Origin: Mytilus galloprovincialis
Lineage: Eukaryota; Mollusca; Bivalvia; Mytilida; Mytilidae
DNA length: 64,000 nt
Assembly: GCF_965363235.1 (NCBI RefSeq)
Contig: NC_134850.1
Span: forward strand, 35,561,102 to 35,625,101
Direction of reading: 5' to 3'
The translations under genes were made by a program, and so were the position numbers. Numbering within the stretch: position 1 is the stretch's first letter; each line of letters begins with the position of its first letter. Below are positions 1 through 64,000 of the stretch, piece after piece. Below the pieces are notes generated by a model. It was not told where the DNA came from. It ran no database searches and worked only from the letters and a program-made list of their open reading frames with translations.

Positions 1-1640
1 GCAAGCATAGTCTATTTCTATAAAGTCAAGCAGATATTTTTTTTATATCTGAAAAAAAAACTACCATGTAAAGAAATATGCAATTAAAGGCCGAAAATAA
101 CCCCAAAAATTCAACATTGACAGATTTTGAACAATCAAATGTTTAAGTATTGGTCAGAATATAGGGATCTGTTGTACTTTAACAATATCATAATAACAAT
201 AAAGTGACCTTAATTTTGGGCAAGGTAAATGGCATGAAGCCAAATGTATCAACTTCTATTGTACGAATGGGATAAACTGACCTTTCAATTCTCAAGGCTA
301 AATAAGTATTTTATAGGCTAAATACAAACTTACCTTTCAAGGTAGAGTTGTTATCTGAGTGATACCGGTGTTACTCAAGTCCCCATAAATAATTTTTTTT
401 TTTTTTTTTGTATGACAGTCTGCTGTTAAATGTATTCACGACAAGAAATAGCACTCTCTATTTTTGACGGATAATTTTCACAACAAAACTTCTGGAAAGC
501 AAGAGATACACATTTGCCCTATTTATAAATAATGCCGTTTCAAGTTATTGAACATTGTTAAAATTCTTTGTACTATGTATATCTAGTTTTCTGAAGCATT
601 GTTCTGCAATGCAAGTTTTCAAATATTCGGTTGTGAACGTTCTTTTGAAAAACGTATTGTTTTCATTTTTTTACTGACAATGAACGAACAGAGGTAAGGG
701 AAACACTACACTGAAAAATAACGACTAAAAACCCCTCAAAAACGGAAGGTAAATGATATCGAAAATATATTCCTGTGCTGAACATAAGCAGTGATGTTGA
801 TAAAGATGGAAACAAAACTTTGCAACAAAGGAGACATTTCAGCTTCCCGAATGTGAAATTTTACATTTCTGAGCAGCACAATATTAGCAGCGCCTGCATA
901 CATAATATATATCTCCAAGTTGATACACTATTCAAAAGCTTGTACTTCCTATCATGATTTCATGTATAGAGGATTGCTGCTCACAAGAAAATTACTTAAC
1001 CATGAGTTCCAAGTCGTGAATTTAAAACCATACCTATGTAAATTACACGAACACCATCACTAGCTGGATGACCGTTACTGAATATCCTTTTCACAGATGA
1101 TAGCAGATATGTTCAAAATTTTGTTACTACAATCCAGTCGCCTTTTCCTCAAATTTGAACTACCGAATCAGACCTATTTCCGGGTTTATACTAACTTGAT
1201 CAACACAACGGGTGAAGCATGGATCTGTTTACTTTTCTTACCCTTTCGGTGCACATAAGAAAACCCCCTGTTTTTTGTGAGGTTTTTGGTTTCTCCGTCG
1301 TTTTAAGGTGTACTATTGTTTGTCCTTTGGTCTTTTTCTTTTAGCTATGACGATGTCAGTACATTTTCGACTGATGAGTATGTATGTCACTTTGGTAGAT
1401 TTTGCCTCTTTTGTAGTGAATCACAGTTTAAATGTCCGGCTGTTTTAATCGCTTTCTACATGTAGCCTTAATGGGTTTACTAAACATGTAACCCATGAAA
1501 ATCAAACTATAAAATAGATATCTTATAATTAAAAGTCAAAACTGAATAAAAGTATTATACTAGAGATTTCAAAGGGGAGAGTCATCAATACTGTTTAAAT
1601 ATGAAGGAATAAGGATAGCAGATGGGGACGTCAACACTGT
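1..1640. other. AT-rich stretch, no gene seen
   Basis: No coding region can be supported. The only open frames are two short overlapping ones on opposite strands near 736-957, with no recognisable motif. The DNA is AT-rich with homopolymer runs, such as the T run near 391-409. It lies beyond the 3' end of the minus-strand lectin-like gene. Confidence 0.6.
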
Positions 1641-1754
1641 ATAATGAAATAACTACAAAGATACAACAAATTGACAAAAGAGTAGAACATAGCCTTTGGA
1701 TCTCAATGGTCTTCAACGCAGCGAGGCAATTCGAGATTTAATTAAAAATCATAA

Positions 1755-2552
1755 ACAGTAAACTGCATTTAACCCTATGTATTATTTTTACCCATGTTGG
1801 CCATCTTGGTTCGCGTGCGGAGTCATTGGACACATTTTTAAAACTAGATACTCTAATTATCTAATTAGGATTGTGGCCAAATTTGGTTAAATTTGTCTCA
1901 GTAGTTTCAGAGGAGAAGATGTTTGTTAGAGATTCAAAAATTTACAAAAAATTGTTTCAAATTGACTATCAAAGGCAATAACTCCTTAAGGGATCAACTG
2001 ACAATTTTGATCATTTGACTTAATTGTAGATCTTACATAACTGAACATTAATGTTGTTTACAGTTTATCTCTATCAATAATAATATTCAAGATAATAACC
2101 AAAAACGGCGAATTTTCCTTAAAATAACAAATTCAGGGACAACAACACAACAACGGGTTGTCCAATCAACTGAAAATTACAAGACAGATAGATCTTGACC
2201 TGATAAACAAATTTACCCTATGTCAGATTTGTTCTATATGATTTTGTTTCAGAGATATAAGCCAATGACTACATTTTACCCTTATGTTCTATTTTTAGCT
2301 ATGGCGGCCATCTTGGTCGGTTGGCCGGGTCACCGGACACATTTTAAAAACTAGATACCCCAATGATGATTGTGGCCGAGTATTATTAAATTTTGCCTAG
2401 TAGTTTGAGAGGAGAAGATATTTTTAAAGTTAACAGACGGACGATGGAGGACGACGGACAACGACGGACGACGTAGGACGAGGACGAAGGATGACAGACG
2501 CCTAGTAATGAGAAAAGGTTCACTTGGCCCTTTGTGCCAGGTGAGCTAAAAC
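1755..2552. repeat. dispersed repeat with two related modules
   Basis: Two stretches about 500 bp apart (roughly 1773-1930 and 2275-2425) share the same order of words: 'gccatcttgg', 'gacacatttt', 'aaaactagata', 'gattgtggcc', 'gaggagaagat'. The second copy is followed by a GACGGACGAC-type simple repeat (about 2432-2500). The unit ends with a short palindrome-like stretch, ggccctttgtgccaggtgagc. This looks like a decayed non-autonomous element or an internally duplicated repeat. Family and exact ends are unknown, and the small open frame across it (2386-2667) is not a gene. Confidence 0.6.
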
Positions 2553-3048
2553 AAGGGTGGTGTAAATATATGAAGATTGGGACTAGATTGGATCGAGGAG
2601 GAAATGAAAATATACAACGTCTGACTACATACCCGAAGGAATTGTTGAATAAATGGTATACCTGCAAATGTAAGCAGTATCAAAAGAACATTTGAAATGA
2701 CTAAAAGTTATCAGAATTGAGATTCACTTTTTCAACTTTATATGAAATGAGAACTAATAAATGGTGTTTTATTTTTTGGTATCTGTATTGCTCTAATTCG
2801 TTAACAGATTTGTCGACCATTACATCGGTTCATAGTAATTTCTAACCTTAACACTTAAATTATTTTACATGAAAACTTACAACGATAAACAAAGCCTGGA
2901 CCGATACATTAAGAAATGAAAAAAAAGCCCGAATATACCATGCATAAATTACATAAAACTTTTAAAAACAACTTGTTCTCTGTTAGGATTCCCGGTTTCT
3001 AATAAACTAGTGCCCGTAAACACAGTGTACAAGTTAATTTATAAGATG

Positions 3049-3054
3049 TTTATT
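3049..3054 (-). promoter_or_regulatory. poly(A) signal of the lectin-like gene
   Basis: Forward TTTATT reads AATAAA on the minus strand. It lies about 115 nt downstream of the stop codon of the last coding exon (3169-3409), a normal 3' UTR distance. Inferred from position and motif only. Confidence 0.5.
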
Positions 3055-3168
3055 CAAACATTTAATGCAGGCAGATGCACAACACTTTTTTCCTTTGCAA
3101 TTGTCATGACAATGTTAAGTAAGTAATTCCTTAAAGTATTATTACAAAATACACCAATGCAGTCACTT

Positions 3169-3409
3169 TTACAGATTTGACACTTTTGGTGCTCTATAGT
3201 TCACTTGTTCGTATGTGTTACCGACAGCTTCTTCATATGAAGGTAGAGCACAATCGTACGTTGTATCTACTCTGTCTCCCATTGGGGTGCTGTATCCTGG
3301 ATTTGAAAAGGAAATCTGGTACATGTATATACCAGGGTTTTGATCTTGGTCATACGACAAATGGTTTCTGTGAGGCGTCGGGTTCGGTCTTTGTTCGCGT
3401 TTGTTCAAT
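3169..3409 (-). CDS. last exon of lectin-like membrane protein: cytoplasmic tail
   Basis: This is the 3' coding exon, preceded on the minus strand by a good acceptor (ttctgtttag). It enters in phase 2, which matches the transmembrane exon at 4253-4331; the split codon gives Arg. It encodes about 79 residues that are polar and have no membrane segment. Short tyrosine motifs are visible: LPSYEEAV, which resembles a WW/Nedd4-type PxY site, and YEQV, which fits the YxxPhi endocytic pattern. The region is rich in Pro, Asn and Tyr, so a cytoplasmic signalling or sorting tail is a reasonable reading. There is no ATG inside the frame, as expected for an internal/3' exon. The frame ends with TAA at 3169-3171. 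The link to the upstream exons is inferred from splice phase and topology. Confidence 0.7.
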
Positions 3410-4252
3410 CTAAACAGAATTGCAAAATAGAATAAAAAGGTATTTGATAGATTCGTTCATGTTAATCATTAAGTATTTTATTCAAAATAAAATTTTAACG
3501 ATATCTCTTTAAATGTCATTGTCCTTAATTATGATTATTGTTGAAAAATAATTAAAAAAAAAATTAAACACAAAGGAATTCACGGTAACCTATTAGAGAC
3601 ATACATACTCAACAGCAAAAGAAACGAAACACCTCCATTAATTTCGTTGGTGTAAACATGTCTTCTGCATGTAATTTTGTCAAATTGATTAAGAATTAGT
3701 CAAAAGTTTGACATGTTACTGAAGTTATCCACACCAAATGCCTCTGTGAAGATGTGAATTTTCTTAATTCAAATTGTTGACATTATAAAAGAAACAACAT
3801 TTTAATTTAAAAACAACATGGTTGTTTCTAATTGTTTTTGAAAACTTAAGTTCGGGGTATCTCTTTTTTTCTTGAAAACAACAATAATGACTGTATTTAT
3901 AGTTTAACCTAATAATTAATGCGTTGACTATAAATGATTGATTCATCTGATCGAAATATTTATCAGATAATCCAACTCCTACTTTTTTACGTTTTACTTT
4001 TAAATTCGAGCGCCACTGCTGAGCCTCTAAGAAAAGTGTTTTATGTATCTTGACCTATATAGACAATATATATGTACACGGGGGTATTTGGTGAATGTTG
4101 TTCATTCTGTGATGATTTTTTGTTCAGAGTATTTGCTTTCTTTACTTTTTCTGGTGAGCAATTTGATTCTGTCTTCTGCTAAAGTAGTATATGTTTGATT
4201 TCAAAGAATAAGTAACATTTATAATTTAAGAAAAGTGAGCTATTAAACTAAC

Positions 4253-4331
4253 CTAGACTTTATAACGGAAATCAGAGCAACAATCGCTATGAACGATGTG
4301 ATGCCTATAGCTATTTCTAATCCAATTTTAA
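4253..4331 (-). CDS. transmembrane exon of lectin-like membrane protein
   Basis: This 79-bp exon is bounded on the minus strand by an acceptor (tgtttcag) and a donor (gttag). It enters in phase 1 and leaves in phase 2. The translation is one hydrophobic helix of about 20 residues (core EIAIGITSFIAIVALISVI) followed by Lys-Ser-Arg, a typical stop-transfer charge. The positive residues lead into the tail exon, predicting a type I topology with the tail inside the cell. A diverged copy of this exon plus flanking intron lies at 44967-45051. That independent duplication supports this being a real exon rather than a chance hydrophobic frame. Confidence 0.75.
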
Positions 4332-4829
4332 CTGAAACATATAACAAACCTTAAATGTAATTGACATTTAATTTGTTAGCGCATTTTGGTGGAATCCGAA
4401 TGCAATGTGATATTTTTCTAAACGAATACTACCACACAAGTGCCAGGAAAACCGGTTAACGTTTGAAAGCAGATACACAACAAGGACCAATAAAGCCTGT
4501 TTAAACGATCTAAAGTAATCATTTTTCGAGAGAAATTTAACTTTAGTTGTGTAATACTACATCATTCATGAAATAAAAATTAAGAAGCAAGATGTATAAT
4601 ATTTCTTTTGTACTACTACATTTGTTTCCTGTAAATTGTAATTTGTTTTACATTTTATAATAATTGGAATGTTAAACACATACAAAAACATAAACATATT
4701 ACGAAAGTAACAACACAGATCGTTTTTAGCGTATTCTGATTGATTTAGAAGGCTTCAAAAATATCAAGTATATAATCTCATATATCTTTTGATTTTTTTT
4801 TTAAACATATCATAAAAATGTGTACATAC

Positions 4830-4928
4830 TTTGCTTGTTGTTTTGGTTGTCGTTGTTGATTTGATGATTGTTGTCTTTGTTGTCATCATCGTCATTTTTA
4901 TTGTCCTTATAAGTTGCTTGTGAATCAG
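4830..4928 (-). CDS. Asn/Asp-rich linker exon of lectin-like membrane protein
   Basis: This 99-bp exon on the minus strand lies between an acceptor (tatataaag) and a donor (gtatgt). It is phase 1 at both ends, so it can be included or skipped without breaking frame. It encodes 33 residues dominated by Asn, Asp, Lys and Gln, with a run of acidic residues in the middle. The composition suggests a flexible extracellular linker next to the membrane. No equivalent is seen in the broken tandem copy at 45-48 kb, so the exon may be optional or newly acquired. Its low complexity keeps confidence moderate. Confidence 0.55.
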
Positions 4929-5617
4929 CTTTATATAGAAGAGAAATATGTAATATCTTAAAAAACAAAAACTGACAGGATTTTATTTGTCATAGTTTAA
5001 TTTAGCTAGGTTACGGTGATATGTCAATACAACCAGTGAAATAACCAAACGTAATTAAATATTTGTGATAAACAAAAATCAACCAATTGTCGATATTCTT
5101 ATCAGTCCGGAATGCGGTTCGATAAAATTGCTTCCCTTGTTTATTTCGCTCTCCTGTCAAATCATGTAATTTCGCTACCTCCAATGGTAGACGCTACAAC
5201 GATGGGTGTCGTCAAGAAAAGTACGATTAAAGGAATCAGCTAGGAATTAGACGATCACCATTGGTATAGGTGAGTTGTTTAATAGTTGTTGCTTTGGGAT
5301 AAATGCATGTTTTGGATTTATTCATAATCAGGAATAGCTGGAAAGGAAAGAAACGTGTTGCTACGTGAACCCGGAAAGGCCGGGACGAATTTTAAAAAAA
5401 AATCTAGAGACGATCGTTCTGAGTGTGCCACCTACACATTCAAACGTGTACACAAGCACAGTATTCCCTATCTATGTAATGTGTTTTCATAATTATGTGA
5501 TATAGGGCAAAAAAAGGTAGCAGCTTTTTGTATCTTGTTGTTAAGCATTTCCAGGGGAGATAATGTTATTTTTCACGGTGTGTTCGATTGGTTTGTTACA
5601 TTGTAACATTATATAAT
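4929..5617. other. intronic sequence, no feature seen
   Basis: This stretch is part of the proposed long intron of the lectin-like gene and leads up to the LTR retrotransposon insertion. No open frame or recognisable RNA was found. Short words near 5460-5530 are shared with 37310-37390 (for example 'gggcaaaaaa.gtagcag'), which hints at a fragment of a dispersed repeat. Confidence 0.5.
5614..5617. repeat. target-site duplication, left copy (TAAT)
   Basis: The TAAT directly before the 5' LTR is repeated at 11701-11704 directly after the 3' LTR. A fifth base does not match, so the duplication is 4 bp. This is short enough that chance contributes, but it falls exactly at both LTR ends. Confidence 0.75.
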
Positions 5618-6222
5618 TGTTATGATATTGTAATTATTATGTTTATTTATGTTGGCCTAATTTGTGTTGTATGGCCTGATAGTTGTTTACCAAATAATCT
5701 TATAATTGTGCAGTTTAGGAATCACTGGAACAATCACAGAATGATTGGAACTTTCTAGAATGATCCTTATAAAAGATGCGTAATTTAAACTTCTACGTTA
5801 TTCCAGAAACTTCCGTTGTAACTTTCCAGGATTTTCCACAATGTTCCATTATAGAGTGTTCTAGAATTTTCCATTGACAACACTATATATACAGACACTA
5901 AAGTTAAACTCTCATAATTAAACTTGGACATAGACATTGATAGACATTAGTATTCACAGCATTTGGATTGACACTTTTATTCTACAAACAATATCATACT
6001 GGATTGTGACATTAGTAGTGAACGTAATATTCAAATTGGATTCCGAAAGATTTCCGGATACAGATAAAGATAACAGATTGGACTCATATTTTGACAGTTA
6101 AGTTAACAGTTATATTTGTGTAATACCTTTTGTAAACTTTTGTATATTAAATATTGTTAAATTTTACTATTGATTTGTGTCTTTTGTTGGCTACAATTTA
6201 AAGGCGATTTCTGGCCGTAACA
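5618..6222 (+). repeat. 5' long terminal repeat
   Basis: The 605-bp repeat begins TGTTATGATA and ends GGCCGTAACA, giving the 5-bp terminal inverted repeat TGTTA/TAACA. By reading, it matches 11096-11700 at every base except one (t at 6111, a at 11589). A TATA-like stretch (ctatatatac near 5881-5892) could serve as the core promoter of the element. Confidence 0.95.
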
Positions 6223-6227
6223 GAAAT

Positions 6228-6246
6228 TGGGGGCTCGTCCTGGGAT
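6228..6246 (+). promoter_or_regulatory. primer-binding site, tRNA-Pro-like
   Basis: Five bases after the 5' LTR comes TGGGGGCTCGTCC (6228-6240), complementary to the 3' end of tRNA-Pro including CCA. This is the same primer sequence known from murine-leukaemia-type elements. After 13 perfect bases one extra T interrupts before GGGAT, so pairing would be 13 bases, or 18 with a bulge. Confidence 0.8.
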
Positions 6247-6313
6247 CTTAAAAATATTTTATTCATAATTTGTTTAGTATTTGTATTATAACTAGCCAAC
6301 AAAATTCTACAAA

Positions 6314-8983
6314 ATGGCATTTGATGCTGGTAAATTTTTGAAAACGCCAGACCTGGAGAGTTTTGATAATTTAAAGAAAGAGGAATTAGTGTTGCTTGCT
6401 AAACAACTGAAATTAGTTTTTAAAGTATCTATGAGAAAACAAGTTATAAAAAATTTGGTTATAGACAAATTAGTTGAATCAGAAATTTTAGGTGAAGAGG
6501 CTCTTGATCTTAAGGTTGAAAACGTTGACGCCTTTAAACTAAAACAGCTTGAATTAGAACATGAACTCAAATTAAAAGAACATGAATTTAAATTAAAACA
6601 AGCAGAGCTGGAAATGAAGGAAAGGTTGGAAATAGAGAAAAAAGAAAAAGAAGATGAATTTAAATTAAAAGAACTTGAAATGAGAGAAAGGCTAGAGATG
6701 GAAAAACTGAAAATTGAAATGGTCAAAGAAGAAAGCAACACTAAAGTCCAGTCGAAATCAGAATATTTTGATGCAGCAAAAAATATACGTTTGGTTCCCA
6801 GATTTTGTGAAAAAACAGTCGATAAATATTTTCCACAGTTTGAGAAAATTGCTCATAATTTGAATTGGCCAAAGCCATATTGGACTACAATGCTACAAAG
6901 TGTTTTTGAGGGTAAGGCCGCTGCAATATACTCCGCACTTCCATCAGAAAAAAGTTCCGATTATGACATGGTAAAACAGGAAGTTTTGAAAGCTTATGAG
7001 CTAGTACCAGAAGCATATAGACAGAAATTTAGATCTTATAAAAAGTTTGATTCACAAACCTATGTAGAATTTGCTCGAGAAAAAGAAGATCTATTTGATA
7101 AATGGCTTACTTCAAAGAAAACAGATAACAATTTTGATCAACTAAGACAATTGATGTTATTAGAAGAGTTTAAACAATGTGTTCATTCAGAATTAAAAAC
7201 ACATTTAGACGACAAAACTGTTGAGTCAATACATGATGCGGCTGTAATTTCAGATAATTATACCCTTTCACATAAAAGAAGTTTCAAGGGTCAAAATGTT
7301 AATACTTCCAGTGGAAATTACAAAAATCAAAGCACTGAGCATACTGATAGTAAGCCTGTTCCACAGAATAAGAGTCAGTCCAGTTATAATATGTCTTGTC
7401 CAAAATTTGATACTTTTGAGAAGAAGTCACTGACTTGTGCTTATTGTAAGAAGATTGGTCACCTGATGGCTGATTGTTTTAGACTCCAGAAGAAGAATGA
7501 ACGAGATAATAAGCCGAAGTCCAGTGCTTGTACGACACCTTATATTACCAGTACGGTGGAATGTCCTGCGAGTCAGGCTTTTAAGTCCAGTTTTTGTGAT
7601 TACATGGAGGAATATAAACCCTTTATGTCTGATGGGTTTATTTCTATTGTTGATGATACCACTCTTCAGCCTATTAAGATTTTACGAGACACTGGAGCTT
7701 CTCAGTCTTTATTGTTAGAAGGTGTGTTGCCTTTGTCCGAGAAGACTTCTGTTGGTGCCTCCGTTTTGTTACAAGGTGTAGAGTTAGGTTGTATAGATGT
7801 TCCTCTCCATCGTATTTATCTGAAGTCAGATTTGATAACTGGACCAGTTAATGTAGGTGTTCGTCCTAATCTCCCTGTTGAGGGTGTTACCTTATTGCTA
7901 GGAAATGATCTAGCTAGGAACAAAGTGGTTGCTGAACCAATTGTTACCAGTGAACCGGTAGTGGATGTTAAATCACCTGAAGATGATGCTGAATTATATC
8001 CAGCTTGTGTTGTTACTAGGGCGATGGCTAGAAAACAACAAGATGAGAATTTGCAAACAGACAAGTTTGATTACATGGACCTTTCTGACACTTTCATAGC
8101 TGATATTGAAGATCCTGGTAACTCAGAAAAGGCTATTATAAAACCACCTAGTGTTAACAAAAATGTTATTATGCCATGGCCAGATGTAAACAGCCATTCA
8201 TTAGACCGAAATAATTTACTCGAAGAACAACATAAAGACCCTGAGGTTCTTCAGCTCAGCCAGAGGGCTCAACCACAGGAGGAAGCAGACAAAGTGGCCG
8301 AATGCTATTACCATCAGGACAGTATTTTAATGAGGAAGTGGAGGCCTCCTGATGCTACCCCAGAGGAGGAATGGAGAGTGGTATACCAAGTTGTGGTGCC
8401 TAAAGTTTATAGGCAAGAAATTATTGGTCTTGCCCATGACACCCCCTTGGCTGGGCACTTAGGTATAAGGAAGACTTGCCTAAAAATATTGCAACATTTT
8501 TACTGGCCCAGACTTAGAAATGATGTCGCAGAATACTGCAAATCATGCCATATATGCCAGGTTGTTGGTAAACCTAACCAGAAAATACCACCAGCACCAC
8601 TTCTGCCTATTCCAGCCTTTGACGAACCTTTCAGCAGAGTTCTAATTGACTGTGTTGGACCTTTACCAAAGACCAAGACTGGAAATGCATATTTATTGAC
8701 AATCATGTGTACATCTACCCGCTTTCCTGAAGCTATTCCGCTCAGAAATATCAAGACACCTACTATCGTCAAAGCTTTGATCAAATTTTTCACATTAGTA
8801 GGACTTCCTAAGTCTATACAGTCCGACCAGGGATCAAATTTCATGTCAGGTTTATTTCAGCAAGTCGTATACCAGTTAGGGATTGCTCAGTACAGATCAA
8901 GTGCGTACCATCCAGAATCTCAAGGTGCCTTAGAACGTTTTCATCAAACGTTGAAGAACATGATTAGAACTTTTTGTCTTTAA
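6314..8983 (+). CDS. gag-protease-integrase part of the retrotransposon polyprotein
   Basis: Starts at the first ATG after the leader and has 889 codons before TAA at 8981-8983. Residues about 80-140 form a charged Leu/Lys/Glu heptad-like coiled coil. Residues about 215-320 look like the capsid C-terminal region related to the vertebrate SCAN domain. A CCHC zinc knuckle has C375, C378, H383 and C388. The aspartic protease motif DTGAS begins at D459. The integrase zinc-binding HHCC is H708, H715, C745, C748. The integrase core has D779, D838 and E874, with exactly 35 residues between the last two (DD35E). The frame stops shortly after the catalytic Glu. The same frame stays open directly after the stop and encodes the rest of integrase, so this was one polyprotein. 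The stop probably disables this copy; programmed readthrough at this place would be unusual because it lies inside a domain. Confidence 0.93.
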   Translation: MAFDAGKFLKTPDLESFDNLKKEELVLLAKQLKLVFKVSMRKQVIKNLVIDKLVESEILGEEALDLKVENVDAFKLKQLELEHELKLKEHEFKLKQAELEMKERLEIEKKEKEDEFKLKELEMRERLEMEKLKIEMVKEESNTKVQSKSEYFDAAKNIRLVPRFCEKTVDKYFPQFEKIAHNLNWPKPYWTTMLQSVFEGKAAAIYSALPSEKSSDYDMVKQEVLKAYELVPEAYRQKFRSYKKFDSQTYVEFAREKEDLFDKWLTSKKTDNNFDQLRQLMLLEEFKQCVHSELKTHLDDKTVESIHDAAVISDNYTLSHKRSFKGQNVNTSSGNYKNQSTEHTDSKPVPQNKSQSSYNMSCPKFDTFEKKSLTCAYCKKIGHLMADCFRLQKKNERDNKPKSSACTTPYITSTVECPASQAFKSSFCDYMEEYKPFMSDGFISIVDDTTLQPIKILRDTGASQSLLLEGVLPLSEKTSVGASVLLQGVELGCIDVPLHRIYLKSDLITGPVNVGVRPNLPVEGVTLLLGNDLARNKVVAEPIVTSEPVVDVKSPEDDAELYPACVVTRAMARKQQDENLQTDKFDYMDLSDTFIADIEDPGNSEKAIIKPPSVNKNVIMPWPDVNSHSLDRNNLLEEQHKDPEVLQLSQRAQPQEEADKVAECYYHQDSILMRKWRPPDATPEEEWRVVYQVVVPKVYRQEIIGLAHDTPLAGHLGIRKTCLKILQHFYWPRLRNDVAEYCKSCHICQVVGKPNQKIPPAPLLPIPAFDEPFSRVLIDCVGPLPKTKTGNAYLLTIMCTSTRFPEAIPLRNIKTPTIVKALIKFFTLVGLPKSIQSDQGSNFMSGLFQQVVYQLGIAQYRSSAYHPESQGALERFHQTLKNMIRTFCL

Positions 8984-11011
8984 TTTGACAGAGACTGGGA
9001 TGATGGAGTTCACTTTCTACTTTTTGCGGTTCGAGAGGCTGTTCAAGAATCCCTTGGATTTAGTCCCTTTGAGTTGGTATTTGGTCATACTGTAAGGGGA
9101 CCGTTAAAATTGATTAAGGAAAAGTGGCTTACTGAACATACTGACTTGAATCTTTTAGACTATGTATCTAGATTTAAAGAAAAATTGTACACTGCTTGTC
9201 AAATTGCTCAGAAAAACTTAAAAAATGTACAGAACAAGATGAAAATATGGTATGATAAAGATGCCAGGGACAGAGTTTTTGAGCCTGGTGATAGGGTACT
9301 TGTATTTTTGCCAGTCCCTGGACATCCTTTACAGGCTAAATATTGTGGTCCTTATACAATAGAGAGTAAAATCAATGATTTGAATTATATTGTAAAAACT
9401 CCAGGTCGGCGTAAACAAAACAGAGTGTGTCATATTAATATGTTAAAACCATATTTTGAGCGTACTAATGAATGTGAGAGTAAACCAGTTGCCACTTTAG
9501 GCATGGTTAAATTTGAGAACAATCATGACAAACCAAATGTAATTGAACCACCTTTTAGTTCTAAAACTATGGAAGAGACGGTTAGATTGAAAAATTCAGA
9601 AATTTTGTCAAATTTAGACTCAAAACTTGCACATCTATCTTTTGATCGTAGAGAAGAAATAAAAACTTTGGTATTTTCTTTTAAAAATCTTTTTCCAGAT
9701 GTGCCAAACAAAACCACTGCTGTTTGTCATGATGTTGATGTAGGAGATGCTTCTCCAATTAAGCAACATCCTTATCGGCTTAATCCACTCAAACTTGAAG
9801 CTATGAGAACAGAAATTAAATATATGCTTGACAATGATATTATTGAGCCGAGTAACAGTGAATGGAGCTCTCCTTGTCTCCTTGTGCCAAAACCAGATAA
9901 AACTTTTCGTTTCGTGACTGATTTCAGAAAAGTAAATTCAGTCTCAAAATCTGATTCCTATCCGATTCCAAGGATAGACGATTGTATTGACAATATTGGT
10001 CAAGCAAAATTTGTGAGCAAATTTGATTTATTGAAAGGTTATTGGCAAGTTCCATTGACACAGAGAGCTCGTGAAATATCAGCTTTTGTTACACCAGATG
10101 GCTTATTTCAATATACTGTAATGCCATTTGGCATGAAAAGTGCTCCAGCTACATTTCAAAGAATGATCAATAATGTTATAAAAGATTTAGACTGTTGTTA
10201 TGCTTATATTGATGATCTTATTGTATGTAGTGATAGCTGGGAACAGCATTTAACACATTTATATGATACTTTTGATAGATTGTCAAAATCAAATTTGACT
10301 GTTAATCTTGGTAAAAGTGAATTTTGTCAGGCCACTGTTGATTATTTAGGGCATACAGTTGGCCAAGGTCAAGTAAAACCTATTATGGCTAAAGTGGAAG
10401 CTATTTCCAAATTCCCACCTCCTACAAATAGAAAACAACTTATGAGATATTTAGGCATGATAGGATTTTACAGGAAATTCTGTTCAAATTTTGCTACTGT
10501 TGTTCAACCATTGACTCATCTTTTACGAAAAGATTCTAAATTTATCTGGAGTGAAAATTGTCAAAAAGCTTTTGAAAATAGCAAATCACTTTTAATTAAT
10601 AGTCCAGTTCTGATTACTCCAGACTTTGAAAAACAATTTAAACTTGCCGTTGATGCAAGCGATGTAGGAATAGGAGCTGTTTTATATCAAGAGACAGATG
10701 ATAATGTTGAAAAACCTATATCATATTTTTCTAAGAAATTGGATAAACATCAGAAAAATTATTCAACTATTGAAAAAGAGTGTTTTGCAATGTTGTCAGC
10801 ACTTCAACATTTTGATGTATATTTGAATCCCACTGTATATCCTATTCTTGTTTATACTGATCATAATCCTCTCACCTTCATGCATAAAATGAGAAACAAG
10901 AATCAGAGGTTGACTAGGTGGAGTTTATTGTTACAGGAATATGATGTAATTGTAAAACATATTAAGGGTAAAGATAATGTAATAGCTGATGCTTTATCTA
11001 GAGCTTATTAA
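8984..11011 (+). CDS. integrase C-terminus, reverse transcriptase and RNase H
   Basis: Same reading frame as the upstream part, open right after the TAA at 8981-8983. The first internal ATG, at 9074, is not a natural start because it falls inside integrase. Residues below count from that ATG. A GPY motif of the integrase C-terminal module is at 92-94. Reverse transcriptase runs from about 228 to 400, with D318 in the FDLLKGYWQ motif and the YIDD box at 378-381. RNase H follows, with an Asp at 527 in VDASDVGIGAV, the YTDHNPL motif, and the usual gypsy-type ending near IADALSRAY. The product ends at TAA 11009-11011. RNase H ends the frame, so no integrase lies downstream of RT; this confirms the unusual order. 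Confidence 0.93.
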   Translation, partial: FDRDWDDGVHFLLFAVREAVQESLGFSPFELVFGHTVRGPLKLIKEKWLTEHTDLNLLDYVSRFKEKLYTACQIAQKNLKNVQNKMKIWYDKDARDRVFEPGDRVLVFLPVPGHPLQAKYCGPYTIESKINDLNYIVKTPGRRKQNRVCHINMLKPYFERTNECESKPVATLGMVKFENNHDKPNVIEPPFSSKTMEETVRLKNSEILSNLDSKLAHLSFDRREEIKTLVFSFKNLFPDVPNKTTAVCHDVDVGDASPIKQHPYRLNPLKLEAMRTEIKYMLDNDIIEPSNSEWSSPCLLVPKPDKTFRFVTDFRKVNSVSKSDSYPIPRIDDCIDNIGQAKFVSKFDLLKGYWQVPLTQRAREISAFVTPDGLFQYTVMPFGMKSAPATFQRMINNVIKDLDCCYAYIDDLIVCSDSWEQHLTHLYDTFDRLSKSNLTVNLGKSEFCQATVDYLGHTVGQGQVKPIMAKVEAISKFPPPTNRKQLMRYLGMIGFYRKFCSNFATVVQPLTHLLRKDSKFIWSENCQKAFENSKSLLINSPVLITPDFEKQFKLAVDASDVGIGAVLYQETDDNVEKPISYFSKKLDKHQKNYSTIEKECFAMLSALQHFDVYLNPTVYPILVYTDHNPLTFMHKMRNKNQRLTRWSLLLQEYDVIVKHIKGKDNVIADALSRAY

Positions 11012-11084
11012 ATCACTTTGTATATATTATGTATTTTTGTTCATATTATTCATGATAAGTTTTTGTTACACTAAAACTTCTTTT

Positions 11085-11095
11085 AAGGGGGGAGG
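11085..11095 (+). promoter_or_regulatory. polypurine tract
   Basis: AAGGGGGGAGG ends exactly at the base before the 3' LTR. This is the standard position and composition for the plus-strand primer of an LTR retrotransposon. Confidence 0.9.
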
Positions 11096-11700
11096 TGTTA
11101 TGATATTGTAATTATTATGTTTATTTATGTTGGCCTAATTTGTGTTGTATGGCCTGATAGTTGTTTACCAAATAATCTTATAATTGTGCAGTTTAGGAAT
11201 CACTGGAACAATCACAGAATGATTGGAACTTTCTAGAATGATCCTTATAAAAGATGCGTAATTTAAACTTCTACGTTATTCCAGAAACTTCCGTTGTAAC
11301 TTTCCAGGATTTTCCACAATGTTCCATTATAGAGTGTTCTAGAATTTTCCATTGACAACACTATATATACAGACACTAAAGTTAAACTCTCATAATTAAA
11401 CTTGGACATAGACATTGATAGACATTAGTATTCACAGCATTTGGATTGACACTTTTATTCTACAAACAATATCATACTGGATTGTGACATTAGTAGTGAA
11501 CGTAATATTCAAATTGGATTCCGAAAGATTTCCGGATACAGATAAAGATAACAGATTGGACTCATATTTTGACAGTTAAGTTAACAGTAATATTTGTGTA
11601 ATACCTTTTGTAAACTTTTGTATATTAAATATTGTTAAATTTTACTATTGATTTGTGTCTTTTGTTGGCTACAATTTAAAGGCGATTTCTGGCCGTAACA
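11096..11700 (+). repeat. 3' long terminal repeat
   Basis: The 605-bp repeat matches 5618-6222 except at one position. It is followed by TAAT, the right copy of the 4-bp target duplication. Confidence 0.95.
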
Positions 11701-11782
11701 TAATACACACAAATAAAGTGGATTAAAATAGCCTCCCACACTCAATTAACTGAATTTCAATTATTCTATTCACCGTAGTGCT

Positions 11783-11936
11783 ATTATATAAGACTTCGGA
11801 GGTTCATATCACTTATATTCAACGTTTTTATATCGGATTTTTTTTTACTATTGATGTTGAACGGTTCAAAGTAATAAAAAGAAATCCGATAAAACCGTTG
11901 AATGTAAATGATATGAATCTCAGAAGTCTTATATAT
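11783..11936. repeat. foldback element, first of two in tandem
   Basis: The two halves are inverted copies. The left arm reads tataagacttc...ggttcatatca...attcaacg and the right arm reads cgttgaatgtaaatgatatgaa...gaagtcttata. The centre holds an inverted pair of 'atcggattttttt' and 'aaaaagaaatccgat'. The whole unit can fold into a hairpin of about 70 bp per arm, as in foldback or MITE-type elements. It begins about 80 bp after the LTR retrotransposon. Confidence 0.8.
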
Positions 11937-11942
11937 TGTCCT

Positions 11943-12150
11943 CTAATATAAGACCGGAGGTTCTTATCATTTACATTCAACATTTTTTATCGAACTTTGT
12001 TTACTATCAATGTTGAACGGTTCAACGGTTCGACATTGATAGTTAAAAAAAAATCCGATAAAAAATAACGGTTCAACATTGATATAAAAAAAAATCCGAT
12101 AAACATGTTGAATGTAAATGAAATGAAACTCTGAAGCCTTACATTAAAGG
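11943..12150. repeat. foldback element, second copy
   Basis: Same family as the neighbour to the left. The left arm is taatataagaccgg...catttacattcaaca; the right arm is tgttgaatgtaaatg...cttacatta. The centre has extra internal copies of 'ggttcaacattgata' and 'aaaatccgataaa', so it is longer and partly rearranged. Only a few bases separate it from the first copy. Confidence 0.75.
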
Positions 12151-12159
12151 ACTATCGTT

Positions 12160-14786
12160 TATTAGTTCTTTATCCTAACTAAATGTTTTTTGAGGTGTAC
12201 ATTACAAAAAAAAGGGGGGGTCAAAAACACCAAACTACCTTAACAATCTTACAATATCTGTTTACAGAATGAGAGAGATATTTCGTATTCTAAAACTAAT
12301 TTTTCTCACATGTTTGTTAGATATGTTGAAAATACAAACAAAATTTTTAATGTTTAGTACGTATATCCATCCCCTCTTTTTCAATTCATTAGTTCAAGAT
12401 ACAGCTCTGAAGAATATGCAATAACCTTATTCTAACATGTGAAGACCAATGAAAACATTTGATATGATTTGGAAACATGGCAAGGCCAATTAAGTAGGAA
12501 CTTTGGGTTTCGTAGACATAAATTATAATTCAACATTTTCGATTAATATTTTAAATTTTCTTTATTTCATATTCTAGTATATTTAATAACATGTTTATAT
12601 TTTGTGATGCATCTGATGTATAAATCCAGTGGCAGATCCGGGAAAGAGCTCTTAGTTCCGATCCGTTTGTACGGGGAACATGTGGTTGCAACCCCCTCTT
12701 TAATTGCCTGTTCGATTTTTATGTTTGCAGTGTCGAAAAGGGAGATAGACAGCAGTTTTATCAAGAAGTTATGTGAAAGTTCTGTTATACATCCGACAGT
12801 CAAGAATTATTCTGAAGTACACATGTCGACCAGAGGAATAGAACAGAGAGGAGAGGTTTTAAAGTACCAGATGCTTGTCAGAGATTCCAATTTGAACTAA
12901 AGAAAGCAATATATAAAGATATGTAGGAGAAATAATCTATATGAATAAAGTTATGCAACAAAAGGAACTTGTTTTTTTTATATACATAATTTGTCAAACG
13001 TATCCATAACAGAAGAGATGTGAATGCATCCTTCATAGCCTTGTAATACTGATGGTAATAATTTATATAATTTCTGAGATGATATAGCAGTGCCATTGGT
13101 TTCCCATTTCTCCTTCTTCAAAGAACTTGATCATCTGAACCCTTCTTTTTTTTTTAGATTGGAGCCCTGTTGAAGAACAGTTAAAAGAGCATATGCTTAA
13201 TTTTCGTTATCTTTTAGAATCATTTTTTTTTTAAATAAAACAGGTTATACATTCTACATAAAATATACCAGTCAACCGTAAATGTTAACACTCACAAAAT
13301 GTCTTTAAATAAGTATGTTCATTTTTCAACTTACAAAATATGTCAAAGGTTTAAGCATCCCAATTACCATTACCATGTGACTTGAATTTTTTATTTGTCA
13401 ATATCAAGCAAACTCGATATTTCCCATAACATCATAATAGTTCCGTTTTTATTATTAAAACAACAAAGGACTAGCTCTTGTACAAAACTGTAACAGATTA
13501 TCAAAAACTGTCTAGTCAGTACAATTTTAACCCAAGCCGCTGCTCTTTTAAGCACCGTCTTAGCAACGGCTTGGTTGATCTGTGATATTGTTTGCCTTAA
13601 ATTACTGGAGAATAAAGGCTTTTTCCCCTGGAGAAGAATCCCAATTTGGAAAAAAAAGGGCTTCAAATTATTCCCAAATAGACAATTTTTTTCCCAAACA
13701 GTGCAGTCTCTTGTAATTGTAGTAATTGTGCATGAATAAAACTGAAAAACACTCATTTAAACATTTTTCATGCAGAAAATGGCTATATGTTTAGATTTGA
13801 GGGTCTATTTTTTTATCATCTTTGATAATAAGAGGTCTTGTTTCAAATGAAGGTTTACCTCTTAAAAGGGGGTCTGCAAATTGAAGTTCCAGTCAAATTC
13901 ATGGTATATTATAAATTTCCCAATTTGATAAAAATGACGCATATTTTCCGAATAAAAAAGGGTAGAGGTAGTTTTGAAAAAAGCCAACAACATCACTGTT
14001 GATTGTAAGTGTTTGGTGAAAGACTGAAGACTTGAGACAATAACATGGAGGTAAGTATGTATAAGAACAACGTTTTAAAGAATAAAGGCGGATTCGGGGA
14101 GGGGGGTGGTGCTTTCGTCGGAAAAATGTGTTTGATTAAACATAGGAAATCACTGAAGCATGACTGGAGCGAGCTCCCCTTAGCTCAGTCAGCCCCCCCC
14201 CCCCCCTTTCCCTCCTAGTGTAAAATTCTAGATCAGCCACTGAATATTGGTTTGAACAGTGCGATGGAAGTCTTCAAATGTATATAAAAAAAAGAGTCTT
14301 TGTGCTGGTTATTTACATACGGGAACGAAAATTTAACTTCAAATTGTAAAAAAGAGTGAGGGGTAAGATTCATTCAAAAAAAAATATCGTCTGATCCAAA
14401 ATTCGTTCGAAAAAATATTGTTGTCAGGCAAAATTTAAAACCAGAAAAAATATTATGAATTCTGATCTTCTTAAACCTTAAAGTGTTAAGTTTTGAAAGA
14501 AAAAAATATTTGATTGGTGGAGGCGGACAATAAATGGTCGCGCTCAGACGAGAAAACTATACCCCCTTTAAAGTTAAATGATTAACTTACTTCCATGTTG
14601 ATGGATTGTTTCCTGGCTTGCTTTGGTAGAGTATTGTTGCATGTTTCACATTCGAGTAATATATATACGCATGTGTAGTACATGAAATATGAAGACACCG
14701 GTGTACTTCTATAGTACTTGACTTGTAATAGTGAGCATGTATGAGAAAAATAGAGTGAGCCAATTGTAAGATGCTATAAGATAGAC
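12160..14786. other. no gene seen; scattered repeat fragments
   Basis: Open frames near 12604-12900 and 13391-13756 have no recognisable motif or splice support. A phrase like 'ccgccactg' or 'cagtggcagatcc' appears at 12628-12642 and, inverted, near 14232-14242; it recurs near 25679-25688. The last two accompany G- or C-rich homopolymers (for example the C run near 14190-14206), which suggests pieces of a common dispersed repeat. Confidence 0.5.
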
Positions 14787-15076
14787 TAACAAGAATGTGT
14801 CCATAGTACACGGATGCCCCATTCGCACTATCATTTTACATGTGAAATTGGGGTCAATACTTTAATTTGGCGTTAAAATTAGAAAGATCATATCATAGGG
14901 AACATGTTTACTAAGTTTCAAGTTGATCATGTTGATTGGACTTCAACTTCATCAAAAACTACAATGTACCTTGACCAAAAACTTTAACCTGAAGCGGGAC
15001 GAACAAACGAACGAACGATCGGACGCACAGACCAGAAAACATAATACCTCTCTACTATCGTAGGTGGGGCAATAAA
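14787..15076 (+). repeat. dispersed repeat, copy 1 of 3
   Basis: Begins 'acaagaatgtgtcc.tagtacac' and runs through 'ttagaaagatcatatcatagg', 'ttggacttcaacttcatc', a GAACGAACGA-type simple repeat and 'atcgtaggtggggcaataaaa'. A close copy is at 46658-46960 and an inverted partial copy is at about 61880-62058. The A-rich 3' end may indicate retroposition, but the family is not recognised. Confidence 0.8.
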
Positions 15077-16759
15077 AATGTCTCGAAAATATAGCACAAA
15101 AGAAATCATGAAATAACTCAGTGCAATCCCAATCTAAGATGCAAACACATCAAAAGAAAAACAAAATCACACTATATCTCCACATGACACAAAACAAAAA
15201 CCAACTGCAATCAACAAATAAGACGCAAAGAGTCACAAGAAATTTAAAAAAAATCCATTCGCGGGCAACTACCGACTTATACTGTATGATCGAACACAAA
15301 CATAGCCAAAATATGACACCAAAGAAATAAGACGCAAACTAAATTACAAGAAATTACAAGATCAATAAATGATGTATAAAAAATAATTCCGAGCGACAAT
15401 TGGTTAACACAAACAAAAGGAATACAACGATATAAATATATGCAACTTCACAATGATCAACCAATCTGGGATACTATAACTGATCATAACTAAGATGTAA
15501 TTAAATGTGTAACAAAACTTTTTTTAAGGGAGTGACCAACACCTGAATTTTGACGCCATTTTTTCAAGAAAATAAAATCGCAATTTTGTTTTTGGCTATT
15601 TCTTTTTATTCTGAGAACCGTCGTTCCCGAAAATATCCCCGTAGACGCTCTGTACATGTATCTTGAAGATAACATTAAAGTTTGATAAAAAAAATATATT
15701 TGAATGTGTTTTCTGTGCAGCTAAAAATTGGGTCTGCGCGGGTACATATGCTGGATTGAGTGTGGAAGCTGGGATTGTGTTCTTACTGTATTTATAAAGT
15801 TTAACATCTTCGTCAGGGCAAAGGCAAGCCGGAATTTTGATTTTCGTTTTCTGCTGTGCACATTTTGCACTTCTTCAAAGCATCTGTTATCGCAAGTTGA
15901 CTTCCGGTTTTACGACAATTCTTAAATATGCTATAATTTAATATATAAACTTAACCTGATTTTTAACATTTTTCTAAGTTAAAATCTATCACGTTATTAA
16001 GATATATACAATATAAAACCTGATTAATCCGTGAAAAGGTTTTGGAGTGTTTACGTGAAAATAGCGCAAAATTTATATCAAAAATTGCATTAGATTCCTA
16101 CGCTTGAAAATTATTGGTGCAATGCAATAACATTGTAATTATTTCTTTATACAAAACATGCATAATACTTCTTTTAAAAATATTAATGCGGAGCTTGGTT
16201 TATTTTATACGAACTAAAGTAATTCAATCTATTTTTGCTTGTGTATGTAGGGATTATATTTTGTGTAGTAATATCCTGTACTTGCAATTAGGCAAACACA
16301 GAATGAGATACTGTAAACAAGATAAGGATTTGTGTCTTTAGCATGAAATCAATAGTCTTTTCATATAAAAGGTATAGGTAATAGACACACACAACATATT
16401 CTTCGTCTATTTAGCTAAAAATTATATTGATCGGCCTATCCGATCTTTTTTATTTCACTATAATCAAAATGAAATGTGCATACTGGGCAACGTTCACGTG
16501 ATGACATATTTTCTTTTTTTAGAACTCTCGTTGCTATTAAACTTTTTCCCTTTATTATATATTTTTTTCCCTATAATTGTGTGTACTTATTGTGCATTTC
16601 AAAACAGTTTTGCATATAACCAACAAATAAAAATGTATTTTAATAGCAAACCATGTGTGTTGTTTACATTTACAATTTTGTATGGTGGTCCACAGACTGA
16701 CATTGATATTTTGAAGAATTTATTTTTATTATTTAGTATTTATAAGGTCATTTTTCAAT
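15077..16759. other. no gene seen
   Basis: AT-rich sequence with several short open frames (15121-15330, 15728-15925, 16114-16341, 16474-16785) that lack recognisable motifs. The last leads up to, in another frame, the transposase-like gene that starts at 16760. No terminal inverted repeat matching the far side of that gene was found here by eye. Confidence 0.5.
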
Positions 16760-17215
16760 ATGACCAGAGCAAGAAGGTCCTGTAAAGCTGGTGGTAAACC
16801 CTATCGTCTAACAAGTACACTGTACAGAGTGAAGCCAGGGAAGGGGGGGTTACGTATGATATTGAGACCAAAGCATGCTTCCTTTCCGTCTGTTTGTCCA
16901 CCTACATACACTGTTTTGCCACCAAATGAAGGTCTTAAGTTAAAGATATGTAAGAATAAACCTGTTCTAGCCGAAGGCTATAGGTTACTGAACTTGGATC
17001 TACTCAGGAAACACATATTACAAATAACATTGCATGTAATTCAATGCCCAAAGGTATGTGATATGAAAGATATTGAACCACTAAAGCTCTTTTTTGATGA
17101 AAGAAATCTTGGTCTTGCTAGTGTTATGTTTGCAGAGTGTCAAGGTTGTCACAAGCAGTTCAAGTTCACATCAAGCCCAATGTTGAGCAATGACATGTTT
17201 GATGTCAATGTATGA
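16760..17215 (+). CDS. N-terminal part of Mutator-like transposase / YqaJ protein
   Basis: The frame opens with ATG at 16760 and a basic N-terminus rich in Arg and Lys. It is open for 151 codons until TGA at 17213-17215. Near its end is a CxxC pair (CQGC) just before the stop, in a segment that would normally precede the catalytic domain. The same frame continues after the stop. The expected residue at the stop fits a CGA to TGA change, a typical CpG decay, though this is an inference. Part of an intronless gene on the plus strand, inside the proposed long intron of the minus-strand lectin-like gene. Confidence 0.75.
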   Translation: MTRARRSCKAGGKPYRLTSTLYRVKPGKGGLRMILRPKHASFPSVCPPTYTVLPPNEGLKLKICKNKPVLAEGYRLLNLDLLRKHILQITLHVIQCPKVCDMKDIEPLKLFFDERNLGLASVMFAECQGCHKQFKFTSSPMLSNDMFDVNV

Positions 17216-19339
17216 GGGGTATGGGGTTCCATGGTAACAGGTGATGGTGGTGCCCAGTTGGGTGAAACCATGGCAACTTTTAGCTGTCCAAGTATTTCGT
17301 CAAATTCATTTACTAAAATAGAGACAGAAATAAGCAAGTGGTGGTTAGATACCCTCCAAGAAGACATTTTAGCTGCCGGTATTGAAGAGAGAAATCTAGC
17401 TATTGATAGAAATGATTTTTTTCAGGGTGTCCCTGCAATAACAGTTATTTGTGATGGTGGCTGGTCAAAAAGGGCGCACAAGCATACTTACAATGCTTTA
17501 GGGGGCGTGGCCATCATCATCGGCGCAGCAACAGGTAAAATTCTCCACGTAGGTGTGAGAAACAAGTTTTGTTACATCTGCAAAACTGCCCAGACAAAAG
17601 GTGTACCTCCAAAAGCTCATGAGTGCTTTATGAATTGGACTGGCAGCAGTCAGGCAATGGAGGCTGACATCATTGTCGAGGGTTTTCTCGAGGCTGAACG
17701 AAAACATGGTGTAAGGTATATGCGTCTTGTTGCCGATGGTGACAGCTCTGTTGAAGCTCGAATAAGGCAGCATGTTCCAGTCTGGGGACAACGTGTCGAG
17801 AAAATAGAGTGTGCTAATCACGCATGTAAATGTCTTCGTTCACACCTTGAGCAACTGGTAATGGATAAGCCTAGCTATAAGGGAAAGAATAAGTTGACAA
17901 AAGCTAATCGATTACGCATTACCAGTTCCATTCGCTGCGCTATCCGTCGACGAGCACAAGAGGAAAATCGACCACTGGCTATAAGGAAACTGAAGCATGA
18001 CATCCTTAATACAGTGAATCATGTATTTGGTATACATGAAAACTGTAGTGACGATTTCTGTAAGGTAGCAAAGCAAAGGAAGGAATCAGCTAGCACAAAT
18101 GAAACTTTACATGTATGCACTCAAAATCAAACTTTATTATGTATGTTATCACAGTCAGTTGTCGAGGATGAAATTAGCACAAATCCCACTGACAATGAGG
18201 ATGTTATTGCTTCAGTTTTAGATGAGCAAAGTACACTTTGGTCCGAAATCTCATCTTTGACCGCCCAGGAGGAGTCGCGAGGCGATAGTTTAAACCCTGT
18301 CTCCCATGTTGACCCTGTTTTAAGACAAGACATTTCGCGTTCGCTTGTAAGGTTAGAAAATAAAGCCAGCAGTTTGATAACTTGTCAGACAACCAATCTT
18401 GCCGAAAATTGGATGTCGATCCTAGCAAAGTTTGACGGAGGCAAGTTTTACAACAGGGTCAACCGTGGTTCATGGCATGCACGATGCTATGGTGGTGGGC
18501 TTAGGAAAAATTTCGGTCCTAAGTGGTCACCAACGGTATGGGAGAAGGTTACTGGCACTAAGGCTGGTCAATGGTTTGATATCCATTATAACCGTAGGTC
18601 GAAGAAGCTTCTTTTGAACAGGTTGTACAAAAGTCGCCCTGAATACAAGGCCAGAGCTTACCAAAGAAAAATTAAATCTGCTGCTGTATCTGCCAAGAGT
18701 AAGTCTACTCTTGAGTATGGCAAAGACGCCCTTGAATGTATTCCTGATGTTAGTTCTGACACTCTGCAGGCTGATATTCAGGAATACCTTGGTAAGCACA
18801 TCAATGTTGATGAGGCCGTATTGACTGCCCTAGAGACCCAGACCAAAGAACAGTCTCATAGTGGAGTCTGGCATGAGGAAAGGCGTAAGCGGATCACTGC
18901 ATCTGCTTTCGCTGATGTTGTGCGACGTAATCCTGGGATCAAGGTTGAACCTCTTGTCAGACGATTCTTGTATTCAACCTTTCGTGGTAATTGTTTTACT
19001 AGAAAGGGTTTACAAGAGGAAGCTAATTCAAAAAAGGATTATATCCTTAATAGGGCAGTCAATTGTATTAACGTGGTTAGGATAGAGGACATGGGATTGG
19101 TCGTTTCAAGGGAACATCCCTTTCTTGGTGCCAGTACTGACGGCAAAGTCTTTGTTCAAGGGGGAGAGTGTGGCTTAATTGAAATAAAAAATGTCTTGCA
19201 TAACAATACTATGTCTATTGTTGAAGCCACACAGAAGGTAAGTAATTTCCCCCTTGAACGGAAGAATGGGAATTTTTTCATTAAAAAATCCCATTCTCAT
19301 TACCACCAGATACAAGGGCAACTGAATATATTGAATTGA
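17216..19339 (+). CDS. Mutator-like transposase domain plus YqaJ exonuclease domain
   Basis: Same frame as the upstream part, after TGA 17213-17215. Residues below count from the ATG at 17231 (702 codons). The transposase-like domain has a strand with D75 (VICDGGWSKR) and a second acidic site at D169-D171 (VADGDSS). A Cys-rich insert (CYIC...HECF) follows D75, and a CANHACK segment comes after the second site. A likely third acidic residue is E392 (LAENWMSI). These fit the DDE pattern of Mutator-like transposase domains in invertebrate proteins. A second domain from about 550 fits YqaJ/lambda-exonuclease-type nucleases: a basic RKRITASAFADVV helix, D637 in GASTDG, and the E651-x-K653 pair in GLIEIK, then a Gln-rich helix (YHQIQGQL). 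The catalytic residues of both domains are present. The frame ends at TGA 19337-19339 just after that helix, again with the same frame open beyond. Confidence 0.8.
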   Translation, partial: GVWGSMVTGDGGAQLGETMATFSCPSISSNSFTKIETEISKWWLDTLQEDILAAGIEERNLAIDRNDFFQGVPAITVICDGGWSKRAHKHTYNALGGVAIIIGAATGKILHVGVRNKFCYICKTAQTKGVPPKAHECFMNWTGSSQAMEADIIVEGFLEAERKHGVRYMRLVADGDSSVEARIRQHVPVWGQRVEKIECANHACKCLRSHLEQLVMDKPSYKGKNKLTKANRLRITSSIRCAIRRRAQEENRPLAIRKLKHDILNTVNHVFGIHENCSDDFCKVAKQRKESASTNETLHVCTQNQTLLCMLSQSVVEDEISTNPTDNEDVIASVLDEQSTLWSEISSLTAQEESRGDSLNPVSHVDPVLRQDISRSLVRLENKASSLITCQTTNLAENWMSILAKFDGGKFYNRVNRGSWHARCYGGGLRKNFGPKWSPTVWEKVTGTKAGQWFDIHYNRRSKKLLLNRLYKSRPEYKARAYQRKIKSAAVSAKSKSTLEYGKDALECIPDVSSDTLQADIQEYLGKHINVDEAVLTALETQTKEQSHSGVWHEERRKRITASAFADVVRRNPGIKVEPLVRRFLYSTFRGNCFTRKGLQEEANSKKDYILNRAVNCINVVRIEDMGLVVSREHPFLGASTDGKVFVQGGECGLIEIKNVLHNNTMSIVEATQKVSNFPLERKNGNFFIKKSHSHYHQIQGQLNILN

Positions 19340-19861
19340 TCCTGGTGTGACTTTGTTGTAAGACGTACCAATCCCTTTGACATGGTAGTGCTTAGAATAA
19401 TTAAAGATGTTGATTTATGGGTAAATACAATGGTTCCAAAACTGAAGGCATTTTATTTTAAGGCTCTTTTACCAGAACTTGTCCATCCGCGTCACCGAAA
19501 ACAGCCCGGTATTCGCGAACCTGGAGTTTGGTTTGAACAACGCCCCAAAGCAAAACCCAGAAAAAGGCATGCAAGTTGCCCTGACAGTCCGTTGCCCTTA
19601 ATTTCTGCTCCTGTGGCCAAATCTTCTCGTAAATGTCAATCTAAGACAAAATTTCTGAATCGCCGCATATCACACAAATGGATTATAGATGAGGCTTCAG
19701 GGACATCAGAATGGTATGCTGGTACTGTTACTAGCATAGTTTCTGGTGTTGATGGTGCCCCAGATACAATTTATGATGTGCAATATGACAACGAGTCAGA
19801 AGCTTTTGAGGTTGACCATTTACAGGAAGATTTGAGCACAGGATCTTTGAAATTTTTGTAA
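19340..19861 (+). CDS. C-terminal part: end of YqaJ domain and Tudor-like domain
   Basis: Continues the same frame after TGA 19337-19339, with a first ATG at 19382. The opening residues (SWCDFVVRRTNPFDM) are the usual last segment of a YqaJ domain, so the break lies inside that domain. A Lys/Arg- and Pro-rich linker follows. The final 60 residues have the spacing of a small Tudor/chromo-like beta barrel: a Trp-Tyr at WYAGTV, a DVQYDNE turn and a hydrophobic close. The frame ends at TAA 19859-19861, directly at the edge of a 17-bp inverted repeat. Confidence 0.7.
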   Translation, partial: SWCDFVVRRTNPFDMVVLRIIKDVDLWVNTMVPKLKAFYFKALLPELVHPRHRKQPGIREPGVWFEQRPKAKPRKRHASCPDSPLPLISAPVAKSSRKCQSKTKFLNRRISHKWIIDEASGTSEWYAGTVTSIVSGVDGAPDTIYDVQYDNESEAFEVDHLQEDLSTGSLKFL

Positions 19862-20033
19862 GGCCTGTATAGCAATATCTTGTATAACATTTATTCTACA
19901 TACTGCTTTCTGTTGATTTAATATAAATACATATAGATATAATATTGTATTGAGAATTTGCAGTTTATTTTTTAATCAGTATTAATTTTAATTTAAAGTA
20001 ATTTCACATTCAATGTTTGCTATACAGGCCTTA
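19859..20033. repeat. 17-bp perfect inverted repeat after the YqaJ gene
   Basis: TAAGGCCTGTATAGCAA (19859-19875) is inverted exactly at 20017-20033, with 141 bp of AT-rich sequence between. The left arm includes the stop codon. It could be one end of a mobile element, a small nested foldback element, or a 3' RNA hairpin. I did not find either arm upstream of 16760. Confidence 0.75.
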
Positions 20034-23000
20034 TCTAAAACACCTTTTGATCAATATTACAACATGTACCCCTAATCTGCACATATCAATTTTTTGCTAT
20101 TCAATATTGTTGAAAACTGGTTTTATATTTAATTAACACAAACTTGTACTTTTAAATTTGATCTGCAATTTCTTTATTCACAATCATATTTATGATTATA
20201 TTTTTATCCCTTTAATTAATAAAGTGCAACTTGCATGATACCTTTTAGGACAACGGTGCGAAAATGACAATATAAGCATTAATTAAATATAACATGTATG
20301 CCTTTAGTTGTGGAACCATTGTGTCTGATAAAAGTAGGTAGCGCTAACTCTTAATACTGTATTCCTTCAATATTTAACATACAATATATACACAATTGTT
20401 GTTTTGTATAAACCACAATGCCATCATTTTCTTTGCATATGACATTGTAAAAAATATCTCAATCAACATTGATAAGAAAAAAGGGTGCTTTTGCGTTTCC
20501 CTCGGTTTTAGTTTGTTACCCCGATTTTGTTTTTTGTCCATGGATTTATGAGTTTTGAACAGCGGTATACTACTGTTGCCTTTATTTATACTCATATTAA
20601 GGCAAAAAAATAAAAGATCCATTTTATATATATTTTCAATGACTAATTCAATTTTCATAATATAAGGGTGTGTATACATTTTGCTAATTTATTTATTCTC
20701 AACATCTTTAATTATCCTTGATACTGCATGTTGACGACATGGACACCATTGTGTATTCAGACAGATAGACGACATTGACATAAATACAAAATTTTGGGAG
20801 TGCATACATGTACATGTATATGAATATTTCAAACTATACATTTTATCTTTGTTCATTTTTGCATATAGAGTTTGAAAAAGTTAAACTTCTTCAGTAATTA
20901 TCATTTTGAATTGATTTCTTAATATTATATTATAAATAAAAAAATCAAATAAGTTTTCATTATTAAAACAAAAATCTTGATAAAAATTTGTTTGGTTACA
21001 GTCTGCAACGTTAGTTTGAGATTATTAAAACAATTAGCACAGGTACATGTATGCTCTATATATATACATTGTACGCAGAACCTTTAGTTCATTTGAGTTT
21101 CTGCTTATTGATTAATATTATCTACATAACAGGTACAATGTACATACAGTATGTAGCAGTCATACAATGTAGTTTTTTTCATTATTTCACAAGGTTGTAA
21201 AGCCATTTTAAAAAACAGGAATAATTTAACCAAATTATGGGCCTGGCCTCAGGCTCACCTGAATTAAAAGTTCTACATGGTGCCCCTATTCACTTTTAAA
21301 TTTTTTGTTTTAACATTTCTTATTTTCAATTCATTCATTTGTTACATTTAAAATTGAGATATGAAATATTTTACATAAATGTAAGCAATGTATGTACAAT
21401 GTACATATCTAATGCAACGTTGCATTTTTTGGTCAAGTCTTGCAGTTAACAAGAAGTAATGCAGAATTTTTTAATATCAGGTTTTAAAAGGGTGCTTGGA
21501 AAGGAAAAGTGCAATGTACTTGTATAACAACATAAATTTTATGTTTATCAAAGTGATGGTGATCTTGATTTAAACAATTACATAAAATGTACTCATATGT
21601 TAATTAGATTCATGAAATAAATTTTTGTTCATATCTGACACAACCTTTTCATAATATAGGCCACACTTAAGGTTTCAAACCACTAAAACGCTTTCCCTCA
21701 GAAGTTTGATGGCATAAAGTAAACTGTACTAAGAAAAAATAGTTACTGTGATTTGCTGTATAAAATGTATCACAAGCTGTATTTCCACAAAGTTGGTATT
21801 ATTTGAAAGATAATTAATTCTGGAATACTCACATCCAAATATAAAAGATTATTTAAAGTTTTAAAAAATATGAAAGCCATTTGCAAAATGTGTATATTAA
21901 GAATTTTGGGAAACTATTGTTTGTTTATTTTTGACAACCGTCACTTCTGGATGTCAGACTTTTCTTATATGCTTGTTAACCTATGGTGATTTTTTGAGAG
22001 CTGTTAGAAGGCATAAATACATTTGAGGAAATCATAATGCCAGTCTAGTTAAACTTAAGGTAAATAAAGGAAAGAGGGTAGAAAAATCAAAATTTACAAA
22101 GAGTTATACAGTAAAATTCTTTGGCGGTTTGAAACCTTAAAAGTGTTTATTATTTTATATATTTTTTTCATTTTTACAGTAGTTTGATTAAATCTCAATA
22201 CCTGCAGTTACACTGTCTTTTTTTTCAGTGTAGAAACACACAACTTGTGTTAAAGTATTTTGAGAAATTGATACTTTAAATCTTTGAGAACTAAACAATA
22301 CATGTAATATGAAATTAAACAGTATTCAAATATACATTGATTTTTTATAACTACATAATTTTTTAAAACTAGGTTATAACAACCCAATGCAATATTAACA
22401 CCCTCAAATGAAACATTATACCAGTACTAAGCTGTTATCTGTCTCTGTTTTAGTAATATAAATTTAACTGCATACAAAATTTATAACAGTCTATTTAACA
22501 GTAAATATATTGATATCAGAATGGTCTATATATGATAATAATAATAATTAAATCTGTGCAAAAAAATGCATGCAGCTTTGACTGCTCTAGTGGCTATCAT
22601 CATGTTCATTATGATGATTTGTATTGTATATAATGAACATTTGTTTAATAAAGTCTATATCAATATCTGTCATATAAATGAAATACTTGGACAACAATAT
22701 AGTTGTGTATGGTTGATGTCGTGCTCACATTGGATTGAATTACACATTTTGTTATACTTTTTAAATGGGGTGTATACTATACCTGTACGTCATTACCCGA
22801 CTGTACATTTGATAACCTTAGAATGATAGATAAGAAGTATATGTGATACTACAGGACATTTATAGTTGTGTAGCTACAGTATTTAGTTGTTTTTAGCTTG
22901 TGACATCTGACCCTTTGCAACCATAACTCATATAGATACATGTACATTTTTGTATATGCAACAAAACTTTTAAAAACATTTCACAGCGAGATACATATAA

Positions 23001-23254
23001 ATGTATCTGTTATAATAAAATGAAAATGTTATACACTAAAGTTTAACCTTTACACAATGTGCTCAAAGTATTAATAAAAAAGTACATTCACAAGTACATG
23101 TACATGTAGCCGAAGACCAGGGTTTTGATTTTATCACTAACTTTTTAAAAAATCATATTTTTATGCCAATGCTTTTACAAGACCTGATTTATATGTTTGT
23201 GATATTTTTCATAACTTTAAATTAATTTCCCTAATTACAAACTATTGCCTTTTT
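20034..23254. other. AT-rich intronic stretch, no gene seen
   Basis: No coding frame can be supported. The palindromic word TACATGTA and its parts recur often (for example near 20807-20820, 21043-21053 and 23093-23108), as they do elsewhere in the window. One dispersed repeat fragment is listed separately at 20470-20600. Confidence 0.5.
20470..20600 (-). repeat. dispersed mussel-type repeat, fragment
   Basis: In reverse complement this reads 'aaggcaacagtagtatac', 'aaactcataaatcc', 'aacaaactaaaaccgaggg', 'aaacgcaaa', matching 45695-45800 in the same word order. That makes it a second copy of one dispersed repeat in opposite orientation. From memory, the same phrases are common in Mytilus sequences. 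Confidence 0.75.
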
Positions 23255-24875
23255 AGTCCGCCTCAACGAAGTTGTGAAGGACTATTGTACTACCCCCGGC
23301 GTCCATGTCCGCGTCCGAGGTGTTTTCTCAGAGACCATGATAGCTAGAACCATGAAACCTAGCTTATTGTTTCAGAAACAAAAATTGGAACTTGCCCATA
23401 CTAAAATTTGATGACCTTGACCTCAGCTTCATGGTTCATTGAACATTGAAATTTTCCAAGTTTACGTCTTAGTTTCTGTTTTTTCAAAGACTTTTATGGC
23501 TAGGGTCATGAAACATTACCAGTAGGTGCAAAATAAAATTACGCACATACCCATGACAAAATAAGATGACCTTGACCCAAAAGTCATGGTTCATTTAACA
23601 TAATTTCTCAAAATGCAGTTTTACGTCCGAGTTTCTGTTTAAGCAAAGACTTTAAAGGCTAGGGTCATGAAACTTTACACATATGTTCAGAATAAAATTC
23701 CTCACAGACCCATATCAAAACTAGATGACCTTGACCCCAAGGTCATTGTTCATTGAACATTGATTTTTTCAAGATGCAGTTTTACGTCCTAGTTTCTATT
23801 TTTACAAAGACTATAATAGGTAGGGACATGAAACTTCACCAATATGTTCAAAACAAAATTACACACCTACCCATGGAAAAATTAGATGACCTTGCTTTCA
23901 AGGTCATGGTTCATTGAACATTGATTTTTTTCTCAAGATGCAGGTTTACGTCCTAGTTTCCGTTTTTATAAAGACTATAATAGGTAGGGGCATGAAACTT
24001 CACCAATATGTTCAAAACAAAATTACACACCTACCCATGGACAAATTAGATGACCTTGCCTTCAAGGTCATGGTTCATTGAACATTGATTTTTTTTCTCA
24101 AATGCAGTTTTAAGTCCTACTTTCTGTTTTTACAAAGACTACAATAGCTAATGGCATTAAACTTTAAATCACAGTTTTCAGAATAAAATAACGCAACTAC
24201 CCATGCCAATATTAGATGACCTTGACCTTAAGGTCATGGTTCATTGAACATTGATATTCCCAAGATACAGTTTACATCCTAGTTTGTATTTTTACAAATA
24301 ATATAATAGCTACAGATGTGAAACTTTGTCACAATGTTCAGAATAAAATTATGTACCTACCCAAACCATAATTAGATGACATTGACCTCAAGGTCATTGT
24401 TCATTGAACATTGATTTTTTTTTTTGGATGCAGTTTTACGTTTTAGTTTCTATTTTAACAGACTATAATAGCTAGGTCATGCAACTTCATATGTATGTTC
24501 AGAATATAATTATACACAGACTCATATAAAAATTAGAAGACCTTGACCTTGATGTAATGATTCATTGAACATTGGAACTTTTTTTTAGGATAGTTTTACA
24601 ACCTTGACTTGGGTTAAAAAACTTCACCAAGAGTTTCAGATTAAAAGTATACACGATCCAAGGCCAAAATAAGATAGGCTTTATTTCAAGGTCATTGGTC
24701 AATGATCATTCAACTTTGATTGATGCAGATTTACATCATAGTTTCCACAAGATTCATATCCAAAAACCATGGTTAATATTGAATAAATAAAGTAATGAAG
24801 CATCATTTTTTGCCAGAACAACATGGCATTTTGTGAGATAGCTGAATGTTACAACTTGCATTATTAAGGCGGACT
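23255..24875. mobile_element. non-autonomous element with a core of ~160-bp tandem repeats
   Basis: The ends are inverted: AGTCCGCCT at 23255-23263 and AGGCGGACT at 24867-24875. Between them a unit containing 'agatgaccttgacc', 'aaggtcatggttcattgaacattga', 'gcagttttacgtcctagtttc' and 'gaaact.cacc.atatgttca' recurs roughly eight times. Starts of the gatgacc word are at about 23410, 23575, 23724, 23885, 24049, 24215, 24375 and 24536, a spacing of 149-166 bp. The units decay toward the right. Terminal repeats plus a 160-bp tandem core resemble the Pearl-type and related non-autonomous elements of bivalves. No coding capacity was seen. Confidence 0.8.
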
Positions 24876-27800
24876 CAGTAATCTGTGATTACCTATGTTT
24901 TCTAATTCTTGTGCTTTGATAATACTTTATTGTTAAAAACTGATTCAATATGTTACAGAAATTAATATAGGAAATGATGTGAGTTATTTAAAAATGAAAC
25001 CTGAGTCTTATGTGGTTCACTATCTTGATGATTACAATACATGTAGTGTGGTATGTTGTTATTGAGTAGATCCAGTTCATTTTATATGTGTCAAAATAAA
25101 ATAGGTGAAATTTAAATAATACTTTTGGGACAGCACTTGAAATGTAAAGATATTTCAAATAGTTATTGATTATGAATATGAAAAACATTAATCAATTCAG
25201 ATATAAATACTAATGACTAAATACATGGACATGCAGTAAACACTTGCATGATCATTAAACTGATAGGACATATTAAAAGTGTCATCATAATTCATTTTGG
25301 TTGTAATGAATGATCTTCCATAAACAAAACAAAAATAATAGTCTTGGAATACCTCATATATTTATCAGAAGTTTAAACTTAATTTTACTACAATTTAAAC
25401 AACGTTGAATCAAGTTTTCATTTATTTGTTTTAAATTACTTTATTCTGAATGTAGCATACAGATATTAGACATGTCCATTACGGCGTTGGTATCTGTTTT
25501 AGTAATTGTTATTGTTAATTTTTTTTTTTACTAAAAATGTATCCATGCTAAAAGGTCTGTTACAGTACATATCATAGGTGAATCCAATGGGCTCCCCCTT
25601 ATGCTATAAAAGTTTGGTTGATTATTTAGTAAAAATTGGAAATCACTGGAGTGGGCCCTCCCTTTTTTAATTTCTGTATCCGCCACTGCATATTTTTCAT
25701 ATTGGCTATATAATATAAAGAAAGGTGTATTTTTTATCGTTAAAATACCATGAGTGGGATGCAAGTATACAATCTTTTATTACAATACACATTCTTAACA
25801 TTCATATAGAGTAACTTATTAGACCTTCATTTGTGGCAGTACAGGAGCTTTAACCAAAATGAGTAAAAAGTTTTTTGTATTTTACTTTGCATATTCATGT
25901 AAATGCCTGTGTGATTCAGTGTATATTTATTCTTATTATATGCTCAATTAACTGTTTGTCTGAATTCTTATACGGTTATGCAACTGTGTCATAATGTTGA
26001 ATTTATTAACTGTGTTCTCGAAATCTGTCAGTTATAAATGACCAAAACATGCAGGACTCTTAATATTTTAGATAATTTATATAGCAATCAACTGGTAAAA
26101 TTATAAAAAACTGATAAGCAAAAGCAGATGTCAAGATCTCATTATTTATAGACTTTACACATGCTCATTTAATTTATTGTACATATGTAGCAAGTACTTA
26201 AATCATGTTAAACTGGGTGAAAATTTTAGATACTCAATTTTCGACTCTTCCTTGACACCATTTGTGACGATGGTCTCGAAAAACAAGGATATACTGTCAG
26301 ATGGGGAGGAAAAATGACAGTGTAAGGGGATAGCAATTCCCCAAGCACTTAAAAGAGTACCTTGTAGATTTAAAAAACAAAACAGTAGGCTGATGCCACT
26401 ACAAGGGCTGATCCTTTACACTGCAAAATGGAGAGGGATTTATATAAGTTGTAATAACTTGTTTCCCAATTCACCGTGAATAAATAAGTTTAAAGTATTA
26501 TTATCATATGCATTTTGACATGTTTAGTACAATACATGTTTAGTTATTTTTGTATTCAGATACGAGTTTATAGATGTGGCAATAGATTTGTATTTCAATG
26601 AACATGAATGTGTATGTCCTGGTTTCACTCTATTCATAATATTAATTAAAATAATGCAAGGATGAAAGGTACCACCAGTTTTGCAGCACCAGTGCTATTT
26701 AAAGTTATAAAAAAATAATTAGTTATCAAGCATTAAATTTATGCATAATTTAACACAATAATACCTACATGTATTCTTAAACTATTTTTATTTTCATATA
26801 CACTTCAAGGACTTAAAAACTTACTGACGGACTTGGACCACCACTAATTCACTGATGTACATGAGTGTATCATGAAAGCATAAAATAATATACTGTACTT
26901 ACATGTAAACAGTATGCATTAAAAAATATGTGCAATGTACATCATACTACATGTATTGAAAGAATTTAATATGTATATTTATAGAACCTTTTGCAGGTTA
27001 GTATTTCAATTTTCCATTGATAAATTATACTTTTTACATACATGTATGATAAGTGCACAAATAACTAGCACAGTGACACTAAAAAGGTAACAATCAAATA
27101 ATAAATTATAGCTGCCTAAAAACTGTGGATAAACATACATGTATTGCAAATAGTCCTTCAAATATGTATATTTTTTACTGTTTTTATTTTTTAGGCTAAT
27201 ATATTTATGGTGTGATTTGATATCATTAACATGAATTGTGAAATTGCTTCCACTACACTTTCATCAAACCTCATGATGTTCACCAAAATTTGTGTGTGTA
27301 AACCATGAGCCTCAAGTTTACTAGTTGATAAAGTTTTGCAACAGGACATCAAAAGTGTATCCATGGTTTGATGAAGTACATGTAGCAAGGTAATTATTGT
27401 ATATGTTTAAAATGTATGTTTGCATAAAAGACAATTGTTGGGATTGACTCAACATCTGATATGTGTCTGTCTTAATTGACATCAACTTTCATCTAAGGTA
27501 TATGATCATTTTGATGCTGTTTGCTATTGTTTTTAGCACATCAGAAGTATTAATTTGTGTTGCTTCCATTTCAGAGAATTGACACATGCATGTTTTCTTT
27601 TTTATTTGAATGGTAATTTAATTACATTTACTGTACAAAAAAAGCAATTACAAAAAAACATCATACTTTTTTTTACAATAATTTTACAATTATTAAAAAA
27701 TTGCAAGTAAAATTACAAGTAAAATTTATAATTGTAAGATTACAATTACAAAACTTTCTATTTTTTCTTATACAGCTAACATTGTTATTGTTTGCTCCTA

Positions 27801-28774
27801 TATACAAGTACATGTATATGCCACTGCACATGTATCTATGATGGAAGTCCTCCCAAGAGACATCAACACAGAGAATTCACTGAACATTTAAATGGACATG
27901 GATGTTTGTCAAAGGTCATGTTAGATTGAACACCTGTATTACCTTATAATTATTAATGAACAGTAAGTTGTTATTATCTGTATTTTTTAAAGTATAACTA
28001 ATTTGTCTTATTGATTATCAAGAATATATCACCAGCAAAGTAACTCAAGAATGTGCCTAGCATGAGTTAGTTTAAGTCTGTTTGACGTGTGTGGTATATT
28101 TTTTATTATTTGAAAAACAAATAAGTTTTACTTTTAATTATATAGATTTTATATTTATGTTTTAGACAATATCACATGTGCTATTAATGAATAGTGGATG
28201 ATTTGATTTTGCCATGTTGTATCACGTAAGAATATCTGAGTGGAAATGTGTTTAATATATTGCTTGATATTATGTGTTTTATTCACCCTAGAAGGTTAGA
28301 ACCGTCATCTATATACATGTAATAGTTAAATTTTAAACAAGGTACAAAATAGTATAAACAAATATATGAAGAACTATGTGGAGATGTATTTAAAATTATT
28401 TCTGATTGCAAAATCTACACCAAAACAACAGAAAATATTGATTTAGTGTTGCTTTATGCTAACCTTAGCAATATTTCAGCTATATGACACAAGCCAATTA
28501 TTGACAGCAACATTATTTAAACAAATGACATTTAATTAACACCTTTTCATAACTTGCATAATTTATTGAAAGGCATTACCTACTTGTAGATTACAAATAT
28601 TATAATGGATTATACATGTAGATAATACTAAAGGATCAAGTATGTTGGATTCTAACCCATTCTTATTCATGAGATTTTCTGAAAAAAAAACTTGGTTCAA
28701 CATATTGTTGTACTTGGGGCATATACTTGTGATATAAAAAAGGGGATAACAGCAAATGACTACAATGCCACACA
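24876..28774. other. AT-rich intronic stretch, no gene seen
   Basis: Short open frames at 24988-25188, 25531-25764 and 27191-27388 lack motifs and splice support. A low-complexity zone at about 27605-27765 is made of 'attac'/'gtaat' words. A 'ccgccactg' repeat fragment lies near 25560-25690. Confidence 0.5.
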
Positions 28775-28990
28775 AAACATCAAAACACACCTAAACAACT
28801 CCCCAACACTCAACCTCACTCAAAGCACAAATATAGAGACAGAGACAAGACAACAAGAAGCCGGGAAATCCTGACTTGGTACAGGTATTCCACCAGTGGA
28901 ATAGTTGGATTGAACCGGTTAGTGAGTACTCAAACCTCTCCATTATATTCCCGACCAAATTCAAACACACACACTGAAAGACACACAATA
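28775..28990. repeat. dispersed mussel-type repeat fragment
   Basis: Contains 'cctgacttggtacaggtatt', then 'ttggattgaacc.ggtt' and 'aaacctctc', in the same order as 40785-40860. The region around it is rich in 'acaa' and 'caca' words. The frames on both strands here (28563-29289) are therefore probably repeat-derived. Confidence 0.65.
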
Positions 28991-29676
28991 AGATACCTGC
29001 ACAGTATACAGTCAACAATATCGACCTCATACTATAACAACCAACAAATCAAATAAAAGCATTAAAAAACTGAAGAACACCTACATTACAAAATGCCAAA
29101 ACACAAAAATAGATTTAAACCGGTCCCAAATACACTAAGTAGAGACGACTTTGACTCATAACCACACGTAGTATGCCTATAAAGAAACAAGTAGGCAAGT
29201 ACAAGCCAAGTGTGTACTGTCAATTTGAACACGTTGTGTGTGGGTATGTAATAAACCATCCCAAGCGTCCACGGGACCTGTTTAAACATATTATAAAATA
29301 AAATAAGGCAATCATAACCGGAATTTAATAAGTTTAATAAAATATATTTATAACAGTGCTAAATCACTGCCTATTGTGATGGTGATTAAAGGTGAACTAA
29401 GTCTTGACGCTAGACGCGTCATTTATTGATCTTGAAACTTATCGAATGCAAAAAATAAGAATAGATTTAAAATAGCCAGTACTGTAAAACTGATACACAA
29501 ATAATATAAAAAGACAATAATTACAATAATCACAAACAAAAGCAGGGTCAAATTGTGCTCGCAACTACTGGAAGCTAGCTAAGACTAATATATCTGTTGG
29601 TATAAAAACTGTCGCACAATTGAAAAATTATCACAAATTACACTCCAATTGGGATTGGTTTGGTGCCATTCAGTCA

Positions 29677-29997
29677 TCAAAATAAATTGAAATCGGCAGT
29701 TTTAGTGAGAGGCCAGTATTTATTGAGAATCTTCAAGTCATTGGAACATAGTGTTAAATTAACCGATACAACCAAAATATCATGTTTATATCCTTTACAA
29801 ACATAAGATTTTAAAGTTTTACCCAGTCTTGAAAGTTGATTTTTCAGTTTTTTACATTTATTTACAACATTGCCATAAAATTTAGGATGCGAAACACCTT
29901 CTGAGATAAGTTGTCTACGGGTTACATTATATTTAATTACAAGATGTTCATACTTGTTATAAAATTTTCGGAAAGTAGCCAACAGTTTATGAAACCT
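29677..29997 (-). pseudogene. C-terminal fragment of a reverse-transcriptase ORF
   Basis: A 101-residue minus-strand frame with the pattern FRKFYNKYEHLVIKYNV, then ISEGVSHPKFYGNVVNK, then GYKHDILVVSVNL. From memory this is the order seen at the C-terminus of a class of reverse-transcriptase proteins abundant in mussel and amphioxus genomes (possibly Penelope-like). No RT core is found in the adjacent sequence, so this is a broken relic. It lies in the long intron of the lectin-like gene. Confidence 0.6.
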
Positions 29998-30242
29998 AAA
30001 TCCTTGTTGAAGTAATGTTTTAATTAAGTGTCATTATTTATTTTTACAAATGTTTTTGTAGGATACCACTGTATGATTATTGTATAGTTCACATAGTGAC
30101 ATAGTGTGTATGTTGGTGAAACAGTTTTACTACCACAATGAACATATAATTATGATAATACAAAATTTGAAATTGTAAGTATAGAAGTATTCTTAATATT
30201 GTTTTAAGTGTATAATATCAATATATGAATATGGAACAGCAG

Positions 30243-30350
30243 TATTTGAATACACAACATCTGACAACTTAGCAGTAATATCTGGAGTTCCACAGGGAAG
30301 TGTGCAAGGATGTATTCTTTTTCTTATGTACATAAACAACTATCCACCGA
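30243..30350 (+). pseudogene. short reverse-transcriptase relic (LINE type)
   Basis: A short stretch translates as VISGVPQGSVQGCILFLMYINN, split here as ISGVPQGS and LFLMYIN, the conserved block of non-LTR reverse transcriptases. The frame is lost on both sides. A decayed LINE fragment of about 36 codons. Confidence 0.65.
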
Positions 30351-30469
30351 AATTTATAACATTTTGAAAATATTGATTTATAACATTACAAAATAATTTT
30401 TTTTCAAATTAAATGAAAACAGTGGTAATTTGCATATCTGAAACCCCCGCTTTGTATATTACAAAAAAG

Positions 30470-30655
30470 GGTGCACTCGACTTCCACACATATGTGAAAA
30501 AGTTGGCCGGTTACTTGCCCAAGGTCGGCGGTTTACTCCGGGTACTCCGGTTTCCTCCGTCAGTAAAGCTGGTCACCATGATATAGCTGAAATATTGCTG
30601 AAAGTGGCGTAAACCACCAATCAATCAAACAAATAAACAAACAAACATATCTGAA
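30470..30655 (+). repeat. SINE-like 3' fragment
   Basis: Contains 'gatatagctgaaatattgct', followed by 'gcgtaaa..accaatcaatcaaacaaa', the same 3' end as the SINE at 32243-32612. A GC-rich block (ggtttactccggg.actccggtttcctcc) lies before it. There is no tRNA-like head, so it is a truncated or different subfamily. Confidence 0.7.
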
Positions 30656-30659
30656 ACAG

Positions 30660-32242
30660 TGGCTATTATTAAGATGTCAAATTTTTAACCAAACAAAGAC
30701 CTATGTTGTCATTTTGTAACACAAACAATGTCAGCAGACAACATTTTGAAAGAGGTCTGTCCAAGGAGAACCTAAGCTAGGTTTTGTATAATTTGTCCCG
30801 GTTGTTCTGGAGCACCAAAATTAAAGTGTTGATAATGGACACCTGAGTGATGGCAAACATCACCTGAGCCAAGGCTCTGGTGAGAAAATCAACATGTTAA
30901 CATTATACCACATTAACACATTGCATCATAAAATATTCTGTTTCAATTTAACAAAACTGTTGCTTATAACAATTGTATGTAAAATCAGAACTTCTACCTT
31001 ATTTTGAGGCAAAAATTATTTTTGTTGAGAAAAAATTTAGTAAACATCATAGGCAACTATGATTTTCAAAAACCTTAACCAGTCACACAGTTGTTACCTT
31101 TATTTAATACATTAATTCAAATATTGACAATGCATTGAAACATTGTATATATATATATATTTTTTTATAATTTCAGATAATGGAGAAGATGATGTATGTT
31201 AAGAGATATTGAACATGACAAATAATAATGGAAGTTAATTTTGTTCTTGTCTTTTAATAATGATGACAGCTTAATGTTGGAAGGTTAACTTTATATCAGT
31301 ACAGTCCATCTGATAAGCACATAATGGTGTTAACTTGTTGCGCATATTGTGCATAAATGTATCTGGAACCTCTGTTTTCATGTAGTGTAAGCATTATCAA
31401 GGGAGAAAATTCAAACACAAATATTGTTTTGCTATTCCTCTATGTTACAATATATAATACATAAATTGGAAACAATATAACATAAAAACTATTGTTCCTG
31501 AACAAAAGTTTGTTATACAAACTTTTATATTGTACAATAGTGTTAATAGTGCAATATAATGCTGTAGTTTAATATTTTAAAATAAAAAGGATATTAATTG
31601 AGACCCATTTAACCAGTATCTTGGTATAGATTATGATTATTTTGTCATGGTCTTATTTGTATTATGGTGTGAGGGGCATTAAGTTTTACTACTGTAACAG
31701 AATTTTTAAGTATTGATCAACTAATTCTTATATTAAAAGTAAGCAGGGAAACTAAAACATAAGGGATAAGACTTTTCTTGTTTTAGAGTTCTAAAACTTT
31801 AGTGAGAAAATATTTAAAAAACAAAAATGTTATTCATTTAATATTAAAATTATCCTGAGCTAAATTGTGGACAATGCTTAAAAGGACGAAAATAAAGGTT
31901 ATGTATTTTGGGGTTATTATAAAACAAAACACTGAAATTAGCATTGTTTTCTTGTAGTTTTTCTCTTTATGTGGACATGGCCATCCATGTTCCTTTTTTA
32001 GATATGTTTTCAAACTAAAGCTTAATATTAACTTATTTATAGAACATATGTTATCACATTGTAGTTCTTGTGTTGTATTGTAGAGTTAATTTTTTATTAG
32101 TCATAACCAATTCCTGATGTATTTTTGTAAGTATTTTATGTAATAAGATATAATTTAGGATTTGTTTACACAGGGTAAATGCTTGATAAATTATAATACA
32201 ATTGTTAAATATTTACTAAATGTTCTGTCATAATTAGTTATA
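30660..32242. other. no gene seen
   Basis: AT-rich intronic DNA. The only structure I see is a short (TA)n run near 31148-31160. Confidence 0.5.
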
Positions 32243-32612
32243 ACCACTCTGTGGCGCAATTGGTAGCGTGCTCGCCTTCAAGAGTGGGAGACCAGGGTTT
32301 GATCCCCGGTCGGGTCAAACCAGAAGACTTAAAAATAAGTAGTTGCTGCTTTTCCGCCAAGCATGTGGCATTCAGTTGTGAGAGCAACGGCTGGTTGGCT
32401 CAGAATCAGTATAATGTGTCTGAGTGGGGTGTCTGTCTAACTGCGGGCAGTTCTCCAGTGTGCTAGCACTGTTGAAACAAATCCAGCTCAGCGTGCTGGT
32501 CTAGTCACAGCAGACAATTTCAATGCACTACACCTTGTTCTCGTCATGATATAGCTGAAATACTGCTCATTTGACGTAAAACACCATTCAAACAAACAAA
32601 TCATGAGTAGTT
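32243..32612 (+). mobile_element. tRNA-derived SINE
   Basis: The head has RNA polymerase III boxes: an A box TGGCGCAATTGG (32252-32263) and a B box GGTTTGATCC (32296-32305, consensus GGTTCGAATCC), spaced as in a tRNA. The body is about 250 bp. The tail reads 'gatatagctgaaatactgct' then 'gacgtaaaacacc' and ends in an AAAC-type repeat ('aaacaaacaaa'). Related tails occur at 30560-30655 and 35560-35630. The layout fits the mollusc V-type/RUDI or similar SINEs, but I cannot assign the family. The 71-codon frame across it is not a protein gene. Confidence 0.85.
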
Positions 32613-35469
32613 CATTTTTAATCTGTCTGGACAAAGTTGCAAATGACAATTATACCACCCCAGTGCACATCCGAGTTGTTAATGCTAGCCTATTGTTGAA
32701 GATAAAATATATTGAACTTTCCAATACAATGCATTTATTATGTTAGGGACAGGCACATTTAATTCACTGTAAAAATGATAAACTTATGCCATGTCTAAAT
32801 GTTTGTGAAACCATGTCTTTTATGTTTATTAACCTATACAAATGTTGACCAGAAATTGATATTGACCTTATTTGAAATAGAGGAAACAAGTAAATAATCA
32901 AACTCTGATACCCAAACATGTATATATCTGTTCAAACATGCATATATCTGTATATATATGGTAAATTTTTTATGACCCCTTGGGAGGACCTTGACCTGCA
33001 CACAAAGCATGCCGGTTAAGGCATGACGTTACAATGACATCATTTAAAATGATGTTCCTATATCATACTTCAAAAATTTTATGATTTGCACACACCAGGA
33101 ATCTTGGGTTACAGTTTATATTAAAGTCTCTGGTACTAGGATCCATCGGAGACAGTGATTTTTTAAATCATCATTAACCACCGGACACCCTATCTGTATA
33201 TAAATATATATTTTAAAATCTGGTTTTGGTAAACATTGTGCTAACTAAGTTATTTTCACCCACTGTAGACATGAAAAATTTGTCATGCCTAAAATGTCGG
33301 GACCTATCAAGTATATATTTGCTGAAGGTGCAAAAAGTTTCCTTCAAATTTAATAAGAAAAAAGAATATGTTTTGCTGCTTCTCTTTGAGTATAAATCCA
33401 TGTAAACAAGAAGTGGATTGGAGTGTTGATGCATCCTGATGGGTGTATGTCACACAGGCATTATTCACACAAACTTTGCATGCACTTGTCATGTTCACAG
33501 ACTACTGGTAGGTCAAAAATATTTGTTAAGTTGATGCATCCTGATAAGAACATGCTACATGGACATGTGTTGTTTCACCTAAACCTCAATTTCATGGTCC
33601 AGTTTTCATATAAATTTTTACCACTGCAAACTGCTCAGGTTTTTTCATCACTTTTTGTTCGCTGTTGTCTTAATTTTGTTAACTTTTTCACATTTTCATC
33701 TTGTTCTCAAAAATGACTTGTGCAGAGCTACACAAAACTTTGCTTGAATACTCATCTAGGTGTTCTTCAAAAAATAATGTAGGGTAACCTTTCCCCCCAT
33801 TTGAGATTTCCACCAAGGCCTCTCATTTGTTGAAATTAAGAAATGTGAGAAAAAAATTCTTCTTCAGAACCAGTAAGTGGAACAAAAATTGTTTTTACCA
33901 AAAAGTCTATGAGTGATCATCCAGTCTACTATCCTAGATTGCGAAAATGGCTGATGTGCAAATAAGCAATGTTTCCAATCAAACAAATATCTTTTTAGCA
34001 ACCAAATGGCCAATCCATACCCAAATTTGCGGAAAATTAATAGTTCTATCATGACCCCATTTCAAAATGTTCAAAGGAAAAAAAACATACAAATGTTGTT
34101 CTCAAATACAAGAAGATAAATTGAACCCCCTTAAACTAATTGTTTTACAAACATAGAATTGGTGGAAGACAAGCATAGAAATGTTGTGGAAAAGAGATTT
34201 TGTACACATATTTATTGAAACAACTCTCTATTACCTTGTGTTTGAAATTGCCAGTATTACATACGTGCGATACCTAGTTTCTATCCGAGAATTAAGCTAC
34301 CTGTCTGATTGGTGAAGACATTTTGAACTTCCATCTCCAGAACATCTCGAAAGAAATAAATGTAAATTGCATAAAATGTTATGTCCCTTACATGATAAGG
34401 GGTTGCCAAATGCTTAGGTGAACCATTACAGAATACCAGGAGACTCGTGTTTATTTTAATTTTTAACATATTGAGAGAGTGCTATGTCTTGGTCATGTCT
34501 ATTATTAATTTCTGCATACGATTTTGCAATATCTGGTAGACTTTTAATGTCCATGTAGATTATTTATAATGGATAAATGTTGTTGCAATAATTGTCTGGC
34601 TGTTTATGAGAGTATGAAACATACAAGACAATAATTAAGAGGGGGACCTCCAGGATTTTTATATTGCAGCATCCGCCCATCTCAAAAGAATAGAGAGCAA
34701 ATAGCACAAACATTATAAAGCATCTGAAACTGAAATTTATAAACACAACGTCCACAGTTGACCACTATCATTATACAAGGTGACAACAATAAGCAAATAC
34801 ATTTGTTCTTAACGCAGCTGTCCGAAAAATTATGACGGTATTAAGCAGGTTTTATTTTTTTGCACGTCCACATCTCTTTATTAAACGGAATAACGACGAA
34901 TGACAACAGTGAAAAAAAAATCCGCCCACACACCAAGGACAAGACAACAAAAATCATTTGCTTTACGGACGATACCTAATATATAACTGAGTAATTATGC
35001 ACTATATTTAATGAAGATGTTGGTTATGAGTGTACGAGTAGGTAAGCATTTGCCACTTAATATGTGCCTGCAGCATTATAATTATGACGAACTTCATCTG
35101 TGAGCGAAAGTGAAAATTGTTGTATGTGAATTTTCCACTACCCTAATTGCATGACGTTTTCATAATTTTGTCTAAATATCATTGAACAACACGCTATGTA
35201 ACCAAACTATATCAATTTCCATAATTTGATAGGAACAGGTCGATCTGGCAAAGATTTGTCGTGAAGAGGGCTTGGTTTGTCGTTTGCCTATTATTGATGG
35301 GTATATCATTGTTGTCCTTTCCTGTTTTCTTTTTTTGTATTGATGCTTATTTTGTTTTGATCTTCCAGGTGTGGCCTTTACTATATATCATACCAGACAC
35401 ACGTAGCCGTTTCCGGAGATATCATAATATTTACGTTATTGTCAAAGCTGGCTTGCGAGTGTAATAAAT
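32613..35469. other. no gene seen
   Basis: AT-rich intronic DNA. Short frames at 33213-33716, 33864-34052, 34281-34469, 34564-34755 and 35261-35464 show no motif or splice support. A phrase 'gttgatgcatcctgat' occurs twice (33425 and 33530), a weak internal duplication. Confidence 0.5.
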
Positions 35470-35632
35470 TGTGGCCGGGTAATGTGTGCTAATTGCGAAA
35501 AACTCTCAACAGCACTGCCACTATTAAAAAATATACAAGTTCAATGTATTACACCTTATTCTTGTCTTGATATTGTTGAAATATAGGTCCAATTTTACGT
35601 TAAACACCATACAAAGTAACTAAAAAAGATCC
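35470..35632 (+). repeat. degenerate SINE tail
   Basis: Reads 'ttacaccttattcttgtc.tgatatt', 'ttgaaata', 'ttacgttaaacacca', matching the 3' third of the SINE at 32243-32612 with many changes. Confidence 0.55.
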
Positions 35633-37560
35633 GTTTCCTGTAAATCCTTGTGTAGCAGGTTCAATAAATTAACAGTAAAAATGCAGCTCTCACAAATTAA
35701 GCTAAAATAGCTTCGAACACTGGATCCGACTGACAATCATGCGTTCTATATGTCTTGTGGACAATGTGATTTGCTCATTATTAAACGCTTCACGGCAATT
35801 GTACAATGCCAGCAATGAAATCGCTGTTCCAATACTATAATGCATAACTATGTGTACAGTTCAGGCTCATTTGTTTTTATTTGCATTTTAAGCAATACAA
35901 AACATTTTTGATTTTGAGATTACAAAATAAAGTTGAAAATCGTCTGTGTAAGAATAAATTCGGTACAATTTCATTGAACACAGCTGGTTTGTAATTTAAA
36001 ATTAAACGGTAGGCAATATAGGCCTGAAAGAACAATCGGTGTGTTAGTAATGGTATCCCAGCAACACATTGCCGAAAAAAATTATCCGTTATCCGATGAT
36101 CGCCTAATTTGCAATCTTCTGTTACCGGAGGACGAAAGTTGACCCGCGAACCCTTTTTTAATGGTCGATATTGAACGCTATATGTATTGTCTATCGTTTT
36201 ACTATTCGTCAAATCAGAAAAACTTCATTACAAATTACCGTCAGTGATCATCCTACACATTGGCGTTTGCTTCTGCGTCAGTTGAACATCAAACAAACGT
36301 CATATATGTGTATTTTTATTTATAGGATAAACATTCATTTCACTATTCAACAGCAAACCACGCTGTTGTAGACACTCATTTGCTGATCTTTTCTGGAGCT
36401 TAATTTAACACATATATGCCTTATTATCGTTGGTTGACATTATAAAGATGTTAGTGTGACAGGAACAAATAAATTAAACATTTAAGACAACTGCACACCA
36501 ATAAATACATATTTTACCCTATTTATATACTCATTACTTTATTTTATAAACAGAAACAAAAATTGAGCAGAAAAAAAAATTTAGTTTCCATTCTTACCGA
36601 CATTCTGTATTTGAGCAGAAGTGCGCTCCATACATTTTTCAGAAAGTAGTTCCAGTTCAAAATGGTTTCAAATTTGAACAACCACCACCCGTGTTTCAAT
36701 GAAGATATCTCATGAATGGAGTACAAATTGGAAATTCTAAGACGCCTTTGTTTTAGATAAATGGTGAAAGAAGTGATATTCACTTGTTTTCTGGAAAATC
36801 GTTCGTACAATAGGGCAGCATATGTACCCGCCCAGAGTCAATGTTTGGATGTTAATAATTTCTTTATTTTATCAAAAAACAACTTAGTAAGTATATATAT
36901 GTATGTCAACTATTGTGTTGAACATTTGGGGAAAGATTCATTAACTTTTTTCATAAGTTTATTAAGATATACACTAAAATGTGTTGGTCAATATCTGGGT
37001 CAAAATGGCGAAATGTTGGTGTTGGTCACCCCCTTAAATAATACAGAAATTATGATAGTCGGTGTAAATGTAATTGTTTAAGAAAAACACATGTCAAACA
37101 TGCAAATATTATTTAAAAAAATTTAGTTTTAATCACTTAAAAGTCATGTGATGTTACATATATAGGACGGGTGTGTTCGATGCCTAAATTTATTAACAAA
37201 ACCCCGTCATATAACATCCAACTTTGAAATTTCGTCCAAATGTCAATTTTAGGTGTGCCACTTTGGGAATGGTCTTAAACGATTGACAATTCATTTCTCA
37301 ATTTTTGTAATTTTCCCCAGATTTTTTCTATGTCGGGCAAAAAAAAGTAGCAGTTTTTAAGGAGACCCCCTAAATGACGTAACAGCTTGACTTGTGGTCG
37401 TTTTAAAAACGATTGTTTGCAAGTTGCATTGTTAACAATTGTACAATATGAAATTAAAACAACGTGAATGCAAATATTTATAATGACTTTACGGAAAGTA
37501 ACTTTTGTGACATCTTGACAACCGTATACAAAGTTTGTTTTACTTTTCTACCTTCTAAAC
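35633..37560. other. no supported gene
   Basis: A 111-codon minus-strand frame at 35877-36212 and others at 36544-36810 and 36761-37081 have no motif I recognise and no splice signals that connect them. A piece at 37130-37390 shares words with 5440-5530, probably one dispersed repeat. Confidence 0.45.
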
Positions 37561-37578
37561 ACAAGAGGTCGAATTCTT

Positions 37579-37785
37579 TTGTTCTATTTAAACCGCATAT
37601 CGGACTGTTATGGCAATAAACTGAGCCTCTCGTCGACGACTTCTTATTTTCACATGAGTCGGACTAACTTCAGTCACTTGTCAAAAAACAGGAAGACCAA
37701 AGACGCCGGGTTAATTAATTGTATATTACAATTTATTGATGATGCTCTTTCCGTTAACAATTCAAAATTGTCTGATTGATTTCCA
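37579..37785 (+). pseudogene. reverse-transcriptase relic with an FIDD box
   Basis: The 3' half translates as QFIDDALSVNNSKLSD. This closely follows the conserved YIDDVLSLNNSKF block of a mussel-abundant reverse transcriptase family (probably Penelope-like). The 5' part looks unrelated or frameshifted, and the frame closes with a stop directly after the block. About 70 codons remain. Confidence 0.6.
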
Positions 37786-38373
37786 TAAATATATTCTCCA
37801 CTTTTAATTTAATTTTTTTTTTTTTTATTTTTAATTATCAAATTCCTATACCTACATAGCTATATACATACTCCACATGTTAATGCACTATACATTTCCA
37901 AACTTATTCAGTATTCAAGACTTTGTAAAACGTCACCAGTGTCCTAGCAGAAAGTGGATACACTTCGATTTATTAGTATGTGTTTAGATGACAAGAATTG
38001 AAATGAATAAATCCATTCAGCGCATCAAAAGATTTGATGTACAATACAATGTATTTACATAATTATATAATACAAGTGTTGAGTAATTCTTTATAACGCT
38101 GTTCAAGGAAAAAATACTAGTAATCAATTGTTTTAATGTATAACCACAAAATCAAAATATAAATGAACTATTCTTAAATGCGTCATACCTTTCGTTTCTT
38201 CCTACCCTTTACAATTGAAAAGATCTTTTATAAAATAGACATGATCACTAACCTATGCTTTTATAAGTTTATTACAAAAAAAAATGTGTACTCGGATTGA
38301 ACCTGTGTTTCAAATTCTATAACAATGACCTTAAATTGAGTTCTAACAACAAATTTAAATGTTATATACATAC

Positions 38374-38511
38374 GAATAGATGTAGTTGAAGAGGCAGTTG
38401 ATGATTTGGTTGGAGATGTAGTTGAAGGTGCAGTTACAGATGTTGTTGTCGGTAATCTGTTGCCATAAAATTTGATTAGTTGATAGGGATCAGTTGTTCC
38501 ATATCCAGATT
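38374..38511 (-). CDS. Ser/Thr-rich stalk exon of lectin-like membrane protein
   Basis: This 138-bp exon on the minus strand lies between an acceptor (tttatttaaag) and a donor (gtatgt), phase 1 at both ends. It encodes 46 residues. The first half is folded-looking (GYGTTDPYQLIKFYGNRLP). The second half is almost only Thr, Ser, Pro and Ala, as in a mucin-type O-glycosylated stalk. A diverged copy of this exon, still open and with the same splice sites, is at 46500-46589, where the FYGNRLP segment is conserved. That conservation supports a real exon. Confidence 0.8.
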
Positions 38512-39936
38512 CTTTAAATAAAATTAAAGGGTATTTGTCACAGTACACATGTGATTTAAATGTTTAATGTTAGTGTAAAAAGAAATATGATTCCATCTAC
38601 GACACTTGGTCTTTGATTGATAGATACTCAATAGGAAATCACACCACATCTCCTTTTTTCATAATTAAAGAACCATGTAAGTAACTTTTATATAATAATA
38701 TTTTCAATAAAACGTGAATAGTATAGACAAAATATGACAAATAAATGCTAAAAGTGTTCGATTTGTTTTACAAAAGAAAGATACATATACTTTGGTTTTA
38801 TTAAAATATTTTCTTGAATATGACAGTTATTTGATATTTATGTTAAATATTACATGTAACTGAGAAATGAAATATTCTGTATGAATTGAGTGTCAAAAAC
38901 ACATTTAATGAGAAAATTGCCTTGCAATATGTCTCTTCCATGACTATTAGTAAACAGGGCAAGTGTTTTGGGGAATTTTTTTCTGAATTTTTATCCTGAT
39001 TTCTAATACTCTGCTAAAAAAACATTTCCTAAGCAATATTTTAATAAACATAGTGAAACATATTTTCAAAGCAGTAACAACACATTATTCACTAAAAGTC
39101 ATGATTTGTATGTCCCTCTCTGGCACGAGACGTAAATTTAATTTAAGGTAAGGACATATTAAAACTTTCCTGGAGATAGTTAACTTTTATATGGATAGTT
39201 CATTCAGCTTGAAAACATCAATTATCAATCATAAGTGAGTGAGTGAAAGTTACCACCAACTTTTTTTATTTTCGATTATTTATTGGTCCACAATAGATTC
39301 AAACATGAAGCAACTTGGTTTGGATTTTTTCAAATCAATTACACAATGTTACATATTAACCAAGATGTTTCTCCAGATTACGAGAAATCTTCAGTCACAT
39401 ACAGCTTATTCAACAAAAAAGTTTTTTTGAGTATAATACCATCAAATCATAGTACCTCACATCCGGTTGCATTCGAAAAAGGGTCAAACAAATTATTCCC
39501 TTGAATTTGACAGTTGTAAAAAATTAACCCGACATTTCATTGCAGTAAAACTATAAAGGGTCATACACATATATCTTTAGGTGTTTCTAAGAACCATTAT
39601 TTTTTTGTTTTGTGTATTTCGAAATCTAGAGGTTACATGATTACTAACGCATGTACACAGGTAAAAAAGAAATAATAGTTTGATTGGTTAACTTTCAGTG
39701 CTGTTTATTATTTTCTCATATGCACTGAAATGTAATGCAAAATTTTGTCTCTAAGTATATTTTTTTTATATGAAACAAAAATAAATTCTGCACAATGTTT
39801 TGAAAAGTGCAAATACAACAAAGACTAATTGGGGAAAATCAATGTGGTATTACACATCTAAATGGTAAAATGTACTGTTGAATATATATACCAATTACTA
39901 TTTATAACAAGAACTAACTCATTCAGTTGTACATAC

Positions 39937-40212
39937 CTGTACATTTATAGTAAATAGTAGCATACAACAAAGGATAGTGTGAGCATGGATTGTAGTCCAT
40001 AACTATTTTACATGTATCATTCCTCTGACACAGGTCTAGTAAAGGTATGAAATCAATAGAAGATTTGCAATTGTTCCATGGTTGCGTCCAAACTGTACAT
40101 GAGCTTCTGTCCCAAAAATTTTTCAACCGTATTCTAAATAAAACATCGGTAACAGCGATAAACAGTCTGTTAGGACAATTTAACACAACTTCGTCGTACA
40201 TACATACATTTT
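39937..40212 (-). CDS. SUEL/galactose-binding lectin-like domain exon
   Basis: This 276-bp exon on the minus strand has an acceptor (ttttacag) and a donor (gtatgt), and is phase 1 at both ends. It encodes one 92-residue domain. It opens NVCMYDEVVLNCP, matching the start of SUEL-type (D-galactose/L-rhamnose-binding) lectin domains, which typically begin with a Cys-Glu-...-Leu-x-Cys strand. Further Cys are at SSCTV, NNCKSS, DLCQRNDTCKIV and NPCSHYPLL, and the domain ends IYYKC, as the family does. The sugar-binding DPC motif appears only as NPC, and the usual FGR element is not clear, so binding may be altered. A copy with two stops lies at 47784-48000. Role in the protein: extracellular recognition domain. 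Confidence 0.8.
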
Positions 40213-40774
40213 CTGTAAAATAAAAATAAAAATGTAATTATATATAATAAATAAAATCAGATTTTGCATGCAAATGACCCCCATTTTCATAAGCTGAGTT
40301 GTCTGACATGATTTGTAGCAAACCTGTCTTTGTTGCATGGTTCGTTTATAAAATTTTGAATTATAAAGAAAATAGTTTAACCCTACACGTGCAGATGAAT
40401 TGTATGAACCTTTTTTTCATGTCCCCTTTGATCAAATAACACGTGTTTCGGTACTTATACTTCCTTGGCTTTTACAAACATTTAGCTTTCATCAATCCTG
40501 ATGAAGATTATTCCAAAAAAGCGCTTCCTTGGCTTCATAAGTGTGTAATTTTAATTTTCTTCTTAATTTTTATGTTTTGATGTAAAATCTCATCGTTTTC
40601 AAAGAATAAGAAGAAACATTAATTATTTTGTAAAATAAAAAATTCTCTAGCAACAAGTTTCTGACAAAATAAAATATGTAAAAAGTAAACTCAGAGGAAA
40701 ATCAATTCGGAAAATCCATAATCACATGGCAAAATCAAATAACAAAACGCATCAAAAACGAATGGACAAAAACT

Positions 40775-40995
40775 GTCATATTCCTGACTTGGTACAGGCA
40801 TTATCAAATGTAGAAAATGGTGGATTGAACCTGGTTTTATAGATAGCTAAACCTCTCACTTGTATGACAGTCGCATCAAATTCCATTGTATTGTCACCGA
40901 TGCGTAAACAAAACAAACAGACACAATAGGTAAACATGTCAAAAATAGGGGTGTCCTAGTAAACTCCTTGTATTATACAGACACGATCAAATTTA
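40775..40995 (+). repeat. dispersed mussel-type repeat fragment
   Basis: 'aaaactgtcatattcctgac', 'ttggtacaggcatt', 'ggtggattgaacctggtttt' and 'taaacctctc' appear in order. Other fragments are at 28860-28940 and 51945-52030. From memory this is one of the commonest interspersed phrases in Mytilus transcripts and genomes. Confidence 0.75.
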
Positions 40996-41074
40996 TTCGT
41001 TCAGTGTATGTTATCCTGTGTTACTATGTCTTTTAATTGAGTTAATTTATAGTGTTTCTTTCTATGTTATGATG

Positions 41075-41415
41075 TTACACTGTTTTTATAGATAAGGGTG
41101 AATGTTTGGTACCATTAAAACGTTGAAACCATATGCAATTGTCCTGAGTCAGGAATCAGATGCTCAGTAGTTGTCGTTGGTTAATGTGGTTCATAAATAT
41201 TTCTCATTTCTCGTTTTTTATATAGATAAGACCATTGGTTTTCCCGGTTGAATGGTTGTACACTAGTATTTTTTTGGACCCTTTATAGCTTGCTGTTCGG
41301 TGTAAGCCTATGCTCCGTGTTGAAGACCATACATTAACCTATAATGGATTACTTTTATAAATTGTGACTTGGATGGAGAGTTGTCTCATTGACACTCATA
41401 CCACATCTTTTTATC
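41075..41415 (+). repeat. dispersed mussel-type repeat, 3' unit
   Basis: Contains 'tgctgttcggtgtaagcc', 'gtgttgaagaccatacattaacc', 'ggagagttgtctcattgaca' and 'cataccacatcttttta'. I recognise this order from many mussel sequences. It lies in the intron between the signal-peptide and lectin exons. Confidence 0.75.
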
Positions 41416-42402
41416 TCTATATACGGTATGAATGAACGAACGCAAACAATTAAAATTTTCAATAAACAAAATGTAATAGTTTTATTTTAAGTTCGTTTGA
41501 TAATTAAAACAAAATGTAATATTAATTTTTTCTATAGGTTGTATTTCTATAAATACATATGCAATTATCCTTGAATGGAAAGCTCATTAGCATTACTTTG
41601 TTTTCAAAGGTCAAAACATAGGGCTGTGCGGTATGTTTTCAACATTTATATTACCAGAACTTCTAAGAGTTTTAACGAATACTCAAATTATGTACTGCGT
41701 GGTACCCATACCTTCACTTTCAACCTTATCTTCAAGATGATCGCTATTTATGTTTATTTATACTGGTAACATTCCCAAGCTATATCTCTATGAGAAGATA
41801 CATATAGATCATATCTGGGAACCAGTACATTAACAAATCAAACTACCTATGAATAGTATATATCTCCCAAAAAGAAGCGTGGTTTTGAAACAGCTGTATT
41901 TACAAAGTGCAACCTATAGTATCCGCATGTTACTGAAAATGTTACTCGACAAGCAAAACAAATCAATTTGACAAATAACAGTTGACCAAAATGTACTTAG
42001 AAAACAAAAGTGTGTATGAGATAAAAGAAAATCACTTCTCAAAATAATGTGTATTAGATAACAGAAAAGGAGAAAGGTAATACATCAAACCATGACATCT
42101 GATTCATACACTTGACACTATCAAGGGCAAATAGATATAGGAAGATGTGGTATCTTCAGATTAATATAATGCGCAAGTAATTACTGATTAAACAAAGGAC
42201 CATAAAACGTTTAAAACCGTTGTTTTAATTAATTTAAATGTTTAGTTATAGCATTAACGTAAAAGATCTGAAGATATAATTATTCGGAATGTATTTAAAA
42301 TGGATTCGTTTTCGAAAACAATCAGACAACATTTATATTTATAAAAGTGATCAATCAATTATAAACAATCTCTTTAAAAGAAGATGACAAATTATTGCTT
42401 AC

Positions 42403-42481
42403 TTTTTAAGACATGTGTACTTGGAACAACTTGTGTGGATAGCATCATAACAAACAACAAATATAATATTTTGGCCACCAT
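42403..42481 (-). CDS. first exon of lectin-like membrane protein: signal peptide
   Basis: Starts at ATG 42481-42479 on the minus strand. It encodes MVAKILYLLFVMMLSTQVVP plus a few residues: one Lys, a hydrophobic core of about 12 residues and a polar end, a clear secretory signal peptide. The exon ends with a consensus donor (a|gtaagc) in phase 1. It joins exactly to the lectin exon (39937-40212): the split codon gives Lys and the reading continues into NVCMYDEV. The predicted protein is about 300 residues in six exons. The start is supported by the signal peptide; no promoter motif was identified. Confidence 0.8.
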
Positions 42482-42889
42482 TTTGAAACCATTACTACTA
42501 TCTAAAAACTTGTTCTATTCATTTAAACAAACATCAGTATTCTGATAACTGTTAACCTTTTTCAAAATGTTGACAAAAGAGGTCCAGATAAACGTATAAA
42601 TGGTCTGACCTCACGGCTGATTGAATTATATCAGTATTTCTAAAGATACATGTAATGTTTTCAATTTAAGTGTATTATTAAATGCTAATGGGGTGTAGAT
42701 TTTGAAATTGTGATAAAGGATTTAAAAAACATCACAATTGTTTAGACAATTTTCTGGAATTCCTATGATGAAAACAAATTGAAAAATTTTTACCAATTCA
42801 ACCCCCTGATTAGATCTTTGAATATTGTTTTATTGGTATTGATAACAATTTTGTTATCACTTAAAAAGAATTAAATTAAATGGTTTTTT

Positions 42890-43670
42890 ATATCTATTGG
42901 TAGGTATAGTGTGCGGCTAGGCTCGTGGTTTTTCGAGTGATATGATCGGGCTTTTTTCGAGTGTGATCTCTTTTGTTCGAGTGAATATGAACAAAAATGT
43001 AAACAAACAAACTTCATCTCTATCAAGACGTGATATAGACGCTTGTGTTAAATATACAAAGTTATATTATGAATGATTGTATTTGATATAGAAAGATATC
43101 ACTAACCTGTCATTATCTTTCGTTAAAAAGGTGAAAATAAGCCTTTAGATGGTACCTAACAATACAGGGAGATAACTCTGTAAAATCAGCTAAACGTTTT
43201 AATTACGTTGCGTTGTTAAGGGAACATTAATCTTCTCAATGATCAATATTGGTGTTTGTCAAACTGCTATATAACCAGTGTAATTTTTCTGATAATATGG
43301 TTGGTTCAATTTATTTGATTTTTTTTACATTTTTGTCAAACGGTCAAAGTAAATACTTTGTCAAAATTCTATGAAAATTAAACAAGCCAAATTAATTTCA
43401 GTGGATGTGTTGGGTACCACCTTAAAATGCTTTAATTCCAAAATACAGAATAAAGCCATTTTTATACACATAACACTGATAATGTTGAAGAAAATGCATA
43501 CAAGGAATTTATATATCCTAAGAAATACAGACACTTTACAAAAATTCTTGTTTTTGCATTGAAAATGACATTTTGTAACTAAATTCATTTGTTTATGTTC
43601 GTTTTTTTCGAGATCAGTCAGGGTGTTTTCGAGTGTGTCCAATTTTTTTCGAGTGATTATACAAATTGTT
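42890..43670. repeat. region bounded by clustered TTCGAGTG words
   Basis: TTCGAGTG occurs three times near 42930-42990 and twice near 43628-43655 (with one TTCGAGAT near 43606), all in the same orientation and following T-rich tracts. Between the two clusters is ordinary AT-rich DNA. It could be an unrecognised element or two decayed copies of one short repeat. Confidence 0.45.
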
Positions 43671-44334
43671 TATAGTTGAAATGTTACATGTCTGACACTT
43701 ACATGTTTTAAACATTCGTTCATTTGTATATATTTTGCTGTTTGTCATATTTTATAACTTTCATGTACAGTACATATTCTAGATGTCAACAATATAATGT
43801 ACGCATAAATAACTTGGATTGAGACGTACATACAGATATTTGTATTCCTGATGAGCTATTCATTTCATTGTTTATTGTGTATAAAATCTAATTTAAATGT
43901 GTTTGTCAATTGGAATAAAAATAGAGCGGATTAATTGTGTCTGTGTTACTTTTTTTATGCATGTTTTTTTTTTTGTGTTGGGGCGGGGGTCAGGCCTCCA
44001 TTAGTAGAATGTGTTTTATTGAATAACATTTTTCTGATTCTTCTTTGCTGTCCAGTACTGAGGTTTCTTACTCCGTTTTTTTAATAAACAGCTGCGCCAT
44101 GGTCGCATGATACACCTGTCACGTTTTCGTTTCTCTTGTGCATGGTTGTGTCTTATTATTTATTTCTTAATTAATGTGGTTTTATAATATCAAATTATTA
44201 ATCACATACAGGAACGTCTTCTGTTTGGCCTTTTTAACCTTTTTATTCGGGCGTCAGTGAGGAGTTTCGTACAGCCCAAAAGCGAGTCTGACGAACAACA
44301 TTTTAAGACCGGCATATAAGATAAAAACAAGACA

Positions 44335-44540
44335 AAGAAAGAAGATGGAAATGGATAGGACATGTCTTAAGGAAGGAACGATCAAACATCGCTTAAGTGT
44401 CACTGAGATGGTAAAAAGAAACATAGAGAAGAACAGTGGAAAGCGAGATGAAGGAGGTTGGGGTATCATGGAGAGAAGTAGAGAAGAAAGCACAAGACAG
44501 AGTGTTATGGAGAGAGCTAGTGTCGGCCTCATGTGCATAG
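44335..44540 (+). pseudogene. 3' end of a LINE ORF, frameshifted
   Basis: One frame gives RRWKWIGHVLRKERSNIA and then a stop. After a shift, another frame gives WREVEKKAQDRVLWRELVSA and ends with TAG near 44540. Both blocks are the standard C-terminal end of many non-LTR retrotransposon ORFs (the GHVLR...AQDR..WR pattern). The relic has at least one stop and one frameshift. Confidence 0.65.
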
Positions 44541-44966
44541 AATCACGAAAAGGATTAAGGAAGTAAGTATATAATATTAGTTTTTTTTACGTATCTTTAC
44601 AATCAAGTGCTGTTTCGTATGTGTCTTCGTTTGCGACAGACCACTAACTACAGAAGTGACAGTACTATGTAACACGGTGTAACACAAACATTGACATATG
44701 TTGAGCAGGAACGAACTGGTTTTTTTTTTATTTTGTTTTTGTGATGTACCTTTCGTTTTTATCTTGGTTTTTTCTAGGGGTGGGGGATGGGAACAGAAGT
44801 GGGTGTTTGATGTAAGTTGTACATTTTTTATTTTCTGTTGACTGTTCTTTTGATTAGAAATATTGTTTTCATTATTTTTTCTTGTGAGCAATTGGAATCT
44901 TCTTTTAATCAAGTATATGTTTGTTTTTACAGAATGACAAAAGTTCATAAGTTTTAACAAACTAAC

Positions 44967-45051
44967 CTAAACTTCAGAACGTAAACCAGATCAGTAATTC
45001 CTATGATCGATGTACATGTGATGCCTATAGCTGTTCCTAATCCAATTTTTA
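44967..45051 (-). pseudogene. transmembrane exon of broken lectin-gene copy
   Basis: This 85-bp exon-like unit has an acceptor (tgtgtcag) and donor (gttag) and phases 1 and 2 as in the exon at 4253-4331. It is open and two codons longer. The translation keeps IGLGTAIGIT, but the helix now contains polar Thr, Asp and Cys residues. The adjoining introns are also similar (44860-45640 versus 4130-4790), showing duplication of genomic DNA rather than retroposition. Confidence 0.75.
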
Positions 45052-45694
45052 CTGACACACAGTAAAAACCTTAAAAGAAATTGAAATATGTAATTGGTCA
45101 GTATATTGTGTGGTATCCTAGCTAAGGCATTGTAATGCACGCGACAAAAGTTAACTTACCAGGTATAAGAACTATCAATATTCCTAGCAATATCAACCTA
45201 ACCAATTTAATAACTGAACCTTTACACATATTATACATGTTATATTGGCATAGTAATTCCCCAATGCAAATTGTAAGTATGTGTTAATCCACACATATTA
45301 GTTTTATCACTATGCTTACTCTTTACAAAATTCAAAATGCAGATGATTTTGTTCTAAACAAGTAATAACGCATATTTGTCAGAAAAAACCGTTTAACGTT
45401 TGAAAGCAGATATACATGAAGGACCGATAAAAGCCTGTAATAGCATTTTCCGAGAAATGTAACTTTGGAAATGAAGAAGCAAGATGTATAATATGTCCTT
45501 TGTACTACTTCAACAAGAATACACCAAAATAACATATACATATTAAATAAATAACAATGCATATCGTTTTTTGATATAGTTCTGATTGACTTTGGATTAG
45601 ATTTGTAGGCTTCAAAACATCTAGTATATTATATTTTTGGTGTCTAATCGGTTGTAGTTATAGTAATACTATTTTTTATTTTCTATTCGTAAGT

Positions 45695-45880
45695 GAATAA
45701 AGGCAATAAGAGTATATCGCTGTTCGAAAGTCATAAATCGATAGAAAGAAAACAAATCCGGGTTACAAACTAAAACCGAGGGAAACGCATCAACTATAAA
45801 AAGTAAACAACAGAAACACTGAAGTTAACAAAAACATACGACAATGCAACACACAGAAACGAACTATAAGATAACTGTAT
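45695..45880 (+). repeat. dispersed mussel-type repeat
   Basis: Reads 'ggcaataagagtatatcgct', 'caaactaaaaccgagggaaa', 'cgcatcaactataaaa', 'acagaaacactgaag' and 'cacacagaaacgaactataa'. The first half matches the inverted fragment at 20470-20600. It has inserted in the intron of the broken lectin-gene copy. Confidence 0.75.
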
Positions 45881-46499
45881 TTCTCATTTTATGAATTCCT
45901 AACAAATTCATATTTATGCTTCAAAACAGTAAATTGTCATATGTCTTGCTACTTATAAGTAAAAAACAATATCAATCGTTTCCACTAGCCTGAAAATAAA
46001 ACGAGAACTGTTACCCATAAAACAATGAGGACGGTATAGTCGTTATGACAAATGGGACATATTTTATACAGATAGGAAATAAGAGTCCATCTAATCATGA
46101 ATAAGTATTGTTTAGATGACCAGAATCGAAATGAATAAATCAATTCAGCGCAAAGTAAGACTTGATTCACAATAACATGTCTATACATATATAATACAAG
46201 TGTTGAGTAGTGCTTTATAATAATGTTCAAGGTAAAATAATCTAATATTCTAATGTTTTTTCGTCATGTATAACCACAAAATTAGGATATTAAAGGAAAA
46301 ATGCTTAAATGCGTCATAATTTTCTTGTCTCCCTTCCCTTTATTTTTGAAAAGATCTTTTTCAAAAAATCAATGATCACTAACCCATGCACCCATATGTT
46401 TAGTACAAAACTGTAAACACTGATTCAACATGTGTTACAATATTATAAGAAAGACGTTTCAAATTGACTTCTTGAAAAACGCTTAAATAATATACATAC

Positions 46500-46589
46500 G
46501 AATAGATGTAGTTGAAGATGTAATTGCGGGTAAACGGTTGCCATAGAATTTGGTAAGTTGGTAGTGATTAGCTGCTTCTTGCGGTATAT
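46500..46589 (-). pseudogene. stalk exon of broken lectin-gene copy
   Basis: This 90-bp unit has intact splice sites and phase 1 at both ends, like 38374-38511. It keeps the KFYGNRLP segment, but the Ser/Thr/Pro stretch is 16 residues shorter. It is still open, so by itself it would be translatable; the copy is called broken because of the lectin exon next to it. Flanking introns match 37960-38110 and 38530-38730. Confidence 0.75.
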
Positions 46590-46657
46590 CTTAGGATAAA
46601 AATAAAATGGATATGTTAAAGTTAACTAAGGATTCAAATGATTAATGTAAGTGTAAA

Positions 46658-46960
46658 CAAGAATGTGTCCTCAGTACACGAATGCCCCACTCGCACTATC
46701 ATTTTCTATGTTCAGTGGACCGTGAAATTGGGGTAAAATCTCTAATTTGGCATTAAAATTAGAAAGATCATATCATAGGGAGCATGTGTACCAAGTTTGA
46801 AGTCGATTGGACTTCAACTTCATCAAAAACTACCTCGACCAAAAACTTTAACCTGAAGCGGGACAGACGGACGAACGAACGAACGGACGGACGGACGAAC
46901 GAACGGACGCACAGACCAGAAAACATAATGCCCCTCTACTATCGTAGGTGGGGCATAAAA
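46658..46960 (+). repeat. dispersed repeat, copy 2 of 3
   Basis: About 300 bp, from 'caagaatgtgtcc.cagtac' to 'ggtggggcataaaa', with a GGACGGACGAACGAAC simple repeat near its end; same family as 14787-15076. The matching intron of the intact lectin gene near 38575 lacks it, so its ends can be read from an empty site. Confidence 0.85.
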
Positions 46961-47122
46961 AAGAATTATGCAGACATTTGGTCTTTGGTGGATAGTTAAT
47001 CAACTAAAAATCAAACTCCATCTCCTTATTTCACAATGAACGTACCATATTCGTAACTTTTTGTTAACATATTTATTATTTCTCATTCCAATAATATTTT
47101 CAATAACGTGTGTGTATTATAG

Positions 47123-47640
47123 ATATTAACTTTTTGGAATTTTGGATCCTCATTACTCTTCAACTTTGTACTTGTTTGGCTTTATAAGTATTTTGATTTG
47201 AGCGTCACTGATGAGTCTTATGTAATCGAAACGCGCGTCTGGCGTACTAAATTATAATACTGGTACCTTTGATAAACTATTTACACCACTGGGTCGATGC
47301 CACTACTGATGGACGTTTCGTCCCCGAGGGTATCACCAGCCCAGTAGTCAACATTTCGGTGTTGACATGAATATCAATAATGTGGTCATTTTTATAAATT
47401 TCATATTTACAAAACTTTGAATGTTTCGAAAAACTAAGAATTTTCTTACCCCAGGCATAGATTACCTTAGCCGTGTTTGCCACAACTGTTTGGAATTTTG
47501 GATGCTCATTGTTTTTCAACTTTGTACATGTTTGGCTTTATGAATATTTTGATATGAGCGTCACTGATGAGTCTTATGTAGACGAAACACGCGTCTGGCG
47601 TATTAAATTATAATCCTGGTACCTTTGATAAACTATATAG
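47123..47640 (+). repeat. direct-repeat pair, mussel-type
   Basis: Two ~145-bp copies (about 47133-47278 and 47491-47636) share 'ttggaattttgga.cctcatt', 'tttggctttat.a.tatttt', 'gagcgtcactgatgagtctt', 'cgcgtctggcgta' and 'ctggtacctttgataaact'. Between them is a segment with 'ggtcgatgccact' and 'gttgacatgaatatcaat'. From memory this unit occurs in tandem in many mussel genes. It is absent from the equivalent intron of the intact lectin gene. The minus-strand frame 47277-47519 is repeat-derived. Confidence 0.8.
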
Positions 47641-47783
47641 AGACACACCTGACAAATATATGATCAAAGTTTTCTATTCATCTAACAAAATAAAGATCTT
47701 TTGGTTTTATCTGCATGGTAAAATGTCATTGTAATAGTATTAAAATTACAGTTTTTAATAAGAACGTATTCAGCTATACATAC

Positions 47784-48000
47784 TTGTACATTTATAGTAA
47801 ATAGTAGCATACAACAAAGGATCTTGTGAGCATGGGTTGTATCCCATAAATATTGTACATGTACTTTTCCTCATGCACTGGTTTTGTAAAGGTATGAAGT
47901 CAACAGAAGATTTGCAATTATTCCATGGTTGTGTCCCTACTGTACATCAGCTTCAGTCCCGAAAAATATTCAACCGTGATCTGAAAAACACATCCGTTAT
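47784..48000 (-). pseudogene. lectin exon of broken lectin-gene copy
   Basis: Similar to the 3' three quarters of the intact lectin exon (39937-40212), with the donor gtatgt kept. In the aligned frame two TGA codons occur close together (minus strand, 47955-47953 and 47949-47947), where the intact exon has an Arg and a Ser just before a Cys. The similarity ends near 48000, so the N-terminal part of the domain and its acceptor are missing. No signal-peptide exon was found upstream. This copy cannot make a lectin domain. Confidence 0.8.
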
Positions 48001-48129
48001 AAAATGGCCAGTGAGAGTCCAATCACAGAGTTGTTTATTTGCATTTAAAGCTCGACGAATACTAACCTAGAAAAATCCAGCTTATTTCTTGGTAAAGAGA
48101 GATATCTCTTTCATTTGCAAAAGATCTGT

Positions 48130-48800
48130 ATTGAGTTACCAGTAATTAAAAATGTTCAAAATACTTTGGATGATTAAGATTACCTGCTTTTGATGACCCT
48201 TCTGATTTGATTGACAGTCTTGACTTTTTAACCATTTTTACTTTAATCTGTCCGCACAATCTTATCAAACAAATTTTTTCCTATTTAATGAAATGGACGT
48301 TTGCCAAATCTGCTTGCAAAGTGTTTCCCGCAACTCATATAAAGCTTTTTTTCTCAAATATGCTAAATTTACTTTCTTGAGGTATAAATAGATGATTTCA
48401 GATCTAAATTTTTCCTAAACACCATTAATGACAGTTTCAGCAATGAAGTGTATTGACAGGATGCAGATATTCCTATGGGCCCTTATTTTGCCCCTTAAAA
48501 AGCGGACTTGTTTCTTTACTGTTAGGAGTAACAGTGTGTAACAGTCAGTAAAGAAGCGTCCAAATTACATTTAATTGATAATTTCAACAACAACTATCGT
48601 TATCTTGATGATATTTTTTCGTTAAATAATCAAGAATTCTTTTGATAGACTGCTGAATTCAACCAATGAACAAACTTACTTTAAATAAATTCAATTTTAA
48701 TAGCAATACCTGTCCTTCACTAGATTTTTATATTTCAGTACTACACCAGAATCACAACGACAAACCATAAAGTATACCCCGATTACAGACCACTTGGTCA
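48130..48800 (+). pseudogene. decayed reverse-transcriptase ORF (probably Penelope-like)
   Basis: Spread over several frames with many stops, one reads in order DIPMG..FAP, then ADLFLY near 48460-48530, NYRYLDDIFSLNN near 48590-48630, and LNKFNFNSN...LDFYIS near 48690-48740. This order (IPMG, ADLFLY, YIDD, LNK...LDL) is that of the RT family also seen as relics at 37579 and 29677. It lies immediately beside the broken end of the lectin-gene copy, so its insertion may have truncated that copy. Confidence 0.65.
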
Positions 48801-49469
48801 ACTGGCTATACTTAATTGAGTGTTTGTCTTTCAGGTAATGCCAGGAAAACTTTATCTATTCTTTTTTCAATGTGCATGATAAATCGCTGAATGTAGAACT
48901 GCAAAACAGCAAATCAGCTGTGTTGTCTATCGTTGAGAATATAAATAATGACTTCGCAATCCCATCAATATCATATTTTTATTCGTCTATATCAACCTTA
49001 TAAATGCCGTTTACCATTGAATAAACTCATTTATACTTCGTCTGACATGTATAGCAACAATTATTTCAAAATTTTCTTCTGTCACATCGTGATACAATTT
49101 CCTGCTCTGTGTCCGGCACCATATAATATGCATGCATGTGTGTATTTAACATACTATATAGTAAAATATTATTTCCATCGATCATCGCGGTGGGAAGGCG
49201 TCAAGAACCACCCGATGCAACTGGAGTTTTCCTATTCAATAGATGTTAGGTTATGTGGGGTTATGCTGTTCAGCCGATAACATAGTATACTATGTTACTA
49301 TATAGTATTGGGTTATCCTGTTGAATAGAATGATTTTATGCAGCAATTATAACCAATCAATTGCAGTTTCCCAGCATGCTTTTCAAAGAGTTCTAACATT
49401 AGCCATTTTCAAATAACATAAAAAGCACGTTCAAGTTTTCCTTTTATTTCTCGTACATCTCAACTAGAC

Positions 49470-49475
49470 ATGTCG
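49470..49475 (+). CDS. candidate first coding exon of homeobox/HMG-like gene (start codon only)
   Basis: ATG TCG is followed at once by a consensus donor (gtaagc) in phase 0, which is the only phase the next exon (52177-52314) accepts without a stop. The joined start would read Met-Ser-Lys-Thr-Asn. Upstream near 49350 is a CCAAT-type word (aaccaatca). With only two codons the support is weak; an alternative promoter lies at 49860-49915. Confidence 0.3.
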
Positions 49476-49859
49476 GTAAGCTATTTTAATGTTTTATCAT
49501 CTGTCCGACTAGAGATATTTGAAATATTACAGGGCTGAACCTGTGCCCATCTTTATTGCAGACTGAAATGTGATGTTGCAGTGCTGCGTTATCCATACCC
49601 TATAATGGTACTATGAACTAAGCAGATTTTCTTGTTATAATAATGATATATGAACGTTGCTTCCTTTGTGCGTACTGGATGCACTATATATGCAGACTAT
49701 GCAACTACTTTCTAGAAACTTCGTAGCAATTGAAATTGAAAAAAATAGACGCTTGCAACCAATGATGCTCTCATACAAAATCTATAATATTATATATATA
49801 TGAGATTTATTACATGATTTTAAAATGTTTTCCAGTAAATGTAAAATGCTAAGAATTTG

Positions 49860-49915
49860 TCCGCGGCGGGATTTTTACTTTTGTCACGTGACCGTTAAGT
49901 CAAAATGGCGGACAT
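49860..49915 (+). promoter_or_regulatory. promoter-like cluster: CACGTG palindrome and ATGGCGG
   Basis: A rare GC-rich patch (ccgcggcggg) is followed by GTCACGTGAC at 49883-49892, a perfect E-box palindrome of the USF/MYC/TFE type. Then comes AAAATGGCGGAC from 49902, close to the YY1 core found at start sites of housekeeping genes. The cluster is upstream of the homeobox/HMG-like exons and in the right direction. The ATG in it soon meets a stop (MADIQ then TAA), so it is unlikely to be the protein start. Confidence 0.45.
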
Positions 49916-50206
49916 CCAGTAATAGGAAAGTGGCCGCTACAAAAAATATTAGTTGCGGTTTATCGGAGGACCTCCAATGGATTTTAAACGGGAAGCTTAT
50001 TTTCTTATATACCTTTGAAAAATAACATATTAATAGAATTGACTACCGTTTACTCACAGACAGTAGTTTCTGTCAATGCAAAAAAGGGGGATACTATCCA
50101 CATTCGTATGTTAAATAACTCGCACTTGTTTTTGTTAATGGGGGATGGGGTGAAAAACTTTTCATTTCTTTAGTGTTAATTGTTTTCACTTATTATTCTT
50201 TATCTT

Positions 50207-51027
50207 GGATCTCCTGTAGTTGGTAATCGCAATACTGGTATACCACTATTGTCCACAATACTGGTATACAAATTTTGTACCAGTATTGTTACTTTTTTTT
50301 GGTAGATTAGTACCATAGTCACTTCAGAACCATATATATGGGCAATACAATTTGTAACAGATATATCTTCTTCTTCTTTAATTGCACTTGTAAATACTGA
50401 GCACGCAGGTTGACGTTTGCACAGCAGTATCTGCGTTATGGATTTCCACTGCAGATCAATAGTGTAGATGTAGATGTGGTACAAATACTTATACATTTTT
50501 GTACTTGGCAAGCACTCCGACAGTTAGAGAGCTGTTCAGGTGATATCTGAAAAAGTTTATAATCTAGTAAGAGAAAGTACACAAAGACTGAATACCTAAA
50601 TATCAATATAGGAAGTGTGGAGGGAGGATTTGCAGAAATACCATCTTAATAAAATATAGACACTAAAATATACTACTGAGACCTGAAAAGAGATAGCTAA
50701 AAGAAAACATAGAAGAAAGTAAAGAGTTTGTTAAAATGCTGAGACAGTATGGTTTCCTTAAGCAATGTTAAGGAAAAAACATCAGAAAATTCAAAACTTC
50801 CTTTATGACAATCACAATGTTCCATCAGTTAAACATACAATTATTCCTTATTAAATTGTCATGTCATATTTCATTATGCATATATATTTGACACCTTTGA
50901 TAAAAGATTAATTACCTATATATGTATTGTTTATTTAAGAAAACACAATACTGGTACAAATTTTTTATACCAGTATTGTGCACAATACTAGTATACCAGT
51001 ATTGCGATCACCAACTACAGGAGATCC
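50207..51027. mobile_element. 821-bp non-autonomous DNA element with long inverted ends
   Basis: The two ends are inverted copies of about 82 bp (50207-50288 and 50946-51027), starting GGATCTCCTGTAGTTGGT and differing at a handful of bases. The target duplication TTTATCTT (8 bp) lies at 50199-50206 and 51028-51035. Inside each arm 'caatactggtata' is itself palindromic and repeated. There is no coding capacity; frames over it are by-products. An 8-bp duplication fits hAT, P or Merlin-type transposases, but the family is not fixed by these ends. Confidence 0.9.
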
Positions 51028-51504
51028 TTTATCTTTAAAACACTGGCTATTATGTAATCACATGAATTACTATTATCTTCAAATGATATTTTCTGTCCTT
51101 TATGTCCACCCACTTCATTATTTTTTTTCTTTTTTCCTATCCACATCCTCATAGGGATATAAGCCTTATTATAACAAACTGACCACTTAATAGGAACTAT
51201 GGCTGTGTTGACATCTAAAATAATACTCAGAATTACCTGAGCAGAGGAAAACATCTTGACTCTTGAGGCCTTTATTTCTAATTGCTTTAATTATTTTAAT
51301 TTACTCTTAAACTTGACACAACGACCAATGATATAATTTGTTGAATTTATAAAAATAAAGATTAGAACTACTACTGCACTAAGTGTGAAAATTAAGATTA
51401 AAACAAATTGCATCCATAGTATTCTAATAATGGTTAGAAAAACAGCAACTTCTTCTTCTTCTTCTTTTTTTATACACATGAAAAATATTAAAAGAATGGA
51501 CACG

Positions 51505-52030
51505 AGGAATGTTTAAAAGAGTCAACAAACCAACTATAAAGCACAAAACAGCCAAGGGCCATCAATGAATATGCTTAAGCTTGTAAAAGAATTTTTTTAT
51601 AGATGACCTTATGCTGATATTAGAAATATTATTTATATTATTTGATAACCATATTTCCTTTATAATTATGTAATATTCTTTTCATTGATAAAACCAGTAA
51701 CAAATAAAGTTGAGAAAGGAAATGAGGAATGTGTCAAAGCGACAACAACCCGACCATAGAGCAGACAACAGCCAAAGGCCACCAATGGGTCTTCAATGTA
51801 TCAAGAAACTCCCGCACCCAGAGGTGTCTTTCAGCTGGCCCCTTAATAAATATGTATACTAGTTCAGTGATAATGGACATCATACTAAACTCTGAAAGAT
51901 ACACAAGAAACTAAAATTAAAAATCATACAAGACTAACAAAGGCCAGAGGCTCCGGACTTGGGACAGGAGCAAAATTGCAGCAGGGTTAAACATGTTTAT
52001 GAGATCTGAACCGTCTCCTTATACCTCTAG
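51505..52030. repeat. dispersed mussel-type repeats, clustered
   Basis: A unit 'gaggaatgtgtcaaagcgac', 'aacaacccgaccatagagca', 'gccaaaggccaccaatgggt', 'cttcaatgta...ctcccgcaccc' at 51722-51860 has a poorer copy at 51508-51580 and further copies at 63112-63245 and 63427-63510. A piece at 51940-52030 ('ggctccggacttgggacagg') is related to 40785-40860. The 61-codon frame here is repeat-derived. Confidence 0.75.
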
Positions 52031-52176
52031 CCAATGTAGATAAGTGAACAAATGCTTGTTTAAAAGCATTACTTTAAGGTTCCTTTGACTAAAGGTTTCA
52101 CCTCGATATGAAATGTATTTAGTATAAACATGATAAAGTTAATACTAAAACCGCTCACAGTGTAAATATATTTCAG

Positions 52177-52314
52177 AAAACAAACTTATCAGAGGAGACC
52201 AAGGATATTTTGAAGGAGCTGTTTGCCCAAGGCATGGACTGCAAAGGTATAAAAAGCAGTGTGCTGCACAACAAGGCTGTTGAAAGAACAGGACTGCCGT
52301 TACAGGTTATCAAG
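52177..52314 (+). CDS. homeodomain-like exon of homeobox/HMG-like gene
   Basis: This 138-bp exon lies between an acceptor (atatttcag) and a donor (gtattt) and is phase 0 at both ends; the other two phases contain stops. It encodes 46 residues: a first helix (SEETKDILKELFAQGM), a linker, and a second helix running into the next exon. Joined to 53516-53630 it gives VIKDWIGNYKK, which keeps the Trp and Asn of a homeodomain recognition helix (W-x-x-N pattern). This suggests a nuclear DNA-binding protein. The sequence is atypical, with Tyr-Lys in place of the usual Arg pair, and I do not recognise a named family. Confidence 0.7.
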
Positions 52315-53515
52315 GTATTTTAATTTATATGTCAACTTGGCAATGGTGACTTTAAATTTTCATGTAATACATTGCATTATTAAATAGGCTTTCAAACTGT
52401 AACAAAGGATTTGGATTTGGATTAATACCAAAACACTGTACATGGTGTATCCAGTCATATATATTAATTCAAAGTTTATACATGTTAATAGTTTTTCTGA
52501 TTTTGATATTCTATTCAACTGTTTTGATGGAATTCACATGTATGTTGTATCATTGTGTCATTTTACAATACAGTGTACATGCATTTGCTCACATGCAATA
52601 CCAATCTTGAACAAACAATTAATAAATTCATACCTATTAAATATTATCCCCGGCTTAATATACTTCTATGATTTTGATTGGTTAACGCACGTCATTACAA
52701 AACCCATAGCCCCTGGGTGTTGCTAACCCATATTCCTGGACATTGCTTACTATTATCCCAGGGAACTTCACGCTTGTGAAATATAAAATTCTGTAGATTA
52801 TTCATGATGACTGTAATTTAAATATTTTAATAATTCATTAATGATTTGTCCTATTATGCCGATCATTTACACTCATTTCATTAAATGCATCACTTGACTG
52901 CCTCATTGAAGGAATGGGACTACTGACCTAGCTATGCAAATGACCCACTTTGACGTCAGTCACGTCACACCATCTATGACATAACTCTCACAACATTGAG
53001 CACCAAATTTGAATCCATCCAGTTTCTCTGTCTCAGGATTAAAAAACGTCTTATATTTGACTACCTGTAGGGTTTGACCAAAGGTAAGTACCCTACACCT
53101 TGTAAAAAAAATGTCAAATTTCCAAATTTCAATTAAACTACATGTATTTTAGATCATGAAAAAAACATTGATTTTATGCAACACTTTGTACCCAAATTTC
53201 CCTAAAACTCTTCCAATTCAAACTAAGACCGGGGATTAATTCGTTATCTACGTTCATATTGCATAGATAATTTATAGCGTCATTCTAATAAAATCAGGAA
53301 AAAAAAACTATAGTATAAAAATATCCATATGAATAAAATTGATTATGGACCTTATATACCTTGAATGATTCTACATATAACATGTAACCACTCAGATAAA
53401 ATAGCTTAATAATTGTGAGATACTAAAAGTCTAATTTGATTTTTTTACAATTTCACCTTTGTCATTTTGGAGTCATATGTGCCTGATTGAATTTATTTTA
53501 TACTAATAATTTAAG

Positions 53516-53630
53516 GACTGGATTGGCAATTATAAAAAAGTCGTGGAGGGAAGGAAATATGAAGCACAGCCACGGACATTATACCTCAAAGGAATGACTG
53601 GGTATAATTGTTTTGTTAGAGAGAAAAAAG
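53516..53630 (+). CDS. second exon of homeobox/HMG-like gene
   Basis: This 115-bp exon has an acceptor (aatttaag) and a donor (gtaaac). It enters in phase 0 and leaves in phase 1. It begins with the DWIGNYKK recognition-helix segment, then a basic linker, then GYNCFVREKK, which resembles the first helix of an HMG box. The next exon supplies the rest of that box. The 216-bp stretch duplicated by the LINE begins only 46 bp after this exon. Confidence 0.7.
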
Positions 53631-53676
53631 GTAAACTGCATACATGTATGTTAATATATATAGCCTATCGTTATTT

Positions 53677-53892
53677 TAACTGGGGCTAAAATGGCAAGAG
53701 GTTAATCTAAAGGAAGTACACCACTAATTAATGGCCCCATTGCTTTCTATGTTAAATTCCTCAATTTCGAGTGGTCACAGCTCTTTTAACTTAAGTTCAA
53801 ATAAAGTGACAATCATTACATGTCAAAGCAACACCTTCTGGTGTCCTGTACTGAAAAAATCAACATAAAACTACCCATAACACTTTGGTTTT
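53677..53892. repeat. 216-bp direct repeat, left copy flanking the LINE
   Basis: Identical by reading to 56512-56727 over 216 bases (the last four T are shared with the poly(T) start). The LINE lies exactly between the two copies, so they are the duplicated target site. Confidence 0.95.
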
Positions 53893-56511
53893 TTTTTTTT
53901 TTTTTTTTTTTTTTCTTGAATATAAATTTATTGCACTAAAGCTGTTAACAATGACCTTACCGCTACAGCTTTAACTGTAAGGTACCCTGAAATAGTTAGT
54001 ATCTATAAGAACAGGGTTTCATATAGATAAGTATTTTTTCTTAAATTTTATATTAGTATATTACAATTAAATACAATGTTCAATAATAATGTAATACAAT
54101 TCAGTACCCTGATCTGAAATAAATGATATATTTTCCTTCTATACATATAATCAAATTAAATAACGCCCATTTAATACTCTTATCCGAAATTGAATGTTTG
54201 GTGTCAATTATCTCGTTTAAAAATTACATGATTTAAGAGTGTGTGACATCGATTTTCTTGATCGGAAGGTTTACCTTGTTTAAAGGTGAGAGAGAGCATG
54301 CTTTTTAATGGATGTATGTTGAATTAGGCTACTTTACTTCTTTTTTATTTGGATTTTAAACATTTTAGGTGAGTCTTTTCTTTATTTTTATTTATTTAGT
54401 TAAAGTGTTCTAGAAATATCTTCTTTAAGAGTGTTTTATTTTGGAGAAATTAAAGTTTGAAGCACTTGGACTGTAGTATATTCTTGTAGATTGTAGGATC
54501 TTAAGTATTCGTCCAGTTCAACTTTAAACAGATTGAATACATTAGTAGATTTATTTCTCTGATCGGATACATAGTATGATTTGTAGATAGCAAATCCTAT
54601 AAGTGTCAGAATTATATTGAATCCGATATACTCATTATCTGTTATTTTGTAGCCTATTACAATGTCTTTTAAGTTAATGTTTTTGTTAAAATTCATTTGA
54701 GATAAGATTTTATTAATGATTTCCCAAAATTCTTTTAGAAATTTACATTCGATAAAAAAGTGTTGATACGTGTCTTTGAGTTGACAAAGTTGACAAAACG
54801 GACTAGTTACGATTTTCCATTTATAGAGATTATCTCTATTCGGTAAAATGCAAGTTATTAGTTTCCACCTAAACATTTTAAGTTTATTAAGTTTTAAGTG
54901 TTGGTGTATAAACTTAAACATATATTTGGTAAAGTCATAATTTATTTCTAATTCATTTTTCCATTTATTTATGCCAATGTTTGGAGAAATTTTTTTTTGA
55001 ACGAGCAATTGATACACGTTTTTGTTGCTTAAATTTTCAATTTTAATGTTTTCTTTGTTTATATTGATAAATAATCTGTTAAAATTTACTTTTGATTTGA
55101 TGGATTCTTCTGTAGCTAAAATTTTTAGCCATGAGGTTGGAATTGAGTTTTTTACTTTTGAAATTTCTGCTATCCAATTTTTAGTGTTTCGCAGTTTTCT
55201 AAATATTTTATCTTGGGCAATTTTTCCATTATCGTCAATAATATCGTTAATGTAAATAAAATCACTGTGTATCCAGTTATGCATAATAAGCGGCTTGTTT
55301 TGAAATTTTATAAATTTATTACCCCAGATAACTTGCTTTCTTATTTCGACAAAGTTTTTCAATTCTGTGATGTTCGTTTCATGAAATAAAATCCAACTTT
55401 TTATTATTTCTAAGTAAAATTCTGGAATGTCCTTAGTTATGTAATCTAGTTTTTTTAAAGTTTGGTTATTTAAATTCATTCTAAAAATGAGGAAATTAGA
55501 ACCTAATTTACTTAAAAATAATTTTGGTATCAATGTCCAATTTTCTTGTTTTGCCTGTAGCAATCTAGAGACCCATCTTATTTGAAGAGAGGAGAAATAG
55601 CTTTTTATGTCGGTCATTTTAAGCCCTCCCTGGTTATAATCTGCTACCAAAGTATGTCTTTTAACTTTGTCTTTCTTATTGTTCCATATAAAACCAAAAA
55701 TTTCTCTTTCTATATCAACTATTTTTGAGTTACTTAAAGCTGTAACATTTGTTAAAAAAGTAAATTGTGGTATAATGAGAGTTTTAACTATTAGAATTTT
55801 GCCTAAAATGGTTAAGTTTCTTTTTTTCCACGATGTTATCAGGTTTCGACTCTTTTCAAATCTTGTATCCCAATTTAATTTTTCACAATCTTTTTTATTA
55901 ATGCCGAAATATATACCTAGCACTTTTACAGGTTTGTCCGTGAATTTAATTTCATCTACTTTATCTCTACAATGCTTTAGTTTACCAATCCAAATTCCTT
56001 CCGTTTTATTTTTGTTTAGTTGTAATCCAGAAAAAGTTCCAAAAATTTCGATTATATTTAATGCTGTTCGGATTTCTTCTTTAGATTTTAGGAATAGAGT
56101 TGTATCATCAGCCACTTGCGTGATTTTTAAGCAATGTGTTTTACTATCAATTTTTAATTCTATGCCTGTTATATTTTTGTTTTGCCTTAGTTGGTTAGCC
56201 ATTATTTCTACTGACATTACGAAAAGTATAGAAGAGCACGGGCATCCCTGTCGGATACCTCTTAGGGGTCTAAAGGGGGCAGATATCCAACCGTTATTAA
56301 ATATAGAACTATCTATATTTGTATACAAGGTTTTTATCCAGTTTATGAAGGGTTTATTAAAACCAAAATATTCTAAAGTATGATACATAAAATTCCATTC
56401 TAATGTGTCGAAAGCTTTCGAAAAATCTATGAATAAAATTGCTCCTTCTATATTAAACTTATCTGCGTAATCTATAACATCTTGTATTTGGCGCAAATTA
56501 AAACCTATAAA
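53893..56511 (-). mobile_element. 5'-truncated LINE with a 216-bp target-site duplication
   Basis: The element is in minus orientation. Its 3' end is a poly(A) tract, read as a T run at 53889-53914, with AATAAA (forward TTTATT 53927-53932) just before it. The 3' UTR is about 500 bp, and the reverse-transcriptase ORF ends at 54436. Its 5' end at 56511 is abrupt and lies within the RT domain, so the endonuclease and N-terminal RT are missing. The flanking 216-bp repeats are identical, so the insertion is recent. It sits in an intron of the homeobox/HMG-like gene, antisense to it. Confidence 0.93.
54436..56511 (-). CDS. LINE reverse transcriptase, N-terminally truncated
   Basis: Open from the truncated 5' end (56511) to TAA near 54436, about 690 codons with no internal stop. 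RT motifs in order: LFIDFSKAFDTLEW, RGIRQGCPCSSILF, and the active-site box QVADDTTLF, where the aromatic residue usual before ADD is Val. Then GLQLNKNKTE, LGIYFG and WKKRNLTILGK (thumb). Near the C-terminus is a zinc knuckle-like block, FCQLCQLKDTYQHFFIEC. The order and wording fit the L1/Tx1-type lineage of non-LTR retrotransposons. It lacks the apurinic endonuclease and the upstream RT blocks because of truncation, and has no start codon of its own, so this copy is dead although undecayed. Confidence 0.9.
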   Translation of the reverse strand, partial: FIGFNLRQIQDVIDYADKFNIEGAILFIDFSKAFDTLEWNFMYHTLEYFGFNKPFINWIKTLYTNIDSSIFNNGWISAPFRPLRGIRQGCPCSSILFVMSVEIMANQLRQNKNITGIELKIDSKTHCLKITQVADDTTLFLKSKEEIRTALNIIEIFGTFSGLQLNKNKTEGIWIGKLKHCRDKVDEIKFTDKPVKVLGIYFGINKKDCEKLNWDTRFEKSRNLITSWKKRNLTILGKILIVKTLIIPQFTFLTNVTALSNSKIVDIEREIFGFIWNNKKDKVKRHTLVADYNQGGLKMTDIKSYFSSLQIRWVSRLLQAKQENWTLIPKLFLSKLGSNFLIFRMNLNNQTLKKLDYITKDIPEFYLEIIKSWILFHETNITELKNFVEIRKQVIWGNKFIKFQNKPLIMHNWIHSDFIYINDIIDDNGKIAQDKIFRKLRNTKNWIAEISKVKNSIPTSWLKILATEESIKSKVNFNRLFININKENIKIENLSNKNVYQLLVQKKISPNIGINKWKNELEINYDFTKYMFKFIHQHLKLNKLKMFRWKLITCILPNRDNLYKWKIVTSPFCQLCQLKDTYQHFFIECKFLKEFWEIINKILSQMNFNKNINLKDIVIGYKITDNEYIGFNIILTLIGFAIYKSYYVSDQRNKSTNVFNLFKVELDEYLRSYNLQEYTTVQVLQTLISPK

Positions 56512-56727
56512 TAACTGGGGCTAAAATGGCAAGAGGTTAATCTAAAGGAAGTACACCACTAATTAATGGCCCCATTGCTTTCTATGTTAAATTCCTCAAT
56601 TTCGAGTGGTCACAGCTCTTTTAACTTAAGTTCAAATAAAGTGACAATCATTACATGTCAAAGCAACACCTTCTGGTGTCCTGTACTGAAAAAATCAACA
56701 TAAAACTACCCATAACACTTTGGTTTT
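56512..56727. repeat. 216-bp direct repeat, right copy flanking the LINE
   Basis: Right copy of the duplicated target, identical to 53677-53892. After it the host intron continues with 'gtttggtttgtacattt'. Confidence 0.95.
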
Positions 56728-57952
56728 GTTTGGTTTGTACATTTCATGAGCAGGATATTAAATAATATAGTCAAACACATACTTATAACCCAATCAAAGT
56801 CTCATACTTTACATGAATTTCAAGAAAAATAACCAAAGACGGACCAAAAAAGACTCATTTTTGCAAGAGTTATCTCCCCTTCCAATGTCAATTTCCATAG
56901 GAAATTTAAAATGCTGATTTTGAGTTTTTCTCAAGTTACATTTTATGGGACTTTTTTCTTGTGTATAAAAAGGGCATAATGCTATAGATTAGAACTAAAA
57001 CATTTTCTGTTGCAATTAGTTTGAGGTTAAATCTTAGTATGACTGGACTATGTGTACCTAAATATAGATTCATGACGTCTTGCAAGTTCCTGGTTTTATG
57101 ATTTTTTTTTCGTTATGGTGACAAAAAATATTATATCAACCTCATCAAAAGTTAATAATTGTATATTATTAGTACTGTTGTTCAAATCTTCAACCCTATA
57201 AATATATTGTATACATTAATTAATAAGTCTGTGTTGTAAAAAAAGATTTAAATTGTAAATTAGTCTTTTAATTCATTACTTTTTTTCCAATTAGTTTTAC
57301 ATTTTTGTGATAATATTTTATAGAAATGTTATATATGATTAATCATTGAAAAAGACAATCTATAGATAAATATATACATTGTACCACCTATACCTGCATA
57401 TATATAAATAAAAAAGATGTTATGATTTGCCATGGAACAAATCTCCATGTTATCTCAAATCCTTTTGATATAAGCCATTATTAGTTATGGCTTTCTAAAT
57501 GGGTTATTTTATATTGCCCTTGGTCGTGGATGGGATGAAGTCATGAACAGATATTTATATTAACATTGTAAGTGTGATTTTCTATGCAGTTTATTATATT
57601 TCTACAGCCTGCTATTTTTGCTACATCTGATGGATACAGTATACTTGAAGTCAATTTACATGTGGACATATTTAAATATATAAATTCATGGTGATTTTAT
57701 ACTAAAAATTATTTCTGTACACCTATTATACTTTGTGTATAGTGATAAGTCAGCATGTACAAAATGAATTTACATCTGACAAAGTATGCATATGCAGGAG
57801 TTACTTTCACTCATGACTGTGCATTTAAAAGAAATCTAACGTTATTTCAACTCTAAAATAAGTTGAATTAAAAATTTGTTTAAAGAGAAAAGCATCCCAA
57901 TTCCTTAAAAAAAGCAAATAACATATTATTGATCATGCAGTTACTTCTTACA
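56728..57952. other. intron of the homeobox/HMG-like gene, no feature seen
   Basis: AT-rich intronic DNA with no coding frame or clear repeat boundaries. Confidence 0.5.
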
Positions 57953-57960
57953 CTTGACTG

Positions 57961-58864
57961 CAGGGATGGGGTCAATTACTTTAAAATATAATCGATTAAA
58001 TTACAATTACTTTGCTTATAAAATGTAATCCATTACATTACAATTACACCTTATTTCAAATGTAATTGATTACATGAGATTATTTTTCTTTAAAGTAATG
58101 ATGATTACTTATGATTACATTGTATATGCAATACTAAAGAATTTCTAATAACTTTTTATCCTCAGGAAAAAGCTAATTTTTGTATCTTTTTTTAAAGCCA
58201 TAATTTATTAATCTTATTTAAAAGAATTTAGACCAGTACAGTGTAACATGTGTAATTTTATAACATAGCTATAGACAAGTGTCTTTTCTCTATGTAAGAG
58301 ATATAACTTTGTTTTTTCTACAAGTTTTAACCAACTCGGCAACTGCCTAATTTTTAAAAAACTTGGACAAATAATAAAAAAATCAATCAAGTATTGTTTT
58401 ATTGTCTGTGAGGACATAATTGACACATCCATATATATTTTTACAGGACTGGTGTTATTCACTACCTTCATTTTTTAACAAACAATAGAGCTTGAGTATT
58501 AAAATTTTATTGTCTTAATTGCAATATCAATAAAGTTATAAGTGGTTATAAGATGATATCACATTAAGAAAAGTCCCATCATAGTGAATACTAGTTTTAT
58601 GATTTTTTATTCATGCTTTACACTTTCATATTGTCTATCAAATACTATTTTCCAATATACCAGTATACAAAATTTGTAACCAGCAAGTAATCATTTGAAT
58701 GTAATCTAAAAAGAATAAAAAAATAATCATGATTACACCTTTTTTGGCAATGTAATTGATTACATTGTGATTACTTGTAATCAGAAATGACAGGATTACT
58801 GATTACAGAGGACTTCACTTCAAAATGTTATCGATTACAGCTGGTTAAGATTATCCCATGCCTG
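57961..58864. mobile_element. 904-bp non-autonomous hAT-like element
   Basis: The ends are CAGGGATGGG at 57961-57970 and CCCATGCCTG at 58855-58864 (inverted, one mismatch). They are flanked by a perfect 8-bp duplication, CTTGACTG, at 57953-57960 and 58865-58872. CAG...CTG-type ends and an 8-bp duplication are the hAT pattern. The subterminal 150 bp on each side are full of 'gtaatcgattac', 'attgattaca' and 'attacaatta' words in both orientations, likely transposase-binding repeats. There is no coding capacity; the minus-strand frame 58214-58471 has no motif. Confidence 0.92.
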
Positions 58865-59096
58865 CTTGACTGACTTCACTAATTGCAGTAGCCTAAAGAA
58901 TATTTACTTGAGCTGCTCATAAAAATTTGATGAAATTTGGCATCAATGAATAGTAGCCTCAATTGAAGGTTTAAAAAGTTTTTCTTTTGACCTTTTTTAA
59001 AGAAGAATTAATGGAAAAACTTGTGTTTGCTTATTCTTAAAAGAATCAGTCAGGTTAGACAGTTGATTAACCTAATTTTATATTTGTTTATTTAAG

Positions 59097-59254
59097 ATCA
59101 ATTCAATGACATAGCAGACTGGGCACCTGCCTGGAATTTGTTAGGGCAGGAGGAAAAGGAGGCATATAAACAGAAGGCAAAGGAAAATCCAGTGGTACCA
59201 CCTCAACCACAACAGAAAGATGCCTTTAAAAGGCTTAAGATTATCAGAGAACAT
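59097..59254 (+). CDS. HMG-box-like exon of homeobox/HMG-like gene
   Basis: This 158-bp exon has an acceptor (tttatttaag) and a donor (gtgaga). It enters in phase 1 (the split codon gives Asp) and leaves in phase 0. It encodes WAPAWNLLGQEEKEAYKQKA, the Trp-x-x-Leu-x-x-x-Glu-Lys-x-x-Tyr pattern of the second and third HMG-box helices, completing the box begun in the previous exon. A Pro/Gln-rich spacer and a basic helix follow. Confidence 0.7.
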
Positions 59255-59290
59255 GTGAGACTTATTTTTTTTAATTATTATTTGATTTAA

Positions 59291-60966
59291 GGGGGCTCGC
59301 GGGTCTAAATCGATTTTTAACCGGATTTTTGTAACAAAAATGTCGGTTATTGATTTGGGGATGTACGGCGGTCGGTCGGTCGGGCGGGCGGCCGGGAGGC
59401 CGGGCGGGCGGGCGGGAATCAAATGTTGTCCGTGCATTACCTCATGAACCGTTCAACCAAAGCTTTTAAAATTTTAATATGTTGTTACTGACAACTAAAT
59501 GAAGGTCAAGTTCAATAATGGCAATTTTGACTTTTACCGTTCAGGAGTTATGGTTCTTGAAAGATTGAAAAATGGAGTTTCCAGTCGTGTCCCTGCATTT
59601 ACGCATGAACTGTTCTACCTAAGCTTTCCAAATTTTAATATGTTGTTACTGATGACAAAATGGAGATCAAGTCCCATAATGGCGATTTTGACTTTTACCG
59701 TTCAGGAGTTATGGTTCTTGAAAGATTGAAAAATGGAGTTTCCAGTCGTGTCCGTGCATTTACGCATGAACTGTTCTACCTAAGCTTCCCAAATTTTAAT
59801 ATGTTGTTACTGATGACAAAATGGAGGTCAAGTTTAATAATGACGATTTTGACTTTTACCGTTCAGGAGTTATGGTTCTTGAAAGATTGAAAAATGGTGT
59901 TTCCAGTCGTGTCCGTGCATTTACGCATGAACTGTTTTACCAAAGCTTCCCAAATTTTAATATGTTGTTACTGATGACAAAATAGAGGTCAAGTTCAATA
60001 ATGACGATTTCGACTTTTACCGTTCAGGAGTTATGGTTCTTGAAAGATTGAAAAATGGTGTTTCCAGTCGTGTCCGTGCATTTTCTCATGAACCATTCAA
60101 CCAAAGCTTTTGAAATTTTTATATGTTGTTACTGATGGCAAATTAGAGGTCAAGTTCAATAATGACTATTTTGACTTTTACCGTTCAGGAGTTATGGTTC
60201 TTGAAAGATTGTGAAATGGCGTTTCCATTCACGTTGTTGCATTTACTCATGAACCATTCAATCTAAGCTTTTCAAATTTTAAGATGTTGATACTGATGAC
60301 AAAATGGAGGTCAAATTTGATATTGACGATTTTCACTTTCACCATTCATCAGTAATGGTTCTTGTGATATTGCCAGGACACAAATAAATATTAATAAATC
60401 CGGTTTGCTGTCGTTGTGACAGCCTCTTGTTTTATTTAATATAGGATTTCTCTATATTTTTCTATAAATTAACTTTATCTTATACCTAATGGAAAAATTA
60501 AATAAAAATATGGGGTCACCGTGCATTTACGCTCACAATCTGCCTTCGAAAAAAGATTACATATTTGTTAATGTCCTTTTTTTCTGTTGAACTAATATGA
60601 GAAATATTGGTAATATCGAAATAAAAAAAGAACTAAATTACAGAAATTTGTTAAATTTTACAATTTTTTAGTTTATGTACAGCCTTTTGGAAAACAACAA
60701 TAAAAAATATAGGTCACCGATGAGTTAAAAAAGATATTTCATTTTTAGCCAAAAAAATGTCACTTTTGCACCAAAGGGAGATAATTTGGAGCTTTTTCAA
60801 TGATATCTAAATTTTAAAAGTCACCTGGGGCCAACATGTATTGATTTTTTTTAAAAAATTCTTGTACCATAAAATAAAGTAACAACTACTAAAGGTAATT
60901 AATAAAATTTGTAAAGAAAAATGAATGTTTGAATTTTTTCTGAAAATCTTATACCCGCGAGCCTCC
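59291..60966. mobile_element. TTAA-flanked non-autonomous element with 160-bp tandem core
   Basis: The ends GGGGGCTCGCGGGT (59291-59304) and ACCCGCGAGCCTCC (60953-60966) are inverted with one mismatch. TTAA stands directly outside both (59287-59290 and 60967-60970), as produced by Kolobok- or piggyBac-type transposases. After a (GGCGGGCGGGCC)-type simple repeat, a unit containing 'ttttgacttttaccgttcag', 'gagttatggttcttgaaaga', 'ccagtcgtgtccgtgcattt' and 'ttttaatatgttgttactga' repeats about six times at 160-161 bp spacing (59548, 59709, 59870, 60031, 60191, 60350). The 76-codon frames inside are by-products of the repeat. Confidence 0.88.
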
Positions 60967-61142
60967 TTAAACAATTTTATTCTGATTTGCTTATAAAATA
61001 AACTTTCCTGAAGACCCAACTTGTAATATGATGGCAACATTTTTTCAGTTACCGGCAATATGTGTATGTGTTTTGATGCATGCTAAAGTGAGCATTTTCC
61101 ATAACTTGGCATCCACCATCATCTTCGTCCGTTTAATTTTAA

Positions 61143-61361
61143 TGCCAAATAATGGCATTTTTGCACCAAAGGGAGATAATTTGGAGCTTTTTCAATGATA
61201 CCTACATTTTTAGTGTCACATGGGGCCAACAGTTAAGCCGCCAACTATTGGAATTATTTTTGTACCGTATGATAAAGTAACAACTACTAAAGGTAATTAA
61301 TAGAATTTGTAATGAAAAACAAATGTTATTTTTTTCTGAAAATCTTATACCCGCAATCCTC
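61143..61361. repeat. partial second copy of the TTAA element's right end
   Basis: Matches about 60749-60966: 'gcaccaaagggagataattt', 'ggagctttttcaatgata', 'aagtaacaactactaaagg', 'tctgaaaatcttatacccgc'. The terminal repeat is decayed and TTAA is missing. No tandem core accompanies it. Confidence 0.8.
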
Positions 61362-61594
61362 CTGAAAAGGCATTTTTTAAGCCACAAATAAATGTATATT
61401 GAAAGTCAAAAATAGTTATTGATAAAAGATTTAAGCAAAAAATTACAGGTGCGCAAACTAGGCTCTTGATAAATAAATATCAATAAATATCAATAAATAG
61501 TGAGTGTGCACAATTTTTTTTTTATCTAGGTTTGTTTGATATTATTTTAATCCTCAGTCAGACCATAAAAAAATATTTTTCTTTTTCCCTTCAG

Positions 61595-61745
61595 ATTGTT
61601 GAACTTGAAAAGCATGGTATAGATGTAGCTCTGGTAGGCATTGACACCAACACTGGATCCCAGATCCTTTTAGGAGATGGAAAATCTGCTGCCTTCCTTA
61701 AATCAGAGGACATCCTGCAGAATTTGTTTGCTTTTCATTCACTAG
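61595..61745 (+). CDS. fourth recognised exon of homeobox/HMG-like gene
   Basis: This 151-bp exon has a strong acceptor (tttttcccttcag) and a donor (gtcaga), entering in phase 0 and leaving in phase 1. It encodes about 50 residues: VELEKHGIDVALVGIDTNTG, then GDGKSAAFLKSEDILQNLFAFHSL. No known domain is recognised. The alternation of hydrophobic and polar residues suggests a folded alpha/beta piece rather than a linker. The exon joins in frame on both sides. Confidence 0.75.
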
Positions 61746-61879
61746 GTCAGAATTTTAACATTTGTATGCCCTATTTATGGGCATTTTGTTTTCTGCTCTG
61801 TGCATTTGTTTGTTTGTTATCTTTTGTTTGTTTTTCTGTCTGTTTCACTTCAGGTTTAAGTTTTTGGTTGAGGTTTTTA

Positions 61880-62058
61880 GCTTTTGGATTAAATTGAATT
61901 CCAATCAACTTGAAACTTTTTATACATGTTTCCTGTGATGATCTTTCTAATTATAATGCCAAATTAGAGTTTTTGTTCCATTTTCACAGTCCACTGAACA
62001 TGGATAATGATAGTGCAAATGGGCATCCATGTACTGGGGACACATTCTTGTTTAAATT
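61880..62058 (-). repeat. dispersed repeat, copy 3 of 3 (inverted)
   Basis: In reverse complement it reads 'aacaagaatgtgtccccagtacatgg', split as 'acaagaatgtgtcc' and 'cagtacatggatgccc', then 'gcactatcat', 'ttcagtggac' and 'aattagaaagatcat'. It matches the first two thirds of 14787-15076 and 46658-46960, without the simple repeat and A-rich end. Confidence 0.8.
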
Positions 62059-62917
62059 ACATACAAGTTTAATTCAGTTTACCAAAAATTGTCACTACCT
62101 GTACCTATCGCTTTTTGTCTGAACTAGACAGAGCCAAAAAACCAGACATGGTGGGGGAGCATTAACAATGTATAAGTTTGTGATTACATCTAGTTTATAG
62201 TGAACCACTTTTGGTATGCAGTTGTATAAGTGTAGGCATTTCTTATTTCCATGAAAAATATTTTCCTCTGTCCCTATGTCATGGTTTATTGACTTTGAAA
62301 CTTTTGCTTAGTTTACTTGTTTTATTTTGTGATTAGGTTCAAGGGGATTCATTAGTGGCATTAGTATTATTTTATCCAAATTTCAATAGAAGAAGTAACG
62401 AAATTATTTTCAGTTTGTAAGTTTTTATTTGTATAACGTCATGTTTAGCAATGAAATCTATGCACCAAAATCATTTATGAAGTTTTGCAGAATTTTATTT
62501 TATTTCAAGTTTATACATTTTTCCAACTGTTACAACTTATTATTTGTTTGTAATGCATTAGATTTGGAATAACAGTACGTACTATAGTTGAAGAGTTGCC
62601 ACCTCAATTTTGATTTGATGGTTACAAATATCCGTTTTACTGTGTCCACTACCTGTCACCAGTTAAACTGCATTTACGAATCACTTCAACTAGAGTACTT
62701 TCATTCCTATGTGTGAGGTTGTGCATCCAACTATGGAATGGTCCTTTATAGACCTAGTTACCATGGAAACTGTTCAAATATAATAAAAAATATTGGCAAG
62801 GTAGCCTGGCATCATGAAGTGACATCTGCTATTGCTTGCCAATTCTAGTTATTTTTCTTTTTGTATGGTTAACAATCTAGTTTTAATATTGTGACTTGAC
62901 ATAACTTTTTTCTGTAG
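62059..62917. other. intron, no feature seen
   Basis: Intronic DNA between the fourth and fifth exons of the homeobox/HMG-like gene. No open frame or repeat could be supported. Confidence 0.5.
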
Positions 62918-62989
62918 GAACCAAAGAAGTACCAAAAGACTTAAAAAGTCTTCAACAGGAGGCTCAAACCCACATGAACAAGTTGTATT
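62918..62989 (+). CDS. fifth recognised exon of homeobox/HMG-like gene
   Basis: This 72-bp exon lies between an acceptor (ttttttctgtag) and a donor (gtaagt). It enters in phase 1 (the split codon gives Gly) and leaves in phase 1. It encodes about 23 residues, mostly one amphipathic helix (KEVPKDLKSLQQEAQTHMNK). The gene continues beyond the window; about 210 residues are visible in all. Confidence 0.7.
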
Positions 62990-63107
62990 GTAAGTGTAAT
63001 GTCTTTTACTCTACTTCATATGAAATTTCAGCTGCAATGTGGAAAACCTTAATGCTGAGTTTATAAATCTCGTAATAATAATGTTAACTTGAAGAAAAAA
63101 TAAAATT

Positions 63108-63245
63108 AAGAATGGAAATGGGGAATGTGTCAAAGAGACAACAACCCGACCAAATAAAAAACAACAGCAGAAGGTCACCAACAGGTCTTCAATGTAGCGA
63201 GAAATTCCCGCACCCGGAGGCGTCCTTCAGCTGGCCCCTTGAAGA
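63108..63245 (+). repeat. dispersed mussel-type repeat copy
   Basis: 'ggaatgtgtcaaagagacaa', 'caacccgacca', 'gtcttcaatgtagcgaga', 'attcccgcacccgg' and 'cttcagctggcccc' match 51722-51860. A shorter copy starts at 63427. Confidence 0.8.
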
Positions 63246-64000
63246 AAAAAGTCCATTTATAAGTTTAATACGGATTAACAGGTACAACGTTTTAACAAAA
63301 CTTCCTTCTGGATATTAGCTTTTGATCATAAACAAGTTTTTATTCAAGTTTGGTACAAATCCAGAATAGCTTAAAAGTTATTAAAATTTTTAAAACTTTG
63401 ACCACAAAATAGAAATAAAATAGAGAATGGAAATAGGGAATGTGCCAAAGAGACAAAAACCCGACCATATAAACAGACAACAGCAAAAGGTCACCAATAG
63501 ATCTTCAAATTCTGGAATGTATTGTTTCCTGGCCCAAAAAACTAAGTCAATTTATAATTATGTACAGAAATTTTTTTATTTTCTTTTTAACAAATTGACT
63601 TCTGAATACTATCTCATTGTCATAAACAAGCTTCTGTCCAAGTTTGGTAGAATTTGAGGAAAGTCATTAACATTTTAACCACAGAGTGAATTTAATGCTT
63701 CCCAGCAGAAAAACTAAGTCTATTTACAAGAATATGTCATTAAATTTTAAAAACTTTAAACACAGATTGAATTTAATGTTTCCAAGCAGAAAAACAGGGT
63801 CTATTTCGTGTAAAATACGGAAAGTTGAATTTTATTTTTACAAAATTTACTTCTGGATACTATTTAATGATCATAAATAAGCTTCTGTCCACGTTACAAA
63901 TTCAGGATAGCTTAAGAAAGCTATTAACATTTCAAAAAACTTTAACCACAGAGTGACTATTTGTGGACGCGGACGAAACAGAATGTAGGATTGCTTTGTC
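63246..64000. repeat. degenerate direct repeats at right edge
   Basis: A module 'acttctgga.acta', 'gatcataaacaagcttctgtcca', 'agtttggta', 'aagctattaacatt' and 'aaccacagagtga' occurs three times (about 63300-63410, 63597-63690, 63847-63955), spaced 250-300 bp. A partial copy of the 63108 repeat lies between the first two. It may be the start of a larger repeat that continues outside the window. Confidence 0.65.

Follow-up and report, generated by a model that had tools for sequence, protein, structure and literature searches.

Structure of the insertion

The window, a 64,000-nucleotide stretch of Mytilus galloprovincialis DNA (C13:35561102–35625101), contains a LINE lying between two copies of a 216-bp sequence (Table 1). 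The two copies match at every one of the 216 positions, the outer base differs on either side, and both copies abut the LINE flush; a repeat scan of the window returns the same pair as 225 nt at 99% with a spacing of 2835 bp. The earlier note had described identical 216-bp repeats around a LINE, and this description is confirmed exactly. Origin by chance of an exact repeat of this length, abutting a single element at either end, lies far beyond what could be expected. The duplication proper measures 211–216 bp: the tail may account for four of the T, and one base at the 5’ junction also occurs in the longer relatives L053, L061, L062 and L064. This junction holds no extra bases. Within the 216 bp lies a fragment of a dispersed repeat, which extends further at three other loci (L006, L007 and L008), where ~480 bp are alike in all at 96–97%.

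Table 1. Features at the insertion locus, numbered from the first base of the window
Feature	Position	Strand	Basis
Left arm (window part) of a ~31–33-kb near-perfect inverted duplication; other arm without the LINE	49209..64000	+	
Probable target-site duplication, copy at the poly(T)/poly(A) 3’ end of the LINE	53677..53892		exact match; single at paralogous LINE-free sites
Dispersed-repeat fragment within the 216-bp target	53710..53867	+	34 matches to part of the query, stopping at its base 191
26-base T run: A tail of the LINE plus 4 T possibly of the target	53889..53914	+	
5’-truncated LINE copy, 2619 bp including the A tail	53893..56511	-	bounded by the 216-bp copies; family matches
ORF2, C-terminal ~690 residues (reverse transcriptase, zf-RVT), open to the stop codon	54436..56511	-	
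Probable target-site duplication, copy at the truncated 5’ end of the LINE	56512..56727		exact match

The LINE copy contains a reverse transcriptase ORF, with Pfam matches to RVT_1 (PF00078, 8.9e-23) and zf-RVT (PF13966, 6.7e-10). Its reading frame (54436–56520) enters the 5’-side duplication by three codons, and beyond ORF2 the element continues with a 521-bp 3’ region that ends in the T run on the + strand. Identification of the element as a LINE insertion thus holds, given the ORF with reverse transcriptase and zf-RVT, the A tail and the 5’ truncation. A search of the LINE sequence against plasmids gave no match.

A protein search with ORF2 found at least 347 matching proteins among 7994 candidates scored. 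The twelve best relatives by E-value, among the 120 listed, are 47–60% identical and carry RVT_1 and zf-RVT; some longer homologues among the same 120, for example P0015, also carry PF03372. This APE-type endonuclease part is absent from the truncated window copy, and in the longer copy in L062 PF03372 is matched only weakly (0.0082), at 16.4 bits where the Pfam cut-off is 24.5. The far-upstream ORF of L054 has a zinc knuckle match (0.00031) below the Pfam cut-off, and the second ORF of the same locus had no match in Pfam. Among solved structures the top chain is 8c8j (5.6e-30), labelled only as an RNA-directed DNA polymerase; human L1 ORF2p (8sxt) scores 1e-28 and R2 proteins 1e-10 to 1e-8, and the reverse transcriptase is therefore nearer to L1 ORF2p than to R2. 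By these scores the family appears L1-like (L1/Tx1 group), a label that comes from match scores rather than from a tree and that does not establish the clade.

LINE-free sites

The 1.385-Gb assembly (331 contigs) was searched with a 224-base duplication query, and 40 of 1324 candidates were scored. Outside the window, the full 216 bp occurs in three of these 40, namely in the other arm of the inverted duplication (L002) and at two sites on C1 (L004 and L005); a further one holds bases 1–191, and in 34 only the portion belonging to the dispersed repeat is present, stopping at base 191. Each of the three sites carries exactly one 216-bp copy within the 3.2 kb read around it. The other arm is LINE-free and matches the joined flanks of the window insertion at 965 of 965 positions. 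The C1 sites align with the joined-flank model over bases 1–893 of 965 at 97.8%, with 4 mismatches and 16 gap positions. L004 (C1:50328231) and L005 (C1:49562862) are identical over 3216 bp, and they consequently count as one piece of evidence. They are inverted copies of the target region, ~765 kb apart. On C10, L006 represents the same site without the LINE, broken after base 191 by another insert of 933 bp, so that it contains no intact copy.

The earlier note had called the repeat a target-site duplication of the LINE, and had proposed looking for an empty allele in other individuals, where one copy would support this and two would speak against it. The sites found are paralogues within one assembly, and all three (L002, L004 and L005) hold a single copy. 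Since LINE-free paralogous sites carry the sequence once, the 216-bp repeat is best read as a target-site duplication, and the insertion itself most likely produced it. Taken alone, the near-identical LINE-free arm could be the result of element loss by recombination between the two 216-bp copies; the diverged C1 and C10 sites make the single copy the likelier older state.

Duplication lengths and putative nick sites in the LINE family

Other insertions of the family were collected with the 521 bp at the 3’ end of the LINE as query, which gave 44 matches, with 40 of 93 candidates scored. At least 16 matches span the whole 521 bp at 90–100% identity, nine of them at 98–100%, the window copy included. 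The family copies have A tails, varied 5’ ends that reflect frequent 5’ truncation, and no LTRs. The idea that the 216-bp repeats are LTR-like termini was rejected, because the 3’ flanks of the family copies differ from the repeat and the full 216 bp sits at LINE-free sites. Junctions were examined in 30 copies, that is, 29 loci (L025–L053) and the window. A duplication was obtained in 14 (L025, L026, L027, L029, L031, L034, L036, L037, L043, L046, L047, L049, L051 and the window), with lengths of 10, 12, 13, 13, 14, 14, 15, 15, 15, 16, 16, 16, 46 and 216 bp. Each value is that of the longest exact match, some bases of which may also be part of the tail or of the LINE. The median of the 14 is 15 bp. 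The weaker cases are L047, with a 10-bp match, L046, which ends at an internal 3’ position, and L037 and L049, with 22 and 11 bases, respectively, between the duplication and the aligned LINE start. In three of the 30 copies with the 5’ end present (L028, L032 and L040), a duplication was looked for and none was found. The remaining 13 were not measurable; in L030, L033, L035, L038, L039, L041, L042, L044, L050, L052 and L053 the 5’ end is missing or uncertain, and L045 and L048 are fragments. L044 and L050 had been considered as copies without a duplication and were dropped, as LINE sequence continues upstream of them. At C11:77811500–77813730 (L063), about ten tandem units with a spacing of 39 bp occur in the upstream part of family copy L033.

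The usual duplication length of the family is L1-like, and the window copy is an outlier, because 12 of the 14 measured duplications fall within 10–16 bp. Collecting these lengths, as the earlier note had advised, yielded the short class together with two exceptions. The 46-bp exact duplication belongs to L027 (C3, with L055 and L058), and ~2–7 bp of it possibly represent microhomology with the LINE. L026 was considered as a second long case on account of an 81-bp match and other matches; this locus lies within a ~225-bp tandem array, and the duplication there is 14–15 bp.

The nick site ends in TTTT in 4 of the 14 measured copies, with TTTT/GTTT in the window, TTTT/AC in L029 and L049, and TTTT/AA in L051. 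The other ten sites do not end in TTTT, although L036 and L047 come near; L036 was rejected as a TTTT site because its exact match starts with ACAAAA. The window site is thus of a type found elsewhere in the family, and this speaks mildly for a nick by the endonuclease rather than a random break. With 10 of 14 sites not ending in TTTT, however, the support that it lends to an endonuclease cut is modest. For the same reason, the cutting preference of the family is either loose or not captured in this set.

Proposed mechanism and alternatives

The 216-bp duplication very probably arose when a LINE of a young, L1-like family inserted by target-primed reverse transcription and the second strand was cut at a distant position. 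In the order of events that we reconstruct, the endonuclease would have nicked the + strand at TTTT/GTTT, between 56727 and 56728; the A tail of the LINE RNA would have annealed at this nick to start cDNA synthesis of the minus-strand insert, and reverse transcription would have stopped early, leaving the 5’ truncation. The other strand would then have been cut 211–216 bp away, as opposed to the usual 10–16 bp, and filling in of the long single strands would have duplicated the stretch between the cuts. The A tail, the TTTT/GTTT site and the 1-bp microhomology fit target-primed reverse transcription. The sequence at the locus carries no sign of the cause of the second cut; a nick or gap that was already there may have served, or host factors that normally place the cut close by may have failed. 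Of the two routes suggested in the earlier note, widely spaced nicks stand as the simplest, and a staggered double-strand break appears less likely.

The latter route would be endonuclease-independent, with a double-strand break leaving overhangs of ~216 bases and reverse transcription of the LINE priming from the broken end. It would be expected to give the same duplication, and the ten family nick sites that do not end in TTTT are compatible with it, but the 3’ junction at TTTT/GTTT directly adjoining the A tail would then have to reflect a break end that was A-rich by chance, which is possible, and the insertion shows neither a target deletion nor extra bases at the 5’ junction; we regard this route as improbable. 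Even less probable is an error of assembly, in which two haplotypes were misassembled and gave rise to the second copy, or to the entire inverted arm. The region is a hard one, with arms that differ by only ~0.1–0.5% beside a 1.7-kb tandem array, yet an assembler error is not expected to end a duplicate exactly at both ends of the LINE. If the arm were the other haplotype, it would become the empty allele and would support the target-site duplication reading. The case of a 216-bp sequence that was tandemly duplicated beforehand, with the LINE landing between the copies, would also place a LINE between repeats. Against it, one exact copy is present at each of three sites, of which the two on C1 are identical, and the LINE would have had to land precisely on the boundary and leave no duplication of its own. 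Twelve family copies made duplications of 10–16 bp, although three showed none. A pre-existing tandem is considered highly improbable.

A broader proposition is that the second-strand cut in this host or family has a real long tail, as the values of 46 and 216 bp among 14 might suggest, rather than being fixed at 10–16 bp. This seems improbable. Were it true, natural long duplications would form a readable record of germline repair; one may speculate that such a tail comes from second nicks sometimes made in the neighbouring linker, at a distance of roughly one nucleosome, or from weakness, in the germ line, of the repair factors that keep the second cut close.

Comparison with known LINE insertions

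LINEs are already known to leave long duplications in a minority of insertions (PMC5223499, PMC2666801), and the novelty implied by the earlier note is overstated. For human L1 in HeLa cells, duplications of >100 bp never exceed 10% of events, but they account for 4 of 7 insertions in XPA-, 21 of 23 in XPC- and 22 of 28 in XPD-deficient cells; after complementation of XPD the figure is 3 of 9 (PMC5223499). The authors of that study propose that, without nucleotide excision repair, a distal unrelated nick completes the insertion, and they suggest recombination between long duplications as a route of element loss (PMC5223499). The de novo human L1 inserts resemble the window copy in being mostly A-tailed and located at T-rich sites and in having duplications that reach hundreds of bp, for example 242 and 277 bp; they differ in coming from an engineered L1 in cultured, mostly repair-defective cells, whereas the window copy is a natural chromosomal one with no known repair defect (PMC5223499).

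The zebrafish ZfL2-2 element in wild-type chicken DT40 cells offers a parallel, in that 1 of 25 inserts has a 1228-bp duplication (PMC2666801). As at the window locus, a single long duplication contrasts with otherwise short changes at the target, and no repair mutation is involved; unlike it, the case concerns another LINE in cell culture and a longer duplication (PMC2666801). Duplications given for DT40 in another report are 15 bp for L1 and 5 bp for ZfL2-1 (PMC4245944). For genomic human L1, one study describes duplications peaking at 14–16 bp within a collected range of only 5–30 bp, and a preference for TT/AAAA sites; the same study notes that radical alterations, including extremely long duplications, are frequent in 5’-truncated L1 in HeLa cells (PMC2912911). 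The present family resembles genomic human L1 in its short duplications (PMC2912911). Since only 5–30 bp were collected, a case of the 216-bp type could not have been recorded by that design (PMC2912911).

The locus therefore adds a natural case to an outcome that is known and rare, and it does not point to a new mechanism. Cell culture is the source of the long LINE duplications found in the literature, and one study ties them to missing nucleotide excision repair; our literature search found no catalogue of such duplications in natural genomes, which may exist in print. With a natural copy and its LINE-free site in one assembly, the locus shows that such duplications arise on chromosomes and are able to persist, and it offers a clear value for the distance that can separate the two cuts. 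Long direct repeats can remain around a LINE and may later serve as a substrate for its loss.

The inverted duplication, age of the insertion and other features of the window

The insertion lies in one arm of an inverted duplication, followed here through the window and 100 kb beyond. In window numbering, the arms occupy 49209–82462 and 83322–114065, with long matches at 99.5–99.9% and a spacer of ~0.86 kb, and the right arm reaches ~35675166 on C13. Tandem units of ~1.7 kb start beside it, at 114066. The structure may be a real palindrome or a haplotype fold-back. A LINE-free comparison of the arms shows 15 substitutions and 5 gap positions in ~11,960 aligned bp (2 substitutions in a block of 1676; 13 substitutions and the 5 gap positions in one of 10,284), and the arms also differ by one length difference of ~178 bp near 50884. 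Since the LINE is present on one arm only, its insertion postdates the last sharing of sequence between the arms at this place; the alternative is that the other arm has lost it. The recent insertion proposed in the earlier note is supported, but the perfect identity of 216 bases, from which it had been argued, bounds the age only weakly.

An inverted repeat at 50207–51027 has 83-bp arms that are 93% complementary and 655 bp apart. At 59427–60364 there is a tandem array of 161-bp units in 5.8 copies, and this array is also present in the other arm of the inverted duplication. Elsewhere in the window, at 5618–11700, lies an LTR retrotransposon whose 605-bp LTRs are 99.8% identical and which may have a 4-bp duplication, TAAT. 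Its first ORF has matches to SCAN and integrase, upstream of those to reverse transcriptase and RNase H in the second; this placement of the integrase before the reverse transcriptase presumably recalls Gmr1-like elements.
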